A stretch of 64,000 nt of DNA, taken from positions 372,001-436,000 of the forward strand of contig NZ_FOEI01000001.1 of NCBI RefSeq assembly GCF_900110615.1. Direction: 5' to 3'. The translations under genes were made by a program, and so were the position numbers. Below are positions 1 to 64,000 of this stretch, in pieces; position 1 is the first letter of the stretch; each line of letters opens with the position of its first letter. The stretch is from Flavobacterium urocaniciphilum (lineage in GTDB: Bacteria; Bacteroidota; Bacteroidia; Flavobacteriales; Flavobacteriaceae). The notes beneath the pieces are model-generated. The model searched no databases. It was not told the DNA's origin and worked only from the letters and a program-made list of their open reading frames with translations.

Positions 1-761
1 ATTGATTTTGGTCGACCTTTAATGATAAAATCAATTCCTTCTTCTGTCATCGATTTACTTAATACATCCGAAATCGATTTGATATAAGCGTCTTGTTCTT
101 CTTTGGTTTCTTTTATTTTACTAACAATATCTGCATACACATCTGGTTCTGTATATTTTAAACCTAAATCTTCTAATTGCGATTTGATATTATATAATCC
201 TAAACGATGGGCGAGTGGTGCATAAATGTACAAGGTTTCCGAAGCAATTTTAGCTTGCTTGTAATCGGCCATTCCGTCCATAGTTTGCATGTTGTGTAAT
301 CTATCTGCAATTTTGATAAGAATTACACGTACATCATCATTTAATGTCAGTAACATTTTGCGGAAGTTTTCCGCTTGTAAAGATATTTCTTGGTCGTTTT
401 TAACTTTAGGAATTTTTGTTAATCCTTCTACAATTTTTGCAATTTTAGGATTGAACATTTTTTCTATATCCGAAATAGTAATATCTGTATCTTCTACCAC
501 ATCATGAAGTAGGGCAGCAGCAATGGCAGTTGAGCCTAACCCAATTTGTGAAGCTACAATTTTAGCCACAGCAATTGGATGGAAAATATAAGCTTCTCCA
601 GATTTTCTTCGTTGATCGCTATGTGCTTCTACAGCTACATCAAAAGCTTTACGTATTAGTTTTTTATCTTCATCTGTTAGGTTTTGATAACTAATACGAA
701 GTAACTCTTTATATTCTTTAGCTATTGCTTTGTTTTCAGCTTCTAAATCTATCTCTGTCAT
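1..761 (-). CDS. rsh: RelA/SpoT-family (p)ppGpp synthetase/hydrolase, N-terminal part
   Basis: Reading from the ATG at 761 gives about 253 codons before the window edge, so the C-terminal part is missing. The product begins MTEIDLEAENKAIAKEYKEL and carries the HD hydrolase core: AHSDQRRKSGEAYIFHP, then ALLHDVVEDT with the metal-binding His-Asp, then IADRLHNMQT. The visible end, IDFIIKGRPKS, is where the synthetase domain starts in this family. Bacteroidota usually have one bifunctional Rsh that makes and degrades the alarmone in the stringent response. It lies downstream of the serine hydrolase gene but is separated from it by a strong terminator, so it is probably transcribed from its own promoter. 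Whether the synthetase half is intact cannot be judged here. Confidence 0.93.
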   Translation of the reverse strand, partial: MTEIDLEAENKAIAKEYKELLRISYQNLTDEDKKLIRKAFDVAVEAHSDQRRKSGEAYIFHPIAVAKIVASQIGLGSTAIAAALLHDVVEDTDITISDIEKMFNPKIAKIVEGLTKIPKVKNDQEISLQAENFRKMLLTLNDDVRVILIKIADRLHNMQTMDGMADYKQAKIASETLYIYAPLAHRLGLYNIKSQLEDLGLKYTEPDVYADIVSKIKETKEEQDAYIKSISDVLSKSMTEEGIDFIIKGRPKS

Positions 762-810
762 ATTCAATTTTTGATGTATATAAAAATACTGCGAAAAATT
801 TATATAACAA

Positions 811-840
811 AAAAAAGCGTTCATTTTTAGAACGCTTTTG
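811..840 (-). terminator. Rho-independent terminator after the serine hydrolase gene
   Basis: A perfect 10-bp stem (813-822 with 830-839, core AAGCGTTC/GAACGCTT) with a 7-nt loop is followed on the minus strand by a run of U. It lies 6 bp after the serine hydrolase stop codon and isolates that gene from rsh. Confidence 0.8.
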
Positions 841-845
841 TTAAA

Positions 846-2375
846 TTATTTTTTATTGAAGTCCAAATCTTGAAAATCGTAACTAAAATCTGTCAATTCC
901 GAGATAGGAACCATTTTAATATTGGTGTAATTTTCTGAAAAAGTAATCAATGCATCGGCGTTAAAACTTCTATTGAACCACTTTACAGCAAAAGTATTGT
1001 CTTTGTAATAGAAAATCTCTCCAGCCAATTGTGGAGAACGCTCCGAATTGAAATACATTTTGCCTTTTTTCTCTGTAATTGTAATGTTTCCGAACCAGTT
1101 GTCTTTATATGTACCAATATAGTTTTTAGCATCAATTTTGACTTTATTCTTTTTGTTTTCTGCAATTTTAGCCCAAACTTCTTTTGTAACTTTATCTGCT
1201 TCAGCAATATTGTTTTTTTCTCTATCGCTATACATCTTAACGTAATCTCTGTATTCGATATTTAAATATGCATCTTTAATTGTACTCGTAATAGCATTAA
1301 AAGCAGCACCAGATTGTTGATTGGTTAACACTACAATCCCTAAATTTAATTCAGGAATAAGCGTTACTTGTGTTACAATTCCTTCTAAACCACCCGTATG
1401 AGTTACTTGTTTGTAACCTTTTACATCACTTAAAAACCAACCTAAACCATAACCAGAAAAATGTGTAAAATATGGCTCCCTCGTTCTAGCCGGAATAATG
1501 GTTTGCAATTGCCACATTTCGTTATGTTGTGCTTCAGAAAACATTTTATTTTCTTTATTTGCACCATATTTTCCTCCTTGTAATTGCATAATCATCCATT
1601 TACTCATGTCGTTTACAGAAGAATAAATTCCAGCAGCCGCATCAAAAGTTTGGTTTTTGTATCGTGAAATAACTTTTAACTTACCATCTGTTGGTACGTG
1701 AGGATCAATGATATTTGTGGTGTCTTTTAAACGTAAAAATGAACCAGCACTATTATTCATTTCCAACGGTTTCATGATTCTGTTTTCAATGAAATCACAC
1801 CAAGATAATCCACTTACTTTTTCAATAACTTCACCGGCTACAATGTATAATAAATTGTCGTAATCGTATTTCGTTCTGAAATCGGATACAGGTTTTAAAT
1901 ATTGTAAATTTTCAATAATATCTTTAGGTTTGAAATTACTTCCGTCAGGCCAAATCATTAAATCTCCAGCACCTAAGCCTAATCCACTTCTATGAGTAAC
2001 TAAATCACGAACCGTAAATTCCTTCGTAACATAATCGTTATACATTTTAAAATTTGGAAGATATTTTACCACTTTATCATCCCATTTCATTTTGCCTTCA
2101 TCCACTAACATGGCTATGGCAGCAGTTGTGAATGCTTTACTATTAGAAGCTACACCGAATAGGGTGTTGCCATCCACTTTATCTTTTTTAAGAATCGATT
2201 TTACTCCATAACCTTTACTATGAATCACTTTTCCGTCTTTTACTACAGCTACCGCAATTCCTGGAACGTTAAAAGCTTTTAAAGTGTTTTCTGCAACTTC
2301 GTCTATTTGTTTTTCAGTAATTTGAGAAAAACCACAGAATGTAGTTAGAAGTGTAATTAAGAATATTTTTTTCAT
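846..2375 (-). CDS. Secreted serine hydrolase, class C beta-lactamase/PBP-like, with DUF3471-like C-terminus
   Basis: The 509-residue product starts MKKIFLITLLTTFCGFSQ, a signal peptide. The frame stays open 40 codons further upstream, but that would overlap the methyltransferase gene, so the ATG at 2375 is chosen. Catalytic landmarks of the serine beta-lactamase-like fold are present: SNSK (Ser77-Lys80), YDN (172-174) and HTGG (326-329) in place of KTG. The last ~110 residues resemble the DUF3471 domain that follows this fold in many Bacteroidota esterase or peptidase-like members. These enzymes are periplasmic; the substrate (peptide, ester or beta-lactam) cannot be told from sequence, and true beta-lactamase activity is not implied. 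Confidence 0.88.
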   Translation of the reverse strand: MKKIFLITLLTTFCGFSQITEKQIDEVAENTLKAFNVPGIAVAVVKDGKVIHSKGYGVKSILKKDKVDGNTLFGVASNSKAFTTAAIAMLVDEGKMKWDDKVVKYLPNFKMYNDYVTKEFTVRDLVTHRSGLGLGAGDLMIWPDGSNFKPKDIIENLQYLKPVSDFRTKYDYDNLLYIVAGEVIEKVSGLSWCDFIENRIMKPLEMNNSAGSFLRLKDTTNIIDPHVPTDGKLKVISRYKNQTFDAAAGIYSSVNDMSKWMIMQLQGGKYGANKENKMFSEAQHNEMWQLQTIIPARTREPYFTHFSGYGLGWFLSDVKGYKQVTHTGGLEGIVTQVTLIPELNLGIVVLTNQQSGAAFNAITSTIKDAYLNIEYRDYVKMYSDREKNNIAEADKVTKEVWAKIAENKKNKVKIDAKNYIGTYKDNWFGNITITEKKGKMYFNSERSPQLAGEIFYYKDNTFAVKWFNRSFNADALITFSENYTNIKMVPISELTDFSYDFQDLDFNKK

Positions 2376-2399
2376 TTGTTTATATGTTAATAGTTGATG

Positions 2400-2436
2400 T
2401 TTTTTGGCAAATTGACATATTGAAAATTGGCACATT
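2400..2436. repeat. Short low-complexity word repeat between rlmB-like gene and serine hydrolase gene
   Basis: The stretch reads as imperfect reiterations of a word such as AAATTGACATATTG / AAATTGGCACATT. A similar tract lies at 59415-59460 upstream of recG. It falls between the methyltransferase stop and the hydrolase start. Confidence 0.4.
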
Positions 2437-3225
2437 TTAAAACCCTCTTTGTCTTTTTGCTTCGAATAATAAAATGGCTGCTGCAACCGAAACATTCATC
2501 GAATCGATAATACCCTGCATTGGAATGTTGATGTTTTTGGTTGAATTTTGACGCCAAATTTCTGTAATTCCTGTAGCTTCTGTTCCAACAACTAAAGCTG
2601 TTGGTGCATTATAATTTTCTGTATGATACGTTGCCGAATCTTGTAACGTAGCACAATAAATTTTAATATTTTTTTCTTTTAAAAATGAAATTGCTTCTTC
2701 TGAAGTGGCTACTGCAATTTGTCTGGTGAATAAACAACCCACACTTGAACGTACAATATTCGGATTGTACATATCCGATTTCGGATTCGCAATAATAACC
2801 GCATCAATATTCGCAGCATCAGCAGTGCGCAAAATGGCACCTAAATTTCCAGGTTTTTCTAATCCTTCTGCGACTAAAATTAATGGATTTTCAGATAATT
2901 TTAAATCGGATAATTGTAAAGATTTGGTTTTCGCTACAGCAATAATTCCTTCTGTAGAATCACGATAAGCTAATTTTTGATAAACTTCTTTAGAAATTTC
3001 TATTAATTCAACTTGTTGAGAAGTCAGATTTTTGATTTGATTTTCTGAGATGATTTCCGGTAAAAACAAAATCGTTTCTAATTCGTAGCCACCTTTTACA
3101 GCCAATTCAATTTCACGTTGTCCTTCAATAATAAATGTACCCGATTGTTTTCGAGCTTTCGCTTTATCTTGCAATAAAACTAAGTTTTTAATAAACGGAT
3201 TTTGAATGGATGTGATTTGCTTCAT
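2437..3225 (-). CDS. TrmH/SpoU-family RNA 2'-O-methyltransferase (RlmB-like)
   Basis: The 262-residue protein has the three signature motifs of the SPOUT trefoil-knot methyltransferases: EKPGNLGAILRTADAA (motif 1), VVGTEATGITE (motif 2) and IPMQGIIDSMNVSVAAAILL (motif 3). The N-terminal ~95 residues (KQSGTFIIEGQREIELAV) form the small substrate-binding domain seen in 23S rRNA ribose methyltransferases that use S-adenosylmethionine. The exact target nucleotide cannot be assigned, so no symbol is given. It is the first gene of a minus-strand unit with the serine hydrolase (61-bp gap) and is preceded by a good phylum-type promoter. Confidence 0.9.
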   Translation of the reverse strand: MKQITSIQNPFIKNLVLLQDKAKARKQSGTFIIEGQREIELAVKGGYELETILFLPEIISENQIKNLTSQQVELIEISKEVYQKLAYRDSTEGIIAVAKTKSLQLSDLKLSENPLILVAEGLEKPGNLGAILRTADAANIDAVIIANPKSDMYNPNIVRSSVGCLFTRQIAVATSEEAISFLKEKNIKIYCATLQDSATYHTENYNAPTALVVGTEATGITEIWRQNSTKNINIPMQGIIDSMNVSVAAAILLFEAKRQRGF

Positions 3226-3258
3226 TTTGTTGAACTAAGTTGCTGAGAATCTATGTGA

Positions 3259-3288
3259 CAAAGTTATCTTTTTTAGTAATAAAAACAA
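3259..3288 (-). promoter_or_regulatory. Bacteroidota-type promoter of the rRNA methyltransferase gene
   Basis: On the minus strand TTG (3286-3288) is followed after 19 nt by TAACTTTG (3259-3266), matching the TTG / TAnnTTTG consensus. The TTG lies in the stem of the terminator of the upstream amidohydrolase gene. Confidence 0.55.
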
Positions 3289-3318
3289 AGTCGCAAAACG
3301 ATTGGCTTTGCGACTTTG
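3286..3318 (-). terminator. Terminator after the amidohydrolase pair
   Basis: A perfect 12-bp stem, CAAAGTCGCAAA (3286-3297) with its complement at 3307-3318, has a 9-nt loop and a U-rich tract on the minus strand. It lies about 20 bp after the stop of the second amidohydrolase gene. Confidence 0.8.
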
Positions 3319-3338
3319 TAAAGGTATGTATATTTTAA

Positions 3339-4652
3339 TTATTGTTTCACTTCCGACTTTGTACTTTGTCCTTCATACTTATCCTTATATCTTTCGTATA
3401 ATACCGTTTGGTGACTTTCTAAACTAATTTGTCTTCCGTCAATAAAAGCATGCGTTAATTTATTTGATTTCATATCCAAAGCATCACCTTCTGAAATGAA
3501 TAGGGTAGCACTTTTACCAGCTTCTAACGTTCCGTATTTCGCATCAATTCCTAATATTTTTGCCGTATTAGAAGTGATTAATTTCAAAGCGTCTTCTTTG
3601 TTCATTCCCCAAGCAGCACATGTTCCAGCATAAAAAGGAATATTACGCGTTTGCATACGCTCCATGTCTCCTGAGTTTTCTAAACCAACTACAATTCCTT
3701 TATCCGTTAATATTTTAGCAATTTTGTAGGGTAAATTCACATCTTCATCTTCAGAATTGGGCACATCATGAATTCTTCTTAATAAAACCGAAACATTATT
3801 TTCTTTCAATAAATCGGTAATTTTATGAGCGTTATAACCTCCAATAATGACTAATTTTTGAATATTGTTTTTCTTTTTAAATAAGATGATATCGGTTATT
3901 TCTTTTTCACCATTGGCGTTTACATATAATGTTTTACTTCCATTTTGTAATCCATTCATTGCTTCGTAAGGAATGTCTTTAACTTTCTTATCCGAATTCG
4001 CATAAGCTAACGCTTTATCAAAAAATAATTGAATCGCTTTTGTTTGTTCGTCGTATTTTTTATTTGGTTCAATTCCGCCTGGTTCAGCCCACCAACCTAA
4101 TCGTGCATAACTGCTTGGCCAACGCATGTGAATTCCGTCATTTTCTCTAACAACCGCATCTTCCCAATTCCAAGCATCTAATTGAACTACTGATGAAGTT
4201 CCAGAAATTCTTCCGCCACGAGGCGTTACTTGAGCTAACAATACACCGTTTGGTCGTGCCGATTCAGTGATTTTTGATTCAGAATTATAAGCGATAATAC
4301 TTCTTATATGTGGATTAAATTCACCGATTTCACTTTCATCATCTGAAGCACGAACCGCATCAATTTCTACTAATCCTAAAGTTGAATTGGGTGCAATAAA
4401 GCCAGGATAGATATGTTTTCCATATGCATCAATAACAATATCGTGTTTGGCTGGACGCACTAAAGTTCCATCTATTACAGTAGCAATTTTTCCATCTATG
4501 ATAGAAATTAAACTGTTTTCTTGAATTTTACCATTACCTAAATGTGCTGTTCCACCCATAATTAAAATGGATTTTGTTTGCTTAGGTGCTGGTGTTTGTT
4601 GTGCAAAACTTACAAGTGAAGTTAATGCTAATATATAAGTTAGTTTTTTCAT
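3339..4652 (-). CDS. Periplasmic amidohydrolase-like protein with degenerate metal site
   Basis: The 437-residue product has a signal peptide (MKKLTYILALTSLVSFAQQ) and the overall layout of imidazolonepropionase-like amidohydrolases: an N-terminal beta-sandwich strand set, a TIM-barrel and a C-terminal return to the sandwich (TSNTAKILGIDAKYGTLEAG). The usual PGLIDxHxH zinc-binding strand reads PGFIAPNSTLGL, so both histidines are missing. Either it is catalytically altered or it acts with its partner. Its ATG overlaps the stop of the upstream 1005-residue amidohydrolase by one base (TAATG), which points to translational coupling. It is the last gene of the pair and is followed by a terminator. 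The substrate is unknown. Confidence 0.85.
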   Translation of the reverse strand: MKKLTYILALTSLVSFAQQTPAPKQTKSILIMGGTAHLGNGKIQENSLISIIDGKIATVIDGTLVRPAKHDIVIDAYGKHIYPGFIAPNSTLGLVEIDAVRASDDESEIGEFNPHIRSIIAYNSESKITESARPNGVLLAQVTPRGGRISGTSSVVQLDAWNWEDAVVRENDGIHMRWPSSYARLGWWAEPGGIEPNKKYDEQTKAIQLFFDKALAYANSDKKVKDIPYEAMNGLQNGSKTLYVNANGEKEITDIILFKKKNNIQKLVIIGGYNAHKITDLLKENNVSVLLRRIHDVPNSEDEDVNLPYKIAKILTDKGIVVGLENSGDMERMQTRNIPFYAGTCAAWGMNKEDALKLITSNTAKILGIDAKYGTLEAGKSATLFISEGDALDMKSNKLTHAFIDGRQISLESHQTVLYERYKDKYEGQSTKSEVKQ

Positions 4653-7600
4653 TAGTTGTTGTATTTAGCGTGGAATACTCTACATTTTTCTCCCAAAGTA
4701 TCACAGTGGTAATGACCAGTTGATTTCTTTTTAGGTTCTTGTGTTTTTAAGCCTTTATTTTTGGCATCTAACATTAAATTGATTAATTCATTTCTTTCTT
4801 TTTGAACTAATTCATTTTTAGAATTTTCTTGATCGATGTCGAAGAAAATAATTCCATCTACAACCGTTTTTTCAGCTTTAGCATAAATCGTTAATGGATT
4901 GTCTGACCAAAGTACAACATCGGCATCTTTTCCAATTTTAATACTTCCTACTTTATCATCTACTTGTAATAATTTTGCAGGATTTAAGGTTACAAAATTC
5001 CAAGCTTGTTCTTCTGTAACGCCTCCATATTTTAAAGTTTTTCCAGCTTCTTGATTTAATCTTCTCGACATTTCAGCATCATCTGAGTTAATAGAAACTG
5101 TTACACCCACATTATTCATTAAAGCGGCATTATATGGAATCGCATCATTTACCTCGTATTTATAAGCCCACCAGTCTGCAAATGTAGAACCACCAACTCC
5201 GTGTTTAGCCATTTTATCGGCTAATTTATATCCTTCTAAAATGTGTGTAAACGTTTGAATTTTGAAGTTATATTTTTCTGCCACTTTCATTAACATGTTT
5301 ATTTCTGATTGAACATAAGAGTGACAGGTAATAAAACGTTTTTTGTTTAAAATCTGACTCAACGTTTCTAATTCGATATCAAATCGTGGAGGAGTTTTTC
5401 CTTTACTTGAAGCTTTGTATGCATCCCATTCTTTTTGATATGCAAGAGCTCTAGAGAAGTAATCTTCATAAACTTGTTCTACACCCATTCTTGATTGAGG
5501 GAAACGTAGTCTTTCGTTATCACCCCAATTCGATTGCTTAACATTTTCACCTAAAGCAAATTTGATGTATTTTGGAGCACTTGGAACTAACATTTCATCA
5601 GGATTATAACCCCATTTTAATTTAATAAATGCTGCACGACCACCAATAGGATTGGCAGATCCATGTAATAAATTTGCTGATGTAACTCCACCGGCTAAAT
5701 TTCTATAAATGTTGATGTCTTCAGAGTTTACAACGTCTTCTATTGTTACTTCAGCAGAAGAATTTTGTCCGCTTTCATTAACCCCATTAGAAATAGCAAT
5801 ATGAGAATGTTCATCAATAATTCCGGCAGTTAAGTGTTTTCCTGTAGCATCTATAACTTTTCCTTTTTGAGGTAAGTTTTTCCCAATTTTGACGATTTTT
5901 CCGTTTTCAATTAAGACATCGGTTTCTTTTAATATTCCGTCTTTTTCACCAGTCCAAACCGTAGCATTTTTAAATAAAATGGTTTCTTGTTTTGGTTTTG
6001 AAGAATTTCCAAAAGCCATATTTGGGAAAGTCACAGGATAAAAAACAGGTGTTTTTTTCTCGTCTTTTTTCTCTTCTTTTTTAACTTCAGAAGTTGTTGT
6101 TTTTTTAATAGCCGACCAAGAAACTTCTTTTCCGTTTTCTAAAATTGCTTTTCCAGATAAACTTGTTTCCGATTTTAATCCTGAAATTCTAATGAACTTA
6201 GAGGCTAATGTATCTTTACTTTTAACAACCATTGTTATCCATGGTTCGTTGTAGGTAAGTTTTGTTCCAAATTCTAATTTGTCTTGAGAAATTTTTGCTT
6301 CTAATTTTGATACTTCACCATCGATTGATAAATCGTATTTAACATTATCTAACGTTAAATCGTATTTTCCTCTAATATCTGATGGTTGAATTTTTTCAAT
6401 TACAAAACGGTTTCCTTGAACCCAGTTTTCTTGAATAGTACTTTTTGTTTCGAAAATATCACCACTTACAATAATGAAGTTGGCTAAATTTCCTTTTTTT
6501 AACGAACCAACATTGTTTTGATTAGCAATTTTTGCAGGAATTTCAGTTAATGATGCAATTGCTTTTTCTTTTGGAAAACCTAATTCTACTGCTTTTCTTA
6601 AATTCGCTAAAAAGTCTTTTGGATTTTTTAAATCGGCTGTTGTTAAAGCAAAATTGATATTGTTTTCAGCTAAAACTTTTAAGTTGTATGGTGCTTGATT
6701 CCAGAATTTCATATCTGATAAAACTACTTGTTCTGCTAAGAAAGAATCAGAAACATCGTAAGCATCCGGAAAATTGATTGGAATAAGTAAAGTAGCATTA
6801 GTTTTCTTCAGTTCTTCAATACGCTCTAATTCGTTTCCGCTACCTTTGATGATATAATTTACACCAAATTCATCTCCAATTTTATCCGCTCTAAGAATGT
6901 TTAATTTATCTCCAGCGGTAAAAATTTGTAGTAAGTTTTTATTCTGATTGAATGCTTCTAATGAACCATCTTTTGTTTTAGAACCACCAGCTGCATACCA
7001 TTTTGCATCATGATATAACTGGCGAATTAAAGCCATACTTCCCATTAATGATGATGGGTAAGCTTGAGCAGATAATGAACTTTTTCTAAAAGTGAAATGT
7101 TGTGATATTTTTTTATTTAAAATACGCGTTCCATTATTTTCAGCATCGTTTAATGTCCAAAGTAACCCCGTACCAGCTACAATTCCGTCGTTATTAAAAC
7201 TTAAAACGGTTCCGAAACCAATTTCTCTTAAATCTTTAGCTGTTTTATCGTCATAATTTAAATTATCAGATGCGTTAAAATCGGCTCTAATATGATCGTT
7301 CCAATAGTAACCATTTCTTTCTGAATCATATTGTGGTGATCTTGAATTTCTTGGTTTTGCTTGTGGTTTTTGAATACCAAATTCTGTGTACAAATCTATA
7401 AATGATGGATAGATTGTTTTTCCTGTTGCATCAATAATTGTTGCTTCTTTAGGAATTGCAATTTGAGCACCAATTTCTAGGATTTTATCATCTTTAATTA
7501 AAATGGTTGCTTTATCAATTCTTGTTGTTGAAGATGTGTAAACAGTTGCATTTGTTACAGCTACAACATTTTTGAAGGTTTGTTTCACACCATCATTTTT

Positions 7601-7669
7601 TGGAAAATAATCTTGGGCAAAACTTAAATTAATAGTCAGTAAAACTATTAAGAGTTTAAATATTCGCAT
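4652..7669 (-). CDS. Large secreted two-domain amidohydrolase
   Basis: This 1005-residue protein begins with a signal peptide (MRIFKLLIVLLTINLSFAQ) and contains two amidohydrolase-like halves. The first, residues ~30-430, lacks the metal HxH (PSFIDLYTEFGIQ). The second, from about residue 560, keeps it (AGIIDEHSHIAI) along with later ligands in FITCHSYVQ, TFTHILEGY and the Asp of SINSDDAE, so only this half looks catalytic. A lysine/glutamate-rich linker (KKEEKKDEKK) separates the halves. Enzymes of this group hydrolyse cyclic amides or dipeptides in a metal-dependent way, here in the periplasm. The gene leads a two-gene unit with the smaller amidohydrolase. Confidence 0.88.
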   Translation of the reverse strand: MRIFKLLIVLLTINLSFAQDYFPKNDGVKQTFKNVVAVTNATVYTSSTTRIDKATILIKDDKILEIGAQIAIPKEATIIDATGKTIYPSFIDLYTEFGIQKPQAKPRNSRSPQYDSERNGYYWNDHIRADFNASDNLNYDDKTAKDLREIGFGTVLSFNNDGIVAGTGLLWTLNDAENNGTRILNKKISQHFTFRKSSLSAQAYPSSLMGSMALIRQLYHDAKWYAAGGSKTKDGSLEAFNQNKNLLQIFTAGDKLNILRADKIGDEFGVNYIIKGSGNELERIEELKKTNATLLIPINFPDAYDVSDSFLAEQVVLSDMKFWNQAPYNLKVLAENNINFALTTADLKNPKDFLANLRKAVELGFPKEKAIASLTEIPAKIANQNNVGSLKKGNLANFIIVSGDIFETKSTIQENWVQGNRFVIEKIQPSDIRGKYDLTLDNVKYDLSIDGEVSKLEAKISQDKLEFGTKLTYNEPWITMVVKSKDTLASKFIRISGLKSETSLSGKAILENGKEVSWSAIKKTTTSEVKKEEKKDEKKTPVFYPVTFPNMAFGNSSKPKQETILFKNATVWTGEKDGILKETDVLIENGKIVKIGKNLPQKGKVIDATGKHLTAGIIDEHSHIAISNGVNESGQNSSAEVTIEDVVNSEDINIYRNLAGGVTSANLLHGSANPIGGRAAFIKLKWGYNPDEMLVPSAPKYIKFALGENVKQSNWGDNERLRFPQSRMGVEQVYEDYFSRALAYQKEWDAYKASSKGKTPPRFDIELETLSQILNKKRFITCHSYVQSEINMLMKVAEKYNFKIQTFTHILEGYKLADKMAKHGVGGSTFADWWAYKYEVNDAIPYNAALMNNVGVTVSINSDDAEMSRRLNQEAGKTLKYGGVTEEQAWNFVTLNPAKLLQVDDKVGSIKIGKDADVVLWSDNPLTIYAKAEKTVVDGIIFFDIDQENSKNELVQKERNELINLMLDAKNKGLKTQEPKKKSTGHYHCDTLGEKCRVFHAKYNN

Positions 7670-7714
7670 AGTATAGTTTTTAGTTTGTTAAAAATAACAA
7701 TTAAATTCAAAAAA

Positions 7715-8656
7715 CTACTTTTTAATAAGATTTTTAACAGTTGTTATGTTTAGTGGAAATTCTAAAATAACGTGACTTAAACTCAATAAATACAGCCAAT
7801 ATAAACCGGTATTATAATTATAGATGTACAATAAAATAGATAGTACCCAAATTATAAGAATAATTGAAATTTTAGTTTTTGATGTTTTATGCCATTGAAT
7901 TATGGATGTTTTAGAAAACCAATTCAAATAATGATACGTATAAGCAAAAGTAATGAATTGCATTATTCTTATACCGAAACTGGAAAAATAGATATCCTGA
8001 CTCGCTAATATTTCTTTATTGAAAATTTTGAATACAGCATTATTGAGTTCTTCAAATGGAATATATTTATTTTGAATATCTTCCATAAAAAAAGCTGAAT
8101 TCATGTTGTCTGTTAATAATAAGAAACTCGTTACAATAAATACAATAAATGTTAGTAACGACAGCTTATTCCTCGTTTTTAGAAATCCAGAAAGAATAAA
8201 AATTCCGGTAAAAATAAACACATGAATTAACGATGGAAGGAATATTGAAAAAGCGATGTGAAAACCTTTTCTGAAATAATACGCTATTGTAAATCCAATA
8301 CAAATAAATAGAATAAACTTCCAATTTTTATGTAGTTTTTCGTTTTGTGTTGAATTAAAAATTGCAACTAAAAAGGTAAAAAATATGAGAAACGGAATAT
8401 AAGTTTTTAAAAAAGTTAAACTCGAAATGTAAACAATACTTCCAATTAAAAGTATAGGAACGAATAAATAGAATACATTGTTTTTATGATTTAGAAAATA
8501 ATTGCGTTGTTGTAACCAATTGATTTCTGTAAGATAATGAAGCGGACCTAAAAAAGCATATACCGCAAGAAATGTTTGAAAAGGTAATTTATAAGCAAAA
8601 ATTCCAGAAAGCAGAATTAGAAAAATATTGAGTATGTCAATATTCAGTTTTGGCAT
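7715..8656 (-). CDS. Polytopic membrane protein with conserved-looking intramembrane histidines, function unknown
   Basis: The 313-residue protein is almost wholly hydrophobic, with about eight to ten predicted membrane helices. Histidines sit within or at the ends of helices: His40 (FLGPLHYLTEINW), His145 (FLPSLIHVFIFT), His242 and His256 (TYHYLNWFSKTSIIQWHK) and His295 (LSLSHVILEFPL). Such spacing is reminiscent of membrane di-iron or carotenoid-oxygenase (Brp/Blh) proteins, but I see no decisive family motif and this is only a suggestion. Its start overlaps the DUF58 stop by one base (TAATG), so it is translationally coupled to the DUF58/MoxR cluster and closes that operon. Confidence 0.75.
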   Translation of the reverse strand: MPKLNIDILNIFLILLSGIFAYKLPFQTFLAVYAFLGPLHYLTEINWLQQRNYFLNHKNNVFYLFVPILLIGSIVYISSLTFLKTYIPFLIFFTFLVAIFNSTQNEKLHKNWKFILFICIGFTIAYYFRKGFHIAFSIFLPSLIHVFIFTGIFILSGFLKTRNKLSLLTFIVFIVTSFLLLTDNMNSAFFMEDIQNKYIPFEELNNAVFKIFNKEILASQDIYFSSFGIRIMQFITFAYTYHYLNWFSKTSIIQWHKTSKTKISIILIIWVLSILLYIYNYNTGLYWLYLLSLSHVILEFPLNITTVKNLIKK

Positions 8657-9987
8657 TATAAAATTCCTCTTGCTTTAATTTCTAAATATTGGTTAATCGT
8701 GTCAATAGTTAAACTTTCTGGTTGCGTTAATAATGCATAAATACCGTATTTTCTTAATTCGTTTACGATTAAACGTTTTTCAAAATCGAATTTTTCAGCA
8801 ATAACTTTATCGTAAACTTCTTGGATGTTTTCTGCTTTTTTGTGAATTAAATCATTCAATTCAGTATTTTTAAAGAAAACAACCATTAATAGATGATTTT
8901 TCGCAATTCCTTTTAAATAAGGTAATTGTCGATTTAAACCATCTAATGTTTCAAAATTGGTATATAAAACTATTAAACTTCGTTGATTGATATGTTTTTT
9001 AACATCTACATACAAACGACTAAAATCGCTTTCGAAAAAGTTGGTTTTGATATTGTATAAATTTTCTAATATCAAATTCATCTGATTGCTTCTTCTTTCG
9101 GCAACAATTCTATTTTCAACTTTTTTAGAAAAGGCAAACATACCTGCTTTATCATTTTTCTTTAAAATTACATTTGATAAAACTAATGTTGCATTAATCG
9201 CATAATCTAATAAACTTAAGCCGTTAAAAGGCATTTTCATCACACGACCTTTGTCAATTACCATGTAAACGTTTTGTGATTTTTCGTCTTGAAACTGATT
9301 AATCATCAAAGCATTTTTCTTTGCTGTAGCTTTCCAGTTAATAGTTCTAATATCATCACCTTGAACATATTCTTTAATTTGTTCAAACTCCATAGTATGA
9401 CCAATTCTTCTAATTTTTTTCAATCCGTGTTGGAATAATTTATTTGAAAAAGCTATCAGATCATATTTTCTCAATTGAATATAGGAAGGATAGGTTGGAA
9501 CCATTTGACCATTATCAAAAGTATATCTTCTGGCAATTAATCTTAAAGGTGAATTGGTATAAATATTAAGGTTTCCGAAAGAATATTCACCTCTTTCAGT
9601 TGGTCTTAGAAAATATTGAATATCGGTTTTGTCTTGTGATTTAATTTTCTTTTTTATGGAAAAATCTCTAACCTGAAATTGAAATGGAATTTCATCCACA
9701 ATATTCACTAAAATAGGGAAGGTGTATTGGTTGGAAATTTTTAAAATTATTTCATTTTCATCACCATTAGATAGTTTTTCAGGTGTGGTTCTGTTTGCTT
9801 TTATTTTTTCACCAGAAGCAAATAAAATAAGAAAATCAATACTTGTGAAAGTCATTAAAATGAAAAACAAATACCAACTTGCCGAATATAATGCAGGAAA
9901 AAAGAATGAAAGTATAAAACAAGTAATGACTCCCATTAAACAATAGAAGAAAAAGTTATTGATATATGTTTGTTTGAACAGTTTCAT
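8656..9987 (-). CDS. DUF58 domain-containing membrane protein
   Basis: The 443-residue protein has two N-terminal membrane helices (residues ~12-55), a beta-rich extracytoplasmic-type segment, and then the DUF58 signature GDDIRTINWKATAKK followed by a von Willebrand A-like region (NVYMVIDKGRVMKM). DUF58 proteins are regularly encoded next to MoxR AAA+ ATPases, as here, and are thought to work with them in assembling or activating envelope or metal-dependent complexes. The gene is 16 bp downstream of moxR and its stop overlaps the start of the next membrane-protein gene. Confidence 0.92.
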   Translation of the reverse strand: MKLFKQTYINNFFFYCLMGVITCFILSFFFPALYSASWYLFFILMTFTSIDFLILFASGEKIKANRTTPEKLSNGDENEIILKISNQYTFPILVNIVDEIPFQFQVRDFSIKKKIKSQDKTDIQYFLRPTERGEYSFGNLNIYTNSPLRLIARRYTFDNGQMVPTYPSYIQLRKYDLIAFSNKLFQHGLKKIRRIGHTMEFEQIKEYVQGDDIRTINWKATAKKNALMINQFQDEKSQNVYMVIDKGRVMKMPFNGLSLLDYAINATLVLSNVILKKNDKAGMFAFSKKVENRIVAERRSNQMNLILENLYNIKTNFFESDFSRLYVDVKKHINQRSLIVLYTNFETLDGLNRQLPYLKGIAKNHLLMVVFFKNTELNDLIHKKAENIQEVYDKVIAEKFDFEKRLIVNELRKYGIYALLTQPESLTIDTINQYLEIKARGIL

Positions 9988-10003
9988 ACTTTTAAATTAA
10001 TTT

Positions 10004-11026
10004 TTATCTTGGAATTTCTACAGAATCAACGATTTGTTTAATAATTTCTGCAGCACTAATTCCTTCCATTTCTCTTTCTGGTGTTACTACAACACGATGT
10101 TGTAATACTGGAATTGCAGCTTCTTTAATATCTTCAGGAGTTACAAAATCACGACCTTTTATAGCTGCAAATCCTTTTGAAGCATTTAAAATAGCAATTG
10201 ATGCCCTTGGTGAAGCTCCTAAATATAAAAACGGATTTTCACGAGTATTTAATACCACTTTTGCGATGTATTCAATTAAGTTTGGTTCAATAATAATTTG
10301 TTTTAAAATACCTTGAAACTCTTTAATTTGACTTTTTGAAAGAACAGTTGCTACATCAGCCATTTTGTTTCTGTCTTGTAATTCATTTTCCTTTTGAAGA
10401 ATGATAATTTCTTCAGATAAATTAGGATAATCGATGTTTATTTTGAATAAGAAACGGTCTAATTGCGCTTCTGGTAAACGATAAGTTCCTTCTTGTTCAA
10501 TTGGATTTTGAGTAGCAATTACTAAAAAGGGTTCGTCCATTTTATAACAATTTCCATCCACTGTTATTTGTCTTTCTTCCATAACTTCAAACAAAGCTGC
10601 TTGTGTTTTGGCAGGAGCACGGTTAATCTCATCAATTAAAATGAAATTAGAAAAAACGGGACCTTTTTTAAATTCGAAGCTCGACTTAGATAAATCAAAT
10701 ACTGAAGTTCCAATAATATCTGAAGGCATTAAATCTGGTGTAAACTGAATTCTACTAAAATCCAACGCCATCGATTTTGAAAGTAATTTGGCAGTTAATG
10801 TTTTAGCAACTCCAGGAACACCTTCTAATAAAATATGTCCGTTTGCTAAAATAGAAACAATTAATTGATCAACCATTTTATGTTGTCCAACAATTACTTT
10901 TCCTAATTCGTAACGAATTTTATCTACACTTGTTTTTAAAGGTTCAAGATTGATACGTGATTGAAAATTTACATTTTCATTGTTTTCGTTCATTTCGTTC
11001 ATTTCGTTTGATTCAAATGATTCCAT
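10004..11026 (-). CDS. MoxR-family AAA+ ATPase
   Basis: The 340-residue protein contains Walker A GVPGVAKT (residues 69-76), Walker B FILIDEINRA with the MoxR-typical PAKTQAALFEVMEE after it, the sensor-1 stretch VIATQNPIEQEGTY and the C-terminal lid ASPRASIAILNASKGFA. MoxR ATPases act as chaperones for partner complexes. The N-terminus is low-complexity (NEMNEMNENNEN) and is encoded by a 9-bp direct repeat; ATGs at codons 9 and 12 are possible alternative starts that would drop most of it. The gene sits between DUF4350 and DUF58 genes, the standard arrangement in Bacteroidota. Confidence 0.94.
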   Translation of the reverse strand: MESFESNEMNEMNENNENVNFQSRINLEPLKTSVDKIRYELGKVIVGQHKMVDQLIVSILANGHILLEGVPGVAKTLTAKLLSKSMALDFSRIQFTPDLMPSDIIGTSVFDLSKSSFEFKKGPVFSNFILIDEINRAPAKTQAALFEVMEERQITVDGNCYKMDEPFLVIATQNPIEQEGTYRLPEAQLDRFLFKINIDYPNLSEEIIILQKENELQDRNKMADVATVLSKSQIKEFQGILKQIIIEPNLIEYIAKVVLNTRENPFLYLGASPRASIAILNASKGFAAIKGRDFVTPEDIKEAAIPVLQHRVVVTPEREMEGISAAEIIKQIVDSVEIPR

Positions 11027-11035
11027 ATTTTATAA

Positions 11036-12253
11036 CTATAAATTAAGTTTTTCGATTAGTGTATTTAATTCAACCAAATCCTTTTCGACAATAATTGAAC
11101 TATTTTTAATGTAATTTATTTTGTTGATTATCTTGATAATATCAGCTTTTTCCTTGGATGTTTTTTGATGTAAACGATTGATAAAAGTTTCATCTAAAAC
11201 GGTAGTATCTAAATAATAATCCTTTCTAATTTTTTCTAAGAAATAAACAATTTTCTTGTCGGCTATATCTTTATGATTTTTTTCTAAAAAGTATAAATTT
11301 CCGATGGTTTTTGCGAATTCAACAGTAGTATTTTTTACTGGTTCTGAAATTGGAATAATACGTTGTCTTCTTTTAGCATTAAACAACATAAAAATTAATA
11401 TTCCGATTAATCCGAAATACCAAGCCCATTTTAATCCAGGTTGACTAAAAATAAATCGTAAAGGGTTACTAGAAATTGAACTTTCTTCAATACCATCTAC
11501 ATTCCAATAAATGTTTTTAGAATCAATATGAGAACAAACCGATTCGATATATTTAAAATTATTTTTAAGTAAATAATAATTCGTAAATGCTATGGGTTGT
11601 AGATGTAATAAAAATTTTCCTTTTCCATGTTTAACTTCAATATAATTAGGTAAAATGTATTTTCTATCAACCAAATTTCCTAAAATTTTAGTAGTTGTTT
11701 TATCAAATTTGTGAAAATAAAAATCTTTAGCGCCTTTTTCAAAAGGATAATAAATATCTTGATTTACAAGTGCATTTTTAAAAGGTAAATTGTCAGAATT
11801 TTTTAAATGAACTTCGAATTTTAAACTATCGCTTAATACTTCAGAAAAATTGGTAGCACTGATAAAAATTGTATTTCCTTCACGAGCAAATTTTAATAAT
11901 TCTTCCATTGAAGATTTATCAAATTTATTTAATTCAGAAATTGCGAAAACCGTTCCTTTTTTACTAGTATTTGTATTATATGAAGTAATAGTATCACCTT
12001 CTGTAATAACTTGTGTAAACACCATATCTTTATTAAAAAACTCATAAGGTGTTTCCGAAAACTTTTCTAAATTTTGGTTTTTAAAAAGTGATTTCGATTC
12101 TTCATTGAATACTTTTAATCCAAATGGAATTTTATCGTTTAATCCAAAAGTTGCATTCCAATTGATTGGTTTCGTTTTATTGGAATCAGCAAAAATGATT
12201 AATGCTAAAACAAAGACCAAAAAGAAAATTAATATTTTAATATTTTTACTCAT
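11036..12253 (-). CDS. DUF4350 domain-containing protein
   Basis: The 405-residue product has an N-terminal membrane anchor (residues ~5-23), a ~230-residue extracytoplasmic domain with the pattern AISELNKFDKSSMEELLKFA that fits a glutamine-amidotransferase-like DUF4350 fold, a second helix near residue 270 (WAWYFGLIGILIFMLFNA) and a cytoplasmic helical tail. The function is unknown. It lies directly between the DUF4129 gene (2-bp gap) and moxR (9-bp gap) in the conserved cluster, and the family is nearly always found in that company. Confidence 0.85.
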   Translation of the reverse strand: MSKNIKILIFFLVFVLALIIFADSNKTKPINWNATFGLNDKIPFGLKVFNEESKSLFKNQNLEKFSETPYEFFNKDMVFTQVITEGDTITSYNTNTSKKGTVFAISELNKFDKSSMEELLKFAREGNTIFISATNFSEVLSDSLKFEVHLKNSDNLPFKNALVNQDIYYPFEKGAKDFYFHKFDKTTTKILGNLVDRKYILPNYIEVKHGKGKFLLHLQPIAFTNYYLLKNNFKYIESVCSHIDSKNIYWNVDGIEESSISSNPLRFIFSQPGLKWAWYFGLIGILIFMLFNAKRRQRIIPISEPVKNTTVEFAKTIGNLYFLEKNHKDIADKKIVYFLEKIRKDYYLDTTVLDETFINRLHQKTSKEKADIIKIINKINYIKNSSIIVEKDLVELNTLIEKLNL

Positions 12254-12255
12254 AA

Positions 12256-13008
12256 TTATCTAATCTGAATGGCGTTTACAAAATGGTTTTCTGCTTTAGA
12301 AAAATCTTCTTGAGTTAATTCGAATTCTCCATACCAACAATAATCATAGATATAAGAAAGAAATTCAAATTCTTTTTTAAGTTCTGCATTTTTTATTTCG
12401 TATAAATAATCGGAATTTGTTTTTTCGATATCCCATTCAATTATAGTTCTATCCGATAAAGATTTTAACAACCATAAATAATAATATCTCGTAGCAATTC
12501 GGTAATCGTTAGTAGCTTTTGCTTTAGCAATTACGTCTTTAAAGTTGATAAAATGAATGTTTTCTTCGTTCATTTCACCTACATTAATTTTTTTAGTATT
12601 TCTACTGAAAACCCAACCGCCTTCTTTATTAATCAGTAATTTAACAATTAAGAAAATTACAAATCCAATAATTGCGAAACCAAGAATTTTAAAAATTATT
12701 TCTAAAGTTGAAAAAGTTTTACCATTATTTGAAAAGCTAAATAAACGATCAAAAAAATCAGATATTTTTTTCTTAAATCTGTCCCAAGCTGTTTGATGTT
12801 TGTTTTCTAATTTCGTTTCGTAATCATAATCTTTTCCAGAATATTTAGATTGGAAATCTTTTTCAAAATTCTTTTCTTTTGGTTTTTCTTCTTTATAATA
12901 TTGAGTATTTTCTTTAGTTTGAATAACTAAAGAATCAACTTCTTTTTGAGCAAAAGAAATGGTTATAGAAAATAGAAAAAATAAAATGTAGATGAATTTA
13001 TTCTTCAT
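12256..13008 (-). CDS. DUF4129 domain-containing membrane protein
   Basis: The 250-residue product begins MKNKFIYILFFLFSITISFAQ, a signal peptide, has a membrane helix near residues 105-125 (IIFKILGFAIIGFVIFLIV) and ends in a cytoplasmic helical DUF4129-type region (ATRYYYLWLLKSLSDRTIIEW). An in-frame TTG nine bases upstream would add three codons; the ATG at 13008 is preferred. The gene overlaps the end of the upstream membrane-protein gene by 11 bases. DUF4129 segments are often fused to transglutaminases elsewhere; no such domain is present in this cluster. Confidence 0.85.
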   Translation of the reverse strand: MKNKFIYILFFLFSITISFAQKEVDSLVIQTKENTQYYKEEKPKEKNFEKDFQSKYSGKDYDYETKLENKHQTAWDRFKKKISDFFDRLFSFSNNGKTFSTLEIIFKILGFAIIGFVIFLIVKLLINKEGGWVFSRNTKKINVGEMNEENIHFINFKDVIAKAKATNDYRIATRYYYLWLLKSLSDRTIIEWDIEKTNSDYLYEIKNAELKKEFEFLSYIYDYCWYGEFELTQEDFSKAENHFVNAIQIR

Positions 13009-13939
13009 TGCTTCCAATTAAATCAATTTCAGATAATTTACTTGTGTTTTCCGTTTCATCAATTCTTGTATAATACATAATTCCTTGATTAACGAAAATT
13101 ATATTTTGCAATAAATAATTTAAGCTGATACTTAAAATGAAAGTTAAAGCAACCATAACCATGATGAATGTAAAGCTTTCAGGTAAGTTTTCTGTTTTTT
13201 GAGTTTCAATATTGAAAAGTAAACTAAAAATTCCTGCAAAATAGGGTATGAAAGAAATTACAGTTACAACCGTATTTACAATCATGTAAATGATCATAGT
13301 AGAACCAATTAAAGGCCAAGGTTTTTTAATGAATAATTTATAACCTTTACTTATAGAAGTAAAATAGCCATCGTTTGTGGAAATATAGTTGTAATATGCA
13401 AAAGAAAGACAAATTAACATTGCAGGAAAAACCAACATTAGTAATGGAATTCCAACAATAATAAAGAACAGTAACATGCATAAAAACAATAATGCAATAC
13501 AAATTGGAAGCATGGTAATTCCAGTCAATAAAAAGAAAACGATAGATTTTCCTAGTTTAGATTGAATAAAATTCCACAAGTTTTTGGTGTTCGTTTCTTC
13601 GTTTTTCTCAATTAATTTTAAATAAGCAATTGGATATAAATGACTAATTAATGTTAGAATTAATATTAAAACAAAAGCTCCAATACCATATCCGATGAAA
13701 AGTGTTAGGTTTTCTTCGAAATAATTTTCTATTATTAGATTATTATTAATTGTACCATTTGCAAATAAGCCATCATAAAACACTTTCATAAAAAAGTATA
13801 ATAAAACGATTAAAACCAATAGAATTCCTCCGTTTATAGCTAAATAATTGGCAAAATAATTTTTTCCGTGAATTTTAAAAAAGTTAAAAGTATCACCAAT
13901 TATTTCATTAAAATTTCTGTTTTTATATAGTTGGAACAT
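12998..13939 (-). CDS. Polytopic membrane protein of the DUF58/MoxR cluster
   Basis: The 313-residue protein has about six hydrophobic helices, including long ones at residues ~35-55, 75-105, 130-185 and 210-290. It starts MFQLYKNRNFNEIIGDTFNFFKIHGKNYF, a short cytoplasmic amphipathic lead typical of this Bacteroidota family, which resembles the membrane domain found beside glycerophosphodiester phosphodiesterases, though I cannot assign it firmly. It overlaps the SpoIIM-like gene (17 bp) on one side and the DUF4129 gene on the other, so all are probably co-translated. Confidence 0.8.
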   Translation of the reverse strand: MFQLYKNRNFNEIIGDTFNFFKIHGKNYFANYLAINGGILLVLIVLLYFFMKVFYDGLFANGTINNNLIIENYFEENLTLFIGYGIGAFVLILILTLISHLYPIAYLKLIEKNEETNTKNLWNFIQSKLGKSIVFFLLTGITMLPICIALLFLCMLLFFIIVGIPLLMLVFPAMLICLSFAYYNYISTNDGYFTSISKGYKLFIKKPWPLIGSTMIIYMIVNTVVTVISFIPYFAGIFSLLFNIETQKTENLPESFTFIMVMVALTFILSISLNYLLQNIIFVNQGIMYYTRIDETENTSKLSEIDLIGSNEE

Positions 13940-14900
13940 TCGCTTTAATTTTACGATTTACAATGAATGGATACATTAAATAATAGAAGCTTATAATAAA
14001 TAATGTAGTTAAGATGATTCCAACACTTAGCCAATTTGGCATGTCAATAGAATAACGCGTAATGTAACCTTCTAAGAAACCTGCAGCAATGGTAAATGGA
14101 AACGTACTTAAAAATATTTTAAATGTATTTTTAAAACCAATTTTAAAAGAATTTAAACGAGAATACGTTTTAGGAAATAAGATGCTTGCTCCTAAAGCAA
14201 AACCACAAGCTGCTTCAATAACAATAGCAAAAATTTCCATAGAACCATGAATCCAAATTCCTCTTACACTTTCCCAAAATACATTTTGTTGGTAAAAGAA
14301 ATATTGAAAAGAACCTAACATGATACAGTTTTGAAGATAAATGTAAAACGTACCAATTCCGAAAAAGATACCGTAGAAGTAAGATTTAATTCCTACAAAT
14401 AAATTATTAAACGTAATTCCAATAAAGCTTCCCCAATTGCTGCCCGATTTATAAATGGCAACAGGATTTCCTTTTTTGATGTTTTCTAACGTTTGGTTTA
14501 CATATCCATCAGAAAGAATTAAACGCACAAAAGAATCGTCAGAATGAGCAGAAACAACTCCAATTCCAACTAATAAGAAAAACAAAATAAACGAATACAA
14601 TACATATCTTCTGTATTCATAAACCAACATTGGAACTTCTTCTTTAAAGAAAAAAGCCAATCTATTAGTGTCTTGTCTTTTGGTTTTGTAAATTTTTTGA
14701 TACGTTTGTGAAGCCAAATGATTTAGGTAAACTACCGTTTTACTTTTAGGGTAATAGGTTTGAGCATAAGACAAGTCGTTAACTAAATGTATATACAAAT
14801 TAGCTAAATCATCAGGATTTTTTTTAGTTTTACCAAAAATTGCTTGCTCAAAGTCGAGCCATTTTGGTTTATTTTGTTTAATAAATGCTACTTCTCTCAT
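13923..14900 (-). CDS. Stage II sporulation protein M-like (SpoIIM/DUF95) membrane protein
   Basis: The 325-residue protein has a soluble N-terminal ~95 residues (MREVAFIKQNKPKWLDFEQA) and then five or so membrane helices. The motif NNLFVGIKSYFYGIFFGIGTFYIYLQNCIMLG, followed by a helix containing GIWIHGSMEIFAIVIEAACG, is characteristic of the SpoIIM family. In non-sporulating Bacteroidota this protein is encoded beside an RDD protein and a MoxR/DUF58 set, as here, and its role is unknown. It is the first gene of the minus-strand cluster and is divergent from the RDD gene with only 20 bp between starts. Confidence 0.88.
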   Translation of the reverse strand: MREVAFIKQNKPKWLDFEQAIFGKTKKNPDDLANLYIHLVNDLSYAQTYYPKSKTVVYLNHLASQTYQKIYKTKRQDTNRLAFFFKEEVPMLVYEYRRYVLYSFILFFLLVGIGVVSAHSDDSFVRLILSDGYVNQTLENIKKGNPVAIYKSGSNWGSFIGITFNNLFVGIKSYFYGIFFGIGTFYIYLQNCIMLGSFQYFFYQQNVFWESVRGIWIHGSMEIFAIVIEAACGFALGASILFPKTYSRLNSFKIGFKNTFKIFLSTFPFTIAAGFLEGYITRYSIDMPNWLSVGIILTTLFIISFYYLMYPFIVNRKIKANVPTI

Positions 14901-14920
14901 GAAGTGCTAAAATATAAATT

Positions 14921-15661
14921 ATGAATCAATTATCCATAACAACAACACAAAATGTTAATATAAATTTTACAGCAGCAAGTGTTGGAGATAGAATGATTGG
15001 ACAAATCCTTGATAATCTGGTTAAAATAGCATATGTAATAGTTTTCTCATATTCTATAGATTATTTAGGATTGGAAAAATATTTAGATTTTAAAGATCCA
15101 TGGTCGTCTGCTGCGATATTAATTTTATTGTTATCGCCGGTAATTATCTATAGTTTGATTCAAGAAAGTTTATGGGAAGGACAAACTGTTGGTAAAAAAA
15201 TCATGAAAATGAAAGTCATAAAAATTGATGGTTACCAAGCCAGTTTTGGTGATTATTTAATTCGTTGGTTATTTAGAAATATTGATGTTTTAATTGGTGG
15301 TGGCGTTATAGGTTTGATTTTTATTGCAACGAACAAGAAAAACCAAAGATTAGGAGATATGGCTGCAGGAACGGCTGTTATTTCTTTAAAAAATAAGATA
15401 AACATTAATCATACAATTCTGCAAGAATTACAAGACGATTATGTGCCTGTTTATCCTGAAGTTATCAAGCTTTCAGATAACGATATGCGAATCATTAAAG
15501 ATACTTTTGAAACGTGTTTAAAAGGAAAAGATTATGTTACAATTTCTAAAATGAGAAAGAAAATAATTGATGTAACAGGTTTAAAATATGATTCGAATAC
15601 CGATGTTGAATTTATTAGAACCGTACTTAAAGATTATAATTACTACACTAGAAATATGTAA
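14921..15661 (+). CDS. RDD family membrane protein
   Basis: The 246-residue protein has an RDD domain: AASVGDRMIGQILDNL near the N-terminus, with Asp replacing the usual first Arg region, three membrane helices, and the later KIMKMKVIKIDGYQASF / LIRWLFRNID segment and NQRLGDMAAGTAVI, a hallmark of the family. About 85 C-terminal residues form a soluble helical tail ending YYTRNM. RDD proteins are poorly understood; some affect ion transport. It is transcribed away from the SpoIIM-like gene, and the short shared 20-bp gap implies overlapping promoters. Confidence 0.9.
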   Translation: MNQLSITTTQNVNINFTAASVGDRMIGQILDNLVKIAYVIVFSYSIDYLGLEKYLDFKDPWSSAAILILLLSPVIIYSLIQESLWEGQTVGKKIMKMKVIKIDGYQASFGDYLIRWLFRNIDVLIGGGVIGLIFIATNKKNQRLGDMAAGTAVISLKNKININHTILQELQDDYVPVYPEVIKLSDNDMRIIKDTFETCLKGKDYVTISKMRKKIIDVTGLKYDSNTDVEFIRTVLKDYNYYTRNM

Positions 15662-15675
15662 TGATTAATTAAAAA

Positions 15676-16365
15676 TCAATTTGATTGTTTACAATATTCT
15701 AATGTAATTTCATTTGATGACTCAATTGATCCATGAAATAAGGAATAATTATTATTTGAAATATTTAATAATTCAACTCTAGTTAATTTATTTTTATTGT
15801 TAATTGTGTCTGAAAAAAACTGAATTTTAAAATTATACTTTTTATTTTCTTTCAAATTTGTTTCAGATAAATAATAATTGTCTTTTGGTAAATTAATTGC
15901 AATTTCAAAGTTTTTTACTTCTTTAGGATGAAGAGCAAAATTCTTATTTTCAAAAAAGGAATTATAATTTTTTAAATTATAATTATAACGTTTTAATTTC
16001 ACTAAATCTCTAGCAATTAATTTTTCAGTTAAAAGATAATTTTCAAAATTTGAATTATCGAAATGTGAGAATTTTAAATTTTTATTCCCATCTGAAATTA
16101 CAAAATTGACATTATCAATAATTAATCCGTCTTTAATTAAATATTTGTTTTCAAATTTAGGACTTATTTCAGAAGCATTGAAGTAATATGTTTTATTGGA
16201 ATTGTTTATTAATTTAAATTTGATTATTTCATTGGTTGAATTATTGCAATCAAAACTTAGTTTTTTATTTAATATAATTAATTCAATATCTTTTTGTTCT
16301 TTTTTTTCACAAGAAGAAATTATTATGCTAAAACAGATCGAAAAAATAACTTTTGCTAATTTCAT
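15676..16365 (-). CDS. Putative lipoprotein, function unknown
   Basis: The 229-residue product has a lipoprotein signal peptide, MKLAKVIFSICFSIIISSCE, with Cys19 as the acylation site followed by a charged KKEQKD. The rest is rich in Asn, Lys and beta-strand-forming residues and shows no family motif I recognise. It is very AT-rich and Asn-rich compared with its neighbours. It stands alone, convergent with the RDD gene (14 bp between stops) and downstream of the large T9SS-substrate gene. Confidence 0.7.
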   Translation of the reverse strand: MKLAKVIFSICFSIIISSCEKKEQKDIELIILNKKLSFDCNNSTNEIIKFKLINNSNKTYYFNASEISPKFENKYLIKDGLIIDNVNFVISDGNKNLKFSHFDNSNFENYLLTEKLIARDLVKLKRYNYNLKNYNSFFENKNFALHPKEVKNFEIAINLPKDNYYLSETNLKENKKYNFKIQFFSDTINNKNKLTRVELLNISNNNYSLFHGSIESSNEITLEYCKQSN

Positions 16366-16401
16366 ATTCCAATAATTACTATTTTTTAGAATAACGAAAT
16401 T

Positions 16402-18192
16402 TTATCTTTTTAAGTATAAATACCCATTCAACGGATTAGGATAATTTTCATCATTTAAATACAAAATATAGTAGTAAGTAGCGCCTGGTGATTTATCTTC
16501 ACCAATTGCATGATTTACCGAACCATCCCAATCTGGTTTATTATTATCGCCTGTCCAAATTAATCTTCCCCAACGGTTGTAAACTTCTAATTTAAAATTC
16601 AAGAAAATATCACGTAATCCTGCAATATAGAAAACATCATTTAATCCATCTCCATTAGGTGAAACAGCATTGTAAACGATTGGCGGACAGTTGTAGGAAT
16701 TCAATTGAAAGCTTGTTATGGAATAACAGCCATCAGTGTTTTCAATTCGTACCCAAATAGTTTTTGGTGTGGTTACTGCTTCATAATTACTAAGAATAAG
16801 AATTGGATTTATTTCTGCATTAGCATCTGATTCAGTTTCGTAAAATGTAACTTCATCTGTTGTATTTACTTTAATACTTTCTTCATATGCTGAAAAATCA
16901 AAAATAGCACGTGTCAATCCTAAATTACAACTTTGAATATTGTTTGGAATATTAAATTCAGGTGAAACTAATAAACGTATTGGAAGAGTAAAAGTATTAT
17001 TGCTTTCTGAAATCTCATTGTAAATTCCAGTTCCATTTCCAGTATCATCAACTGCTGCAATTAAATTGAATTGTAATGGGATAGAAGCTGGAATAGTTAA
17101 AGTTATTGTTCCACTTTCAGAACCATCAATTGGAATAATATTTTGTGTAAATGCCGAACCAATTACTACTCCGTCTGCGTAGAATGTTATAGGTGTGTTA
17201 GCTAATAAATCGGCGGTAGAATTGAAATTTGTAATGGTGTAATTTAATGTTAATTCCCTCGAATTACAAGTAGGAGCTGAATTTGTAAAGGTAATTCTTG
17301 CATCGGGTAATTGACTGTTTAATTTGGTTACAATGGCATTTACCATTACATAATCTTGAAAAGAAGTCAATTGAATTAATGCCGAAGTATCACCCACATT
17401 TATATTGTTTTGAATATTATAAATATCCAAGTCCATATTGTATAATTGATTGGAACCTGTTACCGAATTCGTGCTGTTAAAAGCGTTGTTAGCAGGATTT
17501 AAAGGCGGATTACTTAAAATATTACCATTAATACGTAAACTTTCATTATTTGCAATTCCTGAATCGCCTTCCCAAGCTAAAAAACCGATTTTAGCATCAA
17601 CATTATCAATAACATTTAATGCATTAAGTGGAACATCTAAATAATTTTGTAAAACAGAAACGACTTGCATTCCGTCATAAACATTTAATTGATTTAAAGG
17701 TAAAGCAGTATTTTTATAGACTACAATTAAAGCCCAACCTGCAAAATTAGTTCTGTTTTGAAAATGATGATTTATAAATGAATTTACATCTAAATCAGAT
17801 AAAGTATAAACGCCATTTCCAGTGGCTTGTACTTGAGCAGTAACATCGGCAAAAGCACTGAAAAAATTGAAAATAATTCCTTGGTCTAAAATATTTGAAA
17901 AAGTTCTAGTAGCTGTTATGTCAGTTCCGTTAAGTTTAACATCAAAATCACCCGTTCCGCAACCAGCCCAATATAAATATGCTGCTTCAATATTATCTCC
18001 AGTATTTAAACTTAAAGAAGCACTAGAAGTAGTAAAAATGGATGGCGCAGCTTGAAAAGAATTTTCTGCAGGATTAAGTGTGTTTCCCACAAAAGTAAAA
18101 TCATATCTTCCATTAAATTGGCTGTATAAACCAATGTTTTGCGAAAAACTCAATTGAAAAATAAACAAAATAAATACAAGTAGTTTTTTCAT
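16402..18192 (-). CDS. Secreted surface protein with gliding-motility-type C-terminal (T9SS type B) sorting domain
   Basis: The 596-residue product begins at the ATG at 18192 (MKKLLVFILFIFQLSFSQN, a signal peptide); longer frames would run into the divergent gene at 18276. Residues ~25-300 form a DUF3344-like or adhesin-like beta domain, residues ~310-430 look like a CARDB-type Ig fold (NSAPTCNSRELTLNYTI), and the last ~85 residues are the CHU_C sorting domain: SPNGDGLNDVFYIAG, KLEVYNRWGRLIW, then GYLYLKR at the end. Such proteins leave the cell through the type IX secretion system and stay on the surface, often as adhesins in gliding Flavobacteriaceae. Confidence 0.9.
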   Translation of the reverse strand: MKKLLVFILFIFQLSFSQNIGLYSQFNGRYDFTFVGNTLNPAENSFQAAPSIFTTSSASLSLNTGDNIEAAYLYWAGCGTGDFDVKLNGTDITATRTFSNILDQGIIFNFFSAFADVTAQVQATGNGVYTLSDLDVNSFINHHFQNRTNFAGWALIVVYKNTALPLNQLNVYDGMQVVSVLQNYLDVPLNALNVIDNVDAKIGFLAWEGDSGIANNESLRINGNILSNPPLNPANNAFNSTNSVTGSNQLYNMDLDIYNIQNNINVGDTSALIQLTSFQDYVMVNAIVTKLNSQLPDARITFTNSAPTCNSRELTLNYTITNFNSTADLLANTPITFYADGVVIGSAFTQNIIPIDGSESGTITLTIPASIPLQFNLIAAVDDTGNGTGIYNEISESNNTFTLPIRLLVSPEFNIPNNIQSCNLGLTRAIFDFSAYEESIKVNTTDEVTFYETESDANAEINPILILSNYEAVTTPKTIWVRIENTDGCYSITSFQLNSYNCPPIVYNAVSPNGDGLNDVFYIAGLRDIFLNFKLEVYNRWGRLIWTGDNNKPDWDGSVNHAIGEDKSPGATYYYILYLNDENYPNPLNGYLYLKR

Positions 18193-18275
18193 CAAATGGC
18201 TATAATTTTTAATATTTATGTGGAATAATTTTACCAAAGTAATAAATTTTACTAATTTCCCCAAAGATTTACTAT

Positions 18276-19256
18276 ATGAAATCATATAAAATACTAAAAT
18301 ATACATCTGCACACTATCAATTGTGGAATAATTTTGTAGCCAAAGCCAAAAATGCTACTTTTTTATTTCATAGAGATTTTATGGAATATCATTCCGATCG
18401 ATTTCAAGATTTTTCTTTATTAGTTTTTGATGAAAAAGAGAATTTAAAAGCAATCGTACCAGCTAATATTTCTGAAAATAAACTGTATTCACACCAAGGA
18501 TTAACGTATGGTGGAATTGTTATCGATTCTAATTTGAAATTGGATAAATTCATTATTATATATGCTGAAATATTAAAATTTTTGTGTGAAAATGGTATTG
18601 AAAAAGTACTTTTTAAATTATTGCCAAGTATTTATTCAACTCAACCTTCAGACGAATTAAATTATGCTTTGTTTATTTCTGATGCGAAATTAATGAGGAG
18701 AGATTCGTTAGTTACAATTGATTTGAAAAATCCATTTAAAATTGACGCAAATAGAATTGAAGGTGTAAAAAGAGCAGAAAAATTAGGTTTAAAAATAAGC
18801 AATGATTTTAATTTTACTTCTTTTTGGAATGAAGTTTTGATTCCGAATTTAGAAGTAAAACACGAAGCAAAACCAGTACATACTTTAGAAGAAATTCAAA
18901 AATTAAAAGATAAATTTCCAAATAATATTCAGCAATTTAATGTATATGAAAACGAAAAACTAGTTGCTGGTACCACATTATTTATTGATAAAAAAACAGT
19001 CCACGTACAATATATTTCTGCTATTGGAGATAAAAATCAACATGGCGCTTTAGATTATTTGTTTCATCATTTGATAACTATAGTTTATGCTGATTTCGCT
19101 TATTTTGATTTCGGGATTTCAAACGAAAATCAAGGAAAAAACATCAATAAAGGATTACAATATTGGAAAGAAACCTTTGGAGCAAGAACTATTTGTCAGG
19201 ATTTTTATGAAGTGGAAACCCAAAATTATTCCAAATTAAATCAGGTTTTTATATGA
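18276..19256 (+). CDS. GNAT/FemAB-like acyltransferase of the polysaccharide cluster
   Basis: The 326-residue protein resembles FemAB/BioF2-like members of the GNAT superfamily: an N-terminal half with FLFHRDFMEYHSDRFQDFSL and LYSHQGLTYGGIVID, a middle helical region and a C-terminal half with NEKLVAGTTLFIDKKTVHVQY and YFDFGISNENQGKNINKGL. Proteins of this type are found in Flavobacterium surface-glycan loci, where they may acylate an aminosugar. Its stop overlaps the start of the aminotransferase gene (ATGA), so it heads a five- to six-gene operon. The acyl donor and acceptor are not predictable. Confidence 0.8.
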   Translation: MKSYKILKYTSAHYQLWNNFVAKAKNATFLFHRDFMEYHSDRFQDFSLLVFDEKENLKAIVPANISENKLYSHQGLTYGGIVIDSNLKLDKFIIIYAEILKFLCENGIEKVLFKLLPSIYSTQPSDELNYALFISDAKLMRRDSLVTIDLKNPFKIDANRIEGVKRAEKLGLKISNDFNFTSFWNEVLIPNLEVKHEAKPVHTLEEIQKLKDKFPNNIQQFNVYENEKLVAGTTLFIDKKTVHVQYISAIGDKNQHGALDYLFHHLITIVYADFAYFDFGISNENQGKNINKGLQYWKETFGARTICQDFYEVETQNYSKLNQVFI

Positions 19257-20332
19257 TAAAATTTCTCGATTTACATAAATTGAATCAGCCTTTTGAAGCG
19301 CAATTTTTATCTAAAACAAAGGAAGTTTTAGATAAAGGTTGGTACATTTTAGGAGAAGAAGTCAATCAATTTGAACAGAATTTTGCAGCCTTTTCTAATG
19401 CTAAACATTGTATTGGAGTAGGAAATGGGTTAGACGCTTTAGTACTAATTTTGAAAGGATACATTCAACTTGGAAATTTACAAAAAGGAGATGAAGTTAT
19501 CGTTCCTGCAAATACTTATATCGCGACTGTTTTAGCCATTTTGCAAGCCGATTTAGTTCCAGTTTTTGTTGAGCCAAAAATAGATACTTACAATATTGAT
19601 CCGGATTTAATTTCTGAAAATATAAATTCAAAAACAAAAGCCATTTTATTAGTTCATTTGTATGGTCAGTTAGCTGAAATGGATCAAATTATGGAAATTG
19701 GTTACCATCATAATTTACTAATTATTGAAGATGCTGCTCAAGCACATGGACTAAATTTTAAAGGAAGTCACACCCGAGCTTTTAGTTTTTATCCAGGTAA
19801 AAATTTGGGTGCTTTAGGAGATGGAGGTGGGATTACGACAAACGATGATAAACTAGCCGAGGTGTTATTATCATTAAGAAATTATGGTTCTTCAAAAAAA
19901 TATTATTGTGATTTTATTGGAGTGAATTCTCGTTTAGACGAATTACAAGCCGCTTTTTTAAATATTAAATTACCACATTTACAGGCAGAAAATGAGGCAA
20001 GAAAAAATGTAGCGAAACGATATTTTTCTGAAATTAAGAATAGTAAAATTATTTTACCTACTTGTGAAAACATTGATAATCATGTGTTTCATTTATTTGT
20101 CATTCGAACTGAAAATAGAAATCAGTTACAAGAATATTTATTGGATAACGGAATTGAAACTGTAATACATTATCCAATTCCACCTCATAAGCAAAAAGCA
20201 TTGCAAGAATTCAATCATTTAGAATTGCCAATTACAGAGAAAATTCATCGTGAAGTGTTGAGTTTGCCAATAAGTTCGGTGTTAACAGAAGAAGAAATTT
20301 CGCATATTATTTCCACTTTAAATAGCTATTAA
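19253..20332 (+). CDS. DegT/DnrJ/EryC1/StrS-type nucleotide-sugar aminotransferase
   Basis: The 359-residue protein has the sugar-aminotransferase signatures: GVGNGLDALVLILKGY, EVIVPANTYIATVLAI, IIEDAAQAHGL for PLP ring binding, and AFSFYPGKNLGALGDGGGI carrying the catalytic lysine (in PGKNLG) that forms the PLP Schiff base. SRLDELQAAFLNIKLPHL follows. These enzymes transaminate keto-sugar nucleotides (for example 3-keto-6-deoxy-hexose-dTDP) for surface polysaccharides. The enzyme overlaps the acyltransferase gene by 4 bp and directly precedes the flippase gene. An acyltransferase plus an aminotransferase suggests an N-acylated aminosugar product. Confidence 0.93.
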   Translation: MIKFLDLHKLNQPFEAQFLSKTKEVLDKGWYILGEEVNQFEQNFAAFSNAKHCIGVGNGLDALVLILKGYIQLGNLQKGDEVIVPANTYIATVLAILQADLVPVFVEPKIDTYNIDPDLISENINSKTKAILLVHLYGQLAEMDQIMEIGYHHNLLIIEDAAQAHGLNFKGSHTRAFSFYPGKNLGALGDGGGITTNDDKLAEVLLSLRNYGSSKKYYCDFIGVNSRLDELQAAFLNIKLPHLQAENEARKNVAKRYFSEIKNSKIILPTCENIDNHVFHLFVIRTENRNQLQEYLLDNGIETVIHYPIPPHKQKALQEFNHLELPITEKIHREVLSLPISSVLTEEEISHIISTLNSY

Positions 20333-21601
20333 TTGTCTGAAATCAAGAAAATAATTCAACAACCTTTATTCAAAATTACGTCTTTGAATAGTATTCATAT
20401 TTTGTTGAAATTGATTTTTGGTTTCATTACATCTAAAGCGCTTGCAATTTTTGTAGGTGCAAACGGAATGGCATTTGTTGGAAATTTTAGAGCTTTTTTA
20501 AATGTTATAGAAAATTTTTCTTTGCTAGGAATTCAGAATGCTGTTGTTAAATATGTTACTGAATATCAAAATGATAAAGTAAAATTAAAATCTGTTTTGT
20601 CTACATTCGGATTGCTATTAATCTCTTCTTCCATTTTAATAAGTTTCGGATTAATTTTAGGAACCGATTATCTTTCTAAGGAAATCTTTAATCATTCGGA
20701 AATGTATTGTCAAATTTTTTATGTTTTGGCTATTTTATTTCCCTTGTTTGTTTTTTCAACCTTTTGTATTTCAGTTGTGAATGGTTTTCAAGAATATAAA
20801 AAAGTAATTTATATTCAAATCATTTCAAGTTGTATTGCTTTACTCTTTTCAGTATTTTTAATATATTATTACACCACATTTGGCGCCTTAATAGCTTTAG
20901 TTTTAGCTCCAGTATTTGTGTTTTTTGTAAGTATATTTTATCTTTCAAAACATATATCAATTACGGATGTTTTTTCAATTCAATCCTTTGATTTATCGGT
21001 TTTAAAAAACCTATCAGAATATGTGTTAATGGCTTTGGTTTCAGGTGTAATTGGTTCGTTTGTTTTATTGGAAATTCGTACTGATGTAATTGCCATTACT
21101 GGATTAAAAAACGCAGGTATTTATGAAGGTTTACAAAGGATTTCTTCTTATTATTTGTTGTTTATTTCTTCTATAATTACAATTTATTTTTATCCGAAAT
21201 TGTCCGCTTCAACTTCTAATACAAAAGAAATTATAGTTGATTATTTAAAAAACATTATTTCAATTTTTATTATTGGATTAATTCTGCTATTTATTTTGAG
21301 AAAATTCATCATTCAAGTTTTATTTTCTACTGAATTTGAAGCCATGGAAAGCTTATTTTTAGGGCAATTAGTTGGTGATGTATTCAAAGCAATATCTTTA
21401 ATTTTCGGAACAATTCTTATCGCTAAAAAACAAACGAAAGCATTTATAATCACTGAAATAGTTTCATTATTCATTATGTATTTTTCCACAAATTGGATGT
21501 TACATGCTAAAGGAATTAACGGAATTGTTATCGCTCATGCATTTACTTATTTCATGTATTTGTTAGTTTTAGTAATTTATTTTAGAAAGACATTTAGATG
21601 A
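20333..21601 (+). CDS. O-antigen/polysaccharide flippase (Wzx-like, MOP superfamily)
   Basis: The 422-residue protein has about twelve hydrophobic helices and the N-terminus typical of Bacteroidota O-antigen translocases (ITSLNSIHILLKLIFGFITS, SKALAIFVGANGMAFVGNF). It would flip lipid-linked oligosaccharides across the inner membrane. The start is a TTG immediately following the aminotransferase stop (TAA-TTG); the next ATG, about 45 codons in, would remove the first helix, so TTG is preferred. It overlaps the GT2 gene by ATGA. Confidence 0.88.
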   Translation: MSEIKKIIQQPLFKITSLNSIHILLKLIFGFITSKALAIFVGANGMAFVGNFRAFLNVIENFSLLGIQNAVVKYVTEYQNDKVKLKSVLSTFGLLLISSSILISFGLILGTDYLSKEIFNHSEMYCQIFYVLAILFPLFVFSTFCISVVNGFQEYKKVIYIQIISSCIALLFSVFLIYYYTTFGALIALVLAPVFVFFVSIFYLSKHISITDVFSIQSFDLSVLKNLSEYVLMALVSGVIGSFVLLEIRTDVIAITGLKNAGIYEGLQRISSYYLLFISSIITIYFYPKLSASTSNTKEIIVDYLKNIISIFIIGLILLFILRKFIIQVLFSTEFEAMESLFLGQLVGDVFKAISLIFGTILIAKKQTKAFIITEIVSLFIMYFSTNWMLHAKGINGIVIAHAFTYFMYLLVLVIYFRKTFR

Positions 21602-22311
21602 AAATAGTAATAATCATTCCGTTTTATAACGAAGTTAAAAGAATAAATTTGGAAAATTTCCAACAAATTTTTACTGGATTTTCTGACTATGATTTTTTGT
21701 TAGTTAATGATGGAAGTTCGGATGATACGATTTCAATTTTAAAACAATTTCAAAATGATTTTTCGAATGTAGCAATTCTCGATTTACCTAAAAATATTGG
21801 GAAGGCAGAAGCCATACGATCTGGAGTTTTATCAATAAAAGCAGCAGATTTTGTTGCTTATTATGATGCCGATTTGGCTACACCTATGTCTGAATTAGAT
21901 AAATTAATTCAGTTTTCATTTCACAATTTAAAGTATAAATTGATCATGGGTGCGCGAATTAAACTGATAGGAAATGGTGTAAAAAGATCATTAACTCGTC
22001 ATTATTTTGGTCGTGTTTTTGCTACAATTGTTAGTCAGTTTGTGCTTAAAGTTCCTGTTTATGATACGCAATGTGGTGCTAAAGTCATCGATTTTAAAAC
22101 AGCTCAACAAATTTTTGATAGACCTTTTATATCAAAATGGTTGTTTGATGTAGAATTATTAAAACGATTACAAAAGTTTCATGATATAAATGAGGTTGTA
22201 AAAGAAATTCCATTAGAAGAATGGGAAGAAATTGGTAATTCTAAGATAAAAAAGTCAGATTTTTTACAAATTCCATTTCAATTATTTCAAATTTATAGAA
22301 AGTATGAATAA
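21598..22311 (+). CDS. Glycosyltransferase family 2 (dolichyl-phosphate glucosyltransferase-like)
   Basis: The 237-residue GT-A enzyme has the N-terminal IIIPFYNEVKRI, the nucleotide-binding LLVNDGSSDDTISIL, and YYDADLATPMSEL with the DxD-like metal site. The later TRHYFGRVFATIVSQ and VPVYDTQCGAKVIDF match the polyprenyl-phosphate glucosyl/mannosyltransferase type (DPG/DPM synthase-like). It probably makes a polyprenyl-phosphate sugar donor for the following GT-C proteins, which use such donors. It lies in the operon with an ATGA overlap upstream and an 8-bp overlap downstream. Confidence 0.9.
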   Translation: MKIVIIIPFYNEVKRINLENFQQIFTGFSDYDFLLVNDGSSDDTISILKQFQNDFSNVAILDLPKNIGKAEAIRSGVLSIKAADFVAYYDADLATPMSELDKLIQFSFHNLKYKLIMGARIKLIGNGVKRSLTRHYFGRVFATIVSQFVLKVPVYDTQCGAKVIDFKTAQQIFDRPFISKWLFDVELLKRLQKFHDINEVVKEIPLEEWEEIGNSKIKKSDFLQIPFQLFQIYRKYE

Positions 22312-23584
22312 GCTTTTGCAAAAATATCCCATGCTATTTTTAATTTTTATAGGTTTGATTTTTAGAGTTTTATTTTATTTCTTAAATCAGAATGTAATAT
22401 TAACCAATGATAGTCAATCTTATATTGATTTAGCTAATTTAATTTCTTCAGGATCAATTGAAGGTTATTTTGGAGGTCGTTCACCAGGGTATTCTTTGTT
22501 GCTTTCTTTCTTTGGAAATTCTAACCAATTAGTAGTTTGTTTTCAAATAATTATCGGTTTAGTTTCAAGTATATTTTGGTTTAAAATTTTGCAATTTTTT
22601 AAATTTAATTCCGTTTTATCATTTGCAATTTCTTTATTTTTTAGTGCATTTATACACGTTTTATCATATGAAAATGCTATTTTAATTGAATCGATTAATT
22701 TGTTTTTAATTACATTGTTGATTTACTATATTTTAAAAAAGCATATTTTAGAAATAGTTTTCTGTTTGACAATTTTAGTTCTTCTTAAGCCATTTTATAT
22801 TTTTTTGCCGTTTATAATTTTCACTTATTTTGTTTATAATGACCCTAATTGGATACTTGTTTTAAAAAAGAAAATAATAATTTTAATATTACCTTTATTT
22901 GCATTTATTTCATGGTCTTATGTAAATTATTTAAACACCGGTTATTTTGTTTCTTCAACCTATTTTGGTCTGAATAAAATACAAAATTGTGTAAACTTTA
23001 TAGAAAAAGCTCCAGAGGAATATAATTGGATTAAAATACCTTATTTAAAACAAAGAGAATTACATTCAGAAAATGGTTTAGCCAGTCCTATGTGTATTTG
23101 GTACGCCGTTGATAATGGTGATTTTGATTATAAAAAAATGACTTTTCCTCAATTATCCAATGAATTTGGAAAATGTGCAGATGCAACTATTAAAAACAAT
23201 TTTGGTTTATATATTAAACAAGTATTATTCCTTTCCTTTAAAGAATTTTGGAATGTTGAAATTGCAAGTTCTAGTTTATTTGAAAGTTCTAGTGTTTTAA
23301 AATACTTATGGAATTTTGAGCGTATTTTTTTACGAATAATTAAAACCTTATTTTTATTTTTAATTCCAATTTATTTTTACAGGTTTTTAAAAAATAGAAT
23401 ATTTAATTTTGAATTATTATTGGTTTTAATTGTTTTTACAACAGCAATTTTACAAGCTTTTGTTACTTATGGTTCTAATGGAAGGTATAGTTTTTCATTC
23501 GAGTTTATAATGATAACAATCGTAATACAATTTATAAGAAATAATTTTTTAAACTTTAAAAATGAATCAACATATATTAAATAA
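22304..23584 (+). CDS. GT-C-like polytopic membrane protein (paralogue 1)
   Basis: The 426-residue protein has about ten membrane helices with an early extracytoplasmic loop (NDSQSYIDLANLISSGSIEGYF, GGRSPGYSLLLSFF) like that of GT-C/ArnT-PMT enzymes, which carry the catalytic Asp in the first loop. It shares several blocks with the next gene product: RSPGY near residue 55, GLN..Q.C..F.EK.PEE in the long periplasmic loop, and AILQA..TYG.N..Y.F near the C-terminus. It probably transfers sugar from a polyprenyl-phosphate donor to the flipped glycan, as suggested by the preceding GT2 gene. The exact donor is unknown. Confidence 0.78.
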   Translation: MNKLLQKYPMLFLIFIGLIFRVLFYFLNQNVILTNDSQSYIDLANLISSGSIEGYFGGRSPGYSLLLSFFGNSNQLVVCFQIIIGLVSSIFWFKILQFFKFNSVLSFAISLFFSAFIHVLSYENAILIESINLFLITLLIYYILKKHILEIVFCLTILVLLKPFYIFLPFIIFTYFVYNDPNWILVLKKKIIILILPLFAFISWSYVNYLNTGYFVSSTYFGLNKIQNCVNFIEKAPEEYNWIKIPYLKQRELHSENGLASPMCIWYAVDNGDFDYKKMTFPQLSNEFGKCADATIKNNFGLYIKQVLFLSFKEFWNVEIASSSLFESSSVLKYLWNFERIFLRIIKTLFLFLIPIYFYRFLKNRIFNFELLLVLIVFTTAILQAFVTYGSNGRYSFSFEFIMITIVIQFIRNNFLNFKNESTYIK

Positions 23585-24887
23585 CAAATACATTTATTTA
23601 TTAGTATTAATTCTATTTGTAGCTAAATGTATATTTTTTGCATTTTATGGAACCTTTTCTGAAGTACCAGATAGTTTTTCATTCAATTTCTTAACAACAG
23701 AAATGTTAACTAATAATTTTGATGAATTCTTGGGCGATCGTTCTCCAGGTTATCCTTTTATTATGTATTTATTAAACCATAATAAGATCTATTTAGTTTT
23801 TGTTCAGTTTTTAATGGGAATTATATCTTCGGTTTTTTGGTATAAAACATTAGTGAAATTAAATTTTAAGGAGAAGTTTTCGTTTTACGCTACCTTATTT
23901 TTTTCATTTTATCTACAAAATTTTTTTTATGAAACGTTTGTATTAATTGAAACGTTTGCTTTGTTATTAAATTCTATCATTTTATATATTTTAATAAATA
24001 ATTATTTTGAAAAAAAGCAAGTTTTAGTTGAAATTGCATTAAGTGTTTTACTTGCAATTTTATTTTTGGTAAAACCATTTTTTATGTTTTACCCTTTTTT
24101 AATTTTTGCATTATATCTTCTTAAAAACTTTTCATTTAAGAAGCTGTATTCTATTAAGTTAATAATATTTATTTTACCAGCTATTGCATATTATCAATGG
24201 AGTAGTTTTGTAGAAGAAAAAGTGGGATATTTTAAACCAACTATTTATGCTGGTTTAAATTTAGCACAAACGTGTATATATTTTGCAGAAAAATCACCTG
24301 AAGAATTTTCACATATTAGTAAGCCATATATTAAGTATAGAGATGAAATGATTCGTAATGGCGAAGATGAATCTACTGCTATTTGGAGAGTTTGGGGAGG
24401 ACAACATTTAGCTCCAAAATATACTAAATTTGCTGATGTAACCAACCAGTTTGGGATATATGCTCGAGCAACAATTTATGCTAATTTTGGTGATTATTTA
24501 TACTATGCAATTACTAAATCATGGTTTAATTTTTGGAAAATTTTTGACATGAAACCGTATATGGAATTTAAAGATAATGCTTTTAATTCGGCAGTTTCCA
24601 TCATAAATTCAATTCAGAAGATTTTAGTTTTAATCATCAAATTTGTTTTTCTTATTTTGAGTTTTTACTATTTATATGATTTATTTAAAAACAGAAAAAT
24701 TAATGCAGTAATGGTTCTTTTGGCTTTCATTCACGCTTCAGCAATTTTACAAGCATTAGCAACTTATGGAACCAATGCAAAATATGCTTTTCCTTATGAG
24801 TTTTTTATGTTTGCAGTAGTATTAGTATTCTTAAAAGAAAAATTTAATTGGTTTTCCAAATGGCAACATATTTCTCAGCCTGAGTAA
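23562..24887 (+). CDS. GT-C-like polytopic membrane protein (paralogue 2)
   Basis: The 441-residue protein is a diverged tandem paralogue of the preceding product, with the same arrangement: first loop with PDSFSFNFLTTEMLTNN, GDRSPGYPFIMYLL, the loop block GLNLAQTCIYFAEKSPEEF and the C-terminal AILQALATYGTNAKYAFPYE. It begins inside the last 23 bp of the first paralogue, in another frame. It also overlaps the convergent glycosyltransferase gene tail-to-tail by 44 bp. The likely role is glycosyl transfer in the periplasm to a lipid-linked or surface glycan. Confidence 0.78.
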   Translation: MNQHILNNKYIYLLVLILFVAKCIFFAFYGTFSEVPDSFSFNFLTTEMLTNNFDEFLGDRSPGYPFIMYLLNHNKIYLVFVQFLMGIISSVFWYKTLVKLNFKEKFSFYATLFFSFYLQNFFYETFVLIETFALLLNSIILYILINNYFEKKQVLVEIALSVLLAILFLVKPFFMFYPFLIFALYLLKNFSFKKLYSIKLIIFILPAIAYYQWSSFVEEKVGYFKPTIYAGLNLAQTCIYFAEKSPEEFSHISKPYIKYRDEMIRNGEDESTAIWRVWGGQHLAPKYTKFADVTNQFGIYARATIYANFGDYLYYAITKSWFNFWKIFDMKPYMEFKDNAFNSAVSIINSIQKILVLIIKFVFLILSFYYLYDLFKNRKINAVMVLLAFIHASAILQALATYGTNAKYAFPYEFFMFAVVLVFLKEKFNWFSKWQHISQPE

Positions 24888-25989
24888 TATAATGATGTTC
24901 CTTTTGAATAAATTGAATAGCATTAGCACTAATACGTTCAATTTCATTCGGATTTTCAATTAAAAAAGATAGTTTTTCTACTAGATCATTTACATCCGGT
25001 AATGCATTAATTGCTACTTCATTTTCTTGTAAATGATACTGATTTAAAAATTCAATTTCAGCACCAGTGAAAACTACTTTTCCTTTTGCCATAGCTTCTA
25101 AGGCATTATATCCTTGATCAAAACAATATACTTGATCTAATACAATATGTGCTTTTTCGAAATGCTTTTGATATTCTGAATAAGGAATGTTTTTAGTGAT
25201 TTTTATACTTACTTTATTAGGATATTTTTCTTGAATAATAGCAATGGCGGTTTCGAAAAAATGTACTCCTTTTTTGAAAGAATTTCCAGTATTGATGCCT
25301 AAGAAAATATTTATTTTATCAGCAATTTTATTCTCAATTACTGAAATTTCATCAGTATTAATTGGATTGGCAATAACACCCAAATATTTTTCATTTCCCA
25401 ATAAAGGTCGAACATAATCCAAATCGGAAGCAATTACGCCTCGAATGTTTTGGTATAGAAATTTATGAATTTTTTGATGTGGTTTATCAACAAAATCGAA
25501 GAAGTAATCATATTGCTTTTTAGCTTCCGGAATTCCTTCAAAATAGGCATTCATTACCGAATAGCGATCTTTTTGTAAAATCATATGATTGACAGTTACA
25601 TAATCTATTCCGCAACATAATAAAAAGACCTTTTCATTTTGTTTAAAGATGCGTTTCAATAAAAACAATTCCAATTTTGAAACCGTTTGAATCGGACTTT
25701 CATTAATCAATTGAACTACATCAAAGTTTTTCAATCGTTTGGAAACCCACCAAAAACGAACGCCATGTTCTAATAAAGCCAAATCATATTTAAAAAAACG
25801 ATACCAAATTTGTCGTGGAATATTACCTAATTTTGATTTAAAGAATTTCGATCGAATACTTATATCAGCAGGAAAGTTTTTAAATCCATCACCATTATTC
25901 ACTAAAACCACTTCATGACCCAAAGCCAAAAGTCCTTCTTTTAATGAATTATGTAACCGACTAAATTCGCCAACTAAAAGTATTTTCAT
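24844..25989 (-). CDS. Glycosyltransferase (GT-B, family 1/4-like)
   Basis: The 381-residue protein starts MKILLVGEFSRLHNSLKEGL, a GT-B N-terminal strand/loop, and ends with a donor-binding half: KINIFLGINTGNSFKKGVHFF, ILDQVYCFDQGYNALEAMAKGK, GAEIEFL and a C-terminal capping helix. The ALEAMAKGKVV block is the GT4-like EX7E-type region. The ATG at 25989 is chosen because an upstream in-frame ATG (26016) would add residues encoded by a dispersed intergenic repeat. It is transcribed towards the polysaccharide operon and overlaps its last gene by 44 bp. The sugar is not predictable. Confidence 0.85.
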   Translation of the reverse strand: MKILLVGEFSRLHNSLKEGLLALGHEVVLVNNGDGFKNFPADISIRSKFFKSKLGNIPRQIWYRFFKYDLALLEHGVRFWWVSKRLKNFDVVQLINESPIQTVSKLELFLLKRIFKQNEKVFLLCCGIDYVTVNHMILQKDRYSVMNAYFEGIPEAKKQYDYFFDFVDKPHQKIHKFLYQNIRGVIASDLDYVRPLLGNEKYLGVIANPINTDEISVIENKIADKINIFLGINTGNSFKKGVHFFETAIAIIQEKYPNKVSIKITKNIPYSEYQKHFEKAHIVLDQVYCFDQGYNALEAMAKGKVVFTGAEIEFLNQYHLQENEVAINALPDVNDLVEKLSFLIENPNEIERISANAIQFIQKEHHYITQAEKYVAIWKTN

Positions 25990-26020
25990 ATTGTCATTGC
26001 GAGGCAAAGGAGCCATCTCT
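25990..26020. repeat. Copy of a dispersed TCATTGCGAGG-type repeat
   Basis: The sequence GTCATTGCGAGGCAAAGGAG is like a family of intergenic repeats common in Bacteroidota genomes. It touches the glycosyltransferase start codon and mimics an N-terminal extension of that gene. Confidence 0.45.
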
Positions 26021-26048
26021 TTTTTGATATTTCAAATATATATAAAAA

Positions 26049-26085
26049 AAACCTATAAGTAACGGAACTTATAGGTTTCATAATT
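26049..26085 (-). terminator. Terminator after lon
   Basis: A 12-bp stem, AAACCTATAAGT (26049-26060) with its complement at 26067-26078 and a 6-nt loop, is followed by a long U run on the minus strand. It lies about 20 bp after the lon stop. Confidence 0.8.
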
Positions 26086-26100
26086 GTATTTAGTTTTCTA

Positions 26101-28563
26101 TTATTTTTTTATGTCAAAAGTAACTGCATTTTTAACTTTATCTTTTAAAATAGCAATGTCAATTACCTCTTTCATGGTATCAACATAATGGAATGTTAAA
26201 CCAGTTAAATAATCTGGATTGATTTCTTCGATATCACTTTTATTTTCTTTACATAAAATGATTTCTTTAATATTGGCGCGTTTTGCAGCTAATATTTTTT
26301 CTTTAATTCCTCCAACAGGTAACACTTTTCCACGTAAAGTAATTTCACCTGTCATGGCTATATTTTTCTTTACTTTTTGTTGAGTAAAACTAGAAACCAT
26401 TGAGGTTAACATAGCAATACCAGCACTTGGTCCGTCTTTAGGTGTGGCACCTTCAGGAACGTGAATGTGTATATTGTATTGGTTTAAAATCTCAGAATCG
26501 ATATTTAATTGTTTTGCATTTGCTTTGATATATTCTAAGGCAATAGTTACCGATTCTTTCATAACCGTTCCTAAATTACCTGTCATCGTCATGGAACCTT
26601 TTCCTTTTGAAACTAACGATTCAATGAATAAAATATCACCGCCAACTGAAGTCCAAGCCAGTCCAGTAACAACACCAGCTGTGTCATTATTTTCGTATTT
26701 GTCACGCTCCATTCTTGGTGATTTTAATACTTCAATAATATCTGCATCAGTTACTTTTTTGTTGTATTCTTCTTCCATTGCCACAGATTTTGCAGCATGG
26801 CGTACCATTTGAGCAATTTTTTTATCTAAACCACGAACACCCGATTCACGCGTATAACCCGTTACGATTTTCTCTAATTGTTTTTTACCAATTTGTAAAT
26901 CTTTTGTTGATAATCCGTGTTCTTTTAATTGCTTTGGTAACAAGAAGTTTTTCGCAATTTCAATTTTTTCTTCAATGGTATAACCAGACATGTTTATGAT
27001 TTCCATTCTGTCTCTTAATGCAGGTTGAATGGTTGATAAACTGTTTGATGTTGCAATGAACATTACTTTAGAAAGATCGAAACCTAATTCTAAGAAATTA
27101 TCATGGAAATCACTATTTTGTTCAGGATCTAAAACTTCTAAAAGTGCAGAAGATGGATCTCCATTATGACTCGTAGATAATTTATCAATTTCATCTAATA
27201 CGAAAACAGGATTCGATGTTTTTGCTTTTTTAATCGATTGAATAATTCTACCAGGCATTGCACCGATATACGTTTTTCTATGTCCACGAATTTCAGCTTC
27301 ATCACGTAAACCACCTAAAGAAATACGAACGTATTCTCTACCTAAAGCTTCAGCAATAGATTTTCCAATTGAAGTTTTTCCTACTCCTGGAGGTCCGTAT
27401 AAACATAAAATTGGCGATTTCATGTCGTTACGTAATTTTAAAACCGCTAAATGTTCTATAATTCGTTTTTTAACATCTTCTAAACCGAAATGATCACGAT
27501 CTAAAATTTGTTGCGCATGTTTTAAATCGAAATTATCTTTAGAAAATTCATTCCAAGGTAATTCTAAAAATAACTCTAAATAATTACGTTGAATTCCGAA
27601 ATCTGGTGAATTTGGATTCGTACGTTGTAATTTAGAAATTTCTTTTTCAAAATGTTCTTTGGTTTTAGCATCCCATTTTTTAGCTTTTCCTTTGTTACGC
27701 ATTTCTTCAATTTCAGCATCGTGAGAAACACCACCCAATTCTTCTTGAATGGTTTTCATTTGTTGCTGTAAGAAATATTCGCGTTGTTGTTGGTCTAAAT
27801 CAAATCGAACTTTAGATTGAATATCGTTTTTCAACTCCAATTTCTGAAGTTCTAAATTCATGAAACGTAACGTTTCTAAAGCGCGTTGTTTTAAATCGAC
27901 AACTGCTAATAAGTTTTGTTTGTCGTTAACATTTAAATTCATGTTAGACGAAACAAAGTTTACTAAAAACGGATTGCTTTCAATATTTTTAATCGCAAAA
28001 GTAGCTTCCGTTGGAATATTCGGACTTTCCTTTATGATTTCAATTGCTAATTCTTTTATTGATTCAATTATCGTAGTAAATTCTTCATCGTTTTTCTTCG
28101 GACGAACTTCGTTTACTTCTTTAATTGTAGCTTTGAAATAAGGCTCAGTTTGAGTAAACTCATCAATTTCAAAACGTTTTTTACCTTGTAAAATAATTGT
28201 TGTATTTCCATCAGGCATTTTTAAAACACGCATGATTCTCGCAACCGTACCTATATGATGAATTTGGTCTGGCGTAGGATCTTCGTCTTCTTCATTTTTT
28301 TGTGCTACAACACCAATAATTTTTCCAGCAGCATTAGCATCGTTAATTAACTTTATCGATTTATCTCTTCCAGCAGTAATAGGAATAACTACTCCAGGAA
28401 ATAAAACAGTATTTCTTAAAGGTAATATTGGTAAATCGGCAGGTAATTTTTCATTATTCATTTCCTCCTCATCTTCGGGAGTCATTAATGGAATTAATTC
28501 TGCTTCGGTATCTAATTCTTGAAGCGACAAATTGTCAATCGCTAATATTTTATGATTCGGCAT
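26101..28563 (-). CDS. lon: ATP-dependent Lon protease
   Basis: This is the full-length 820-residue Lon. Residues ~43-240 are the N-terminal substrate-binding domain ([19 protein letters not shown]), followed by a coiled-coil helical region, then AAA+ with Walker A GPPGVGKT (390-397), VFVLDEIDK and [10 protein letters not shown]. The C-terminal protease domain holds the catalytic dyad Ser713 ([11 protein letters not shown]) and Lys756 (GGIKEK). Lon degrades damaged and regulatory proteins in the cytoplasm. The acidic N-terminal ~40 residues ([13 protein letters not shown]) are a Bacteroidota-type extension. It is a single-gene unit with a terminator. Confidence 0.98.
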
Positions 28564-28700
28564 ATCTCTTAATAAGTCATTTTGTCATTAAAAAAGGGTT
28601 GTAAATTTACGAATAATAATTGTGAAATTGTGTTAATGTCAATAAATACAAGTATTGAAGAGTAATTTTACATGAATAGTAGTCAAGATTTATGCCATAA

Positions 28701-28735
28701 AAAAATCCCGAAGGTTAGTTCGGGATTTTTATTAT
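28701..28735. terminator. Bidirectional-looking terminator
   Basis: A 12-bp stem AAAAATCCCGAA/TTCGGGATTTTT (28701-28712 with 28719-28730) has A-rich and T-rich flanks on either side. It serves the minus-strand lipoprotein gene whose stop is at 28747. Confidence 0.8.
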
Positions 28736-28746
28736 TATTTGTTTTA

Positions 28747-29370
28747 TTATTCAATTGTATAAGGCAAATCTGTAATTGTTCCTTCAGTTAAAGATTTAGT
28801 ATCAATAACATTTCCATTTTCATCACCTAAATAGATAGTAGCATTAAAAGTACCTGACAATTTATGTTGTGCATCATTATTTGTTAAATTAACAGTTCCT
28901 GTAGCTGTAAACGGATTTGCTTCATTTACAGAAGTATATAGCTGAAGTTGATCATCAGGGGCATTTCCATTTGGCGAATAAGATATTGTTGCAATATTAG
29001 TTGTGGTAGTTGGCATACCAGTTAAAAAATTAAAAGTATTGTTGTAAAAGAATTGAATAGACATAAATCTTTGTTGTCCATTAACAGTTAAAGCACCTAC
29101 AATTGTATATGAAGGTAGAAGTTGCATATTTTGTGGAGTTGGCATCACTTTTATAGCAGCTACATTTGAAGGTATAAACCATTCTCCGTTAATTTTAACC
29201 TTAAAGTTTCCATTATTTGGAATTCCACCGTCAATAATTCCACCACCAGAATTGTTTCCAGAATTGATATTATTTATTAAACTTTGATCTAAAGGTTCAT
29301 CTTCACATGATACGAACGAAAGTGATGTAATTATTACAAAAATTGAAAGTAAGTTTTTGATTGTTTTCAT
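28747..29370 (-). CDS. Putative lipoprotein with DUF6252-like beta domain
   Basis: The 207-residue product begins MKTIKNLLSIFVIITSLSF with the lipobox FVSC (Cys22); an in-frame ATG eight codons upstream lacks this signal layout. A Gly/Asn-rich linker (NSGGGIIDGGIPNNG) precedes a domain starting NFKVKINGEWFIPSNVAA, with a later LSGTFNATIYLGDENGNV. This pattern resembles the DUF6252 family of Flavobacteriaceae lipoproteins, but the assignment is tentative. It is probably anchored in the outer membrane. Function unknown. Confidence 0.72.
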   Translation of the reverse strand: MKTIKNLLSIFVIITSLSFVSCEDEPLDQSLINNINSGNNSGGGIIDGGIPNNGNFKVKINGEWFIPSNVAAIKVMPTPQNMQLLPSYTIVGALTVNGQQRFMSIQFFYNNTFNFLTGMPTTTTNIATISYSPNGNAPDDQLQLYTSVNEANPFTATGTVNLTNNDAQHKLSGTFNATIYLGDENGNVIDTKSLTEGTITDLPYTIE

Positions 29371-29402
29371 TGTGTGAGTTTTAATTTTTTTCAAATATAG
29401 AA

Positions 29403-30695
29403 TTATTTTTGAACTTTTAAGGTTCTAAAAAGTAATAATACTCCTATAGCAAAAAAGATGACTAAAAATAAAATAGAGTTTCGCATGCTTCCCGTTATTT
29501 GGTCAATGAAACCATAAATTAACATACCAATTACGATTCCGATCTTTTCTGCCACGTCATAAAAACTAAAGAATGAAGTAGTGTCTTTAGTTTCTGGAAT
29601 TAATTTTGAAAAGGTTGAACGAGACAACGATTGAATTCCACCCATTACTAAACCAACTAATCCTGCCGTTGCATAAAATTGAATAGGTTCTGTTACGAAA
29701 AATGCGCCAATACAAATAAAAATCCAAATCGTATTGATACCAATTAACGTTTTTATGTTTCCAAATTTTGAAGCTAATTTTGAAGTAAAGATTGCGCCTA
29801 CAATTGCAACAAGTTGAATGACTAAAATGCTAATAATTAAGCCCGAAGTTTTTTGTTTAGAATTAGCCCAATTTATTTCTTGTTCTCCAAAATAAGTAGC
29901 AACCAACATAACGGTTTGAACCGCCATACTGTATACAAAAAAGGAGAATAGGAATCTTTTTAATACTTTATCTTCGAAGAATAAATCTTTAACCTTTTTT
30001 AATTCTTTAAAGCCATTAAAGAATACTGATAAATTTATAGGATTGTTGTTCTTGTTTCCTTTTGGTAAATAATAAAAAGTATATTGACTAAAAAGTAACC
30101 ACCAAATTCCAGTAAAAACAAATGATAAACGCATTGCATTTAATGCTTCCTGACCATCTTTACTTAATATAAATACCAAACAGATTACTAATAAAACAAC
30201 ACTTCCTACATATCCTAAGGAAAATCCCTTAGCACTTAAACCATCATGTTGTTCAGTATAAGCAATGTCTGCTAAATAGGAATTATAATATACTAAACTT
30301 CCCCAAAAACCTAGCAAACCAAAATAGAAACAAGTAATTCCAAACGCTACATTTTCCTTTGTAAACCAATATAAGCCAATACATGAAAAAGCTCCTAAAT
30401 AGCAAAAGAATTGCATAAACCTTTTTTTGTTTCCCAAATAATCGGCAATTCCTGATAAAATAGGTGATAATATAGCAACTGATAAAAAAGCAAAGGCTGT
30501 CACAAAACTAATTAATGCTGTAGCTTTTATTGTTTCTCCACATATAGTAATATTTGGATTTTCTTTGGTAAATAAAAAGCCAAAATACAACGGAAATATA
30601 GAAGAAGTGATTACTAACGAATAAACTGAATTTGCCCAATCGTAAAATGCCCAAGCATTTAATAATTTACTACTTCCTTTTTTTAATTCTTGCAT
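29403..30695 (-). CDS. MFS transporter, UMF1/Atg22-like
   Basis: The 430-residue protein has about twelve helices and begins LNAWAFYDWANSVYSLVITS, the signature N-terminus of the UMF1 (vacuole-effluxer Atg22-like) MFS family. The MFS motif between helices 2 and 3 appears as SGIADYLGNKKRFM, and MGGIQSLSRSTFSKLIPETK is the family-specific block in the second half. It probably exports a small solute such as amino acids; the substrate is unknown. The ATG at 30695 is chosen because the upstream ATG (30725) would place coding sequence over the terminator of the preceding gene. Confidence 0.88.
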   Translation of the reverse strand: MQELKKGSSKLLNAWAFYDWANSVYSLVITSSIFPLYFGFLFTKENPNITICGETIKATALISFVTAFAFLSVAILSPILSGIADYLGNKKRFMQFFCYLGAFSCIGLYWFTKENVAFGITCFYFGLLGFWGSLVYYNSYLADIAYTEQHDGLSAKGFSLGYVGSVVLLVICLVFILSKDGQEALNAMRLSFVFTGIWWLLFSQYTFYYLPKGNKNNNPINLSVFFNGFKELKKVKDLFFEDKVLKRFLFSFFVYSMAVQTVMLVATYFGEQEINWANSKQKTSGLIISILVIQLVAIVGAIFTSKLASKFGNIKTLIGINTIWIFICIGAFFVTEPIQFYATAGLVGLVMGGIQSLSRSTFSKLIPETKDTTSFFSFYDVAEKIGIVIGMLIYGFIDQITGSMRNSILFLVIFFAIGVLLLFRTLKVQK

Positions 30696-30713
30696 AATTT
30701 TTAGATATAAAAA

Positions 30714-30745
30714 ATCCCATCTCATTAATTTTAACGAGATGGGAT
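30714..30745 (-). terminator. Terminator after the M48 peptidase gene
   Basis: Stem ATCCCATCTC (30714-30723) pairs with GAGATGGGAT (30736-30745) and is followed on the minus strand by a run of T. It lies 24 bp past the M48 peptidase stop. Confidence 0.75.
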
Positions 30746-30768
30746 CAAATATATAGATAAAATTCTTA

Positions 30769-31581
30769 CTATTTAAAAGTTACTCCAAATTTAGCAGCTT
30801 CTGCTTTGGCTTGTGGAATTAATGCAGTTAATTCATTAATTCTTGTTTGGTTGCTAGGGTGTGTACTTAAAATTTCTGGTGGTGCTTGTCCGCCTTGAGC
30901 CGACATTCTTTCCCAAACTTTAACCGCATTAATTGGATCGTATCCAGCAATAGCCATTAATGTTAATCCAATCATATCTGCCTCACTTTCGTGTTTTCTA
31001 CTAAAAGGTAACATACCTCCAATTTGAGATCCTGCTCCGTAAGCTTGCATCGCTAATTGTTGTGTTTGTGCATCTTGATTACCAACGGCAATTTGAGTTC
31101 CAACAGCACCTAATTGTTGTAATAGCCCAGCACTCATACGTTGTTGCCCGTGATTTGCTAAGGCGTGAGCTACTTCGTGACCCATAACAGCTGCAATTCC
31201 AGCATCATCTTTACAAATTGGTAAAATTCCAGTATAAAAAACAATTTTACCTCCTGGCATACACCAAGCATTTACTTCTTTACTGTCAACTAAATTGTAT
31301 TCCCAAGCATAATCTTTAAGATAATCTGCATTTCCGTTTGCCGTTAACCATCTTTCAGAAGCTACTTTTATTTTCATTCCAATTGTTTCAATTTTTTTTG
31401 CTTCTGCTGTTCCTTTAATTACTTTATTTTCAGATAAAAATTGGTTGTATTGCTGAAAAGCAGATGGAAATATTTGATTGTTTGGCACAAATGCCATAGT
31501 GCTTTTACCTGTAAATGGATTTTTAGCACATGAAGCAACTAAAATTGCAACTGCTAAAACTGATTTTACTACTGTCTTCAT
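30769..31581 (-). CDS. M48-family metallopeptidase lipoprotein (BepA/LoiP-like)
   Basis: The 270-residue product has a lipobox (VASC, Cys18) and an M48 zinc-peptidase domain: HEVAH (His135-His139) plus the downstream third ligand in ESEAD (198-202), and NAWCMPGGKIVFYTGIL upstream, which is typical of the periplasmic M48B/C type. It probably acts at the outer membrane in protein quality control. The GTHPSN-like IL-STHPSNQTRINEL near the C-terminus also matches the family. It is monocistronic, with a phylum-type promoter and a terminator. Confidence 0.93.
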   Translation of the reverse strand: MKTVVKSVLAVAILVASCAKNPFTGKSTMAFVPNNQIFPSAFQQYNQFLSENKVIKGTAEAKKIETIGMKIKVASERWLTANGNADYLKDYAWEYNLVDSKEVNAWCMPGGKIVFYTGILPICKDDAGIAAVMGHEVAHALANHGQQRMSAGLLQQLGAVGTQIAVGNQDAQTQQLAMQAYGAGSQIGGMLPFSRKHESEADMIGLTLMAIAGYDPINAVKVWERMSAQGGQAPPEILSTHPSNQTRINELTALIPQAKAEAAKFGVTFK

Positions 31582-31604
31582 ATTTGTACTATTTTTATGG
31601 ATAA

Positions 31605-31636
31605 CAAAGTTATTGTAATTTTTTTGTATAGCCCAA
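31605..31636 (-). promoter_or_regulatory. Promoter of the M48 peptidase gene
   Basis: On the minus strand TTG (31634-31636) and TAACTTTG (31605-31612) are separated by 21 nt, fitting the Bacteroidota promoter consensus, 24 bp from the start codon. Confidence 0.45.
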
Positions 31637-31683
31637 AAATCATTCCAAAAATATAATTGATTACTTTTGTAAAAAATTTTTAT

Positions 31684-32547
31684 ATGGCAAAAAAATCTAC
31701 TAATATAGATGATAGAGTCCCAAAATTTATTGTGTTAACCGGTCGGTTTTTGTATTTTATTTCTCCTTTTTTAGCCGAACGATTTGCTCGTAAGTTATTT
31801 ATAACTCCAATAAAGCATAAAATTCCGAAACGTGAATTTCATATGGAAGAAGAATCTGTGCAAACAAAATTATTTGTTCCATCAATAAATAAAGAGATTG
31901 TTGTTTATAGTTATGGAAATTCCGATAAGAAAATACTTTTAGTACACGGTTGGTCGGGTAGAGGAACACAATTAGTTAAAATAGCTGATGCCTTTAAAGA
32001 AAAAGGCTTTTCAACAATTAGTTTCGATGCACCTGCTCATGGAAAATCGGGAACCAAAACAACTTTAATGTTAGAGTTTATCGAATCGATTTTAGAAGTA
32101 GAAAAATTGTATGGTCCATTCGAATTTGCAATCGGACATTCATTAGGAGGGATGTCAATATTAAATGCGGTTAAAAAGGGATTACAAGTACAAAAAGCTG
32201 TTGTAATTGGTAGTGGAAATAGTGTGGTAAATATCGTAAATACTTTTGTTGAGAAAATCGGTTTACCCAATAAAGTAGCGGTTATCATGAAAAATAACTT
32301 TGAAAAAAAATACCAATTTGATATGGAAAGTTTTTCTGCTTATGTAGCTGCAAAGGATGTTAAAATTCCTGTTTTAGTGGTTCATGATAATGATGATGAT
32401 GACATTCCTGTTTCGGAAGCCTATCATCTTGCTGATAATCTGATTAATAAAGAAATTATGATTACAAATAAATTGGGACATCGTAAAATTTTAGGTGATT
32501 CTGGGGTAATAAATAAAATTATTGAATTCTTATTGATAAAAAAGTAA
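31684..32547 (+). CDS. Alpha/beta hydrolase
   Basis: The 287-residue protein has the alpha/beta-hydrolase order: oxyanion-side LLVHGWSGRGTQLVKIADAF, SFDAPAHGKSG, nucleophile elbow IGHSLGGMS (Ser as nucleophile), PVLVVHDNDDDDIPVSEA supplying the acid, and GHRKIL for the final His. The ATG at 31684 is chosen over a TTG at 31657, since a TACTTTTG promoter box (31662-31669) lies between them. The substrate is unknown; it is probably a cytosolic carboxylesterase-like enzyme. It stands alone ahead of the transketolase genes. Confidence 0.88.
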   Translation: MAKKSTNIDDRVPKFIVLTGRFLYFISPFLAERFARKLFITPIKHKIPKREFHMEEESVQTKLFVPSINKEIVVYSYGNSDKKILLVHGWSGRGTQLVKIADAFKEKGFSTISFDAPAHGKSGTKTTLMLEFIESILEVEKLYGPFEFAIGHSLGGMSILNAVKKGLQVQKAVVIGSGNSVVNIVNTFVEKIGLPNKVAVIMKNNFEKKYQFDMESFSAYVAAKDVKIPVLVVHDNDDDDIPVSEAYHLADNLINKEIMITNKLGHRKILGDSGVINKIIEFLLIKK

Positions 32548-32603
32548 ATTCAGATTAGTATAAACAAATTTTAAAATTTATTTTTGCAAAAAATTTTTAA
32601 ATA

Positions 32604-33452
32604 ATGACACAACAAATTTCTAATTTAGAACAATTTACACAACAAGTTCGAAGAGACATTTTAAGAATGGTTCATGCAGTAAATTCAGGTCACCCAGGTG
32701 GTTCTTTAGGCTGTGCGGAATTCTTAGTGGTTCTTTATCAACATGTGATGAAAAGAAATCCAGGATTTGACATGAATGGAATTAATGAAGATGTTTTCTT
32801 TTTATCAAACGGACATATTTCTCCAGTTTTTTATAGCGTTTTAGCTAGAAGCGGTTATTTTTCAGTTTCTGAATTAGCAACTTTCCGTAAATTAAATTCT
32901 CGTTTACAAGGTCACCCTACAACTCATGAAGGTTTAGAAGGTGTACGTATGGCGTCTGGTTCATTAGGTCAAGGTTTGTCGGTTGCTTTAGGTGCAGCAC
33001 AAGCAAAAAAAATAAACAATGATCCAAATTTAGTTTTTGTTTTAACTGGTGATGGAGAATTACAAGAAGGGCAAAATTGGGAAGCAATTATGTATGGTTC
33101 TGCTAAAAATGTAGATAATTTAATTGCTGTTGTCGATTTAAACGGTCAACAAATTGATGGTTCTACAAAAGACGTTTTAAACATGGGTAATGTTAAAGCT
33201 AAATTTGAAGCTTTTGATTGGGATGTTTTAGAAATTACAGAAGGAAATAATGTTGAAGCTATTATTAATGGAATGGCAGATGCAAAATCTCGTACTGGAA
33301 AAGGAAAACCTGTTTGTGTATTATTACACACAGAAATGGGTAACGGAGTAGATTTCATGATGCACACACACGCTTGGCATGGTAAAGCACCAAGTAATGA
33401 GCAATTAGAAAATGCGTTAAACCAAAATCCTGCAACTTTAGGAGATTATTAA
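32604..33452 (+). CDS. Transketolase, N-terminal subunit
   Basis: The 282-residue protein is the thiamine-diphosphate-binding half of a split transketolase: HAVNSGHPGGSLGCAEFLVV, LSNGHISPVFYSVLA, LQGHPTTHEGLEGVRMASGS and the TPP motif GDGELQEGQNWEA ending in NGQQIDG. It works with the following gene product to shuttle two-carbon units in the pentose phosphate pathway. A one-piece transketolase is ~660 residues; the two-subunit form (282 + 317) is known in many bacteria and archaea. The next gene starts 22 bp downstream. A TATTTTTG box lies 18 bp upstream. Confidence 0.95.
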   Translation: MTQQISNLEQFTQQVRRDILRMVHAVNSGHPGGSLGCAEFLVVLYQHVMKRNPGFDMNGINEDVFFLSNGHISPVFYSVLARSGYFSVSELATFRKLNSRLQGHPTTHEGLEGVRMASGSLGQGLSVALGAAQAKKINNDPNLVFVLTGDGELQEGQNWEAIMYGSAKNVDNLIAVVDLNGQQIDGSTKDVLNMGNVKAKFEAFDWDVLEITEGNNVEAIINGMADAKSRTGKGKPVCVLLHTEMGNGVDFMMHTHAWHGKAPSNEQLENALNQNPATLGDY

Positions 33453-33474
33453 TTTTTAGAGTTAAGACATTATT

Positions 33475-34428
33475 ATGAAAAAATACGAAAATCAAGGAAG
33501 TAAAGATACACGTTCAGGATTCGGAGCAGGAATGACCGAATTAGGACAAAAAAATGAAAATGTTGTTGCACTTTGTGCGGATTTAATTGGTTCGTTAAAG
33601 TTTGACGATTTCAAAAAAAATCACCCAGAACGTTTTTTCCAAATCGGAATTGCTGAAGCAAACATGATTGGAATTGCTGCAGGATTAACTATTGGTGGAA
33701 AAATTCCTTTCACAGGAACTTTCGCTAACTTTTCTACTGGAAGAGTTTACGATCAAATCCGTCAGTCAGTTGCTTATTCTGATAAGAATGTAAAAATTTG
33801 TGCTTCTCACGCAGGATTAACATTAGGAGAAGATGGAGCAACGCACCAAATTTTAGAGGATATCGGTTTAATGAAAATGTTGCCGGGTATGACAGTAATC
33901 AACACTTGTGATTACAATCAAACAAAAGCAGCAACTTTAGCATTAGCAGATCATCATGGTCCGGCTTATTTACGTTTTGGTCGCCCGGTTGTGCCTAACT
34001 TTACGCCAGCTGATGAGCCATTTGTAATCGGAAAAGCGATTATGTTAAACGAAGGAACTGATGTAACTATTATTGCAACAGGTCATTTAGTTTGGGAAGC
34101 GTTACAAGCTGCTGAAGAATTAGAAAACCAAGGTATTTCTGCTGAAGTTATCAATATTCATACTATTAAGCCTTTAGATGAAGAAGCGATTTTAAAATCG
34201 GTTGCAAAAACAGGTTGTGTAGTAACTGCTGAAGAGCATAATTTCTTAGGAGGTTTAGGAGAAAGCGTTGCAAGAACGTTAAGTTTAAATGCTCCAGCTC
34301 CACAAGAATTTGTTGCTACAAATGATACGTTTGGAGAAAGTGGAACGCCAGAACAATTAATGGAGAAGTATGGTTTAAATGCTAAATCTATTGTTGAAAA
34401 AGCGAAGAAAGTTATCGCAAGAAAATAA
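33475..34428 (+). CDS. Transketolase, C-terminal subunit
   Basis: The 317-residue protein supplies the pyrimidine-binding and C-terminal domains: ENVVALCADLIGSLKF, RFFQIGIAEANMIGIAAGL with the catalytic Glu, TFANFSTGRVYDQIRQSVAY, and the C-terminal regulatory domain DVTIIATGHLVWEALQAAEEL. Together with the upstream N-terminal half it makes a complete transketolase. The gene ends 2-4 bp before a dispersed palindromic repeat and is followed by a terminator at 34536. Confidence 0.95.
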   Translation: MKKYENQGSKDTRSGFGAGMTELGQKNENVVALCADLIGSLKFDDFKKNHPERFFQIGIAEANMIGIAAGLTIGGKIPFTGTFANFSTGRVYDQIRQSVAYSDKNVKICASHAGLTLGEDGATHQILEDIGLMKMLPGMTVINTCDYNQTKAATLALADHHGPAYLRFGRPVVPNFTPADEPFVIGKAIMLNEGTDVTIIATGHLVWEALQAAEELENQGISAEVINIHTIKPLDEEAILKSVAKTGCVVTAEEHNFLGGLGESVARTLSLNAPAPQEFVATNDTFGESGTPEQLMEKYGLNAKSIVEKAKKVIARK

Positions 34429-34432
34429 TAAA

Positions 34433-34517
34433 ACGTCAATTAGCTTCGCTCTGTTCGGCTGAGCCTCGAGTCGAGTGTTTCGATGAAATATGAATCGGAA
34501 TGTATCGAGAATAGTTT
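34433..34517 (+). repeat. Dispersed stop-proximal repeat, copy A (half element)
   Basis: It starts AAACGTCAATTAGCTTCGCT and continues through GAGTGTTTCGATGAAATATG to GGAATGTATCGAGAATAG. The reverse complement of 47171-47260 is nearly the same over its full length. The right-hand palindrome arm present in the other copies is missing here. It starts within 5 bp of the transketolase stop. Confidence 0.75.
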
Positions 34518-34535
34518 TAAATATATTTAATAATC

Positions 34536-34572
34536 AAAACCACGAATAACATTTGTTATTGGTGGTTTTTTT
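34536..34572 (+). terminator. Terminator after the transketolase operon
   Basis: AAAACCAC (34536-34543) pairs with GTGGTTTT (34562-34569), and the inner AATAAC pairs with GTTATT around an ATTT loop, followed by a T run. Confidence 0.75.
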
Positions 34573-34659
34573 ATGAAAAACATTCGTTAAAGTTTTACCA
34601 ACAATAAATCCAAAATAAGTTGTTTTACGTAATTTTATAAAATGATTAATTCTATTATT

Positions 34660-35184
34660 ATGAAACGTATTGTATATGTGCTTTTAATATTAAGTTTTGT
34701 ATCTTGTCAAGGTCAAAATTCAACTACAGAAAAAGCAAAAGAACCCGTTAAAGAAATTACTAATAAAGAAGTAAAAAAAGATACTATGAAATTTGAAGTT
34801 GTAAAAACAGAAGCTGAGTGGAAAGCACAACTTTCGCCAGAAGAATATGCAGTGTTAAGAGAAAAAGGAACTGAAAGACCTTTTACAGGTGAATACGATA
34901 AGCATTTTGAAAAAGGAATGTATGTTTGTGCAGCTTGTGAAAATCCATTATTTACTTCTGATACAAAATTTGATTCACATTGTGGTTGGCCTTCTTTTGA
35001 TGAAGCAATAAAAGGTTCAACTATTTATCATAAAGATACTTCTTATGGCATGATTCGTACCGAAGTAATGTGTGCGAAATGTGGCGGACATTTAGGTCAC
35101 GTTTTTGATGACGGTCCGAAAGCAACAACAGGAATGCGTTATTGTACGAATTCAATTTCGATTAAGTTTATTCCTCAAAAGTAA
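34660..35184 (+). CDS. msrB: Peptide-methionine (R)-S-oxide reductase MsrB, lipoprotein form
   Basis: The 174-residue product starts MKRIVYVLLILSFVSCQGQN, with a lipobox at Cys16; an upstream ATG at 34642 would add six residues before it. The MsrB domain holds the structural zinc cysteines CAAC and CAKC and the catalytic cysteine in RYCTNSISIKF. GHLGHVFDDGP and HCGWPSF are family hallmarks. It repairs R-methionine sulfoxide, here probably in the periplasm or attached to a membrane. It is monocistronic. Confidence 0.95.
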   Translation: MKRIVYVLLILSFVSCQGQNSTTEKAKEPVKEITNKEVKKDTMKFEVVKTEAEWKAQLSPEEYAVLREKGTERPFTGEYDKHFEKGMYVCAACENPLFTSDTKFDSHCGWPSFDEAIKGSTIYHKDTSYGMIRTEVMCAKCGGHLGHVFDDGPKATTGMRYCTNSISIKFIPQK

Positions 35185-35247
35185 ATTTTCTTAATCGAAT
35201 TTATAATTTTATCTTCGCAATTCCGTTATTATGGAATATTTTAAAAA

Positions 35248-36264
35248 ATGCTAAGAAAATTTTTACCGATTTTTATTCTTTTTACTTGTGCTTCCTATGC
35301 TCAGCTTGGAGGTCAATCGGTATATCAATTTTTAAATTTAACGCAATCTCCTCGTCAAGCTGCAATGGGTGGTAAAACAGTTACTATTGTAGATTATGAT
35401 GTAAATCAGGCCTTTTATAATCCAGCTACTATTAATCCGAAAATGCACAATCAATTGTCTTCTAATTATAGTAGCTATTTTGGTGAAGTAACCTACGGAA
35501 CGGCTGCTTATGCCTATACTTGGGACCGACATGTGCAAACTTTTCATGTAGGAGCCAATTATGTAAACTATGGAAATTTCGATGGATACGATGAAATGGG
35601 GAACCAAACCAATAGTTTTACAGGAAGTGAAGGTGCTTTATCTTTCGGATATTCGTATAATATTCCTTGGACTAACATTTATGCTGGAGCCAATGTGAAA
35701 TTTATTACTTCGGCTTTAGAGTCATATAATTCTTTCGGAATTGCAACCGATTTAGGTTTATTATATGTTGATGAAGCTAATGATATCAATTGGGGTTTGT
35801 CGATTAGAAATTTGGGATATCAATTAAAACCTTACGAAACTACTAGAGAAAAATTACCATTAGAAATTACTGCTGGAGTATCTCAATTAATGGAAAATGT
35901 GCCGATTCGTTGGCATGTTACCTTCGAAAATTTACAACAATGGAATATTGCTTTTTCCAACCCAAATAGAGCACAAGGAAGTTTAGATGGAACGTCTGAA
36001 GAAGAAAAAGTATCTTTTTTTAATAATGCCTTACGTCACGTTATAATGGGAGCAGAGTTGTTTCCAGAAAAAGCCTTTAATATTCGATTGGGTTATAATT
36101 TCAGAAGAGGACAAGAATTGAATATTATTGATCAAAGAAATTTTTCAGGAATTGCAGCCGGATTTAGTATTCGTTTTAATAAAGTACGATTCGATTTCTC
36201 TCATTCGCGTTACACAGTTGCAGCTAATTCAAGTATTTTCGGCTTAATGATTAATTTGGATTAA
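35248..36264 (+). CDS. porQ: Type IX secretion system protein PorQ
   Basis: The 338-residue protein has a signal peptide (MLRKFLPIFILFTCASYAQ) and the PorV/PorQ-like beta-barrel pattern: LGGQSVYQFLNLTQSPRQAAMGG near the start, FYNPATINP, and a C-terminal membrane strand FGLMINLD. PorQ is an outer-membrane component of the T9SS that delivers CTD proteins to the sortase complex. It is next to cmk, as in Porphyromonas gingivalis (an established porQ-cmk neighbourhood). T9SS substrates encoded at 16402 and 39734 are potential clients. Confidence 0.9.
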   Translation: MLRKFLPIFILFTCASYAQLGGQSVYQFLNLTQSPRQAAMGGKTVTIVDYDVNQAFYNPATINPKMHNQLSSNYSSYFGEVTYGTAAYAYTWDRHVQTFHVGANYVNYGNFDGYDEMGNQTNSFTGSEGALSFGYSYNIPWTNIYAGANVKFITSALESYNSFGIATDLGLLYVDEANDINWGLSIRNLGYQLKPYETTREKLPLEITAGVSQLMENVPIRWHVTFENLQQWNIAFSNPNRAQGSLDGTSEEEKVSFFNNALRHVIMGAELFPEKAFNIRLGYNFRRGQELNIIDQRNFSGIAAGFSIRFNKVRFDFSHSRYTVAANSSIFGLMINLD

Positions 36265-36321
36265 AATTTGATTCCGCAGAGCTGCACAAAAATTAGACGA
36301 AAAATCACAAAATAAATTTAA

Positions 36322-36329
36322 TAACTTTG
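36322..36329 (+). promoter_or_regulatory. Likely -7 promoter box upstream of cmk
   Basis: TAACTTTG matches the TAnnTTTG consensus 34 bp before the cmk start; no clear TTG at the expected upstream distance was found. Confidence 0.35.
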
Positions 36330-36363
36330 CGACTTTGATTCTAATCTGTCAAAATTACATTTC

Positions 36364-37059
36364 ATGAAAAAAATTACTATCGCAATAGACGGTTTTTCGT
36401 CAACAGGTAAAAGTACTCTAGCAAAACAAATTGCTAAAGAATTAGGTTATATTTATGTAGATACTGGTGCTATGTATCGCGCGGTGACTTATTTTGCTAT
36501 GAGACATAATTTTGTTTCGGAAAATCATTTAGATTCAGAAGGTTTAATTAAGGAGTTGCCTAATATTACTTTACAATTTCATTTTAATGAAGAAGCTGAA
36601 TTTGCAGAAATGTATTTGAATGAAGAAAATATTGAAATTGCTATTCGAACCATTGAAGTTTCTCGATTGGTTAGTAAAGTTGCTGAAATATCGGAAGTTC
36701 GTGCCAAATTAGTAGAACAACAACAAGCGATGGGTAAAAATAAAGGTATTGTAATGGATGGTCGAGATATTGGAACCGTTGTTTTTCCAGATGCAGAATT
36801 GAAATTATTCATGACAGCTAGTACAGAAACTAAAGCACAACGTCGTTTTGATGAATTAGTAGAAAAAGGACAACATGTAACTTTTGAAGAAGTATTGCAA
36901 AACGTTCAAGAACGCGATTATATTGACACCCACAGAGACGATTCGCCGCTTGTAAAAGCTGACGACGCTATTGAAATTGACAATTCACACATGACTAAAA
37001 AAGAACAATTTGAATTGGTAATGGAAATGGTAAGTGAGAAGTTAGAAGTTAGGAGTTAG
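36364..37059 (+). CDS. cmk: Cytidylate kinase
   Basis: The 231-residue protein has the P-loop GFSSTGKST (residues 10-18), IYVDTGAMYRAVTYFAMR, the CMP-binding MDGRDIGTVVFPDAELKLFM and ERDYIDTHRDDSPLVKADDAIEID, all hallmarks of Cmk. It phosphorylates CMP/dCMP for nucleotide supply. The last codons (KLEVRS and the stop) are written in a 7-bp tandem repeat (AGTTAGG/AGTTGGG) that continues beyond the gene, so its extreme C-terminus may vary between strains. It follows porQ in the same direction. Confidence 0.96.
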   Translation: MKKITIAIDGFSSTGKSTLAKQIAKELGYIYVDTGAMYRAVTYFAMRHNFVSENHLDSEGLIKELPNITLQFHFNEEAEFAEMYLNEENIEIAIRTIEVSRLVSKVAEISEVRAKLVEQQQAMGKNKGIVMDGRDIGTVVFPDAELKLFMTASTETKAQRRFDELVEKGQHVTFEEVLQNVQERDYIDTHRDDSPLVKADDAIEIDNSHMTKKEQFELVMEMVSEKLEVRS

Positions 37060-37084
37060 GAGTTGGGAGTTGGGAGTTGGGATT
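37042..37084 (+). repeat. Heptanucleotide word repeat at the cmk 3' end
   Basis: About six units of AGTTAGA/AGTTAGG/AGTTGGG run from within the cmk coding region across its stop codon into the intergenic gap. Confidence 0.7.
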
Positions 37085-37109
37085 TTTTTTCGAATTTGTC
37101 TAACTGAAC

Positions 37110-37502
37110 TTGTTTAACTTCGTTGAATCTTTGATTTCATCTTCTTTTTTTATTTCAATTTATATGTCTGTTTTAGTTTTTACATTTATTTGTGTGTTTT
37201 TTGTATTTATTCCTGGATTGATTCATGTGAAACTTATTAAATATTTGAGAACATCAAAATATTATAATAGAGCTGTTATTTCTGCATTAATTTTAATAAT
37301 TATCTCCATTTTAATGTGGGAAGATTTTGAAATTCAAAAAAACAAACATTTGAGATTTGTTGGTTTTGCGCCATTGCTTTTTTTAATATTGTTTAAGATT
37401 TTAAATAATATTTGGAATTTATATTTAAAAGAGATTTATACTTTTATCAAAAATACAGTAACGATATTGAATCAAAAAATTCTACCTGGAAAGAATTTTT
37501 AA
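37110..37502 (+). CDS. Small predicted membrane protein, probably frameshifted at its end
   Basis: The 130-residue product has two or three hydrophobic helices (MSVLVFTFICVFFVFIPGLI; ISALILIIISILMW; VGFAPLLFLILFKIL) and no family I recognise. The start is a TTG (37110) in repeat-like sequence; an ATG at 37164 is a good alternative. After a run of six A (37474-37479) the -1 frame stays open to a TAA at 37574-37576 and encodes a further hydrophobic stretch (FLIQFFIVFFPLVVCVYIGE), so the gene may really be ~155 residues and carry a one-base deletion. Its role is unknown. Confidence 0.5.
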   Translation: MFNFVESLISSSFFISIYMSVLVFTFICVFFVFIPGLIHVKLIKYLRTSKYYNRAVISALILIIISILMWEDFEIQKNKHLRFVGFAPLLFLILFKILNNIWNLYLKEIYTFIKNTVTILNQKILPGKNF

Positions 37503-37633
37503 TTCAGTTTTTTATAGTTTTTTTTCCATTAGTTGTATGTGTTTATATTGGTGAATTAACTAAACAATATTTTTAAATAATAATTCTTCCCACTTCCATC
37601 TTCAATCTTCAAGCATTTTTTACCACAAAACAT

Positions 37634-37662
37634 TTGTAATTTATAAAAAATTCGTATCTTTG
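37634..37662 (+). promoter_or_regulatory. Promoter of rpsA
   Basis: TTG (37634-37636), an 18-nt spacer and TATCTTTG (37655-37662) match the Bacteroidota consensus. It leaves a ~110-nt untranslated leader before the rpsA ATG. Confidence 0.6.
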
Positions 37663-37718
37663 CGCACCTTTTGGCAGAGTATAGTTTTCAATTGGTAATC
37701 AAATATTTACATAAATCA

Positions 37719-37762
37719 CTGTTGTGTTTTAATCTGCATATATAAAACTAAAACAAACACAG
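37719..37762 (+). promoter_or_regulatory. Leader hairpin before rpsA
   Basis: CTGTTGTGTTTTA (37719-37731) can pair imperfectly with TAAAACAAACACAG (37749-37762), ending 19 nt before the start codon. It may be a translational control site; this is inference. Confidence 0.3.
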
Positions 37763-37781
37763 CATACAAATTTTTATCAGC

Positions 37782-39557
37782 ATGTCTGAATTAAACAAAG
37801 ATCAACAAGCATTTTTAGCAGATTTTAACTGGCATAATTATGCAGAAGGAATTGATGCAATTGATGCAAAAAATCTTCAAGAATTTGAAGATTTAGTAAC
37901 TAAAACTTTCATTTCTACAGGAGATGAGGAAGTTGTAGAAGGTGTAGTAGTTAGAATCACTGACAGAGATGTTATCGTTGATATTAACGCTAAATCTGAA
38001 GGAGCTATTTCTTTAAATGAATTCCGTTACAACCCAGCTTTAAAAGTGGGTGACAAAGTAGAAGTATTAATCGACGTTCGTGAGGACAAAACAGGTCAAT
38101 TAGTATTATCTCACAAAAAAGCAAGAACAATCAAAGCATGGGATAGAGTTATTGCTGCTAATGAGTCTGGAGAAATCGTTAATGGTTTCGTAAAATGCAG
38201 AACTAAAGGTGGTATGATCGTTGATGTATTTGGTATTGAAGCATTCTTACCAGGTTCTCAAATTGATGTTAAACCTATCCGTGATTACGATCAATATGTA
38301 AACAAAACTATGGAGTTCAAAGTTGTGAAAATCAACCATGAGTTCAAAAACGTAGTAGTTTCTCATAAAGCATTAATCGAAGCTGATATCGAGGTTCAGA
38401 AAAAAGAAATCATTGGTCAATTAGAAAAAGGACAAGTATTAGAAGGTGTTGTTAAAAACATTACTTCTTACGGTGTATTCATTGACTTAGGTGGTGTAGA
38501 TGGATTAATCCACATTACTGATTTATCTTGGTCTCGTATCAACCACCCAAGTGAAGTTTTAGAATTAGACCAAAAATTAAATGTTGTTATCTTAGATTTC
38601 GATGATGAGAAAACAAGAATTCAATTAGGTTTAAAACAATTAAACGCTCACCCATGGGATGCTTTAGCAGCTGATTTAAAAGTTGGTGATAAAGTAAAAG
38701 GTAAAGTAGTTGTTTTAGCTGATTACGGTGCTTTCATTGAAGTAGCGGAAGGAGTAGAAGGATTAATTCACGTTTCTGAAATGTCTTGGTCAACTCACTT
38801 AAGAAGTGCTCAAGATTTCGTTAAAGTTGGTGATACTGTTGAAGCAGTTATCTTAACTTTAGATAGAGACGATAGAAAAATGTCTTTAGGTATTAAGCAA
38901 ATGACTCAAGATCCATGGACTGGAATTACTGAAAAATTCCCTGTTGGATCTAAACATACTGGAATCGTTAGAAACTTTACTAACTTCGGAATTTTCGTTG
39001 AGTTAGAAGAAGGAATCGACGGATTAGTATACATTTCTGATTTATCTTGGACTAAGAAAATCAAACACCCATCTGAATTTGTAAATGTAGGTGATAAATT
39101 AGACGTAGTTGTTTTAGAATTAGACGTTGAAGGTAGAAAATTATCTTTAGGTCACAAACAAACTACTGATAACCCATGGGACAAACATGAAGCAGCTTAT
39201 GCAGTTGGTTCAGTTCACAATGGAACTATCTTAGAAATGGTTGACAAAGGTGCAACTGTTGATTTCGGAGATAACGTACAAGGATTTGTTCCTACACGTC
39301 ACTTAGAAAAAGAAGATGGTAAAAAATTGAAAAAAGGTGATGCAGTTGACTTCAAAGTAATTGAGTTCAATAAAGAATTCAAAAGAATTGTAGCTTCTCA
39401 CACTGCAACATTTAGAGAAGAAGAAGAGAAAAACTTCAAAGCTGCTGCAGCTGAATCTTCAAATGTTGCTTCATCTTCAAACAATGCTGAAAAATCAACT
39501 TTAGGTGATATCGATGCATTAGCTGAATTAAAAGCTAGAATGGAAAAAGGAGAGTAA
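37782..39557 (+). CDS. rpsA: 30S ribosomal protein S1
   Basis: The 591-residue protein is made of repeated S1/OB-fold domains; clear units occur in sequence as VEGVVVRITDRDVIVDI, VNGFVKCRTKGGMIVDV, LEGVVKNITSYGVFIDLGG, VKGKVVVLADYGAFIEV, HTGIVRNFTNFGIFVELEEG and HNGTILEMVDKGATVDFGD, six in all. S1 helps load mRNA on the 30S subunit. The length and the low-complexity C-terminal tail (AAAESSNVASSSNNAEKS) are usual for Bacteroidota. It is transcribed alone, from a strong promoter with a long leader, to a terminator at 39602. Confidence 0.97.
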   Translation: MSELNKDQQAFLADFNWHNYAEGIDAIDAKNLQEFEDLVTKTFISTGDEEVVEGVVVRITDRDVIVDINAKSEGAISLNEFRYNPALKVGDKVEVLIDVREDKTGQLVLSHKKARTIKAWDRVIAANESGEIVNGFVKCRTKGGMIVDVFGIEAFLPGSQIDVKPIRDYDQYVNKTMEFKVVKINHEFKNVVVSHKALIEADIEVQKKEIIGQLEKGQVLEGVVKNITSYGVFIDLGGVDGLIHITDLSWSRINHPSEVLELDQKLNVVILDFDDEKTRIQLGLKQLNAHPWDALAADLKVGDKVKGKVVVLADYGAFIEVAEGVEGLIHVSEMSWSTHLRSAQDFVKVGDTVEAVILTLDRDDRKMSLGIKQMTQDPWTGITEKFPVGSKHTGIVRNFTNFGIFVELEEGIDGLVYISDLSWTKKIKHPSEFVNVGDKLDVVVLELDVEGRKLSLGHKQTTDNPWDKHEAAYAVGSVHNGTILEMVDKGATVDFGDNVQGFVPTRHLEKEDGKKLKKGDAVDFKVIEFNKEFKRIVASHTATFREEEEKNFKAAAAESSNVASSSNNAEKSTLGDIDALAELKARMEKGE

Positions 39558-39566
39558 TCTCTTTTT

Positions 39567-39596
39567 CTGTCATACTGAACTTGTTTCAGTATCTAA
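39567..39596. repeat. Dispersed repeat TCATACTGAACTTGTTTCAG
   Basis: A short imperfect palindrome (ACTGAAcTTgTTTCAGT) of the GTCATACTGAAC-type intergenic repeat family seen in many Bacteroidota; it lies between the rpsA stop and its terminator. Confidence 0.45.
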
Positions 39597-39601
39597 ATAA
39601 C

Positions 39602-39636
39602 AAATCCCAATCAGCAATGATTGGGATTTTTTTTTA
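39602..39636 (+). terminator. rpsA terminator, identical to the one at 41722
   Basis: AAATCCCAATCA (39602-39613) pairs with TGATTGGGATTT around a GCAA tetraloop and is followed by a T run. The same hairpin, loop and T run recur exactly at 41722-41755. Confidence 0.85.
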
Positions 39637-39733
39637 TAACAATTTTATAATTTGTAGTTTGAAAAAGTAATAAAAATAATACAATATTGAAGCAACCTTT
39701 TTGTTATTTTAGCATCTTGATAAAAACACAACA

Positions 39734-41698
39734 ATGAAAAACTACTACTTACTTGTATTCTTGCTTTTGGGCTTTATTGGAAAAGCTCAAATTATTTCTA
39801 TTCCTGATGCTAATTTTAAGTCGAAATTGTTGACTTCCAATTTGTCCAATGGAATAGCAAAGGATATTAATCTTAATAATATTATTGTTGATTTAAATAA
39901 TGATAATGAAATTCAAGCTAATGAAGCGCTCTTAGTTTATTATTTAGATTTAACATCTTCAAACATATACTCAATTGTAGGAATTAATAATTTTATTAAT
40001 TTAAAATATTTATATGCTGGAAATAATTTTTTAAACACTTTTGATTGTCAAGGATTAATTAATCTAAAGTACTTATATCTTTTCAACAATCAATTTACTA
40101 CATTAGATGTTTCACCATTAATCAGTCTTTTGGATTTTGATTGCATGAGTAATAACCTTTTGAAAATTTTAAATGTTAAAAATGGAAGAGATGAGGTTGT
40201 TTATTTTAATTACAATCCTAATTTAAAATATGTATGTTGTGATTTAAATGAGACTCCATATATTGCTCAAAGAGTATCGGAATATGGTTACACTAATTGC
40301 AATATAAATTCTTACTGCACATTTGAACCTGGAGGTATATTATATGTTGTTCAGGGAAATAATAAATTTGACAATGAAAATGATGGTTGTGATAATAATG
40401 ATGGTTTTATACCTAATCTTAAATATTCAATTAATAATGGAACATCGACTGGACAGTTGATTTCAAATAATACAGGAGTTCATTCCATTCATGTGCAATC
40501 AGGATCACATACAGTAACACCAATTTTAGAAAATCCAAATTATTTTAATGTGTCTCCAGCAAATGTTTTGGTTAATTTTCCTACACAAGCTAGTCCGTTT
40601 ACACAAAACTTTTGTATTACGCCAAATGGAGTTGTCCATGATGTAGAAGTTTCAATAATTCCAACAAGTGTTGCCAGACCAGGTTTTGATTGTTATTATC
40701 AAATTATTTATAGAAACAAAGGAAATCAAACAGAAAACGGAACTGTTAACCTACAATTCAATGATGCTATTTTAGATTTTGTTTCGTCAAGTGTTATAAA
40801 TTCTAATCAAACTTTAAATAATTTGAATTGGAATTATGTTAATCTTCTGCCTTTAGAAACAAGAACTATAAATGTTGTATTGAATTTAAATTCTCCAATA
40901 GAAACTCCAGCAGTTAATGGAAATGATGTTTTAAATTTAATAACTACAATAACTTCACCTGATGAAGTTCCATGTAATGATTGGCTTCAATCTCGATGTG
41001 ATAATGTATTTACTTTAAACCAAACGGTTGTGAATTCATATGACCCAAATGATAAAACCTGTTTGCAAGGGACAACTATAAGTCCAGATAGAGTAGGTGG
41101 ATATGTACATTACATGATTCGATTCGAAAATACGGGAACTTTCCCTGCCGAAAACATTGTGGTTAAAGATATGATTGATACCGCTAAGTTTAATGTTTCG
41201 AGTTTAGTGCCATTACATGCGAGTCATAATTATGTTACGAAAATTTCTGGTAATAAAGTAGAGTTCATTTTTGAAAATATCAATTTGCCTTTTGATGATG
41301 CCAATAACGATGGTTATATTGCTTTTAAAATTAAAACGCTACCAAGTTTAGTGCTTGGAGATACATTTAGTAATTTGGCAAATATTTATTTCGATTATAA
41401 TTTTCCAATAATCACAAACACTGCAACGACAACAATTGCTGCATTAAGTAATCCGAGTTTTGAATTTTCAAACTATATTAGTTTGTATCCAAATCCAACT
41501 ACAAATGAATTGAATATTAACTTGAAATCAGCAATAGAAATTCACTCGATTCAAATTTATAATACAATCGGACAATTGGTGACTGTTCAAACAGGAAATG
41601 CTTTGAAAGTTGATGTTTCGAATTTAAAAACGGGCAATTATTTTATTAAAATAAATACCAATGAAGGTTATTCAACAAGTCAATTTATTAAGGAATAG
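39734..41698 (+). CDS. Secreted T9SS type A substrate with leucine-rich-repeat-like and DUF7619-like domains
   Basis: The 654-residue product has a signal peptide (MKNYYLLVFLLLGFIGKAQ), a short leucine-rich-repeat-like region (residues ~75-150, with NLKYLYAGNNFLNTFDCQGL), Ig-like or DUF11-like beta domains, then a DUF7619-type module (NSYDPNDKTCLQGTTISPD, YMIRFENTGTFPAENIVVKD) and a type A sorting domain (SLYPNPTTNELNINL, GNYFIKINTNEG). It should be exported by the T9SS and attached to the cell surface. It is flanked by identical terminators. The ligand is unknown. Confidence 0.9.
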   Translation: MKNYYLLVFLLLGFIGKAQIISIPDANFKSKLLTSNLSNGIAKDINLNNIIVDLNNDNEIQANEALLVYYLDLTSSNIYSIVGINNFINLKYLYAGNNFLNTFDCQGLINLKYLYLFNNQFTTLDVSPLISLLDFDCMSNNLLKILNVKNGRDEVVYFNYNPNLKYVCCDLNETPYIAQRVSEYGYTNCNINSYCTFEPGGILYVVQGNNKFDNENDGCDNNDGFIPNLKYSINNGTSTGQLISNNTGVHSIHVQSGSHTVTPILENPNYFNVSPANVLVNFPTQASPFTQNFCITPNGVVHDVEVSIIPTSVARPGFDCYYQIIYRNKGNQTENGTVNLQFNDAILDFVSSSVINSNQTLNNLNWNYVNLLPLETRTINVVLNLNSPIETPAVNGNDVLNLITTITSPDEVPCNDWLQSRCDNVFTLNQTVVNSYDPNDKTCLQGTTISPDRVGGYVHYMIRFENTGTFPAENIVVKDMIDTAKFNVSSLVPLHASHNYVTKISGNKVEFIFENINLPFDDANNDGYIAFKIKTLPSLVLGDTFSNLANIYFDYNFPIITNTATTTIAALSNPSFEFSNYISLYPNPTTNELNINLKSAIEIHSIQIYNTIGQLVTVQTGNALKVDVSNLKTGNYFIKINTNEGYSTSQFIKE

Positions 41699-41720
41699 AC
41701 TTTAATTAATACTTTATAAT

Positions 41721-41755
41721 AAAATCCCAATCAGCAATGATTGGGATTTTTTTTT
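41721..41755 (+). terminator. Terminator after the T9SS-substrate gene, twin of the rpsA terminator
   Basis: AAAATCCCAATCA (41721-41733), loop GCAA, complement 41738-41750 and a run of nine T. It is identical to 39602-39635 over ~34 bases. Confidence 0.85.
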
Positions 41756-41818
41756 ACCTTTTTAAAACCAAGCTTTTTCTTTTTTCGTACATGTATGTAT
41801 AAACTTAAATTATTAAAC

Positions 41819-42379
41819 ATGAAAACGAAAAAAATCTTATCAGTAGTTGCTTTTGCATTATTTACAAGTATCACTGCTTTAGCACAAAACGAGAAAACAG
41901 TAGAAGTAGGTGGAGCACCTATGTATCCTTCAAAAAACATTGTTGAAAATGCAGTAAATTCAAAAGACCACACTACTTTAGTGGCAGCTGTAAAAGCAGC
42001 AGAATTAGTAGATGTATTAATGTCTAAAGGCCCATTCACCGTTTTTGCTCCAACAAACGCTGCTTTTGAAAAACTACCTTCAGGAACAGTGGAAACTTTA
42101 CTAAAACCAGAAAACAAAAAATTATTGCAAACTATTTTAACCTACCATGTAGTTGCTGGTAAAATGAACGCAAAAGATTTAATGGCAGCAATTAAAAAAG
42201 GAAATGGAAAAGCAGTTTTGAATACGGTAAGTGGAGGAAAACTAACCGCTTGGATGAAAGGAAACGATATATATTTAACTGATGAAAATGGAAATTCTGC
42301 AAAAGTAACAATAGCAGATGTAAATCAATCAAATGGAGTGATTCATGTAATTGATTCAGTTGTTACACCAAAATCATAA
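41819..42379 (+). CDS. Fasciclin (FAS1) domain-containing secreted protein
   Basis: The 186-residue product starts MKTKKILSVVAFALFTSITALAQ, a signal peptide; longer frames upstream overlap the previous terminator. The remaining ~140 residues are one FAS1 domain, with ELVDVLMSKGPFTVFAPTNAAF (H1 region), LLQTILTYHVVAGKM and ADVNQSNGVIHVIDSVVTP (H2). FAS1 proteins are adhesive or surface-associated. A short NIVENAVNSKDHTTL precedes the domain. It stands alone and ends at a bidirectional terminator facing pheT. Confidence 0.93.
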   Translation: MKTKKILSVVAFALFTSITALAQNEKTVEVGGAPMYPSKNIVENAVNSKDHTTLVAAVKAAELVDVLMSKGPFTVFAPTNAAFEKLPSGTVETLLKPENKKLLQTILTYHVVAGKMNAKDLMAAIKKGNGKAVLNTVSGGKLTAWMKGNDIYLTDENGNSAKVTIADVNQSNGVIHVIDSVVTPKS

Positions 42380-42400
42380 TTTTTAGTTTTTAGTTACAAA

Positions 42401-42440
42401 AAATCCCATTTTTAAATTTTAAAAATGGGATTTGGTTTTT
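42401..42440. terminator. Bidirectional terminator between the fasciclin gene and pheT
   Basis: A 13-bp stem AAATCCCATTTTT (42401-42413) with its complement at 42421-42433 serves the plus-strand fasciclin gene and may also stop pheT transcription from the other side. Confidence 0.7.
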
Positions 42441-42444
42441 AAAT

Positions 42445-42475
42445 GCCTGACAGGTTTCAAAAATCTGTTAGGTTT
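42445..42475 (-). repeat. CCTGACAGGTTT-type hairpin repeat
   Basis: CCTGACAGGTTT pairs imperfectly with AATCTGTTAGG, ending just after the pheT stop at 42481. A perfect member of the same type lies at 62418-62445. Confidence 0.5.
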
Positions 42476-42480
42476 ATTAA

Positions 42481-44907
42481 TTATCTTAAAACAGCTTCTA
42501 ATTTATTTTCGAAATTAGTTTGTAAGTTTTTCATGATTTTATCAATTTGTACATCGGTTAATGTTTTAGATGTATCTTGAAGAATAAAACTCAACGCATA
42601 CGATTTCTTTCCTTCAGGAAGATTTTTCCCTTCGTATACATCAAATAAATTGATATTTTTCAATAATGATTTTTCAGTTTGTTTTGCAACTGCAAATAAT
42701 TCTTCAAAAGTTACTGAGCTGTTTACTAATAAAGCTAAATCTCTTCTTACTTCTGGGAATTTAGGAATTTCAGTTAACTTGATTTTATTTGAAACATATT
42801 TCTGAATCGCATTCCAATTTAAATCTGCAAAGAAAACATCTTGTTTTATATCAAAATGTTTTAAAATTGATTTTTTAACTGTTCCAAATTCTGCTACGAT
42901 TTCATTTCCAATTGTAAATGCAATTCCTTCATTAAACACATCATGCGTAACAGGAACTGTTTTCACTTTTGAATCGATATTCAATTTAGACAAAATAGTC
43001 ATTACATAACCTTTGAATAAAAAGAAATCGCTTGGTTTTTGAGCAACATTCCAATTTTCAGAAGTTGCATTACCTGTCATACTGATGGTTAAATGCTTTT
43101 TCTCTGTGTAAGCACTTTCAATTTTATGATATGTTTTTCCGAATTCAAATAATTTTAAATCGGCATTTTTTCTATTGATGTTATATGATATTGCTTCTAA
43201 TGCAGAGAACAACATCGATTGTCTCATTACAGATAAATCACTACTTAACGGATTTAACATTGAAACCGTTTCTTCAGCTTTAACTTGTTCAGATAATTCA
43301 ATATAACTTGAAGTTGTTAAAGAGTTTGCCATCATTTCATGGAAACCTACTGAACATAATTGATTTGCAATGATGTTTTGTACTTTAAATTCTTCTGTTC
43401 TTGATGAATTAGAAACGGAAGCATTAATTTTACTTGGAATTTTAATGTTGTTATATCCATAAACACGTAAAATTTCTTCAATAACATCCACTTCTCTTTG
43501 AACGTCCACTCGGTAAGAAGGAATAACTAATCCTAATCCGTTATCGGTAATACTATTTACTTTAATGTCTAAAGAAGCTAAAATATTTTTGATAGTTTCT
43601 TTTTTCAATTCTTCACCAATAAGTTTATTGATTTTATCGAAAGTTAAGAATACTTGAAAATCTTCAATTTTCTTTGGATAAATATCAACAATGTCAGAAG
43701 TGATTTCACCACCAGCCACTTCTTGAATTAATAATGCTGCACGTTTTAAAGCGTAAACAGTAATTTCCGGATCAATTCCTCTTTCAAATCTAAAAGAAGC
43801 ATCTGTAGAAAGAGTATGACGTTTGGCTGTTTTTCTAATTGAAACCGGATTGAAATATGCACTTTCTAAGAAAATATTTGTAGTTGTTTCTGTAACTCCA
43901 GAATTGGCTCCACCAAATACTCCAGCAATACACATTGGTCCGCTTTCGTCACAAATCATTAAATCTTCTTCGTGAAGTTCTCTTTCTATATTATCTAAAG
44001 TGGTAAATTTAGTTCCAGCAGCAACTGTTTTTACAATTACTTTATTTCCTTTAATTTTATTTGCATCAAAAGCATGTAACGGCTGACCTAATTCGTGTAA
44101 CACATAATTAGTAACATCAACAATATTGTTTTTTGGAGCTAATCCAATTGATTTTAATCGGTTTTGTAACCAAGCCGGTGAAGGTTTTACAGTAACTCCA
44201 GAAATTGTAACTCCTGCATAGCGTGGTGCTAATTTATTATCAACAACATTAACGTCAATTTTTAATGTTCTTTTGTCAACTTTAAATTTACTTACAGAAG
44301 GTGTGATGAATTCTGTATGAACATTAGTCTGACTCAATCCTGCTTTTAAATCACGAGCTACACCTAAATGACTCATAGCATCTGCACGGTTTGGCGTTAA
44401 ACCAATTTCAAATACTTCATCCACTTCAATGTTGAATACTTTACTGGCTGGAGTTCCTGGTTTTAAATCATCTGCTAAAACCATAATTCCATCATGACTA
44501 TCGCCTAAACCAATTTCGTCTTCAGCGCAAATCATTCCGAAACTTTCTTGTCCGCGGATTTTTCCTTTTTTAATTTCAAAACTATTTCCTTCTTTATCAA
44601 AAAGTTTCGTACCAATTGTAGCTACAGGAACTTTTTGTCCGGCAGCAACATTACTTGCTCCACAAACAATTTGAACAGGAGTTCCATCACCTAAATCAAC
44701 AGTAGTAATTTTTAATTTGTCGGCATCTGGATGCTTTTCACATGTTAAAACATGTCCAACAACAATACCTTGTAGTCCACCTTTAACACTTTCAAAATTA
44801 TCTACAGCTTCAACTTCTAAACCTAAATCTGTTAGTAATGATGAAATTTCATCTGATTTCCAGTCGATTTTAATAAATTGTTTTAACCAATTGTAAGAAA
44901 TACGCAT
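42481..44907 (-). CDS. pheT: Phenylalanine--tRNA ligase beta subunit
   Basis: The 808-residue protein has an N-terminal tRNA-binding EMAP-like domain (VVGHVLTCEKHPDADKLKIT, QIVCGASNVAAGQKVPVA), the B3/B4 editing domain (HELGQPLHAFDANKIKG, CIAGVFGGANSGVTE), B5, the catalytic-like core (HEMMANSLTTSSYIE) and a C-terminal FDX-ACB anticodon-binding domain (RDLALLVNSSVTFEEL). It pairs with PheS, which is not encoded in this window, to charge tRNA-Phe. It is a single-gene unit with TATCTTTG upstream at 44931-44938 on the minus strand. Confidence 0.97.
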   Translation of the reverse strand: MRISYNWLKQFIKIDWKSDEISSLLTDLGLEVEAVDNFESVKGGLQGIVVGHVLTCEKHPDADKLKITTVDLGDGTPVQIVCGASNVAAGQKVPVATIGTKLFDKEGNSFEIKKGKIRGQESFGMICAEDEIGLGDSHDGIMVLADDLKPGTPASKVFNIEVDEVFEIGLTPNRADAMSHLGVARDLKAGLSQTNVHTEFITPSVSKFKVDKRTLKIDVNVVDNKLAPRYAGVTISGVTVKPSPAWLQNRLKSIGLAPKNNIVDVTNYVLHELGQPLHAFDANKIKGNKVIVKTVAAGTKFTTLDNIERELHEEDLMICDESGPMCIAGVFGGANSGVTETTTNIFLESAYFNPVSIRKTAKRHTLSTDASFRFERGIDPEITVYALKRAALLIQEVAGGEITSDIVDIYPKKIEDFQVFLTFDKINKLIGEELKKETIKNILASLDIKVNSITDNGLGLVIPSYRVDVQREVDVIEEILRVYGYNNIKIPSKINASVSNSSRTEEFKVQNIIANQLCSVGFHEMMANSLTTSSYIELSEQVKAEETVSMLNPLSSDLSVMRQSMLFSALEAISYNINRKNADLKLFEFGKTYHKIESAYTEKKHLTISMTGNATSENWNVAQKPSDFFLFKGYVMTILSKLNIDSKVKTVPVTHDVFNEGIAFTIGNEIVAEFGTVKKSILKHFDIKQDVFFADLNWNAIQKYVSNKIKLTEIPKFPEVRRDLALLVNSSVTFEELFAVAKQTEKSLLKNINLFDVYEGKNLPEGKKSYALSFILQDTSKTLTDVQIDKIMKNLQTNFENKLEAVLR

Positions 44908-44930
44908 TTTAAAATTTTTTTATAAGAATG

Positions 44931-44938
44931 CAAAGATA
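44931..44938 (-). promoter_or_regulatory. Likely -7 promoter box of pheT
   Basis: TATCTTTG on the minus strand, 23 bp before the pheT ATG, matches TAnnTTTG; the -33 TTG is unclear. Confidence 0.4.
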
Positions 44939-45012
44939 ACTATTTGAATATAATTTTAAAGTAATTTTTGATGTAGATGAAAAGTTTAGTTGTAAAATAT
45001 TTTTCACTAAAA

Positions 45013-45045
45013 TTGATTTTATAGTTTCAATATTTTATAACTTTG
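45013..45045 (+). promoter_or_regulatory. Promoter of the Kup potassium transporter gene
   Basis: TTG (45013-45015) and TAACTTTG (45038-45045), separated by 22 nt, lie 24 bp before the ATG at 45070. Confidence 0.45.
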
Positions 45046-45069
45046 TGTTTCGTTTTTATAAATTTTAAA

Positions 45070-47028
45070 ATGGAAAAAAATTCACACGGCTTGCATAAAC
45101 TTTCAGCAGCCGGTTTACTAGTTACACTAGGAATTATTTATGGAGATATCGGAACTTCTCCATTATATGTATTAAACGCAATTATTGGTAAGAATGCAAT
45201 TAATACAGATACTATTAAAGGTGCCATCTCTTGTATCTTTTGGACCTTAACCCTACAAACTACAATTAAGTACGTAATTTTAACTCTAAGAGCCGACAAT
45301 AACGGTGAGGGTGGAATTTTTTCTTTATACGCCTTAATTAGAAAAACAAAAATTAAATGGTTATTATTTCCAGCAATTATTGGTGGTTGTACACTTTTAG
45401 CGGATGGAATTATTACACCGCCAATTTCGGTATCATCTGCTATTGAAGGAATTAAAACAATGTATCCAAGTTTTCCTGAGGATAAAATTATGTACATTGT
45501 TATCATCATTTTAACTGTTCTTTTCGGAATTCAGCAGTTCGGTACTAAGTTTATCGGGAAGTTTTTCGGACCAGTAATGTTATTATGGTTTGGAATGTTA
45601 GGAACTTTAGGTATCATTCAAACGTTTTTAAATCTAGAGATTTTATCGGCTTTAAATCCGTATTACGCTTATAAATTATTAGCTGAACATGGTGGATATT
45701 TATACTTAGGTGCTGTTTTCTTATGTACAACAGGAGCAGAGGCATTATATTCTGACTTAGGTCATTGTGGAAAACAAAACATTAGAATTAGCTGGATTTT
45801 CGTAAAAACTACTTTAATCTTAAATTATTTAGGACAAGGTGCTTGGTTAATTCAACACGATGGACAAACGTTAGAACAAGCTGGAATTACAAATCCATTT
45901 TATGGTGTAATGCCAGAATGGTTTTTACCAGTGGGAATTGCAATTGCAACTTTAGCAGCAATCGTAGCTTCTCAAGCGTTAATTAGTGGATCGTTTACCT
46001 TAATCAATGAGGCGATTCGATTAAACTTTTGGCCAAGAGTTAAAATCAAATATCCAACCGAGTTAAAAGGACAATTATATATTCCATCTTTAAACTGGTT
46101 GTTATGGGCTGGATGTATTTTTATTGTATTGTATTTTGAAAAAGCAGCTGCCATGGAAGCGGCTTATGGTTTAGCAATTGTATTAACGATGTTAATGACC
46201 ACTACATTGTTAAACTTCTATATGATTTTAAAACGATACCATAAAGCGTTTATTTGGACTATCATTCCAATTTATGTAATTATCGAAATGGCCTTTTTAT
46301 ATGCTTGTATGCATAAATTTGGTGAAGGTGGTTACATAACTTTAATTATTGCATTTGTTTTATTTGCAGTAATGACGTGTTGGTATTTTGCTAGAAAAAT
46401 TAGAAACCGTTTCGTTGAGTTTGTAAAATTAGATAAATATTTACCAGTATTAGAAGATTTAAGTAAAGACGAATCGGTGCCTAAATATGCTACAAACTTA
46501 GTTTACTTAACAAGTGCAGATAACCGATACGAAATTGAATCGAAAATTATTTATTCGATTATGAATAATAATCCGAAACGTGCTGATATTTATTGGTTTG
46601 CTCACGTACATGTAGTAGATGAACCATATACTATGGAATATAGAGTTTGTGAGTTTATTCATGATGATGTTATCCGTGTAGATTTCAGATTAGGATTTAG
46701 AATTGCACCGAAATTCAATAAAATGTTTGCGCAAGTTGTAAAAGACATGCAAAAAAGAGGAGAAGTAGATTTAATGAGTCGTTATACTTCTTTAAACAAA
46801 CATAAAGTAATGGGTGATTTCCGTTATGTATTAATTGAGAAATTCATGTCTTACGATAATGCATTACCTTTCTATGAGAAATTAATTTTAGACGGGTATT
46901 CAATTCTTAAAAAAATGGGATTATCTGAAGAGAAAGCTTTTGGTTTAGATCCAGGTTCAGTAACGATTGAGAAATTCCCTCTGAAAATTTCAAATACGAA
47001 AGCAATCAAATTAACAAGAGTTGATTAA
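45070..47028 (+). CDS. kup: KUP-family potassium transporter
   Basis: The 652-residue protein has the KUP signature GIIYGDIGTSPLYVLNAI, the family block NNGEGGIFSLYALIRK, about twelve membrane helices to residue ~440, and a cytoplasmic C-terminal domain (RADIYWFAHVHVVDEPYTMEY). The ATG at 45070 is chosen because a TTG at 45043 lies in the promoter -7 box. Kup takes up K+ with protons at the inner membrane. It is monocistronic, followed by a strong terminator. Confidence 0.95.
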   Translation: MEKNSHGLHKLSAAGLLVTLGIIYGDIGTSPLYVLNAIIGKNAINTDTIKGAISCIFWTLTLQTTIKYVILTLRADNNGEGGIFSLYALIRKTKIKWLLFPAIIGGCTLLADGIITPPISVSSAIEGIKTMYPSFPEDKIMYIVIIILTVLFGIQQFGTKFIGKFFGPVMLLWFGMLGTLGIIQTFLNLEILSALNPYYAYKLLAEHGGYLYLGAVFLCTTGAEALYSDLGHCGKQNIRISWIFVKTTLILNYLGQGAWLIQHDGQTLEQAGITNPFYGVMPEWFLPVGIAIATLAAIVASQALISGSFTLINEAIRLNFWPRVKIKYPTELKGQLYIPSLNWLLWAGCIFIVLYFEKAAAMEAAYGLAIVLTMLMTTTLLNFYMILKRYHKAFIWTIIPIYVIIEMAFLYACMHKFGEGGYITLIIAFVLFAVMTCWYFARKIRNRFVEFVKLDKYLPVLEDLSKDESVPKYATNLVYLTSADNRYEIESKIIYSIMNNNPKRADIYWFAHVHVVDEPYTMEYRVCEFIHDDVIRVDFRLGFRIAPKFNKMFAQVVKDMQKRGEVDLMSRYTSLNKHKVMGDFRYVLIEKFMSYDNALPFYEKLILDGYSILKKMGLSEEKAFGLDPGSVTIEKFPLKISNTKAIKLTRVD

Positions 47029-47032
47029 AAAT

Positions 47033-47061
47033 AAAAACCACGCTAAAGGCGTGGTTTTTTT
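47033..47061 (+). terminator. kup terminator
   Basis: AAAAACCACGC (47033-47043) pairs with GCGTGGTTTTT (47049-47059) around a 5-nt loop, followed by T residues. Confidence 0.85.
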
Positions 47062-47067
47062 ATTTAT

Positions 47068-47104
47068 ATTTTAAAGAATTTCTTCTATATGTTTTTTGAT
47101 GATA
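47068..47104 (-). pseudogene. Relic duplicate of the bestrophin gene 3' end
   Basis: On the minus strand this reads as a coding tail KNIIKKHIEEIL-stop, matching the real C-terminus SNIKKHVEEIL-stop at 47261-47297 (32 of 37 bases by hand alignment). It lies on the other side of the palindromic repeat. Confidence 0.6.
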
Positions 47105-47108
47105 TTTT

Positions 47109-47260
47109 TCGTCAGTTCGACTGATTCCGATTTATCGGAATTGTATCGAGAACAAGAAAAATATCATTAAAAACGATTCTCGATACATTCCTATTCATAC
47201 TTCATCGGAACACTCGACTCAAGGCTCAGACGAACAGAGCGAAGCTAATTGACGTTTTTA
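47109..47260 (-). repeat. Dispersed stop-proximal palindromic repeat, copy B
   Basis: From the bestrophin side it reads AAAACGTCAATTAGCTTCGC, GAGTGTTCCGATGAAGTATG, GGAATGTATCGAGAATCG, a spacer, then the inverted arm TTCTCGATACAATTCCGATA to TCGAACTGACGAAAA. The arms can fold into a long hairpin. It begins 3-4 bp after the bestrophin stop. Confidence 0.75.
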
Positions 47261-47263
47261 ATT

Positions 47264-48127
47264 TTATAGAATTTCTTCCACATGTTTTTTAATGTTACTA
47301 GCAATTTTAGCCGTTGGCAAGTCGTTTTCATCGCCACCAAATGGATCTTCAATTTCTTCAGCAATTAGCTCTAAACTGGCTAATACGTAAAAGATGAAAA
47401 TAACTACTGGAACAATATAATATCCTAAACTAAAAACAAATCCGAATGGTAACGTCATTACATAAAAGAAAATAAATTTCTTGATAAATGCACTATATGA
47501 GTAGGGGATAGGTGTGTTTTTAATTCGTTCACAAGCGCCACAAACATCTGTAAAGGATTGAATTTCGGCATTGATAATAATTAATTGATCTCCAGAAATT
47601 TTATTCGATTTGTATAAATCATTCACTTTGCTATAAAGCATTTTAGCTACCTGATTCGGTTTATGTTTTGAATGATCAATTTCCAAATCTAAACCTTCAA
47701 AAAGCATTTTACTTACTTCTTCATTTCCTAAATGTTTAGATAAGATGGAAGCATAACTAGGAATAATTTTTCTGAAATAACTTTTATCTGCTTCATTTTC
47801 TAAAATAGCCGATAATTTAATGGCTAAGTTTCTAGAATTGTTTACTAAACTTCCCCATAATTTTCTTCCTTCCCACCAACGATCATAAGCTGTATTCGTT
47901 CTGTAGGCTAATAGTAACGATAATACAAATCCAACTGTGGTATGCATGATGGAAATGTTTTTAACATGACTATCGTCTTTTAATTTAAAATGATGTATTT
48001 CCAAATAGCAGACTAATCCAGAATAAACACCAATTAAAATCATCATCGGAAGTAATTGTCGAAAGGTATCCGATTTATGAAATTTGAAAATAAAAGTAAG
48101 CCAGTCTTTTGGGTTGTATTGTACCAT
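47264..48127 (-). CDS. Bestrophin-like (YneE/UPF0187 family) anion channel
   Basis: The 287-residue protein starts MVQYNPKDWLTFIFKFHKSD and contains VGFVLSLLLAYRTNTAYDRWWEGRKLWGSL, the family signature (RxNxAYDRWWEGR), then IKNTPIPYSYSAFIKKFIFFY and a C-terminal ELIAEEIEDPFGGDENDLP typical of bestrophins. They form pentameric anion channels in the inner membrane. The 3' end is bordered by a dispersed palindrome and a duplicated copy of its own last ~12 codons. Confidence 0.93.
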   Translation of the reverse strand: MVQYNPKDWLTFIFKFHKSDTFRQLLPMMILIGVYSGLVCYLEIHHFKLKDDSHVKNISIMHTTVGFVLSLLLAYRTNTAYDRWWEGRKLWGSLVNNSRNLAIKLSAILENEADKSYFRKIIPSYASILSKHLGNEEVSKMLFEGLDLEIDHSKHKPNQVAKMLYSKVNDLYKSNKISGDQLIIINAEIQSFTDVCGACERIKNTPIPYSYSAFIKKFIFFYVMTLPFGFVFSLGYYIVPVVIFIFYVLASLELIAEEIEDPFGGDENDLPTAKIASNIKKHVEEIL

Positions 48128-48228
48128 GTTTGGGTTATATGTTTATTGTTTATTGTTCTTTGTTAAAAAGTCACTAAAATACTAATTTCACCTTTTATGA
48201 ACAATACGTTTTTAATGATATTTTTTAG

Positions 48229-48370
48229 ATGCACACGCTGAAAGCGATTTGGCGAAACTTTTCGACAGATTCTGATTTATTGGAATCGTTTTGAGAACTA
48301 GAAAAATTCTTTTTTAGGGTTCTCGATACATTCCGATTCATACTTCATCGAAACACTCGAACTGACGTTA
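48229..48370 (-). repeat. Dispersed stop-proximal palindromic repeat, copy C
   Basis: Read from the tolC side: AACGTCAGTTCGAGTGTTTC, GATGAAGTATGAATCGGAAT, GTATCGAGAACC, a spacer, then GTTCTCAAAACGATTCCAAT and AATCTGTCGAAAAG. It starts about 4 bp after the tolC stop, like copies A and B after their genes. Confidence 0.7.
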
Positions 48371-48374
48371 TGGT

Positions 48375-49679
48375 TTAATTTAATTTTAAGGTTCCAGCTA
48401 GTTCTTTTAAGTTGATTTCTGAAAGTTTAGCTTCGTATTGTGCATTAGAATAACGTACAGCCGCTTCCACAAAATTTTGTTGAGCTGTTCTAAATTCAAT
48501 AGTTGCGATAGTTCCAATTTTGAATTTCGCTAAGGTAATATCTAAGTTTTGTTTAGCAATTTCTAGATTTTTTTCTTCCACTTTCACTAATTCTAAGTTG
48601 GTTTGATAACTTGCATATAAAGAAGCTAATTGTGTCGTTAACGATTGCTTTTGTTGTTCTACTAAAAAGTTGGCATTTTCAACTTGATATTTCGCAACTT
48701 TTTCATTTTTGTTTTGAGTAAAACCATTGAAAATGGGAATAGAAGCTGTAACGCCATATACAAATCCTTGTCCGGATGATTGTGTAACGAATCCTAATGA
48801 AGCTTCTGAACGAGTAAAGTTATAACCAGAATTTAATCGAACCGTTGGATATCGATTTCCTTTGACTTGCTTTAAGTTTAAATCGGCTACTTTTTTGTTT
48901 AAAATTGTAGCTTGTAATTGCGGATTTTGTTTCTCAGCTGTAGTTTTTAAATCATTGAAATCTAAGTTTTCTTCAACTGAAATTTCTTGTTTTACTTTAA
49001 AATCGGTTTGCGCATCACGAACCAATAATTCGTTCATTCTAATTTTAGTAATTCGGTATAATTCTTTTTGTTTCAACAATAAACTAATGTCGGTATTCAA
49101 ATCAACTTGAGCATTTAGTACTTCCAATTTTGAAGCTTTTCCAATACTAAATCTGTTTTTAGCTGTTTCTACTCTTTGATTAGAAATTACAATAGCTGTA
49201 TCTAAAGACGCCATCATTTGTTGTTGTTGCGCTAAATCGTAATACGTTAAATACACATCACTAATTTTCGTAAGAATAGCAGCTTGTAATTCCGATTTAC
49301 CTTGTTCTGCAATTGTTTTCAATTGTTCTCTTCTCGAAAACATTCTCATACCATCAAAAATGGTCCAATCTAAACCTACACCATAACTTAGGTTCATGTT
49401 TTTTGCTCCATCTAATTCTCTAACTGTTCCACCAGATTGTGTTTGTTTCGTATCAATGATACTATTACTGTTGGATAAATTGGCAGAGATAGAAGGCAAC
49501 AAACCAGCGTTACCTAAATTATTATTGGTTTCGTCTATTTTTAAATTGTTTTGCGCAATTTTAATGTCGTAATTATTTTCCAAAGAAATTTTAACCGCAT
49601 CTTCAAGAGTTAATATTTCTTGCGCTTGTGCTGAAAATCCTAGGAATAATAGAAAAGCTATTTTATATAAATTTTGCAT
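48375..49679 (-). CDS. TolC-family outer membrane efflux protein
   Basis: The 434-residue product has a signal peptide (MQNLYKIAFLLFLGFSAQAQ) and two homologous halves of the outer membrane efflux protein fold: EILTLEDAVKISLENNYDIKIAQNNL / FSIGKASKLEVLNAQVDLN and the second half SIPIFNGFTQNKNEKVAKYQ / FKIGTIATIEFRTAQQNFV. It forms the outer-membrane exit duct for the RND pump encoded just upstream. The ATG at 49679 is chosen because the longer frame runs into an intergenic repeat. It is the last gene of the efflux operon. Confidence 0.93.
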   Translation of the reverse strand: MQNLYKIAFLLFLGFSAQAQEILTLEDAVKISLENNYDIKIAQNNLKIDETNNNLGNAGLLPSISANLSNSNSIIDTKQTQSGGTVRELDGAKNMNLSYGVGLDWTIFDGMRMFSRREQLKTIAEQGKSELQAAILTKISDVYLTYYDLAQQQQMMASLDTAIVISNQRVETAKNRFSIGKASKLEVLNAQVDLNTDISLLLKQKELYRITKIRMNELLVRDAQTDFKVKQEISVEENLDFNDLKTTAEKQNPQLQATILNKKVADLNLKQVKGNRYPTVRLNSGYNFTRSEASLGFVTQSSGQGFVYGVTASIPIFNGFTQNKNEKVAKYQVENANFLVEQQKQSLTTQLASLYASYQTNLELVKVEEKNLEIAKQNLDITLAKFKIGTIATIEFRTAQQNFVEAAVRYSNAQYEAKLSEINLKELAGTLKLN

Positions 49680-49716
49680 AGTTTTTACTTTTTGCCACAG
49701 TTTGTGTGTATTTTTT

Positions 49717-49835
49717 GCCACGAATTCACGAATTTTTTTTCCTGTTTTCTTGTGTATTTTTAATTCGAATAAATTTTCGACGTAGTCGAATCGAATTTGT
49801 ATGTATTCAAATTTTTTAATTCGTGAATTCGTGGC
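49717..49835. repeat. MITE-like element, copy 1
   Basis: 119 bp with ends GCCACGAATTCACGAATT / AATTCGTGAATTCGTGGC and a central TCGACGTAGTCGA hairpin. It lies between the RND pump stop (6 bp away) and the tolC start; the reverse complement of 54369-54476 matches it throughout. Confidence 0.75.
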
Positions 49836-49840
49836 ATATA

Positions 49841-52800
49841 TTATTTTTCAAGAGCCTCAATATTATCAAATTCTGGTCTATGTTTTTTTGCTTTCGACCA
49901 CATTAAATAAAAGGCTGGAATTACAAATAAGGTTAGTATTAAAGAGAACATAGTTCCTCCAACAATTACAACTCCCATTCCGATTCTACTCGTAGAAGCC
50001 GCACCCAATGATAATGCAATTGGTAATGCTCCCAATGCAATGGCTAAACTGGTCATTAAAATTGGTCGTAAACGCGCTTCTGAAGCTTCAATAATCGCTT
50101 CGTATTTTGGTTTTCCTTGTTCGCGTAATTGATTCGCAAATTCTACAATTAAAATACCGTTTTTGGTTACCAATCCGATTAACATTACAGTTCCAATCTG
50201 ACTGAAAATATTCCAAGTTTGACCGAATAACCAAAGTGAGAATAATGCTCCTGCAACCGCCATTGGAACGGTTAAAATAATGATAAATGGATCTACGAAA
50301 CTTTCAAATTGTGCTGCTAATATTAAATAGATTAATAATAAAGCCAATCCGAATGCGAAAGAAGTATTTGAACTACTTTCTACGAAATCTCTCGATTCTC
50401 CACCTAAATCTGTAGTAAACGTTTCGTCTAATACTTTTGCTTTAATTTCATCCATTGCTTCAATTCCGTCGCCCATACTTTTACCTGGTGCTAAACTAGC
50501 CGAAACAGTCGCCGACATGTATCGATTGTTATGGAATAATTGCGGTGGATTACTTTGCTCATCCACTTCCACAACATTGTCTAACTGAATTAATTGTCCT
50601 TCTTTATTTTTAACAAACATCGAAGTTAAATCCAATGGTGCATCTCTATCTTTTTGATCAAATTGTCCGATAACCTGATATTGTTTTCCATTTTGCATAA
50701 AATATCCAAAACGTTGTCCGCTTAAAGAAAGTTGTAACGTTTGCGCCACATCTAAAACAGAAATACCTAAACTCTCTGCTTTTTCACGATTAATGGTTAC
50801 ATTAATTTCAGGCTTGTTGAATTTCAAGTTTACATCTACATTAGAAAACGTTTCGTTTTTACTAGCTTCTTCCATAAATTGAGGAATCTTTTGACGTAAT
50901 TTCTCAAAATTTGGTGCTTGAATTATGTATTGTATCGGCATTCCACCTCTACGATTTACCGCAATAGTTGGTTGCTCTGAAACCGTTACTTTAGCTTGAG
51001 TATATTTTTTAGTCCACTTATTTAAATTGTCTACCACCTCTTTTTGAGATTTTGTTCTTTCTGATGGTTCAACTAAAGCTAAACGAACACGACCCGTATT
51101 TACTGAAGACGACATGAATCCTGGAGAAGTAATCACCAACGCTACTTTTTTCTCTGGAATTGAATCATTAATTAAATCCGTTAATTCTTTCATGAATTTA
51201 TCAGTGTATTCAAATGTCGCTCCTTCTGGAGTAGAAACACTCATAATTCCTAAACTTCTATCATCATATGGTGCCGTTTCTTTTGGTAAGATTTTAAAGA
51301 ATAAAACAATTAAACCAATACATCCAATTACAATTGGGAAACTCAACCATTTTCTTTTCATGAAATTGGTTAACGCATTAGCATAACCTTGATTCATACT
51401 CACGAAGTATGGTTCAGTAAAATTGTAAAATTTCGTTTTCTTTTGTTCGCCACCTTTCATTAAATAAGCATTCAACATAGGTGTAAGAGTTAACGATACA
51501 AAAGCAGATATCAATACAGCTGCTCCAATTACCACTCCAAATTCTCGGAATAATCGACCTACGAAACCTTCTAAAAATACAATTGGTAAAAACACTGCCG
51601 CTAAGGTTATCGAAATAGAAATTACTGCAAAGAAAATTTCATTAGAACCTTTAATTGCCGCTTCAATAGGTGTCATGCCTTCTTCTACCTTTTTAAAAAT
51701 GTTTTCGGTAACTACAATTCCGTCATCTACTACTAAACCAGTTGCTAATACAATGGCTAATAGAGTTAATACGTTAATTGAAAATCCACATAAATACATG
51801 ATGAAAAATGTAGCAATTAACGAAACCGGAATATCAATTAAAGGTCGGAAGGCAATCGACCAATCTCTAAAAAACAAGAAGATGATTAAAACTACTAATA
51901 AAACTGAAATTAATAAAGTTTCTGCAACTTCCACAACCGATTTCTTAATGAAAAGCGTATTGTCTAAAGCGATATCCATCTTGATATCTTTTGGTAAATC
52001 TTTTTTCAGTTTATCAAATTGCGCGTAAAACTGATCGGCAATTTCTAAATAATTACTTCCTGGTTGTGGTACTATTGCTACAGCAACCATTGGGTTACCC
52101 GATTCTGTAAATTTTGTTTCTAAATTTTCTGCTTCTAAAGAGGCTTTTCCAATATCACTTAAACGAACCGTTTTAGTATCGTTAGATAGAATAATGATGT
52201 CGTTAAATTCTTTTTCAGTAGATAAATTACCCATGGTTTTCACCATTAATTCGGTATTGGCTCCGGTTAATTTTCCAGATGGTAATTCTACGTTTTGTTT
52301 GTCTAAAGCTGCTCTAACATCCGAAACGGTAACTCCGTAAGCATTCAATTTAATTGGATCAATCCAAATACGCATTGAATAACGTTTTTGTCCCCAAATT
52401 TGAACACCACTTACTCCAGGAATGGTTTGAATTCTTTCGGCAATTACATTCTCAGCATAATCACTTAATTCTAATGCATTTCTAGAATTACTTTGTACGG
52501 TCATGGAAATAATTGCATCCGAATCGGCATCTGCTTTTGAAACTACCGGAGGTGCATCTATATCTTGTGGTAAACTTCTAACGGCTTGCGATACTTTATC
52601 ACGAACATCATTAGCGGCTTCTTCTAAGTTTTTTTCTAATTTGAATTCGATGGTAATATTACTCGAACCCTGATTACTTGAAGAGGTAATATTTCTAATT
52701 CCGTCTATGGAATTGATTGCTTTTTCTAGTGGTTCTGTAATTTGCGATTCTATAATATCTGAATTCGCACCGGTATAATTGGTACGAACTGAAATTTGTG

Positions 52801-52927
52801 CTGGATCTATCGAGGGAAACTCACGAACACCCAAATAGGAGTAACCTAAAATACCAAATAGAATAATTAACAGATTAATTACTATGGTAAAAACAGGTCT
52901 TTTTATGCTTAACGTTGATAAAGTCAT
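49841..52927 (-). CDS. RND-family multidrug efflux pump, inner membrane subunit (AcrB/MexB-like)
   Basis: The 1028-residue protein starts LSTLSIKRPVFTIVINLLIILFGILGYSYLGVREFPSIDP and has twelve helices with two large periplasmic loops. It carries the HAE1 signatures RDKVSQAVRSLPQDIDAPPV, the TM4 acidic pair in LATGLVVDDGIVVTENI (Asp-Asp of the proton relay), GLVTKNGILIVEFANQLREQG in TM10 and a conserved GIGMGVVIVGGTMFSLILTL. It exports hydrophobic or amphiphilic compounds using the proton gradient. The fusion protein lies upstream and tolC downstream, both co-directional. Confidence 0.96.
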   Translation of the reverse strand: MTLSTLSIKRPVFTIVINLLIILFGILGYSYLGVREFPSIDPAQISVRTNYTGANSDIIESQITEPLEKAINSIDGIRNITSSSNQGSSNITIEFKLEKNLEEAANDVRDKVSQAVRSLPQDIDAPPVVSKADADSDAIISMTVQSNSRNALELSDYAENVIAERIQTIPGVSGVQIWGQKRYSMRIWIDPIKLNAYGVTVSDVRAALDKQNVELPSGKLTGANTELMVKTMGNLSTEKEFNDIIILSNDTKTVRLSDIGKASLEAENLETKFTESGNPMVAVAIVPQPGSNYLEIADQFYAQFDKLKKDLPKDIKMDIALDNTLFIKKSVVEVAETLLISVLLVVLIIFLFFRDWSIAFRPLIDIPVSLIATFFIMYLCGFSINVLTLLAIVLATGLVVDDGIVVTENIFKKVEEGMTPIEAAIKGSNEIFFAVISISITLAAVFLPIVFLEGFVGRLFREFGVVIGAAVLISAFVSLTLTPMLNAYLMKGGEQKKTKFYNFTEPYFVSMNQGYANALTNFMKRKWLSFPIVIGCIGLIVLFFKILPKETAPYDDRSLGIMSVSTPEGATFEYTDKFMKELTDLINDSIPEKKVALVITSPGFMSSSVNTGRVRLALVEPSERTKSQKEVVDNLNKWTKKYTQAKVTVSEQPTIAVNRRGGMPIQYIIQAPNFEKLRQKIPQFMEEASKNETFSNVDVNLKFNKPEINVTINREKAESLGISVLDVAQTLQLSLSGQRFGYFMQNGKQYQVIGQFDQKDRDAPLDLTSMFVKNKEGQLIQLDNVVEVDEQSNPPQLFHNNRYMSATVSASLAPGKSMGDGIEAMDEIKAKVLDETFTTDLGGESRDFVESSSNTSFAFGLALLLIYLILAAQFESFVDPFIIILTVPMAVAGALFSLWLFGQTWNIFSQIGTVMLIGLVTKNGILIVEFANQLREQGKPKYEAIIEASEARLRPILMTSLAIALGALPIALSLGAASTSRIGMGVVIVGGTMFSLILTLFVIPAFYLMWSKAKKHRPEFDNIEALEK

Positions 52928-53050
52928 TTGGATTTACGATTTCTTATTTACGGTTTACGATTTCTTATTTACGATTTTGGATTTTGGAATTACGATTTTA
53001 AAATTTTTGTTTTACAAAGTAAAACCCGTAAATCGTACATCCCAATTCGT
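52928..53050. repeat. Word-repeat tract between the fusion-protein and RND pump genes
   Basis: Imperfect reiterations of a TTTACGATTTC(TTA) unit (52930-52990), with GTAAATCG-type words again near 53025-53050. It separates the HlyD stop from the pump start by 138 bp. Confidence 0.6.
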
Positions 53051-53065
53051 AAATTAACTTCTTTT

Positions 53066-54139
53066 CTACTTTTCACTTATCTCTTTAACCATAACCTTAA
53101 TTTCCGATTCGTCTTTTAACGACATTACACCAGAGGTTAAAATAGTATCACCCGATTTAATACCGTCAGTAACTACTACATCTTTTGAAGTTCGTGCTAA
53201 GGTTTGAATTTTTACTTCTTTTGCTTTTCCTTTATTGGCGATGTACACTACTTTACCATCTTGTATCGGCACAACCGCTTCCGTTGGAATTACAATAGCG
53301 TCTTTAATGTTTTTTAAAGGTAATTCGATAGTGGCAAACGTACCAGGAATTAATTTTCCATTCGAATTGTCTGCTATAGCACGAATTTTTAACGTTCTTG
53401 TAGCAGTTTCAATTTCTGGTTCAATAGCATAAATTTTTGCTGAGAATTTCTGAGTATTGTTTGGAATGGTAAATTGAATAGTCGTATTGTTATCAATTTC
53501 CGCAGCGTATTTTTCTGGAATAGAGAAACTAATTTTAACCTGACTAGAACTCACCAATTTGGTAATGATAGTTGTTGGTGTTACATACGTTCCAGGAGAA
53601 ATGTTACGTAAACCAATTTTTCCAGAGAATGGTGCTCTTATGGTTGTTTTAGCAATTTGTGCTTGAATTAATTGCGTTTGTGCTTTTAAACTTCTGTATT
53701 CTGCACTGGCAATGTCGTATTCTTCCTGACTAATAGCTTCTTTTTGTAGTAATAATTTAGCTCTTCTTTCATTTTCAGAAGCTAGTTTTTGTTTGGTTAA
53801 CGCTTGCGATAATTGTGCTCTAAGTTCAATATCGTTAACTTTAACTAAAACCTGACCTTTGCTCACTTGCGTTCCTTCTGCGAACATAATTTTTTCCACC
53901 ATACCAGAAACTTCAGATCTAATTTCTACATTTTCATTTGCTTCAATAGAACCTGATAAGGAAATGGCATTCGAAAAATCTTCTGAGGAAACTACAATTG
54001 CCGATACCGACAAAGGTGGTTTTTTATCTCCTTTTTTATCGTTTTTACCCGCTTCTGCAGAATTTTTAGTAATACGGTAACCTATTAATCCTAAAAGGGT
54101 TAGGGAGATTAGGGTGATGCTTATTGTTTTGATTTTCAT
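53066..54139 (-). CDS. RND efflux periplasmic adaptor (membrane fusion protein, HlyD/AcrA-like)
   Basis: The 357-residue protein has an N-terminal membrane anchor (ISITLISLTLLGLIGY), then the lipoyl half-motif GSIEANENVEIRSEVSGMVE, an alpha-hairpin with LRAQLSQALTKQKLASENERRAK, the second lipoyl half QIAKTTIRAPFSGKIGLRNIS, a beta-barrel domain and the membrane-proximal VIPTEAVVPIQDGKVVYI. It links the RND pump to TolC. A good promoter precedes it, so it heads the three-gene efflux operon (adaptor, pump, duct). Confidence 0.95.
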   Translation of the reverse strand: MKIKTISITLISLTLLGLIGYRITKNSAEAGKNDKKGDKKPPLSVSAIVVSSEDFSNAISLSGSIEANENVEIRSEVSGMVEKIMFAEGTQVSKGQVLVKVNDIELRAQLSQALTKQKLASENERRAKLLLQKEAISQEEYDIASAEYRSLKAQTQLIQAQIAKTTIRAPFSGKIGLRNISPGTYVTPTTIITKLVSSSQVKISFSIPEKYAAEIDNNTTIQFTIPNNTQKFSAKIYAIEPEIETATRTLKIRAIADNSNGKLIPGTFATIELPLKNIKDAIVIPTEAVVPIQDGKVVYIANKGKAKEVKIQTLARTSKDVVVTDGIKSGDTILTSGVMSLKDESEIKVMVKEISEK

Positions 54140-54162
54140 AGTAGTATCGCTAAATTATGATA

Positions 54163-54193
54163 CAAAACTAGACTATAGAACGTAATCAGCCAA
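54163..54193 (-). promoter_or_regulatory. Promoter of the RND efflux operon
   Basis: On the minus strand TTG (54191-54193), a 20-nt spacer and TAGTTTTG (54163-54170), 23 bp before the adaptor ATG. Confidence 0.5.
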
Positions 54194-54239
54194 AACCTTA
54201 CAATTTATTTAACATTTGTAGATACAAGTGTTTAAATAT

Positions 54240-54348
54240 ATTTGAAGAGATACGAGTTGTGGCAATTTTTTTGGTTGAAATTATTTTGCCACAATTTTGT
54301 GGCAAAATTTTAGCAATTGATTTTTTTTGCCACAGATTTGTGGCAAAT
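54240..54348. repeat. Tandem GCCACA-N-TGTGGC palindromes
   Basis: Sequence includes TTGCCACAATTTTGTGGCAA and TTGCCACAGATTTGTGGCAA, both able to form hairpins, with a half-site TTGTGGCAA at 54258. A related half unit (TTTTTGCCACAGTTTGTG) is at 49690-49708. Confidence 0.6.
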
Positions 54349-54368
54349 TTTATTAAATAGATTTTTTT

Positions 54369-54476
54369 GCCACGAATTCACGAATTAAAAATTTGTAACT
54401 ATAAAATTATATCGACTTTGTCGATAAATAAATCGAATTAAAATAACACTCACAAAATTCAAAAAAAATTCGTGGC
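54369..54476. repeat. MITE-like element, copy 2 (inverted relative to copy 1)
   Basis: 108 bp with the end GCCACGAATTCACGAATT, a TCGACTTTGTCGA centre and the end AATTCGTGGC. Its reverse complement aligns along the whole of 49717-49835. Confidence 0.75.
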
Positions 54477-54489
54477 CTTTACTTCTATT

Positions 54490-54575
54490 AACAACTTTTG
54501 TAGCGTTTTTTTATTTTAAAATTTTTGCTACACCTTTTGTAGCATTTTTATTTTGATAAATTTTTGCTACAAGTT
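54490..54575. repeat. Reiterated TTTTGTAGC/TTTTTGCTACA units
   Basis: Alternating direct and inverted copies of CTTTTGTAGC and TTTTTGCTAC, which could fold into several hairpins. Confidence 0.55.
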
Positions 54576-54595
54576 TTTGAGAGTAGGGAATAAAA

Positions 54596-54619
54596 AAACT
54601 CCTAAGTGGTTAGGAGTTT
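54596..54619 (-). terminator. Terminator after the PIN-like gene
   Basis: AAACTCCTAA (54596-54605) pairs with TTAGGAGTTT (54610-54619), followed by a U run on the minus strand. It lies about 120 bp after the PIN-like gene stop. Confidence 0.7.
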
Positions 54620-54651
54620 CGGTTTTTGTGATAGTACTTATTTATGCTATG

Positions 54652-54709
54652 CAAAGTCTAGTGACTTTGAATTATTTTTGTTATTATAGCTCAAAGTCGG
54701 GAGACTTTG
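54652..54709. repeat. Two CAAAGTC-N4-GACTTTG palindromes
   Basis: CAAAGTCTAGTGACTTTG (54652-54669) and CAAAGTCGGGAGACTTTG (54692-54709), 22 bp apart, between the PIN-like gene and its terminator. Confidence 0.6.
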
Positions 54710-54742
54710 CGCAGCGGGGGTTATAAATCTGATTTATCTATT

Positions 54743-56173
54743 TTATTTTCCATTTCCATCATTTTTAATCTGTTGATTATTATAATATAATTGAATCCAT
54801 CCATTAATTCGCACAAGTTTTAATTCACCGATATTTGAGAACCAATGTCTTCCATTCCAAATATCATCTTGTATTTCTTGATAATCAAATAGTTCTAATC
54901 CATTTTCGTCAGAACCTAGAGCTTCATAAAATATTCGTACTAATGTGTCAATTTCTTGAAAGGCAGTATATGTTCTGTTTGGATTTGGTGGTAGTATACT
55001 TAATGTAAAAGAAAAATAGTTTTCTTCATTTGGTTGAAACCAAATTTTATTAAAAAAATTAAAAAAATATTCTTTTGAAAATGCAACCTTTCCAAAATAC
55101 TCTCCTTCATTATCATCTATATCATAGAAAATAGGTTTTGTAAAGATTTCAAAAAGTGATTTAAAATGATCATTTAGTGTGTGATGATTTAAATACGTTT
55201 TATAATATTCAATGAATTCATCTGGTTTAAAAACTTTTGTAGAAATTGAAAGCTTCTCATATACAGCTTTAGTTTTATTATAATTTTTATCATCATTAGT
55301 CAAATAAAAATTGCAAATAGATGCAAAAGCAGTATGTGAAGCATCTTCAGTTGTATTTGTAAAAGTGTTTTTTTCTTTGTCAGTAACTTTTACTTTATCT
55401 GATTTGTAACCATGCATATCAAGATGAAGGTAATCATTGACAATTTCATCAAACCATATTGGAGCATTTTGACCTTTTGGAAAATACTTACCTACATCAA
55501 AACTTTCAATTCCTTTTTGCTTGTATGAATTATCAATTAAATCAAATGGATTTTTATTTTCATTAAAATGTCCACTATTAATTCCGATTTTTTGAACAAT
55601 TTGTCTTAAATTTTTATATGCTTCACCTTCGTTTAGATTAAAGTTCATTTTGCTGAAACTATTAAAAAAACCATTCATAGTGAGGTCATCTTTTAATCCT
55701 GGGAAAATCTCATCTAACATTTTTGCAGATTCAGGATTTTTGTAAGCTTCTGCAAATGCTGAATCGAGATTTAAAGAATTTAACATATCTTTTAAATTTT
55801 CAAGTAATTTGTTTAGTAATGGATCATCTAAATCATTTTTGAACAAGTTGTCAATACTTAAATCTGAAAAGATATTAGACTCTCTAATTCTATTTTCAAA
55901 TAATTCTTGAGGTTCATATTGTTGTAGATTTACATTTTTTCCATCATTGAATAAACAAAAGTCATTTGTCAATTTTGTAATGAAGTCTAAGTCTTGATTA
56001 ATTTTCAATTGTTGTATTTCGTCATCAGAATAACTGCGAAAAATATCTCCAATATGCGATGTTGAATATAAACAAAGGAATTTCTCTTTGTTAGAAATAA
56101 TAGAATGTAATTCTTGGAAATGATTATTTTTCATTCCAGACATAATATTCCAATCAATATATATTTTAATCAT
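54743..56173 (-). CDS. PIN-like nuclease-fold protein of unknown function (possible toxin/defence effector)
   Basis: The 476-residue protein shows PIN-fold landmarks at widely separated positions: the first strand IKIYIDWNIMSG with Asp7, a second strand-helix LYSTSHIGDIFR (His40, Asp43), and DASHTAFASICNFYLTNDDKNY with Asp277-x-x-His280 and Asp294/295, followed by NKTKAVYEKL..TKVFKPDEFIEYY, as in PIN domains after the last acidic residue. About 230 extra residues are inserted in the middle and ~145 follow. PIN proteins cut RNA, often as toxins; I infer this. No antitoxin gene is adjacent; the neighbour is an AbiC-like membrane gene 130 bp upstream. Confidence 0.65.
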   Translation of the reverse strand: MIKIYIDWNIMSGMKNNHFQELHSIISNKEKFLCLYSTSHIGDIFRSYSDDEIQQLKINQDLDFITKLTNDFCLFNDGKNVNLQQYEPQELFENRIRESNIFSDLSIDNLFKNDLDDPLLNKLLENLKDMLNSLNLDSAFAEAYKNPESAKMLDEIFPGLKDDLTMNGFFNSFSKMNFNLNEGEAYKNLRQIVQKIGINSGHFNENKNPFDLIDNSYKQKGIESFDVGKYFPKGQNAPIWFDEIVNDYLHLDMHGYKSDKVKVTDKEKNTFTNTTEDASHTAFASICNFYLTNDDKNYNKTKAVYEKLSISTKVFKPDEFIEYYKTYLNHHTLNDHFKSLFEIFTKPIFYDIDDNEGEYFGKVAFSKEYFFNFFNKIWFQPNEENYFSFTLSILPPNPNRTYTAFQEIDTLVRIFYEALGSDENGLELFDYQEIQDDIWNGRHWFSNIGELKLVRINGWIQLYYNNQQIKNDGNGK

Positions 56174-56303
56174 TTTGATTAATTTATTTAACTTTTAGCT
56201 TACTTTTAATTATTTCCTATATTAAGCTAAAATTTTTCAAGTTTAAAACCCAATCTTATAATGAAATAAACTGTTGTTAATTGAAGTTTCTTTATTTTTT
56301 ATT

Positions 56304-57056
56304 TTAGTTTTTTTTATTGTAAAAATCATATAAATAGTCAATTTGAGTTTTGGTTTTTGAAGATTTGTTTTTATTACTTATGATAGCTGAAAAATAATTA
56401 AGTTTGGAGTAATATGTATATTCTAAAAGTTCTTTCAATTCATCTATATATTCCTTTTTTAAATCACATTTTTGAATACTTACATGTACATTATAAAAGG
56501 CAGAAATTAAATTTTGTATATGTAAATTTATTGCATGATAAGAATCATTAAATTTAAATTCTAAATTACCTTCCTTTTTTTTCGATTCTAATAATTTATA
56601 AAATTCAACAAGGAATAAGTTTATTGCTTGTATACCTATGAAATTATATTTTTTTGCATTAGGACTATTTAATAATTCTGCCGAAGAAATTAAGGTACCA
56701 TTATGAAATGAAATATTGAAATTATTAATTTCATTTATTATTAAATGTATTCTTTCTTTATAGTTACTAAATATAAAATCTGATTTTTCATCTGCTTTCT
56801 GTTGATAAAATTGTTTTTTTAAATCATCATTTGCTAATTTTTGAATATAGAAAGCTAAGAAAGTTAAAAGAGCACTTGCTATTGCTATTATTGGATTTAA
56901 GATACCTCCTAATGCGTCACCAACAACACCAAAATTTTCAGGTTTACTATCTAATAAAATCAATTGAAATAATATAATTGCAAATCCACTGATTGCTATA
57001 CCAATTAAAATGAAACTTATTAATTGAGTTTTATTAATTAAACGGATGTGCTTCAT
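56304..57056 (-). CDS. AbiC-like membrane protein (putative phage abortive infection family)
   Basis: The 250-residue protein has two N-terminal helices (residues ~13-33 and 54-72) joined by a loop with FGVVGDALGGILNPI (Gly46-Asp47, Asn54-Pro55), then a long cytoplasmic helical part (IQKLANDDLKKQFYQQKADEK...). This GD-x2-GG-x2-NP two-helix module is the N-terminal hallmark of the putAbiC family, members of which are found in phage-defence contexts. The remainder is shorter than usual, and the relation is by motif only. It lies between recG and the PIN-like gene, on the same strand as both. Confidence 0.6.
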   Translation of the reverse strand: MKHIRLINKTQLISFILIGIAISGFAIILFQLILLDSKPENFGVVGDALGGILNPIIAIASALLTFLAFYIQKLANDDLKKQFYQQKADEKSDFIFSNYKERIHLIINEINNFNISFHNGTLISSAELLNSPNAKKYNFIGIQAINLFLVEFYKLLESKKKEGNLEFKFNDSYHAINLHIQNLISAFYNVHVSIQKCDLKKEYIDELKELLEYTYYSKLNYFSAIISNKNKSSKTKTQIDYLYDFYNKKN

Positions 57057-57281
57057 AATTGAAATTTAATTGTAGATAACATATAAATATTATGCTTTTC
57101 TGTTTACAGATATATTTATAAGTCTTTATTGTCTTCCGTAAATATATAAAATTCTTACAAAAACTTACAAATTGCGAAAAATAACTTATCAACATCAATA
57201 GTTTAATTGAAAAACGTAACTTATTGCGAAGTTTTTTTAGATTTTGAAACAACACTTCGACAAGCTCAGTGTGACAGAAAA
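57057..57281. other. Intergenic region with a CTTCGACAAGCTCAGTGTGA repeat
   Basis: AT-rich with no coding appearance. 57252-57275 holds ACACTTCGACAAGCTCAGTG, one of the common dispersed Bacteroidota repeats; its translation (CHTELVEV) makes a spurious short frame across it. Confidence 0.5.
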
Positions 57282-59411
57282 CTAAGAAATATAATTCCAA
57301 ATACTCTTTTTCTTGCTAATTTCTAAGAACGCTTCTTTTAGTTTGGCATGTTCGGGTTTGTCCATGCTTGGATCTTCTTTTAAAAGTTTTATTGCTAGGT
57401 GTCGAGCGTGTTGTAAGATGTCGCGGTCTTTTACCAAATCGGCAATTTGCAAGTTTAACACACCGCTTTGTTGTTTGCCCATAATGTCTCCTGGGCCACG
57501 TAATTTTAAATCTACTTCTGCAATTTCGAATCCGTCATTGGTGCGTACCATCGTTTCCATTCGGGTTTTACTGTCTTCCGAAAGTTTGTAATCGGTCATT
57601 AAGATGCAATAACTTTGTTCGGCACCACGACCCACGCGTCCACGCAACTGATGCAATTGCGACAAGCCAAAACGTTCGGCACTTTCAATAACCATTACAG
57701 AAGCATTGGGTACATTTACACCTACCTCAATAACGGTAGTGGCCACCATAATATTGGTTTTTCCTTCGGCAAAGCGTTTCATTTCTTCATCTTTGTCGGC
57801 AGGTTTCATTTTTCCATGTAAAATAGAAATGGAATATTGTGGTAAAGGAAAATCGCGCGAAATACTTTCGTAACCATCCATCAAATCTTTATAATCCATT
57901 TTTTCCGATTCTTGAATCAATGGATACACAATATACACTTGTCGGCCTTTAGCGATTTCATCTTTTAAGAATTTCCAAACCATTAAGCGTTTGCTGTCAA
58001 ATCGATGAACCGTTTGAATCGGTTTTCTTCCAGGTGGTAATTCATCAATTACAGAAACATCTAAATCGCCGTATAAACTCATTGCGAGAGTTCTAGGTAT
58101 TGGTGTGGCAGTCATAACTAATACGTGTGGGGGCACAGAAGCCCCATCATTGGAGGGGCTAGGGGAGGCTTTAGCCCACAATTTACTTCTTTGTTCTACA
58201 CCAAAACGATGTTGCTCATCTATTACGGCTAAACCTAAATTTTTAAATTGGACTTTATCTTCAATTAAAGCATGCGTTCCAATAATAATATCCAACGTTC
58301 CGTTTTCTAATTCTTCGTGAATAATTCTTCGTTCCGCTGTTTTAGTAGAACCTGTTAGTAAACGTATGTTGATGTTTAATTCTTTTGCTAATTCGGAAAT
58401 ACCATTAAAATGCTGATTGGCTAAAATTTCTGTAGGAGCCATTAAACAACTTTGAAAGTCGTTGTCTTTTGCTATCAACATACACATTAATGCAACAATG
58501 GTTTTTCCAGAACCAACATCACCTTGCAGCAAACGATTCATTTGCGCATTACTACCTAAATCGTTTCGTATCTCTTTCAATACTCTTTTCTGAGCATTGG
58601 TAAGTTCGAAAGGTAAATGATTGTTGTAAAAATTAGTAAAATTTTCGCCAATAATTTCAAATGGGAATCCTTTAATTTTATGTTTTCGAATTAAGTTTTT
58701 AGTGATTAATTGTAATTGAATGAAAAACAATTCTTCAAACTTTAATCGGAATTGCGCTTTAGCTAAAAGTTCTTGATTTTTAGGAAAATGAACATTAATT
58801 AAAGCGTCTTTTTTCGAAATGAGTTTTAATTCTTCTATAATTGAAGTTGGCAACGTTTCCGAAAACAAAGCATGTGTTTCCGAAAATAATTGCATCATCA
58901 TTTTATTGATGACTTTATTGTTAACGCCTTTGTTGTTTAGTTTTTCGGTACTTGGATACACCGGTTGCATAGCACTACGTAAGGCTGTTTTGTGTTCTTC
59001 CAATAATTCCATTTCTGGATGTGCCATATTGAAAACCGAACCAAATTGGGTGACTTTTCCGAAAACGACTAAAACGGTATTGAGTTTTAAACTTTCTTTA
59101 ATCCATTTGATACCCTGAAACCAAACCAATTCCATCTGACCGGTATCGTCCATAAAGGTTGCGACTAACCTCGATTTGCCTTTGCCTTGTTCAACGGTTT
59201 TAATATGAACGATTTTCCCAATTATTTGAACTTCCGAATTGCTATTCACCAACTGATTGATTTTAAAATAGCGCGTTCTATCAATATAACGATTCGGATA
59301 TAAATTTATCAAATCGCCATATTTATGAATGTTGAGTTCCTTGCGTAGCAAATCGCCACGTTGCGGACCAACGCCTTTTAAATATTCTATGGGAGTTTCG
59401 AGTAGGTTCAA
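57282..59411 (-). CDS. recG: ATP-dependent DNA helicase RecG
   Basis: The 709-residue protein has the wedge/OB-fold N-terminus (TPIEYLKGVGPQRGDLLRKEL), Walker A GDVGSGKTIVALMC, DEQH box AVIDEQHRFGVEQR, the motif MTATPIPRTLAM, and the C-terminal helicase half VATTVIEVGVNVPNASVMVI / QLHQLRGRVGRG. It remodels stalled replication forks and Holliday junctions. The start is a TTG (59411); the usual family N-terminus NLLxTPIEYLKG begins right there and no better ATG exists upstream. A word-repeat tract precedes it. Confidence 0.96.
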   Translation of the reverse strand: MNLLETPIEYLKGVGPQRGDLLRKELNIHKYGDLINLYPNRYIDRTRYFKINQLVNSNSEVQIIGKIVHIKTVEQGKGKSRLVATFMDDTGQMELVWFQGIKWIKESLKLNTVLVVFGKVTQFGSVFNMAHPEMELLEEHKTALRSAMQPVYPSTEKLNNKGVNNKVINKMMMQLFSETHALFSETLPTSIIEELKLISKKDALINVHFPKNQELLAKAQFRLKFEELFFIQLQLITKNLIRKHKIKGFPFEIIGENFTNFYNNHLPFELTNAQKRVLKEIRNDLGSNAQMNRLLQGDVGSGKTIVALMCMLIAKDNDFQSCLMAPTEILANQHFNGISELAKELNINIRLLTGSTKTAERRIIHEELENGTLDIIIGTHALIEDKVQFKNLGLAVIDEQHRFGVEQRSKLWAKASPSPSNDGASVPPHVLVMTATPIPRTLAMSLYGDLDVSVIDELPPGRKPIQTVHRFDSKRLMVWKFLKDEIAKGRQVYIVYPLIQESEKMDYKDLMDGYESISRDFPLPQYSISILHGKMKPADKDEEMKRFAEGKTNIMVATTVIEVGVNVPNASVMVIESAERFGLSQLHQLRGRVGRGAEQSYCILMTDYKLSEDSKTRMETMVRTNDGFEIAEVDLKLRGPGDIMGKQQSGVLNLQIADLVKDRDILQHARHLAIKLLKEDPSMDKPEHAKLKEAFLEISKKKSIWNYIS

Positions 59412-59414
59412 GTT

Positions 59415-59460
59415 GTTAATGTGTCAATAAGTCAATCAGACAATGTGCCAATATATTTTC
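59415..59460. repeat. Low-complexity word repeat upstream of recG
   Basis: Reiterations of a GTCAAT/GCCAATA word (AATGTGTCAATAAGTCAATC and on), related to the tract at 2400-2436. Confidence 0.45.
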
Positions 59461-59527
59461 AAATTTCCATAATATAAATTCAAAAAGCAAATAAATTTAA
59501 TCTGTAATATCTGTAAAATCCGCGTAC

Positions 59528-60241
59528 CTATTTCGGAATCAAATCGCAAAAGTAAAAACCGTAATCACTAGGATTGTCAGTGCAACTATTTTCAGTTTTT
59601 GGTTTCGGATATGTTTTATGAACAATTTCTCCGATTTCAAATTCAACGGTTTTAGAAAAAATTGGTCCGTCGAAAATAAACGTATGAAATTCGCCATTTT
59701 CGCCACACGGATCCACATTATCTGGTAAATCGTTGATGAATTCTTCATCGATAATACGGCCTACAAAACTTTTGTCTAAAAATTGTTCGTTCACACACAC
59801 TACAATCGTTTTGAAACCCAATTTTAAAAATTCTAAAATCATCGTTTTAGTATCTTTTTTCCAAAGAGGAAAATGCGCTTCAATGCCTAACGTATGTAAT
59901 TTATCTTCGCGGTATTTTCTAAGGTCTTCCAGAAAAATATCACCAAATAAAGTATGTTTAATGTCTTTATCAATAAAGAATTGAAGTTGTTTTAACATGA
60001 TGTTTTCATAATCTTCCATGCTTGGCATTTCAGGAAGTTCCATTTTTACGAGTGGAATACCAATATTTTCAGCTTGTTGCTCCACTAATTCTGTTCGAAC
60101 GCCGTGCATTGAAACTCGATTGAAAGCACTATTGATACTTGTAAATAAATAGTGAATGTCAAATTCATTTGATTCTTGTGCATAATATAATGCTAAAGCA
60201 GAATCTTTTCCGCTACTCCAATTAAAATAGGCTTTCTTCAT
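59528..60241 (-). CDS. Dph6-type ATP-pyrophosphatase (diphthine--ammonia ligase-like, COG2102)
   Basis: The 237-residue protein has the N-type PP-loop WSSGKDSALAL (residues 8-18) and the family blocks MHGVRTELVEQQAENIGIPL, LFGDIFLEDLRKYREDKL and DPCGENGEFHTFIFDGP. In archaea and eukaryotes the family amidates diphthine on EF-2, but bacteria lack diphthamide, so the bacterial role is unknown and may be amide formation on another substrate. It is divergent from the aminopeptidase gene. Confidence 0.88.
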   Translation of the reverse strand: MKKAYFNWSSGKDSALALYYAQESNEFDIHYLFTSINSAFNRVSMHGVRTELVEQQAENIGIPLVKMELPEMPSMEDYENIMLKQLQFFIDKDIKHTLFGDIFLEDLRKYREDKLHTLGIEAHFPLWKKDTKTMILEFLKLGFKTIVVCVNEQFLDKSFVGRIIDEEFINDLPDNVDPCGENGEFHTFIFDGPIFSKTVEFEIGEIVHKTYPKPKTENSCTDNPSDYGFYFCDLIPK

Positions 60242-60313
60242 TTTAAATATTTGACGTAAAAGTACAAAATGCTAGTTCAAGTTTGTATTTTTGTTTTCAT
60301 CAATTTTCATTTT

Positions 60314-62413
60314 ATGCGATACATTTTCCTACTTTTTACCATCTTGACTTTTTCACAGCAAACCAAATCGGTTGATTTTTTGAAGTGTGATGCGAAAGTG
60401 ATGCCTGATTTTGATTCGAAATCAATTTCTGGAACTATTACTTATGAATTTAAAGTTTTAAAAGATATTGATTCTATTCGTATTGATGCGAAGAATATGT
60501 TTATCAATAGTGATGTTAAAATAAATGGTAAGCGAGTAGATTATAAATACAATGAAAAAGAAATTGTGTTGTTTCAAGGGTATAAAAAAGGGAAAAATAA
60601 AGTTGAATTCACGTATGATTGTAGACCAAAACAAACGCTATATTTTGTGGGTACAAGTAGTGATTTCCAAATCTGGACGCAAGGGCAAGGTCGATACACC
60701 AGTCATTGGTTGCCTAGTTTTGATGATGTGAATGAGAAAGTGATTTTTAATATTTCGTTTGAAATTAATTATAGAAAAGCTTTCTATACTGGAATTTCGA
60801 ATGGAATTTTTATTCCTGAAAAAATTAAAAGAAAATGGAGGAAGCCAATCTATGCTTTTATATATGAACCAACAAACAGTGTTTATAAATTTACGATGCA
60901 AAAACCAATGTCGTCGTACTTAGTCATGTTAGCGATTGGTAGATTTACTTGGAAAGATACAAAAAGCAAATCGGGCACACCATTGGTATTTTATTTAGAT
61001 ATTAATGATAATGATGAAGATAAATTTGAATCAACTTTCAAATCCTCAAAGCAAATTTTCGATTTTTTAGAACAAGAAATCGGAGTCAAATATCCTTGGA
61101 AAATTTACCGTCAAGTTCCGGTTCGCGATTTTTTATATGCCGGAATGGAGAATACAACTTCAACAATTTTTTCGCAAGATTTTGTAGTGGATTCGATTGG
61201 GTTTAATGATAGAAATTACATTAACGTGAATGCACACGAATTGGCACATCAATGGTTTGGTGATTTAATTACAGCGCAATCTGGAAAACATCATTGGTTA
61301 CAAGAAGGTTTCGCCACGTATTATGCTTTGTTAGCTGAAAGGGAAATTTTTGGTGACGATTATTTTTATAACGAGTTATACGATTACGCATTACAATTGA
61401 AACAAGCTGCTAAAACCGATACCATTCCAGTAATGAATGAAAAAGCAAGTTCGTTATCGTTTTATAAAAAAGGAGCTTGGGCATTGCACACATTACGTGA
61501 AGATATTGGAGCAAAGAACTTTCAAAAAGCAGTAAAAACCTATTTAAAAAAATACCAATACAAAAATGTAATTACGGATGAGTTTTTAGCCGAAGTCAAA
61601 AAAGTTGCTGCAACTTTTGATACTGAAAACTTTAAGAAAACATGGTTAGAAACTGCCGGATTTGATATGGTTTTAGCCGAATCGTATTTAAGAAAGAACA
61701 AAGCCGTTTCAACCTATTTAGATTTGGTAAAAAAGAAAGCTGATGTGAATTCATATAAAGAAGTATTAGAATCGGATACTTATTTTACAGTGAAGCAATA
61801 TCTATTTTATAGAATGGCAAATGTTCCTTTTGAAAAGAAAAAAGATTTGATTGAATTAGGAATGAAACAGAACTTATATGTTCGCCAAGCGATTGCGGAA
61901 ACAGTGGAAGAAATTCCAGTCGAATTTAAAGCACAATATGAATCGTTTTTAGATGATGCGAGTTACAAAACCAAAGAAATAGCATTGATTAATTTATGTA
62001 AAAATTTTCCAGAGAATAGTCAGCTTTACTTAAACAAAACCAAAGACATCATTGGAAATAATGATAAAAGCTTACGCATAACCTGGTTGAGTTTAGCTAT
62101 GAAATTGGAAAAAGAGGTTGAGGTTAAAAATGCTATGTATGATGAAATGCTAAAATATACATCTGCTGTTTATGAAAGTTCCATCAGACAAAATGCATTG
62201 GATGTTATGCTAAGAATGTTTCCTAACGATGATAAAGTGATTGCTTCATTATTTAAAGCTACGACACATCATAAATGGCAGTTTACTAAGTTTTCTAGAG
62301 AGGCTATACGTAGTAGATTAAAAAATAGCGAATTTAGAAGTAGAGTAGAAGCGTTAGCCCAAACAGCTGATGAAGAAATGAAATCTTTGTATGAAAAATA
62401 CTTGAAAGAGTAA
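60314..62413 (+). CDS. M1-family metallopeptidase (aminopeptidase)
   Basis: The 699-residue protein begins MRYIFLLFTILTFSQQTKS, a signal peptide; longer frames to 60269 pass through a TATTTTTG promoter-like box. The gluzincin active site is HELAHQWFG with the third ligand in WLQEGFATYY 18 residues on, and the exopeptidase motif reads YAGMENTT (GAMEN variant). A C-terminal ARM-repeat-like helical region follows. It probably clips N-terminal residues from peptides in the periplasm. It is convergent with the following small gene. Confidence 0.94.
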   Translation: MRYIFLLFTILTFSQQTKSVDFLKCDAKVMPDFDSKSISGTITYEFKVLKDIDSIRIDAKNMFINSDVKINGKRVDYKYNEKEIVLFQGYKKGKNKVEFTYDCRPKQTLYFVGTSSDFQIWTQGQGRYTSHWLPSFDDVNEKVIFNISFEINYRKAFYTGISNGIFIPEKIKRKWRKPIYAFIYEPTNSVYKFTMQKPMSSYLVMLAIGRFTWKDTKSKSGTPLVFYLDINDNDEDKFESTFKSSKQIFDFLEQEIGVKYPWKIYRQVPVRDFLYAGMENTTSTIFSQDFVVDSIGFNDRNYINVNAHELAHQWFGDLITAQSGKHHWLQEGFATYYALLAEREIFGDDYFYNELYDYALQLKQAAKTDTIPVMNEKASSLSFYKKGAWALHTLREDIGAKNFQKAVKTYLKKYQYKNVITDEFLAEVKKVAATFDTENFKKTWLETAGFDMVLAESYLRKNKAVSTYLDLVKKKADVNSYKEVLESDTYFTVKQYLFYRMANVPFEKKKDLIELGMKQNLYVRQAIAETVEEIPVEFKAQYESFLDDASYKTKEIALINLCKNFPENSQLYLNKTKDIIGNNDKSLRITWLSLAMKLEKEVEVKNAMYDEMLKYTSAVYESSIRQNALDVMLRMFPNDDKVIASLFKATTHHKWQFTKFSREAIRSRLKNSEFRSRVEALAQTADEEMKSLYEKYLKE

Positions 62414-62417
62414 TTTA

Positions 62418-62445
62418 ACCTGACAGGCTAAATAACCTGTCAGGT
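62418..62445. terminator. Bidirectional hairpin between convergent genes
   Basis: ACCTGACAGG (62418-62427) pairs perfectly with CCTGTCAGGT (62436-62445) around an 8-nt loop, between the aminopeptidase stop and the convergent gene stop at 62453. The same hairpin type occurs at 42445. Confidence 0.6.
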
Positions 62446-62452
62446 ATATATA

Positions 62453-62977
62453 CTAGAATACGCGTTTCAATTCTTCTTTAATGAAACTAATAGCTACCGC
62501 ACTAGCACTTTCTGATTGAGTAAGTTCTTGTAAAACTTTAGTGCGTAATTCATCACCCGATTTAATTTCACCACTAATTGAAGTATTTCTTAATTGAGAA
62601 ATTATATTGTTTTTTGCTTTCATTACAATTTCCCAAGATTCTTGCGTTAAATAAATTTGTTGCGCAATATTGTGTTCGTATTCTGTTTGAATATTATGAA
62701 TTAATAACGTTGCATAACTCGGAGCATCTAAACCACTTGGTTCTACACGCATCATTAAGTTAACCGGATTAATTCTTTCTAAGAACAATACAATACGCTC
62801 ATAAGCTTGTAAACGAATAGGTAAACCTTGTTGTTGGTTTTCTCTTAATAATTCAAATTTACGCTTACTTTCTTCGTTTCTAAAAAATTTGTGTAGTAAG
62901 CCAAAAGCTACACCACCAGTAATAATTGCAGGTATCGTGTATGAAGCAATTTCTAATAATTTCTCTTCAATATTCAT
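62453..62977 (-). CDS. Conserved membrane-anchored protein, DUF7935-like
   Basis: The 174-residue protein has one N-terminal membrane helix (YTIPAIITGGVAFGLLHKFF) and a soluble helical part: RLQAYERIVLFLERINPVNLMMRVEPSG, then LIHNIQTEYEHNIAQQIYLTQESWEIVMKAKN. This resembles a Bacteroidota-specific family (DUF7935), widespread and single-copy, with no known function. It is monocistronic and convergent with the aminopeptidase gene. Confidence 0.8.
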   Translation of the reverse strand: MNIEEKLLEIASYTIPAIITGGVAFGLLHKFFRNEESKRKFELLRENQQQGLPIRLQAYERIVLFLERINPVNLMMRVEPSGLDAPSYATLLIHNIQTEYEHNIAQQIYLTQESWEIVMKAKNNIISQLRNTSISGEIKSGDELRTKVLQELTQSESASAVAISFIKEELKRVF

Positions 62978-63069
62978 AATTAAGTTTTTTTACAAATCTA
63001 AAATATTTTTATTAAATAGGGAATTTATCTTTATTTTCTTATATTTGTTTGTAATCCAGGAATTTATTT

Positions 63070-64000
63070 ATGAAAAAAGTATTTTTTTTCTATATAATTT
63101 TAGGTACGATTTTCTCTTTTGCACAAACGAACGAATACGTTTTAGTTTTTAAAGATAAATCTACTGGGCAACTCATCCAAAATGTTATGGTTAAATTAGC
63201 CAGAACAAATGAGAATTTTATTAGTAATCCGGAAGGTAGAGTAAAATTTAAATTAACGAGTGCCACAAAAATTGATATTTCTCATGATGAGTATAAATCA
63301 ATTAGTCTTACTTCCAAAAAAATCCAACCCAAAGAAAATATAATCGAATTACAGCCTATTGCTCAAGAAATTGAAGATGTTGTAATTACTTCCAAAAAGC
63401 CGAATTTAATTCTTAAAAATTTGATTACGAAATCAATGAAGCAATTAACGGCTCCGATTAATCTGAAAATATATACTAGAGAGTTCTTTAAATACAATAG
63501 TGAATATACTTCATATTCTGATGGTTTGGTTAATTTTTGTTTAAAGGAAAAACCAGACAAATTTGCGGCCGATATTCTAGTTGAACAAAACAGAACCTAT
63601 GCTTTAATCAATAACGAAGAAATAGAAAAGAAAACGCTGAGTTATAACATGTATGATATCATTGGTAATTATTATGATTTCAAATACATAAAATTTTTAA
63701 CAGAGAATAAAGCACATAAGAAATTCGATTTTGAAATTAAAACCGTTCGTGGGAATGATGAATTGTATAGAATGGTAATTAAACCAAAAGCGGAAGTAGA
63801 AGAGTTTTTACCGGAAATAACGGTATTGTATAATTTTGTGAAAAGCATGATTTTAGAGATAAATTATGATGTTGATCCGCAACGAATTGAGTATTCCGAT
63901 GTTTCTAATTTGAAAGTCGTTAAAGGTAAAATATTCAAATCGTCTTTTAATGTTTTGTTTATTGAAGATGGAGAAGATTATTTCTTGGTAAGTTCTAAAG
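63070..64000 (+). CDS. Carboxypeptidase-regulatory-like domain protein, N-terminal part
   Basis: Reading from the ATG at 63070, 310 codons run off the window. It has a signal peptide (MKKVFFFYIILGTIFSFAQ) and a CarboxypepD_reg-like domain (YVLVFKDKSTGQLIQNVMVK, the Bacteroidota beta-sandwich before a plug or other domain), ending EIEDVVITSKKPNLILKNLI. The remaining ~190 residues resemble the DUF5686-type region that follows this domain in Bacteroidota outer-membrane proteins, but the end is missing, so this is tentative. A TATATTTG box lies at 63040-63047. Confidence 0.75.
   Translation, partial: MKKVFFFYIILGTIFSFAQTNEYVLVFKDKSTGQLIQNVMVKLARTNENFISNPEGRVKFKLTSATKIDISHDEYKSISLTSKKIQPKENIIELQPIAQEIEDVVITSKKPNLILKNLITKSMKQLTAPINLKIYTREFFKYNSEYTSYSDGLVNFCLKEKPDKFAADILVEQNRTYALINNEEIEKKTLSYNMYDIIGNYYDFKYIKFLTENKAHKKFDFEIKTVRGNDELYRMVIKPKAEVEEFLPEITVLYNFVKSMILEINYDVDPQRIEYSDVSNLKVVKGKIFKSSFNVLFIEDGEDYFLVSSK

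Follow-up and report, generated by a model that had tools for sequence, protein, structure and literature searches.

CGTC-tagged palindromic repeats in Flavobacterium urocaniciphilum and, in relatives, their genomic linkage to a clade of stand-alone GIY-YIG nucleases

We analysed three palindromic copies in a 64,000-nt stretch of the F. urocaniciphilum genome (the window). Judging from sequence, these copies are probably orphan, non-autonomous REP-like palindromes with a CGTC tag, and their partner appears to be a stand-alone GIY-YIG nuclease rather than a Y1 transposase. The arms of the repeat adjoin one clade of such nucleases, which are ∼96 aa long and in relatives are encoded between two arms.

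Copies in the window

The three copies reported in an earlier note, here called A, B and C, are genuine. We can also confirm that each of B and C has a second arm in inverted orientation (degenerate in the case of C) while A has a single arm, and that all three copies start near a stop codon, with the CGTCA head 5 nt (A), 9 nt (B) and 7 nt (C) past the stop. The features are as follows:

34426-34428, plus strand: TAA stop of the transketolase C-half gene (33475-34428), 5 nt ahead of copy A
34434-34512, plus strand: copy A, one arm, whose CGTCA head starts at 34434 and whose tail GTATCGAGAA spans 34502-34511
47033-47059, no strand assigned: terminator-like hairpin between convergent genes, outside copy B
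47063-47104, minus strand: second, diverged copy (83%) of the bestrophin 3' end, beyond copy B
47110-47153, plus strand: copy B arm 1, compact hairpin, bestrophin-distal
47154-47175, no strand assigned: AT-rich centre of copy B, which repeats the outer flank TTTTTTGATGATATTTTT in inverted orientation
47176-47254, minus strand: copy B arm 2, which carries the insert of ∼33 nt; its head lies 9 nt past the bestrophin stop
47256-47297, minus strand: 3' end of the bestrophin gene, duplicated at 47063-47104; TAA stop at 47264-47266
48261-48298, plus strand: copy C arm 1, degenerate (TTCGACAGATTCTGATTTATTGGAATCGTTTTGAGAAC); recognised by eye against copy B arm 1, no match by the model
48319-48367, minus strand: copy C arm 2; head 7 nt past the TolC-like TAA; top-scoring arm of the genome (76.2 bits)

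Copies A and C share a 41-nt core with 98% identity, and A and B could be matched over 93 nt at 92%. In copy A the insert of ∼33 nt is placed after the CGTCA head, and the insert found in A and B has further occurrences elsewhere in the genome. A scan of the window against Rfam showed no family reaching its gathering score. The second copy of the bestrophin 3' end is absent from F. difficile. From copy B and two other loci (L006 and L009) we had suspected that the doublet centre is a fold-back copy of the host gene end, but we dropped this reading because the doublets of other genomes show a similar centre and flank; centres resembling that of copy B also occur elsewhere in the genus, again within doublets. 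The centre was inverted relative to a flank (score ≥12) in 20 of 39 doublets and direct in none of the 39.

Structure and copy number of the repeat unit

The repeat unit is a hairpin of ∼48 nt: the CGTCA head stays unpaired, the foot is bulged, the inner stem is variable and the tail reads GTATCGAGAA. It is arranged either as single arms or as tail-to-tail doublets. A covariance model detected 17 arms in 13 elements across the 2.85-Mb genome and the exact GTATCGAGAA occurs 16 times, compared with 3 times for the reversed control; thus the repeat is beyond chance. The head tag was CGTC in 12 of 14 arms, CCTC in one and CATC in one. The foot takes the form N-TTC-GA/TC-GA-GAA-N', including a bulge of 2 nt, and is reduced to TCGA/TCGA in the energy fold; it is accompanied by an internal loop and a separate inner stem. 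Loops span 3-13 nt (six arms) and the bases past N' vary from copy to copy. The first foot pair N-N' differs between arms and covaries. Across the 14 arms of the F. urocaniciphilum genome 95.2% of the pair cells were paired, with 24 double-change cells compared with 6.3 after shuffling. For 127 distinct nuclease-adjacent arms, the alignment of which had been fitted to the model, the corresponding numbers were 192 and 68.5, and the N-N' pair was broken in 35 of 126 arms. Same-direction clusters in one genome of the genus (G017) had led us to suspect integron attC-like arrays; we set this candidate aside, the arrays read in two other genomes (G007 and G114) being made of alternating arms.

Position relative to stop codons

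The element had been described as always abutting a stop codon in one orientation. The "always" does not hold across the genome: 8 of the 12 intergenic elements of the F. urocaniciphilum genome are found no more than 10 nt from a stop, and the remaining elements (13 in total) are located 35, 70 and 243 nt from a stop, between two starts in one case and inside a gene in another. In the window 8.6% of the intergenic bases are this close to a stop, and measured against this chance level 8 of 12 corresponds to p ≈ 2e-4 when two ends per element are allowed for. In the relatives 11 of 63 sampled elements were within 15 nt of a stop, compared with 5.5% per base (p = 0.08 for two ends and 6e-4 for one end). 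Stop-codon proximity is a bias and no rule, and outside the F. urocaniciphilum genome it is weak. As to the orientation, single arms are the informative case: the head faced the nearby stop in 10 of 11 (4/4 by eye in the own genome, 6/7 in the relatives), a tally in which any second arm that had decayed beyond recognition by the model would escape notice. For doublets the orientation is uninformative because a tail-to-tail doublet has heads at both outer ends.

A selected element at mRNA 3' ends, either a terminator or a stability hairpin, would account for the 8 of 12 intergenic copies close to a stop, for the same end pointing towards the stop in single arms and for the covarying hairpins. 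We nevertheless regard such a role as very improbable. One copy lies in frame within a hemW-like gene and another one between murD and ftsW, the stop bias is weak in the relatives, and the sites of B and C are empty in F. difficile, in the genome of which the model detected no arms. The hemW-like and murD-ftsW copies make the terminator function put forward in the earlier note unlikely. We dropped it as the main function on these two copies and on a pattern scan of copies A to C, which showed no G+C-rich hairpin with a direct T run in any of the three; the terminator-like site near B (47033-47059) lies outside the copy.

Another candidate, a stop codon supplied by the element itself, was ruled out for B and C, where the C-termini end at the same place as those of F. 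difficile. A hairpin with a T run is visible by eye at ∼34536-34576, beyond copy A, and was not called by the pattern scan.

Linkage to GIY-YIG nucleases

Strong arms were found beside the gene at 14 of 91 GIY-YIG loci, a sample that is enriched for repeat-positive genomes. In a tree built from 90 GIY-YIG proteins, a single branch separates the 14 bracketed loci and one further locus (L118) from all others, and the group so defined includes no unbracketed member. The tree values are 85/90 for the 15-row group and 90/91 for the 13-row core, and the tree omits 2 of 92 GIY-YIG loci (L177 and L200) for which no frame was obtained. Members of the clade within the genus (at least 71% identity) showed adjacent arms at all 18 loci, with arms on both sides at 17. 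In other genera the same was true for all 30 best fetched matches, taken from 30 genomes, with arms on both sides at 29. Both tails were directed towards the gene at 32 of 45 two-sided loci and not both in the other 13. The protein encoded at L118 matches PF01541 (4e-18) over 73 of its 96 residues, and the 48 core matches have open frames of 86-179 codons, two of them with an internal TAG (G009 and G227). Small single-domain relatives in sequence are UPF0213 proteins (PDB 1zg2, E 5e-10; PDB 1ywl, E 6e-9), which we take to be of the GIY-YIG type and which are distant from the nuclease of the clade.

The nuclease and the repeat also co-occur across genomes. Within the genus the repeat was present in 18 of 18 genomes with the nuclease compared with 30 of 103 others (p = 6e-9). 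Across the family the numbers were 47 of 47 compared with 92 of 252 (p = 2e-18), using a cut of 104 bits that was set after the list had been inspected and just under which lie three repeat-negative genomes (G375, G288 and G410). A genome was called repeat-negative on the basis of at most 50 (genus) or 20 (family) scored candidates under strict filters. The F. urocaniciphilum genome contains no cognate nuclease at E ≤ 1e-10, hence its copies look orphan. It is one of 30 among the 48 repeat-positive genomes of the genus that have no nuclease at ≥71% identity; this group also includes G017, for which 48 of 50 scored candidates were matches. The repeat can therefore persist, and perhaps multiply, without the nuclease.

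The absence of the nuclease from many repeat-positive genomes would also fit a passenger, that is a homing-type GIY-YIG enzyme which spreads into the palindromes as landing sites without spreading the palindromes themselves. It is textbook knowledge that GIY-YIG enzymes include homing endonucleases, and other stand-alone GIY-YIG genes of the genus are located between or beside tRNA genes with duplicated flanks, which resembles site-directed insertion. However, every sampled clade-bearing genome carries the repeat (18/18 and 47/47), at 32 of the 45 two-sided loci the gene lies where a doublet has its centre, and landing sites alone would not multiply single and double arms. We consider a passenger to be a credible but unlikely explanation.

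Other candidate mobilisers

REPIN/RAYT systems (REPtrons) combine GTAG-tagged miniature palindromes, inverted doublets, a linked enzyme acting on single-stranded DNA and orphan copies. With inverted doublets and a tagged hairpin our repeat looks REPIN-like, many genomes of the genus encode RAYT-type genes (87 of 121 with PF01797) and 13 of 29 RAYT loci are straddled by their own repeats. A REPIN moved by a RAYT, i.e. a Y1 tyrosine transposase, is nevertheless hardly credible. The Y1 transposase that the earlier note proposed to look for has no PF01797 match in the F. urocaniciphilum genome, and arms were found at 0 of 30 genus loci, these being 30 of the RAYT loci listed. The presence of RAYT was independent of the repeat (37 of 48 repeat-positive genomes compared with 50 of the other 73; p = 0.41), and the tag is CGTC(A) and not GTAG. 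The missing match, the 30 loci and the lack of a cross-genome association led us to drop this partner.

Some doublets of the relatives are embedded in an element of ∼200 bp with different terminal inverted repeats, and on account of these elements a second mobiliser is possible. Taken further, the repeat as a whole could be a miniature inverted-repeat element that is filled by the doublet (R1) and mobilised by a transposase of the DDE type. AACCCGTTGGGTGTAATTA-like ends occur at 23 of 69 dispersed loci in the relatives, at 19 of them on both sides, and likely target duplications of 7-8 nt can be seen by eye at three loci (L089, L348 and L357). Against this, such ends were found at none of the 37 loci of the F. 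urocaniciphilum genome (overlapping loci counted apart) and at none of the 30 family nuclease loci, and the 18 genus loci gave one weak match within the gene. We therefore think it improbable that a DDE-type transposase explains the repeat.

Proposed mechanism and relation to known systems

In its layout the doublet resembles an arm-gene-arm unit in which the gene has been swapped for a centre of ∼20 nt, a relation like that of a non-autonomous to an autonomous element. If the GIY-YIG nuclease is the partner of the palindromes, it would recognise the arm hairpin in single-stranded DNA (on the lagging strand, in a transcription bubble or in incoming DNA) and cut at the hairpin foot. The released single strand may then be repaired or copied and thereby seed new copies. 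The surviving copies would be those that landed in AT-rich DNA, often right after stops, or in frame. In F. urocaniciphilum the nuclease may have been lost or may never have been there, and the copies would be fossils. That the B and C sites are empty in F. difficile points to mobility of these copies. This model leaves the stop-codon proximity unexplained.

The label "REP-like" in the earlier note was right in form: we see a tagged hairpin, inverted doublets and, in F. urocaniciphilum, a location mostly just downstream of genes. The CGTC-tagged REPs of families 1-4 (Di Nocera et al. 2013, PMC3733652), which include dRS3 of Neisseria and RPE-4 and RPE-6 of Rickettsia, carry an unpaired CGTC, TGTC or CCTC tag at one end, a plain stem of 8-9 bp with A-T at the first and second position, a loop of 4-5 nt and an unpaired 3-nt tail fitting CCA. 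They are mostly found downstream of coding regions and often next (<20 bp) to ORF 3' ends, so the stop proximity of REPs is already described there, and no dedicated enzyme is reported for them (PMC3733652). Our repeat agrees with these REPs in the unpaired CGTC tag at one hairpin end, the inverted dimers, the in-frame copies within genes and the presence of tyrosine transposase genes in such genomes that are not flanked by the repeat (PMC3733652). It differs in the bulged foot with a variable inner hairpin instead of the plain stem, in the wider range of loops (3-13 nt), in a covarying N-N' as the first pair instead of A-T, in that no CCA tail was seen and in the GIY-YIG gene bracketed by arms in the relatives.

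The closest parallel for such a gene may be Ssn/NTS of Neisseria, reportedly a small stand-alone GIY-YIG nuclease that is site-specific for single strands and paired with the dispersed NTS repeat, and said to have many homologues with targets of their own. As reported for Ssn/NTS, the candidate pair described here involves a stand-alone GIY-YIG gene, with one nuclease clade linked in the genomes to one repeat; clade, repeat and phylum are different. The likeness to REPIN/RAYT consists of the inverted-doublet palindromes, the linked candidate enzyme and the orphan copies; the enzyme is of the GIY-YIG type here and Y1/HUH there. The clade-specific bracketing offers a partner candidate for a class of repeats thought to be enzyme-less, as well as a concrete candidate pair of enzyme and substrate. 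It also suggests where an intergenic repeat widespread in the family may have come from, 139 of 299 sampled family genomes being repeat-positive.

A broader reading, to which we give slightly less than even credence, is that the dedicated enzymes so far missing for CGTC-tagged palindromes are, in bacteria at large, stand-alone GIY-YIG nucleases. Each clade would drive a hairpin family of its own, arm-nuclease-arm units would be autonomous and doublets and single arms non-autonomous. The whole would be a replicating element that relies on a GIY-YIG nuclease in place of a transposase and is convergent with REP/RAYT. Plain GTCA-tagged hairpins of 8-10 bp flanked only 4 of 70 other GIY-YIG genes on both sides, thus the plain-stem form is not general; among the controls there were 0 of 300 random centres with such hairpins on both sides and 3 with one on one side, and 0 of 29 RAYT loci. 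Straddling repeats of the other clades contained GTCA or TGAC at 43 of 58 loci compared with 42 of 125 random pieces, which is only suggestive, and one locus may contribute several repeats to this tally. The other GIY-YIG genes behave alike in that repeats straddle 70 of 83 full-length loci (bracketed ones counted) compared with 3 of 91 random centres.

Repeat family and arm structure

For relatives of F. urocaniciphilum we found that one family of hairpin repeats is paired with one clade of stand-alone GIY-YIG proteins (hereafter the nuclease) in an arm-gene-arm layout; the own genome carries the repeats and no member of this clade. The window corresponds to G000:C15:372001-436000, and the three palindromic copies in it are present as the earlier note had described them:

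Copy A, plus strand, after tkt
Copy B, minus strand, after the bestrophin gene
Copy C, minus strand, after tolC

The unit is an arm (R1), a hairpin of ∼48 nt with the order CGTCA - N - TTCGAGTG - variable hairpin - TGTATCGAGAA - N', where the CGTCA head lies outside the stem. Elements are single arms or doublets, i.e. two arms with tails inward around a centre of ∼20 nt that is AT-rich in most cases. We trained a covariance model on 14 arms; in the own genome (2.85 Mb) it detected 17 arms, which we then merged manually to give 13 elements. Exact matches to GTATCGAGAA number 16 in this genome, and two of them (L008 and L016) lie within other sequence and are not elements. Copies A and B carry an insert of ∼33 nt behind the head, which is part of another intergenic repeat of the own genome. 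Three copies of that repeat cluster on contig C9 (L028, L030 and L031, G000:C9:90163-91537). The window also holds two identical 35-nt terminator-like hairpins (AAATCCCAATCAGCAATGATTGGGATTTTTTTTTA) at 39602-39636 and 41722-41756, 2.1 kb apart.

N and N' were paired in all 14 own arms (G-C, C-G, A-T or G-T) and unpaired in 35 of 126 arms adjoining nuclease genes. At the foot TTC-GA may pair with TC-(GA)-GAA, leaving a two-base bulge, and both sides of the inner stem are altered in many copies. The hairpin covaries: the 14 own arms gave 24 compensatory cells compared to 6.3 in shuffles, a signal that dropped sharply when the pairing was slid. For 127 distinct arms adjoining nuclease genes, whose alignment was fitted to the model, we counted 192 compared to 68.5 cells. 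DNA folding of six single arms showed a modest gain over shuffles (z from −2.8 to 0).

Position relative to genes

The elements had been expected always to abut a stop codon in one orientation. Genome-wide this applies to eight of the 12 intergenic own elements, with the head 0-10 nt from the stop, where 8.6% of the intergenic window bases lie equally close by chance. One own copy lies between murD and ftsW (the latter assigned by place and sequence), 4 nt past the murD stop. The other four of the 12 stand between two start codons or have the stop 35, 70 or 243 nt away, and the thirteenth element sits in frame inside a hemW-like open reading frame whose stop-to-stop length is 395 codons. For the relatives we fetched 69 loci and set aside six of them (four were arrays, one was a nuclease cassette and one lay at a contig end), which gave 63 elements; 11 of the 63 were at most 15 nt from a stop, a weak excess (p = 0.08 for two ends, 6e-4 for one end). 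The orientation held for single arms near a stop, with the head toward the stop in 4/4 own and 6/7 relatives' cases and a single exception. A survey of REPs (PMC3733652) describes copies close to 3' ends as well as copies in frame within genes, which makes this part of our result known behaviour.

Empty sites

Among eight named relatives searched with the model, F. difficile had 0 arms and the other seven 1 to 55. F. difficile is the nearest named relative; its bestrophin is 91% identical, and tolC and bestrophin are adjacent as in the window, with no element after either gene. In the window the bestrophin 3' end stands on both sides of copy B (47063-47104 and 47256-47297), and F. difficile has a single copy. 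The duplicated stretch spans 42 nt (approximately the last 10 codons) and is 83% identical. It has seven differences; by our reading five of them are coding and three of those are at third positions. The second 3' end may stem from duplication of the target, or the locus may be a mosaic formed from two alleles. The closest named relatives of the bestrophin are mostly Flavobacterium. Three records labelled Methylophilus or Methylophilaceae (L255, L256 and L258) hold bestrophins 77-78% identical to the window's, inside Flavobacterium's own range, which may reflect transfer or misassigned contigs.

Association with a GIY-YIG nuclease

The suggested partner, a Y1 tyrosine transposase (RAYT, PF01797), found no support. 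Its domain had no match in the own genome. PF01797 genes occur in 87 of 121 genus genomes, independently of the repeat, and none of the 30 fetched PF01797 loci carried arms.

In genome G114 an arm array surrounds a stand-alone GIY-YIG frame and we therefore collected GIY-YIG loci, 91 in total: three of the own genome, the best 30 of the genus, and the other matches listed in repeat-positive genomes. Strong arms adjoined the gene at 14 loci; L154 and L160 had weak matches only (20 to 24 bits), and at L128 and L149 the arm was distant from the gene. In a tree of 90 GIY-YIG proteins, where many forks are weak because it rests on 103 columns, the 14 arm-flanked proteins and that of L118 (15 in all) are separated from all others by a single branch.

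A genus search with one clade protein matched 18 genomes at ≥71% identity, the next match being 60%. Arms were present at 18/18 of these loci, two-sided at 17, and all 18 genomes were repeat-positive compared to 30 of the 103 others. For 12 further loci (47-60% identity) we observed arms of 26 to 33 bits at L237 and weak matches at L235 and L238. Across 299 genomes of the family, 47/47 with a match of at least 104 bits were repeat-positive compared to 92/252 others; this cut was set after inspection, at the point where repeat-negative genomes start. Repeat-negative here means no match among at most 50 (genus) or 20 (family) scored candidates per genome. For the best 30 of these family matches, from 30 genomes, arms adjoined the gene in 30/30, two-sided in 29. 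Of the 45 two-sided loci, 32 (11/16 and 21/29) have the nearest tail motif on each side directed at the gene, so that the gene mostly occupies the position of a doublet centre. Dense occurrences were also noted at L117:5570-6750 and L114 to L116: G007 has an arm array with a repeat unit of ∼146 bp, and G017 has many copies across 55 kb of one contig.

In the inferred mechanism the nuclease would cut the arm as single-stranded DNA, and this cutting would lead to new copies. Part of these observations would also be expected from a homing-type nuclease that only inserts itself into palindromes, and the relation may thus run the other way. The nuclease is missing in 30 of 48 repeat-positive genus genomes, in agreement with orphan families but also with a weaker link. 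A subset of the relatives' doublets (23/69 loci, 19 two-sided) is surrounded by an element of ∼200 bp whose ends are AACCCGTTGGGTGTAATTA-like, seen in several genus genomes (L331, L341, L348, L357 and others). Some of its copies have likely target duplications of 7-8 nt, and such ends were found at no own-genome copy. As this element surrounds them, the enclosed doublets may have a second route of spread.

Relation to known repeats

The tag places the repeat among the CGTC-tagged REPs in the wide sense. The four described families share features of stem, loop and tail that it lacks, and hence it is placed in none of them. According to PMC3733652, CGTC repeats have no dedicated enzyme, and G. 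forsetii is among the species whose tyrosine transposases they do not flank; the word GIY-YIG is absent from the paper's main text. Within the papers covered, word searches that combined GIY-YIG with Ssn, Neisseria or palindromic repeats brought up nothing relevant, and neither did those for such repeats in Flavobacterium. A 2025 paper on Ssn reportedly deals with single-strand nucleases of the GIY-YIG type in Neisseria and with the repeats that belong to them; the general idea may therefore already be in print, and this pair and layout perhaps not.

Other GIY-YIG genes

Repeats straddled the gene at 70 of 83 full-length GIY-YIG loci, compared to 3 of 91 random window positions and 13 of 29 RAYT loci, and by eye they differ between clades. 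The own genome has three stand-alone GIY-YIG genes, one of which (L124, G000:C14:85123-85347) is bracketed by GTCATTGCGAG...CGAAGCAATCT palindromes. The gene at L215 is bracketed by GTCAACCTGAACTTG-type and that at L131 by GTCATTCCCGCG-type palindromes, which we take to resemble dRS3. Another stand-alone gene of the own genome (L125:1260-2099, G000:C3:132800-133639) lies between two tRNA-Asp copies, with flanks that repeat each other directly over 152 nt (88%). tRNA genes also adjoin GIY-YIG genes at L128 (Phe), L164 (Val), L178 (Arg) and L197 (Met).
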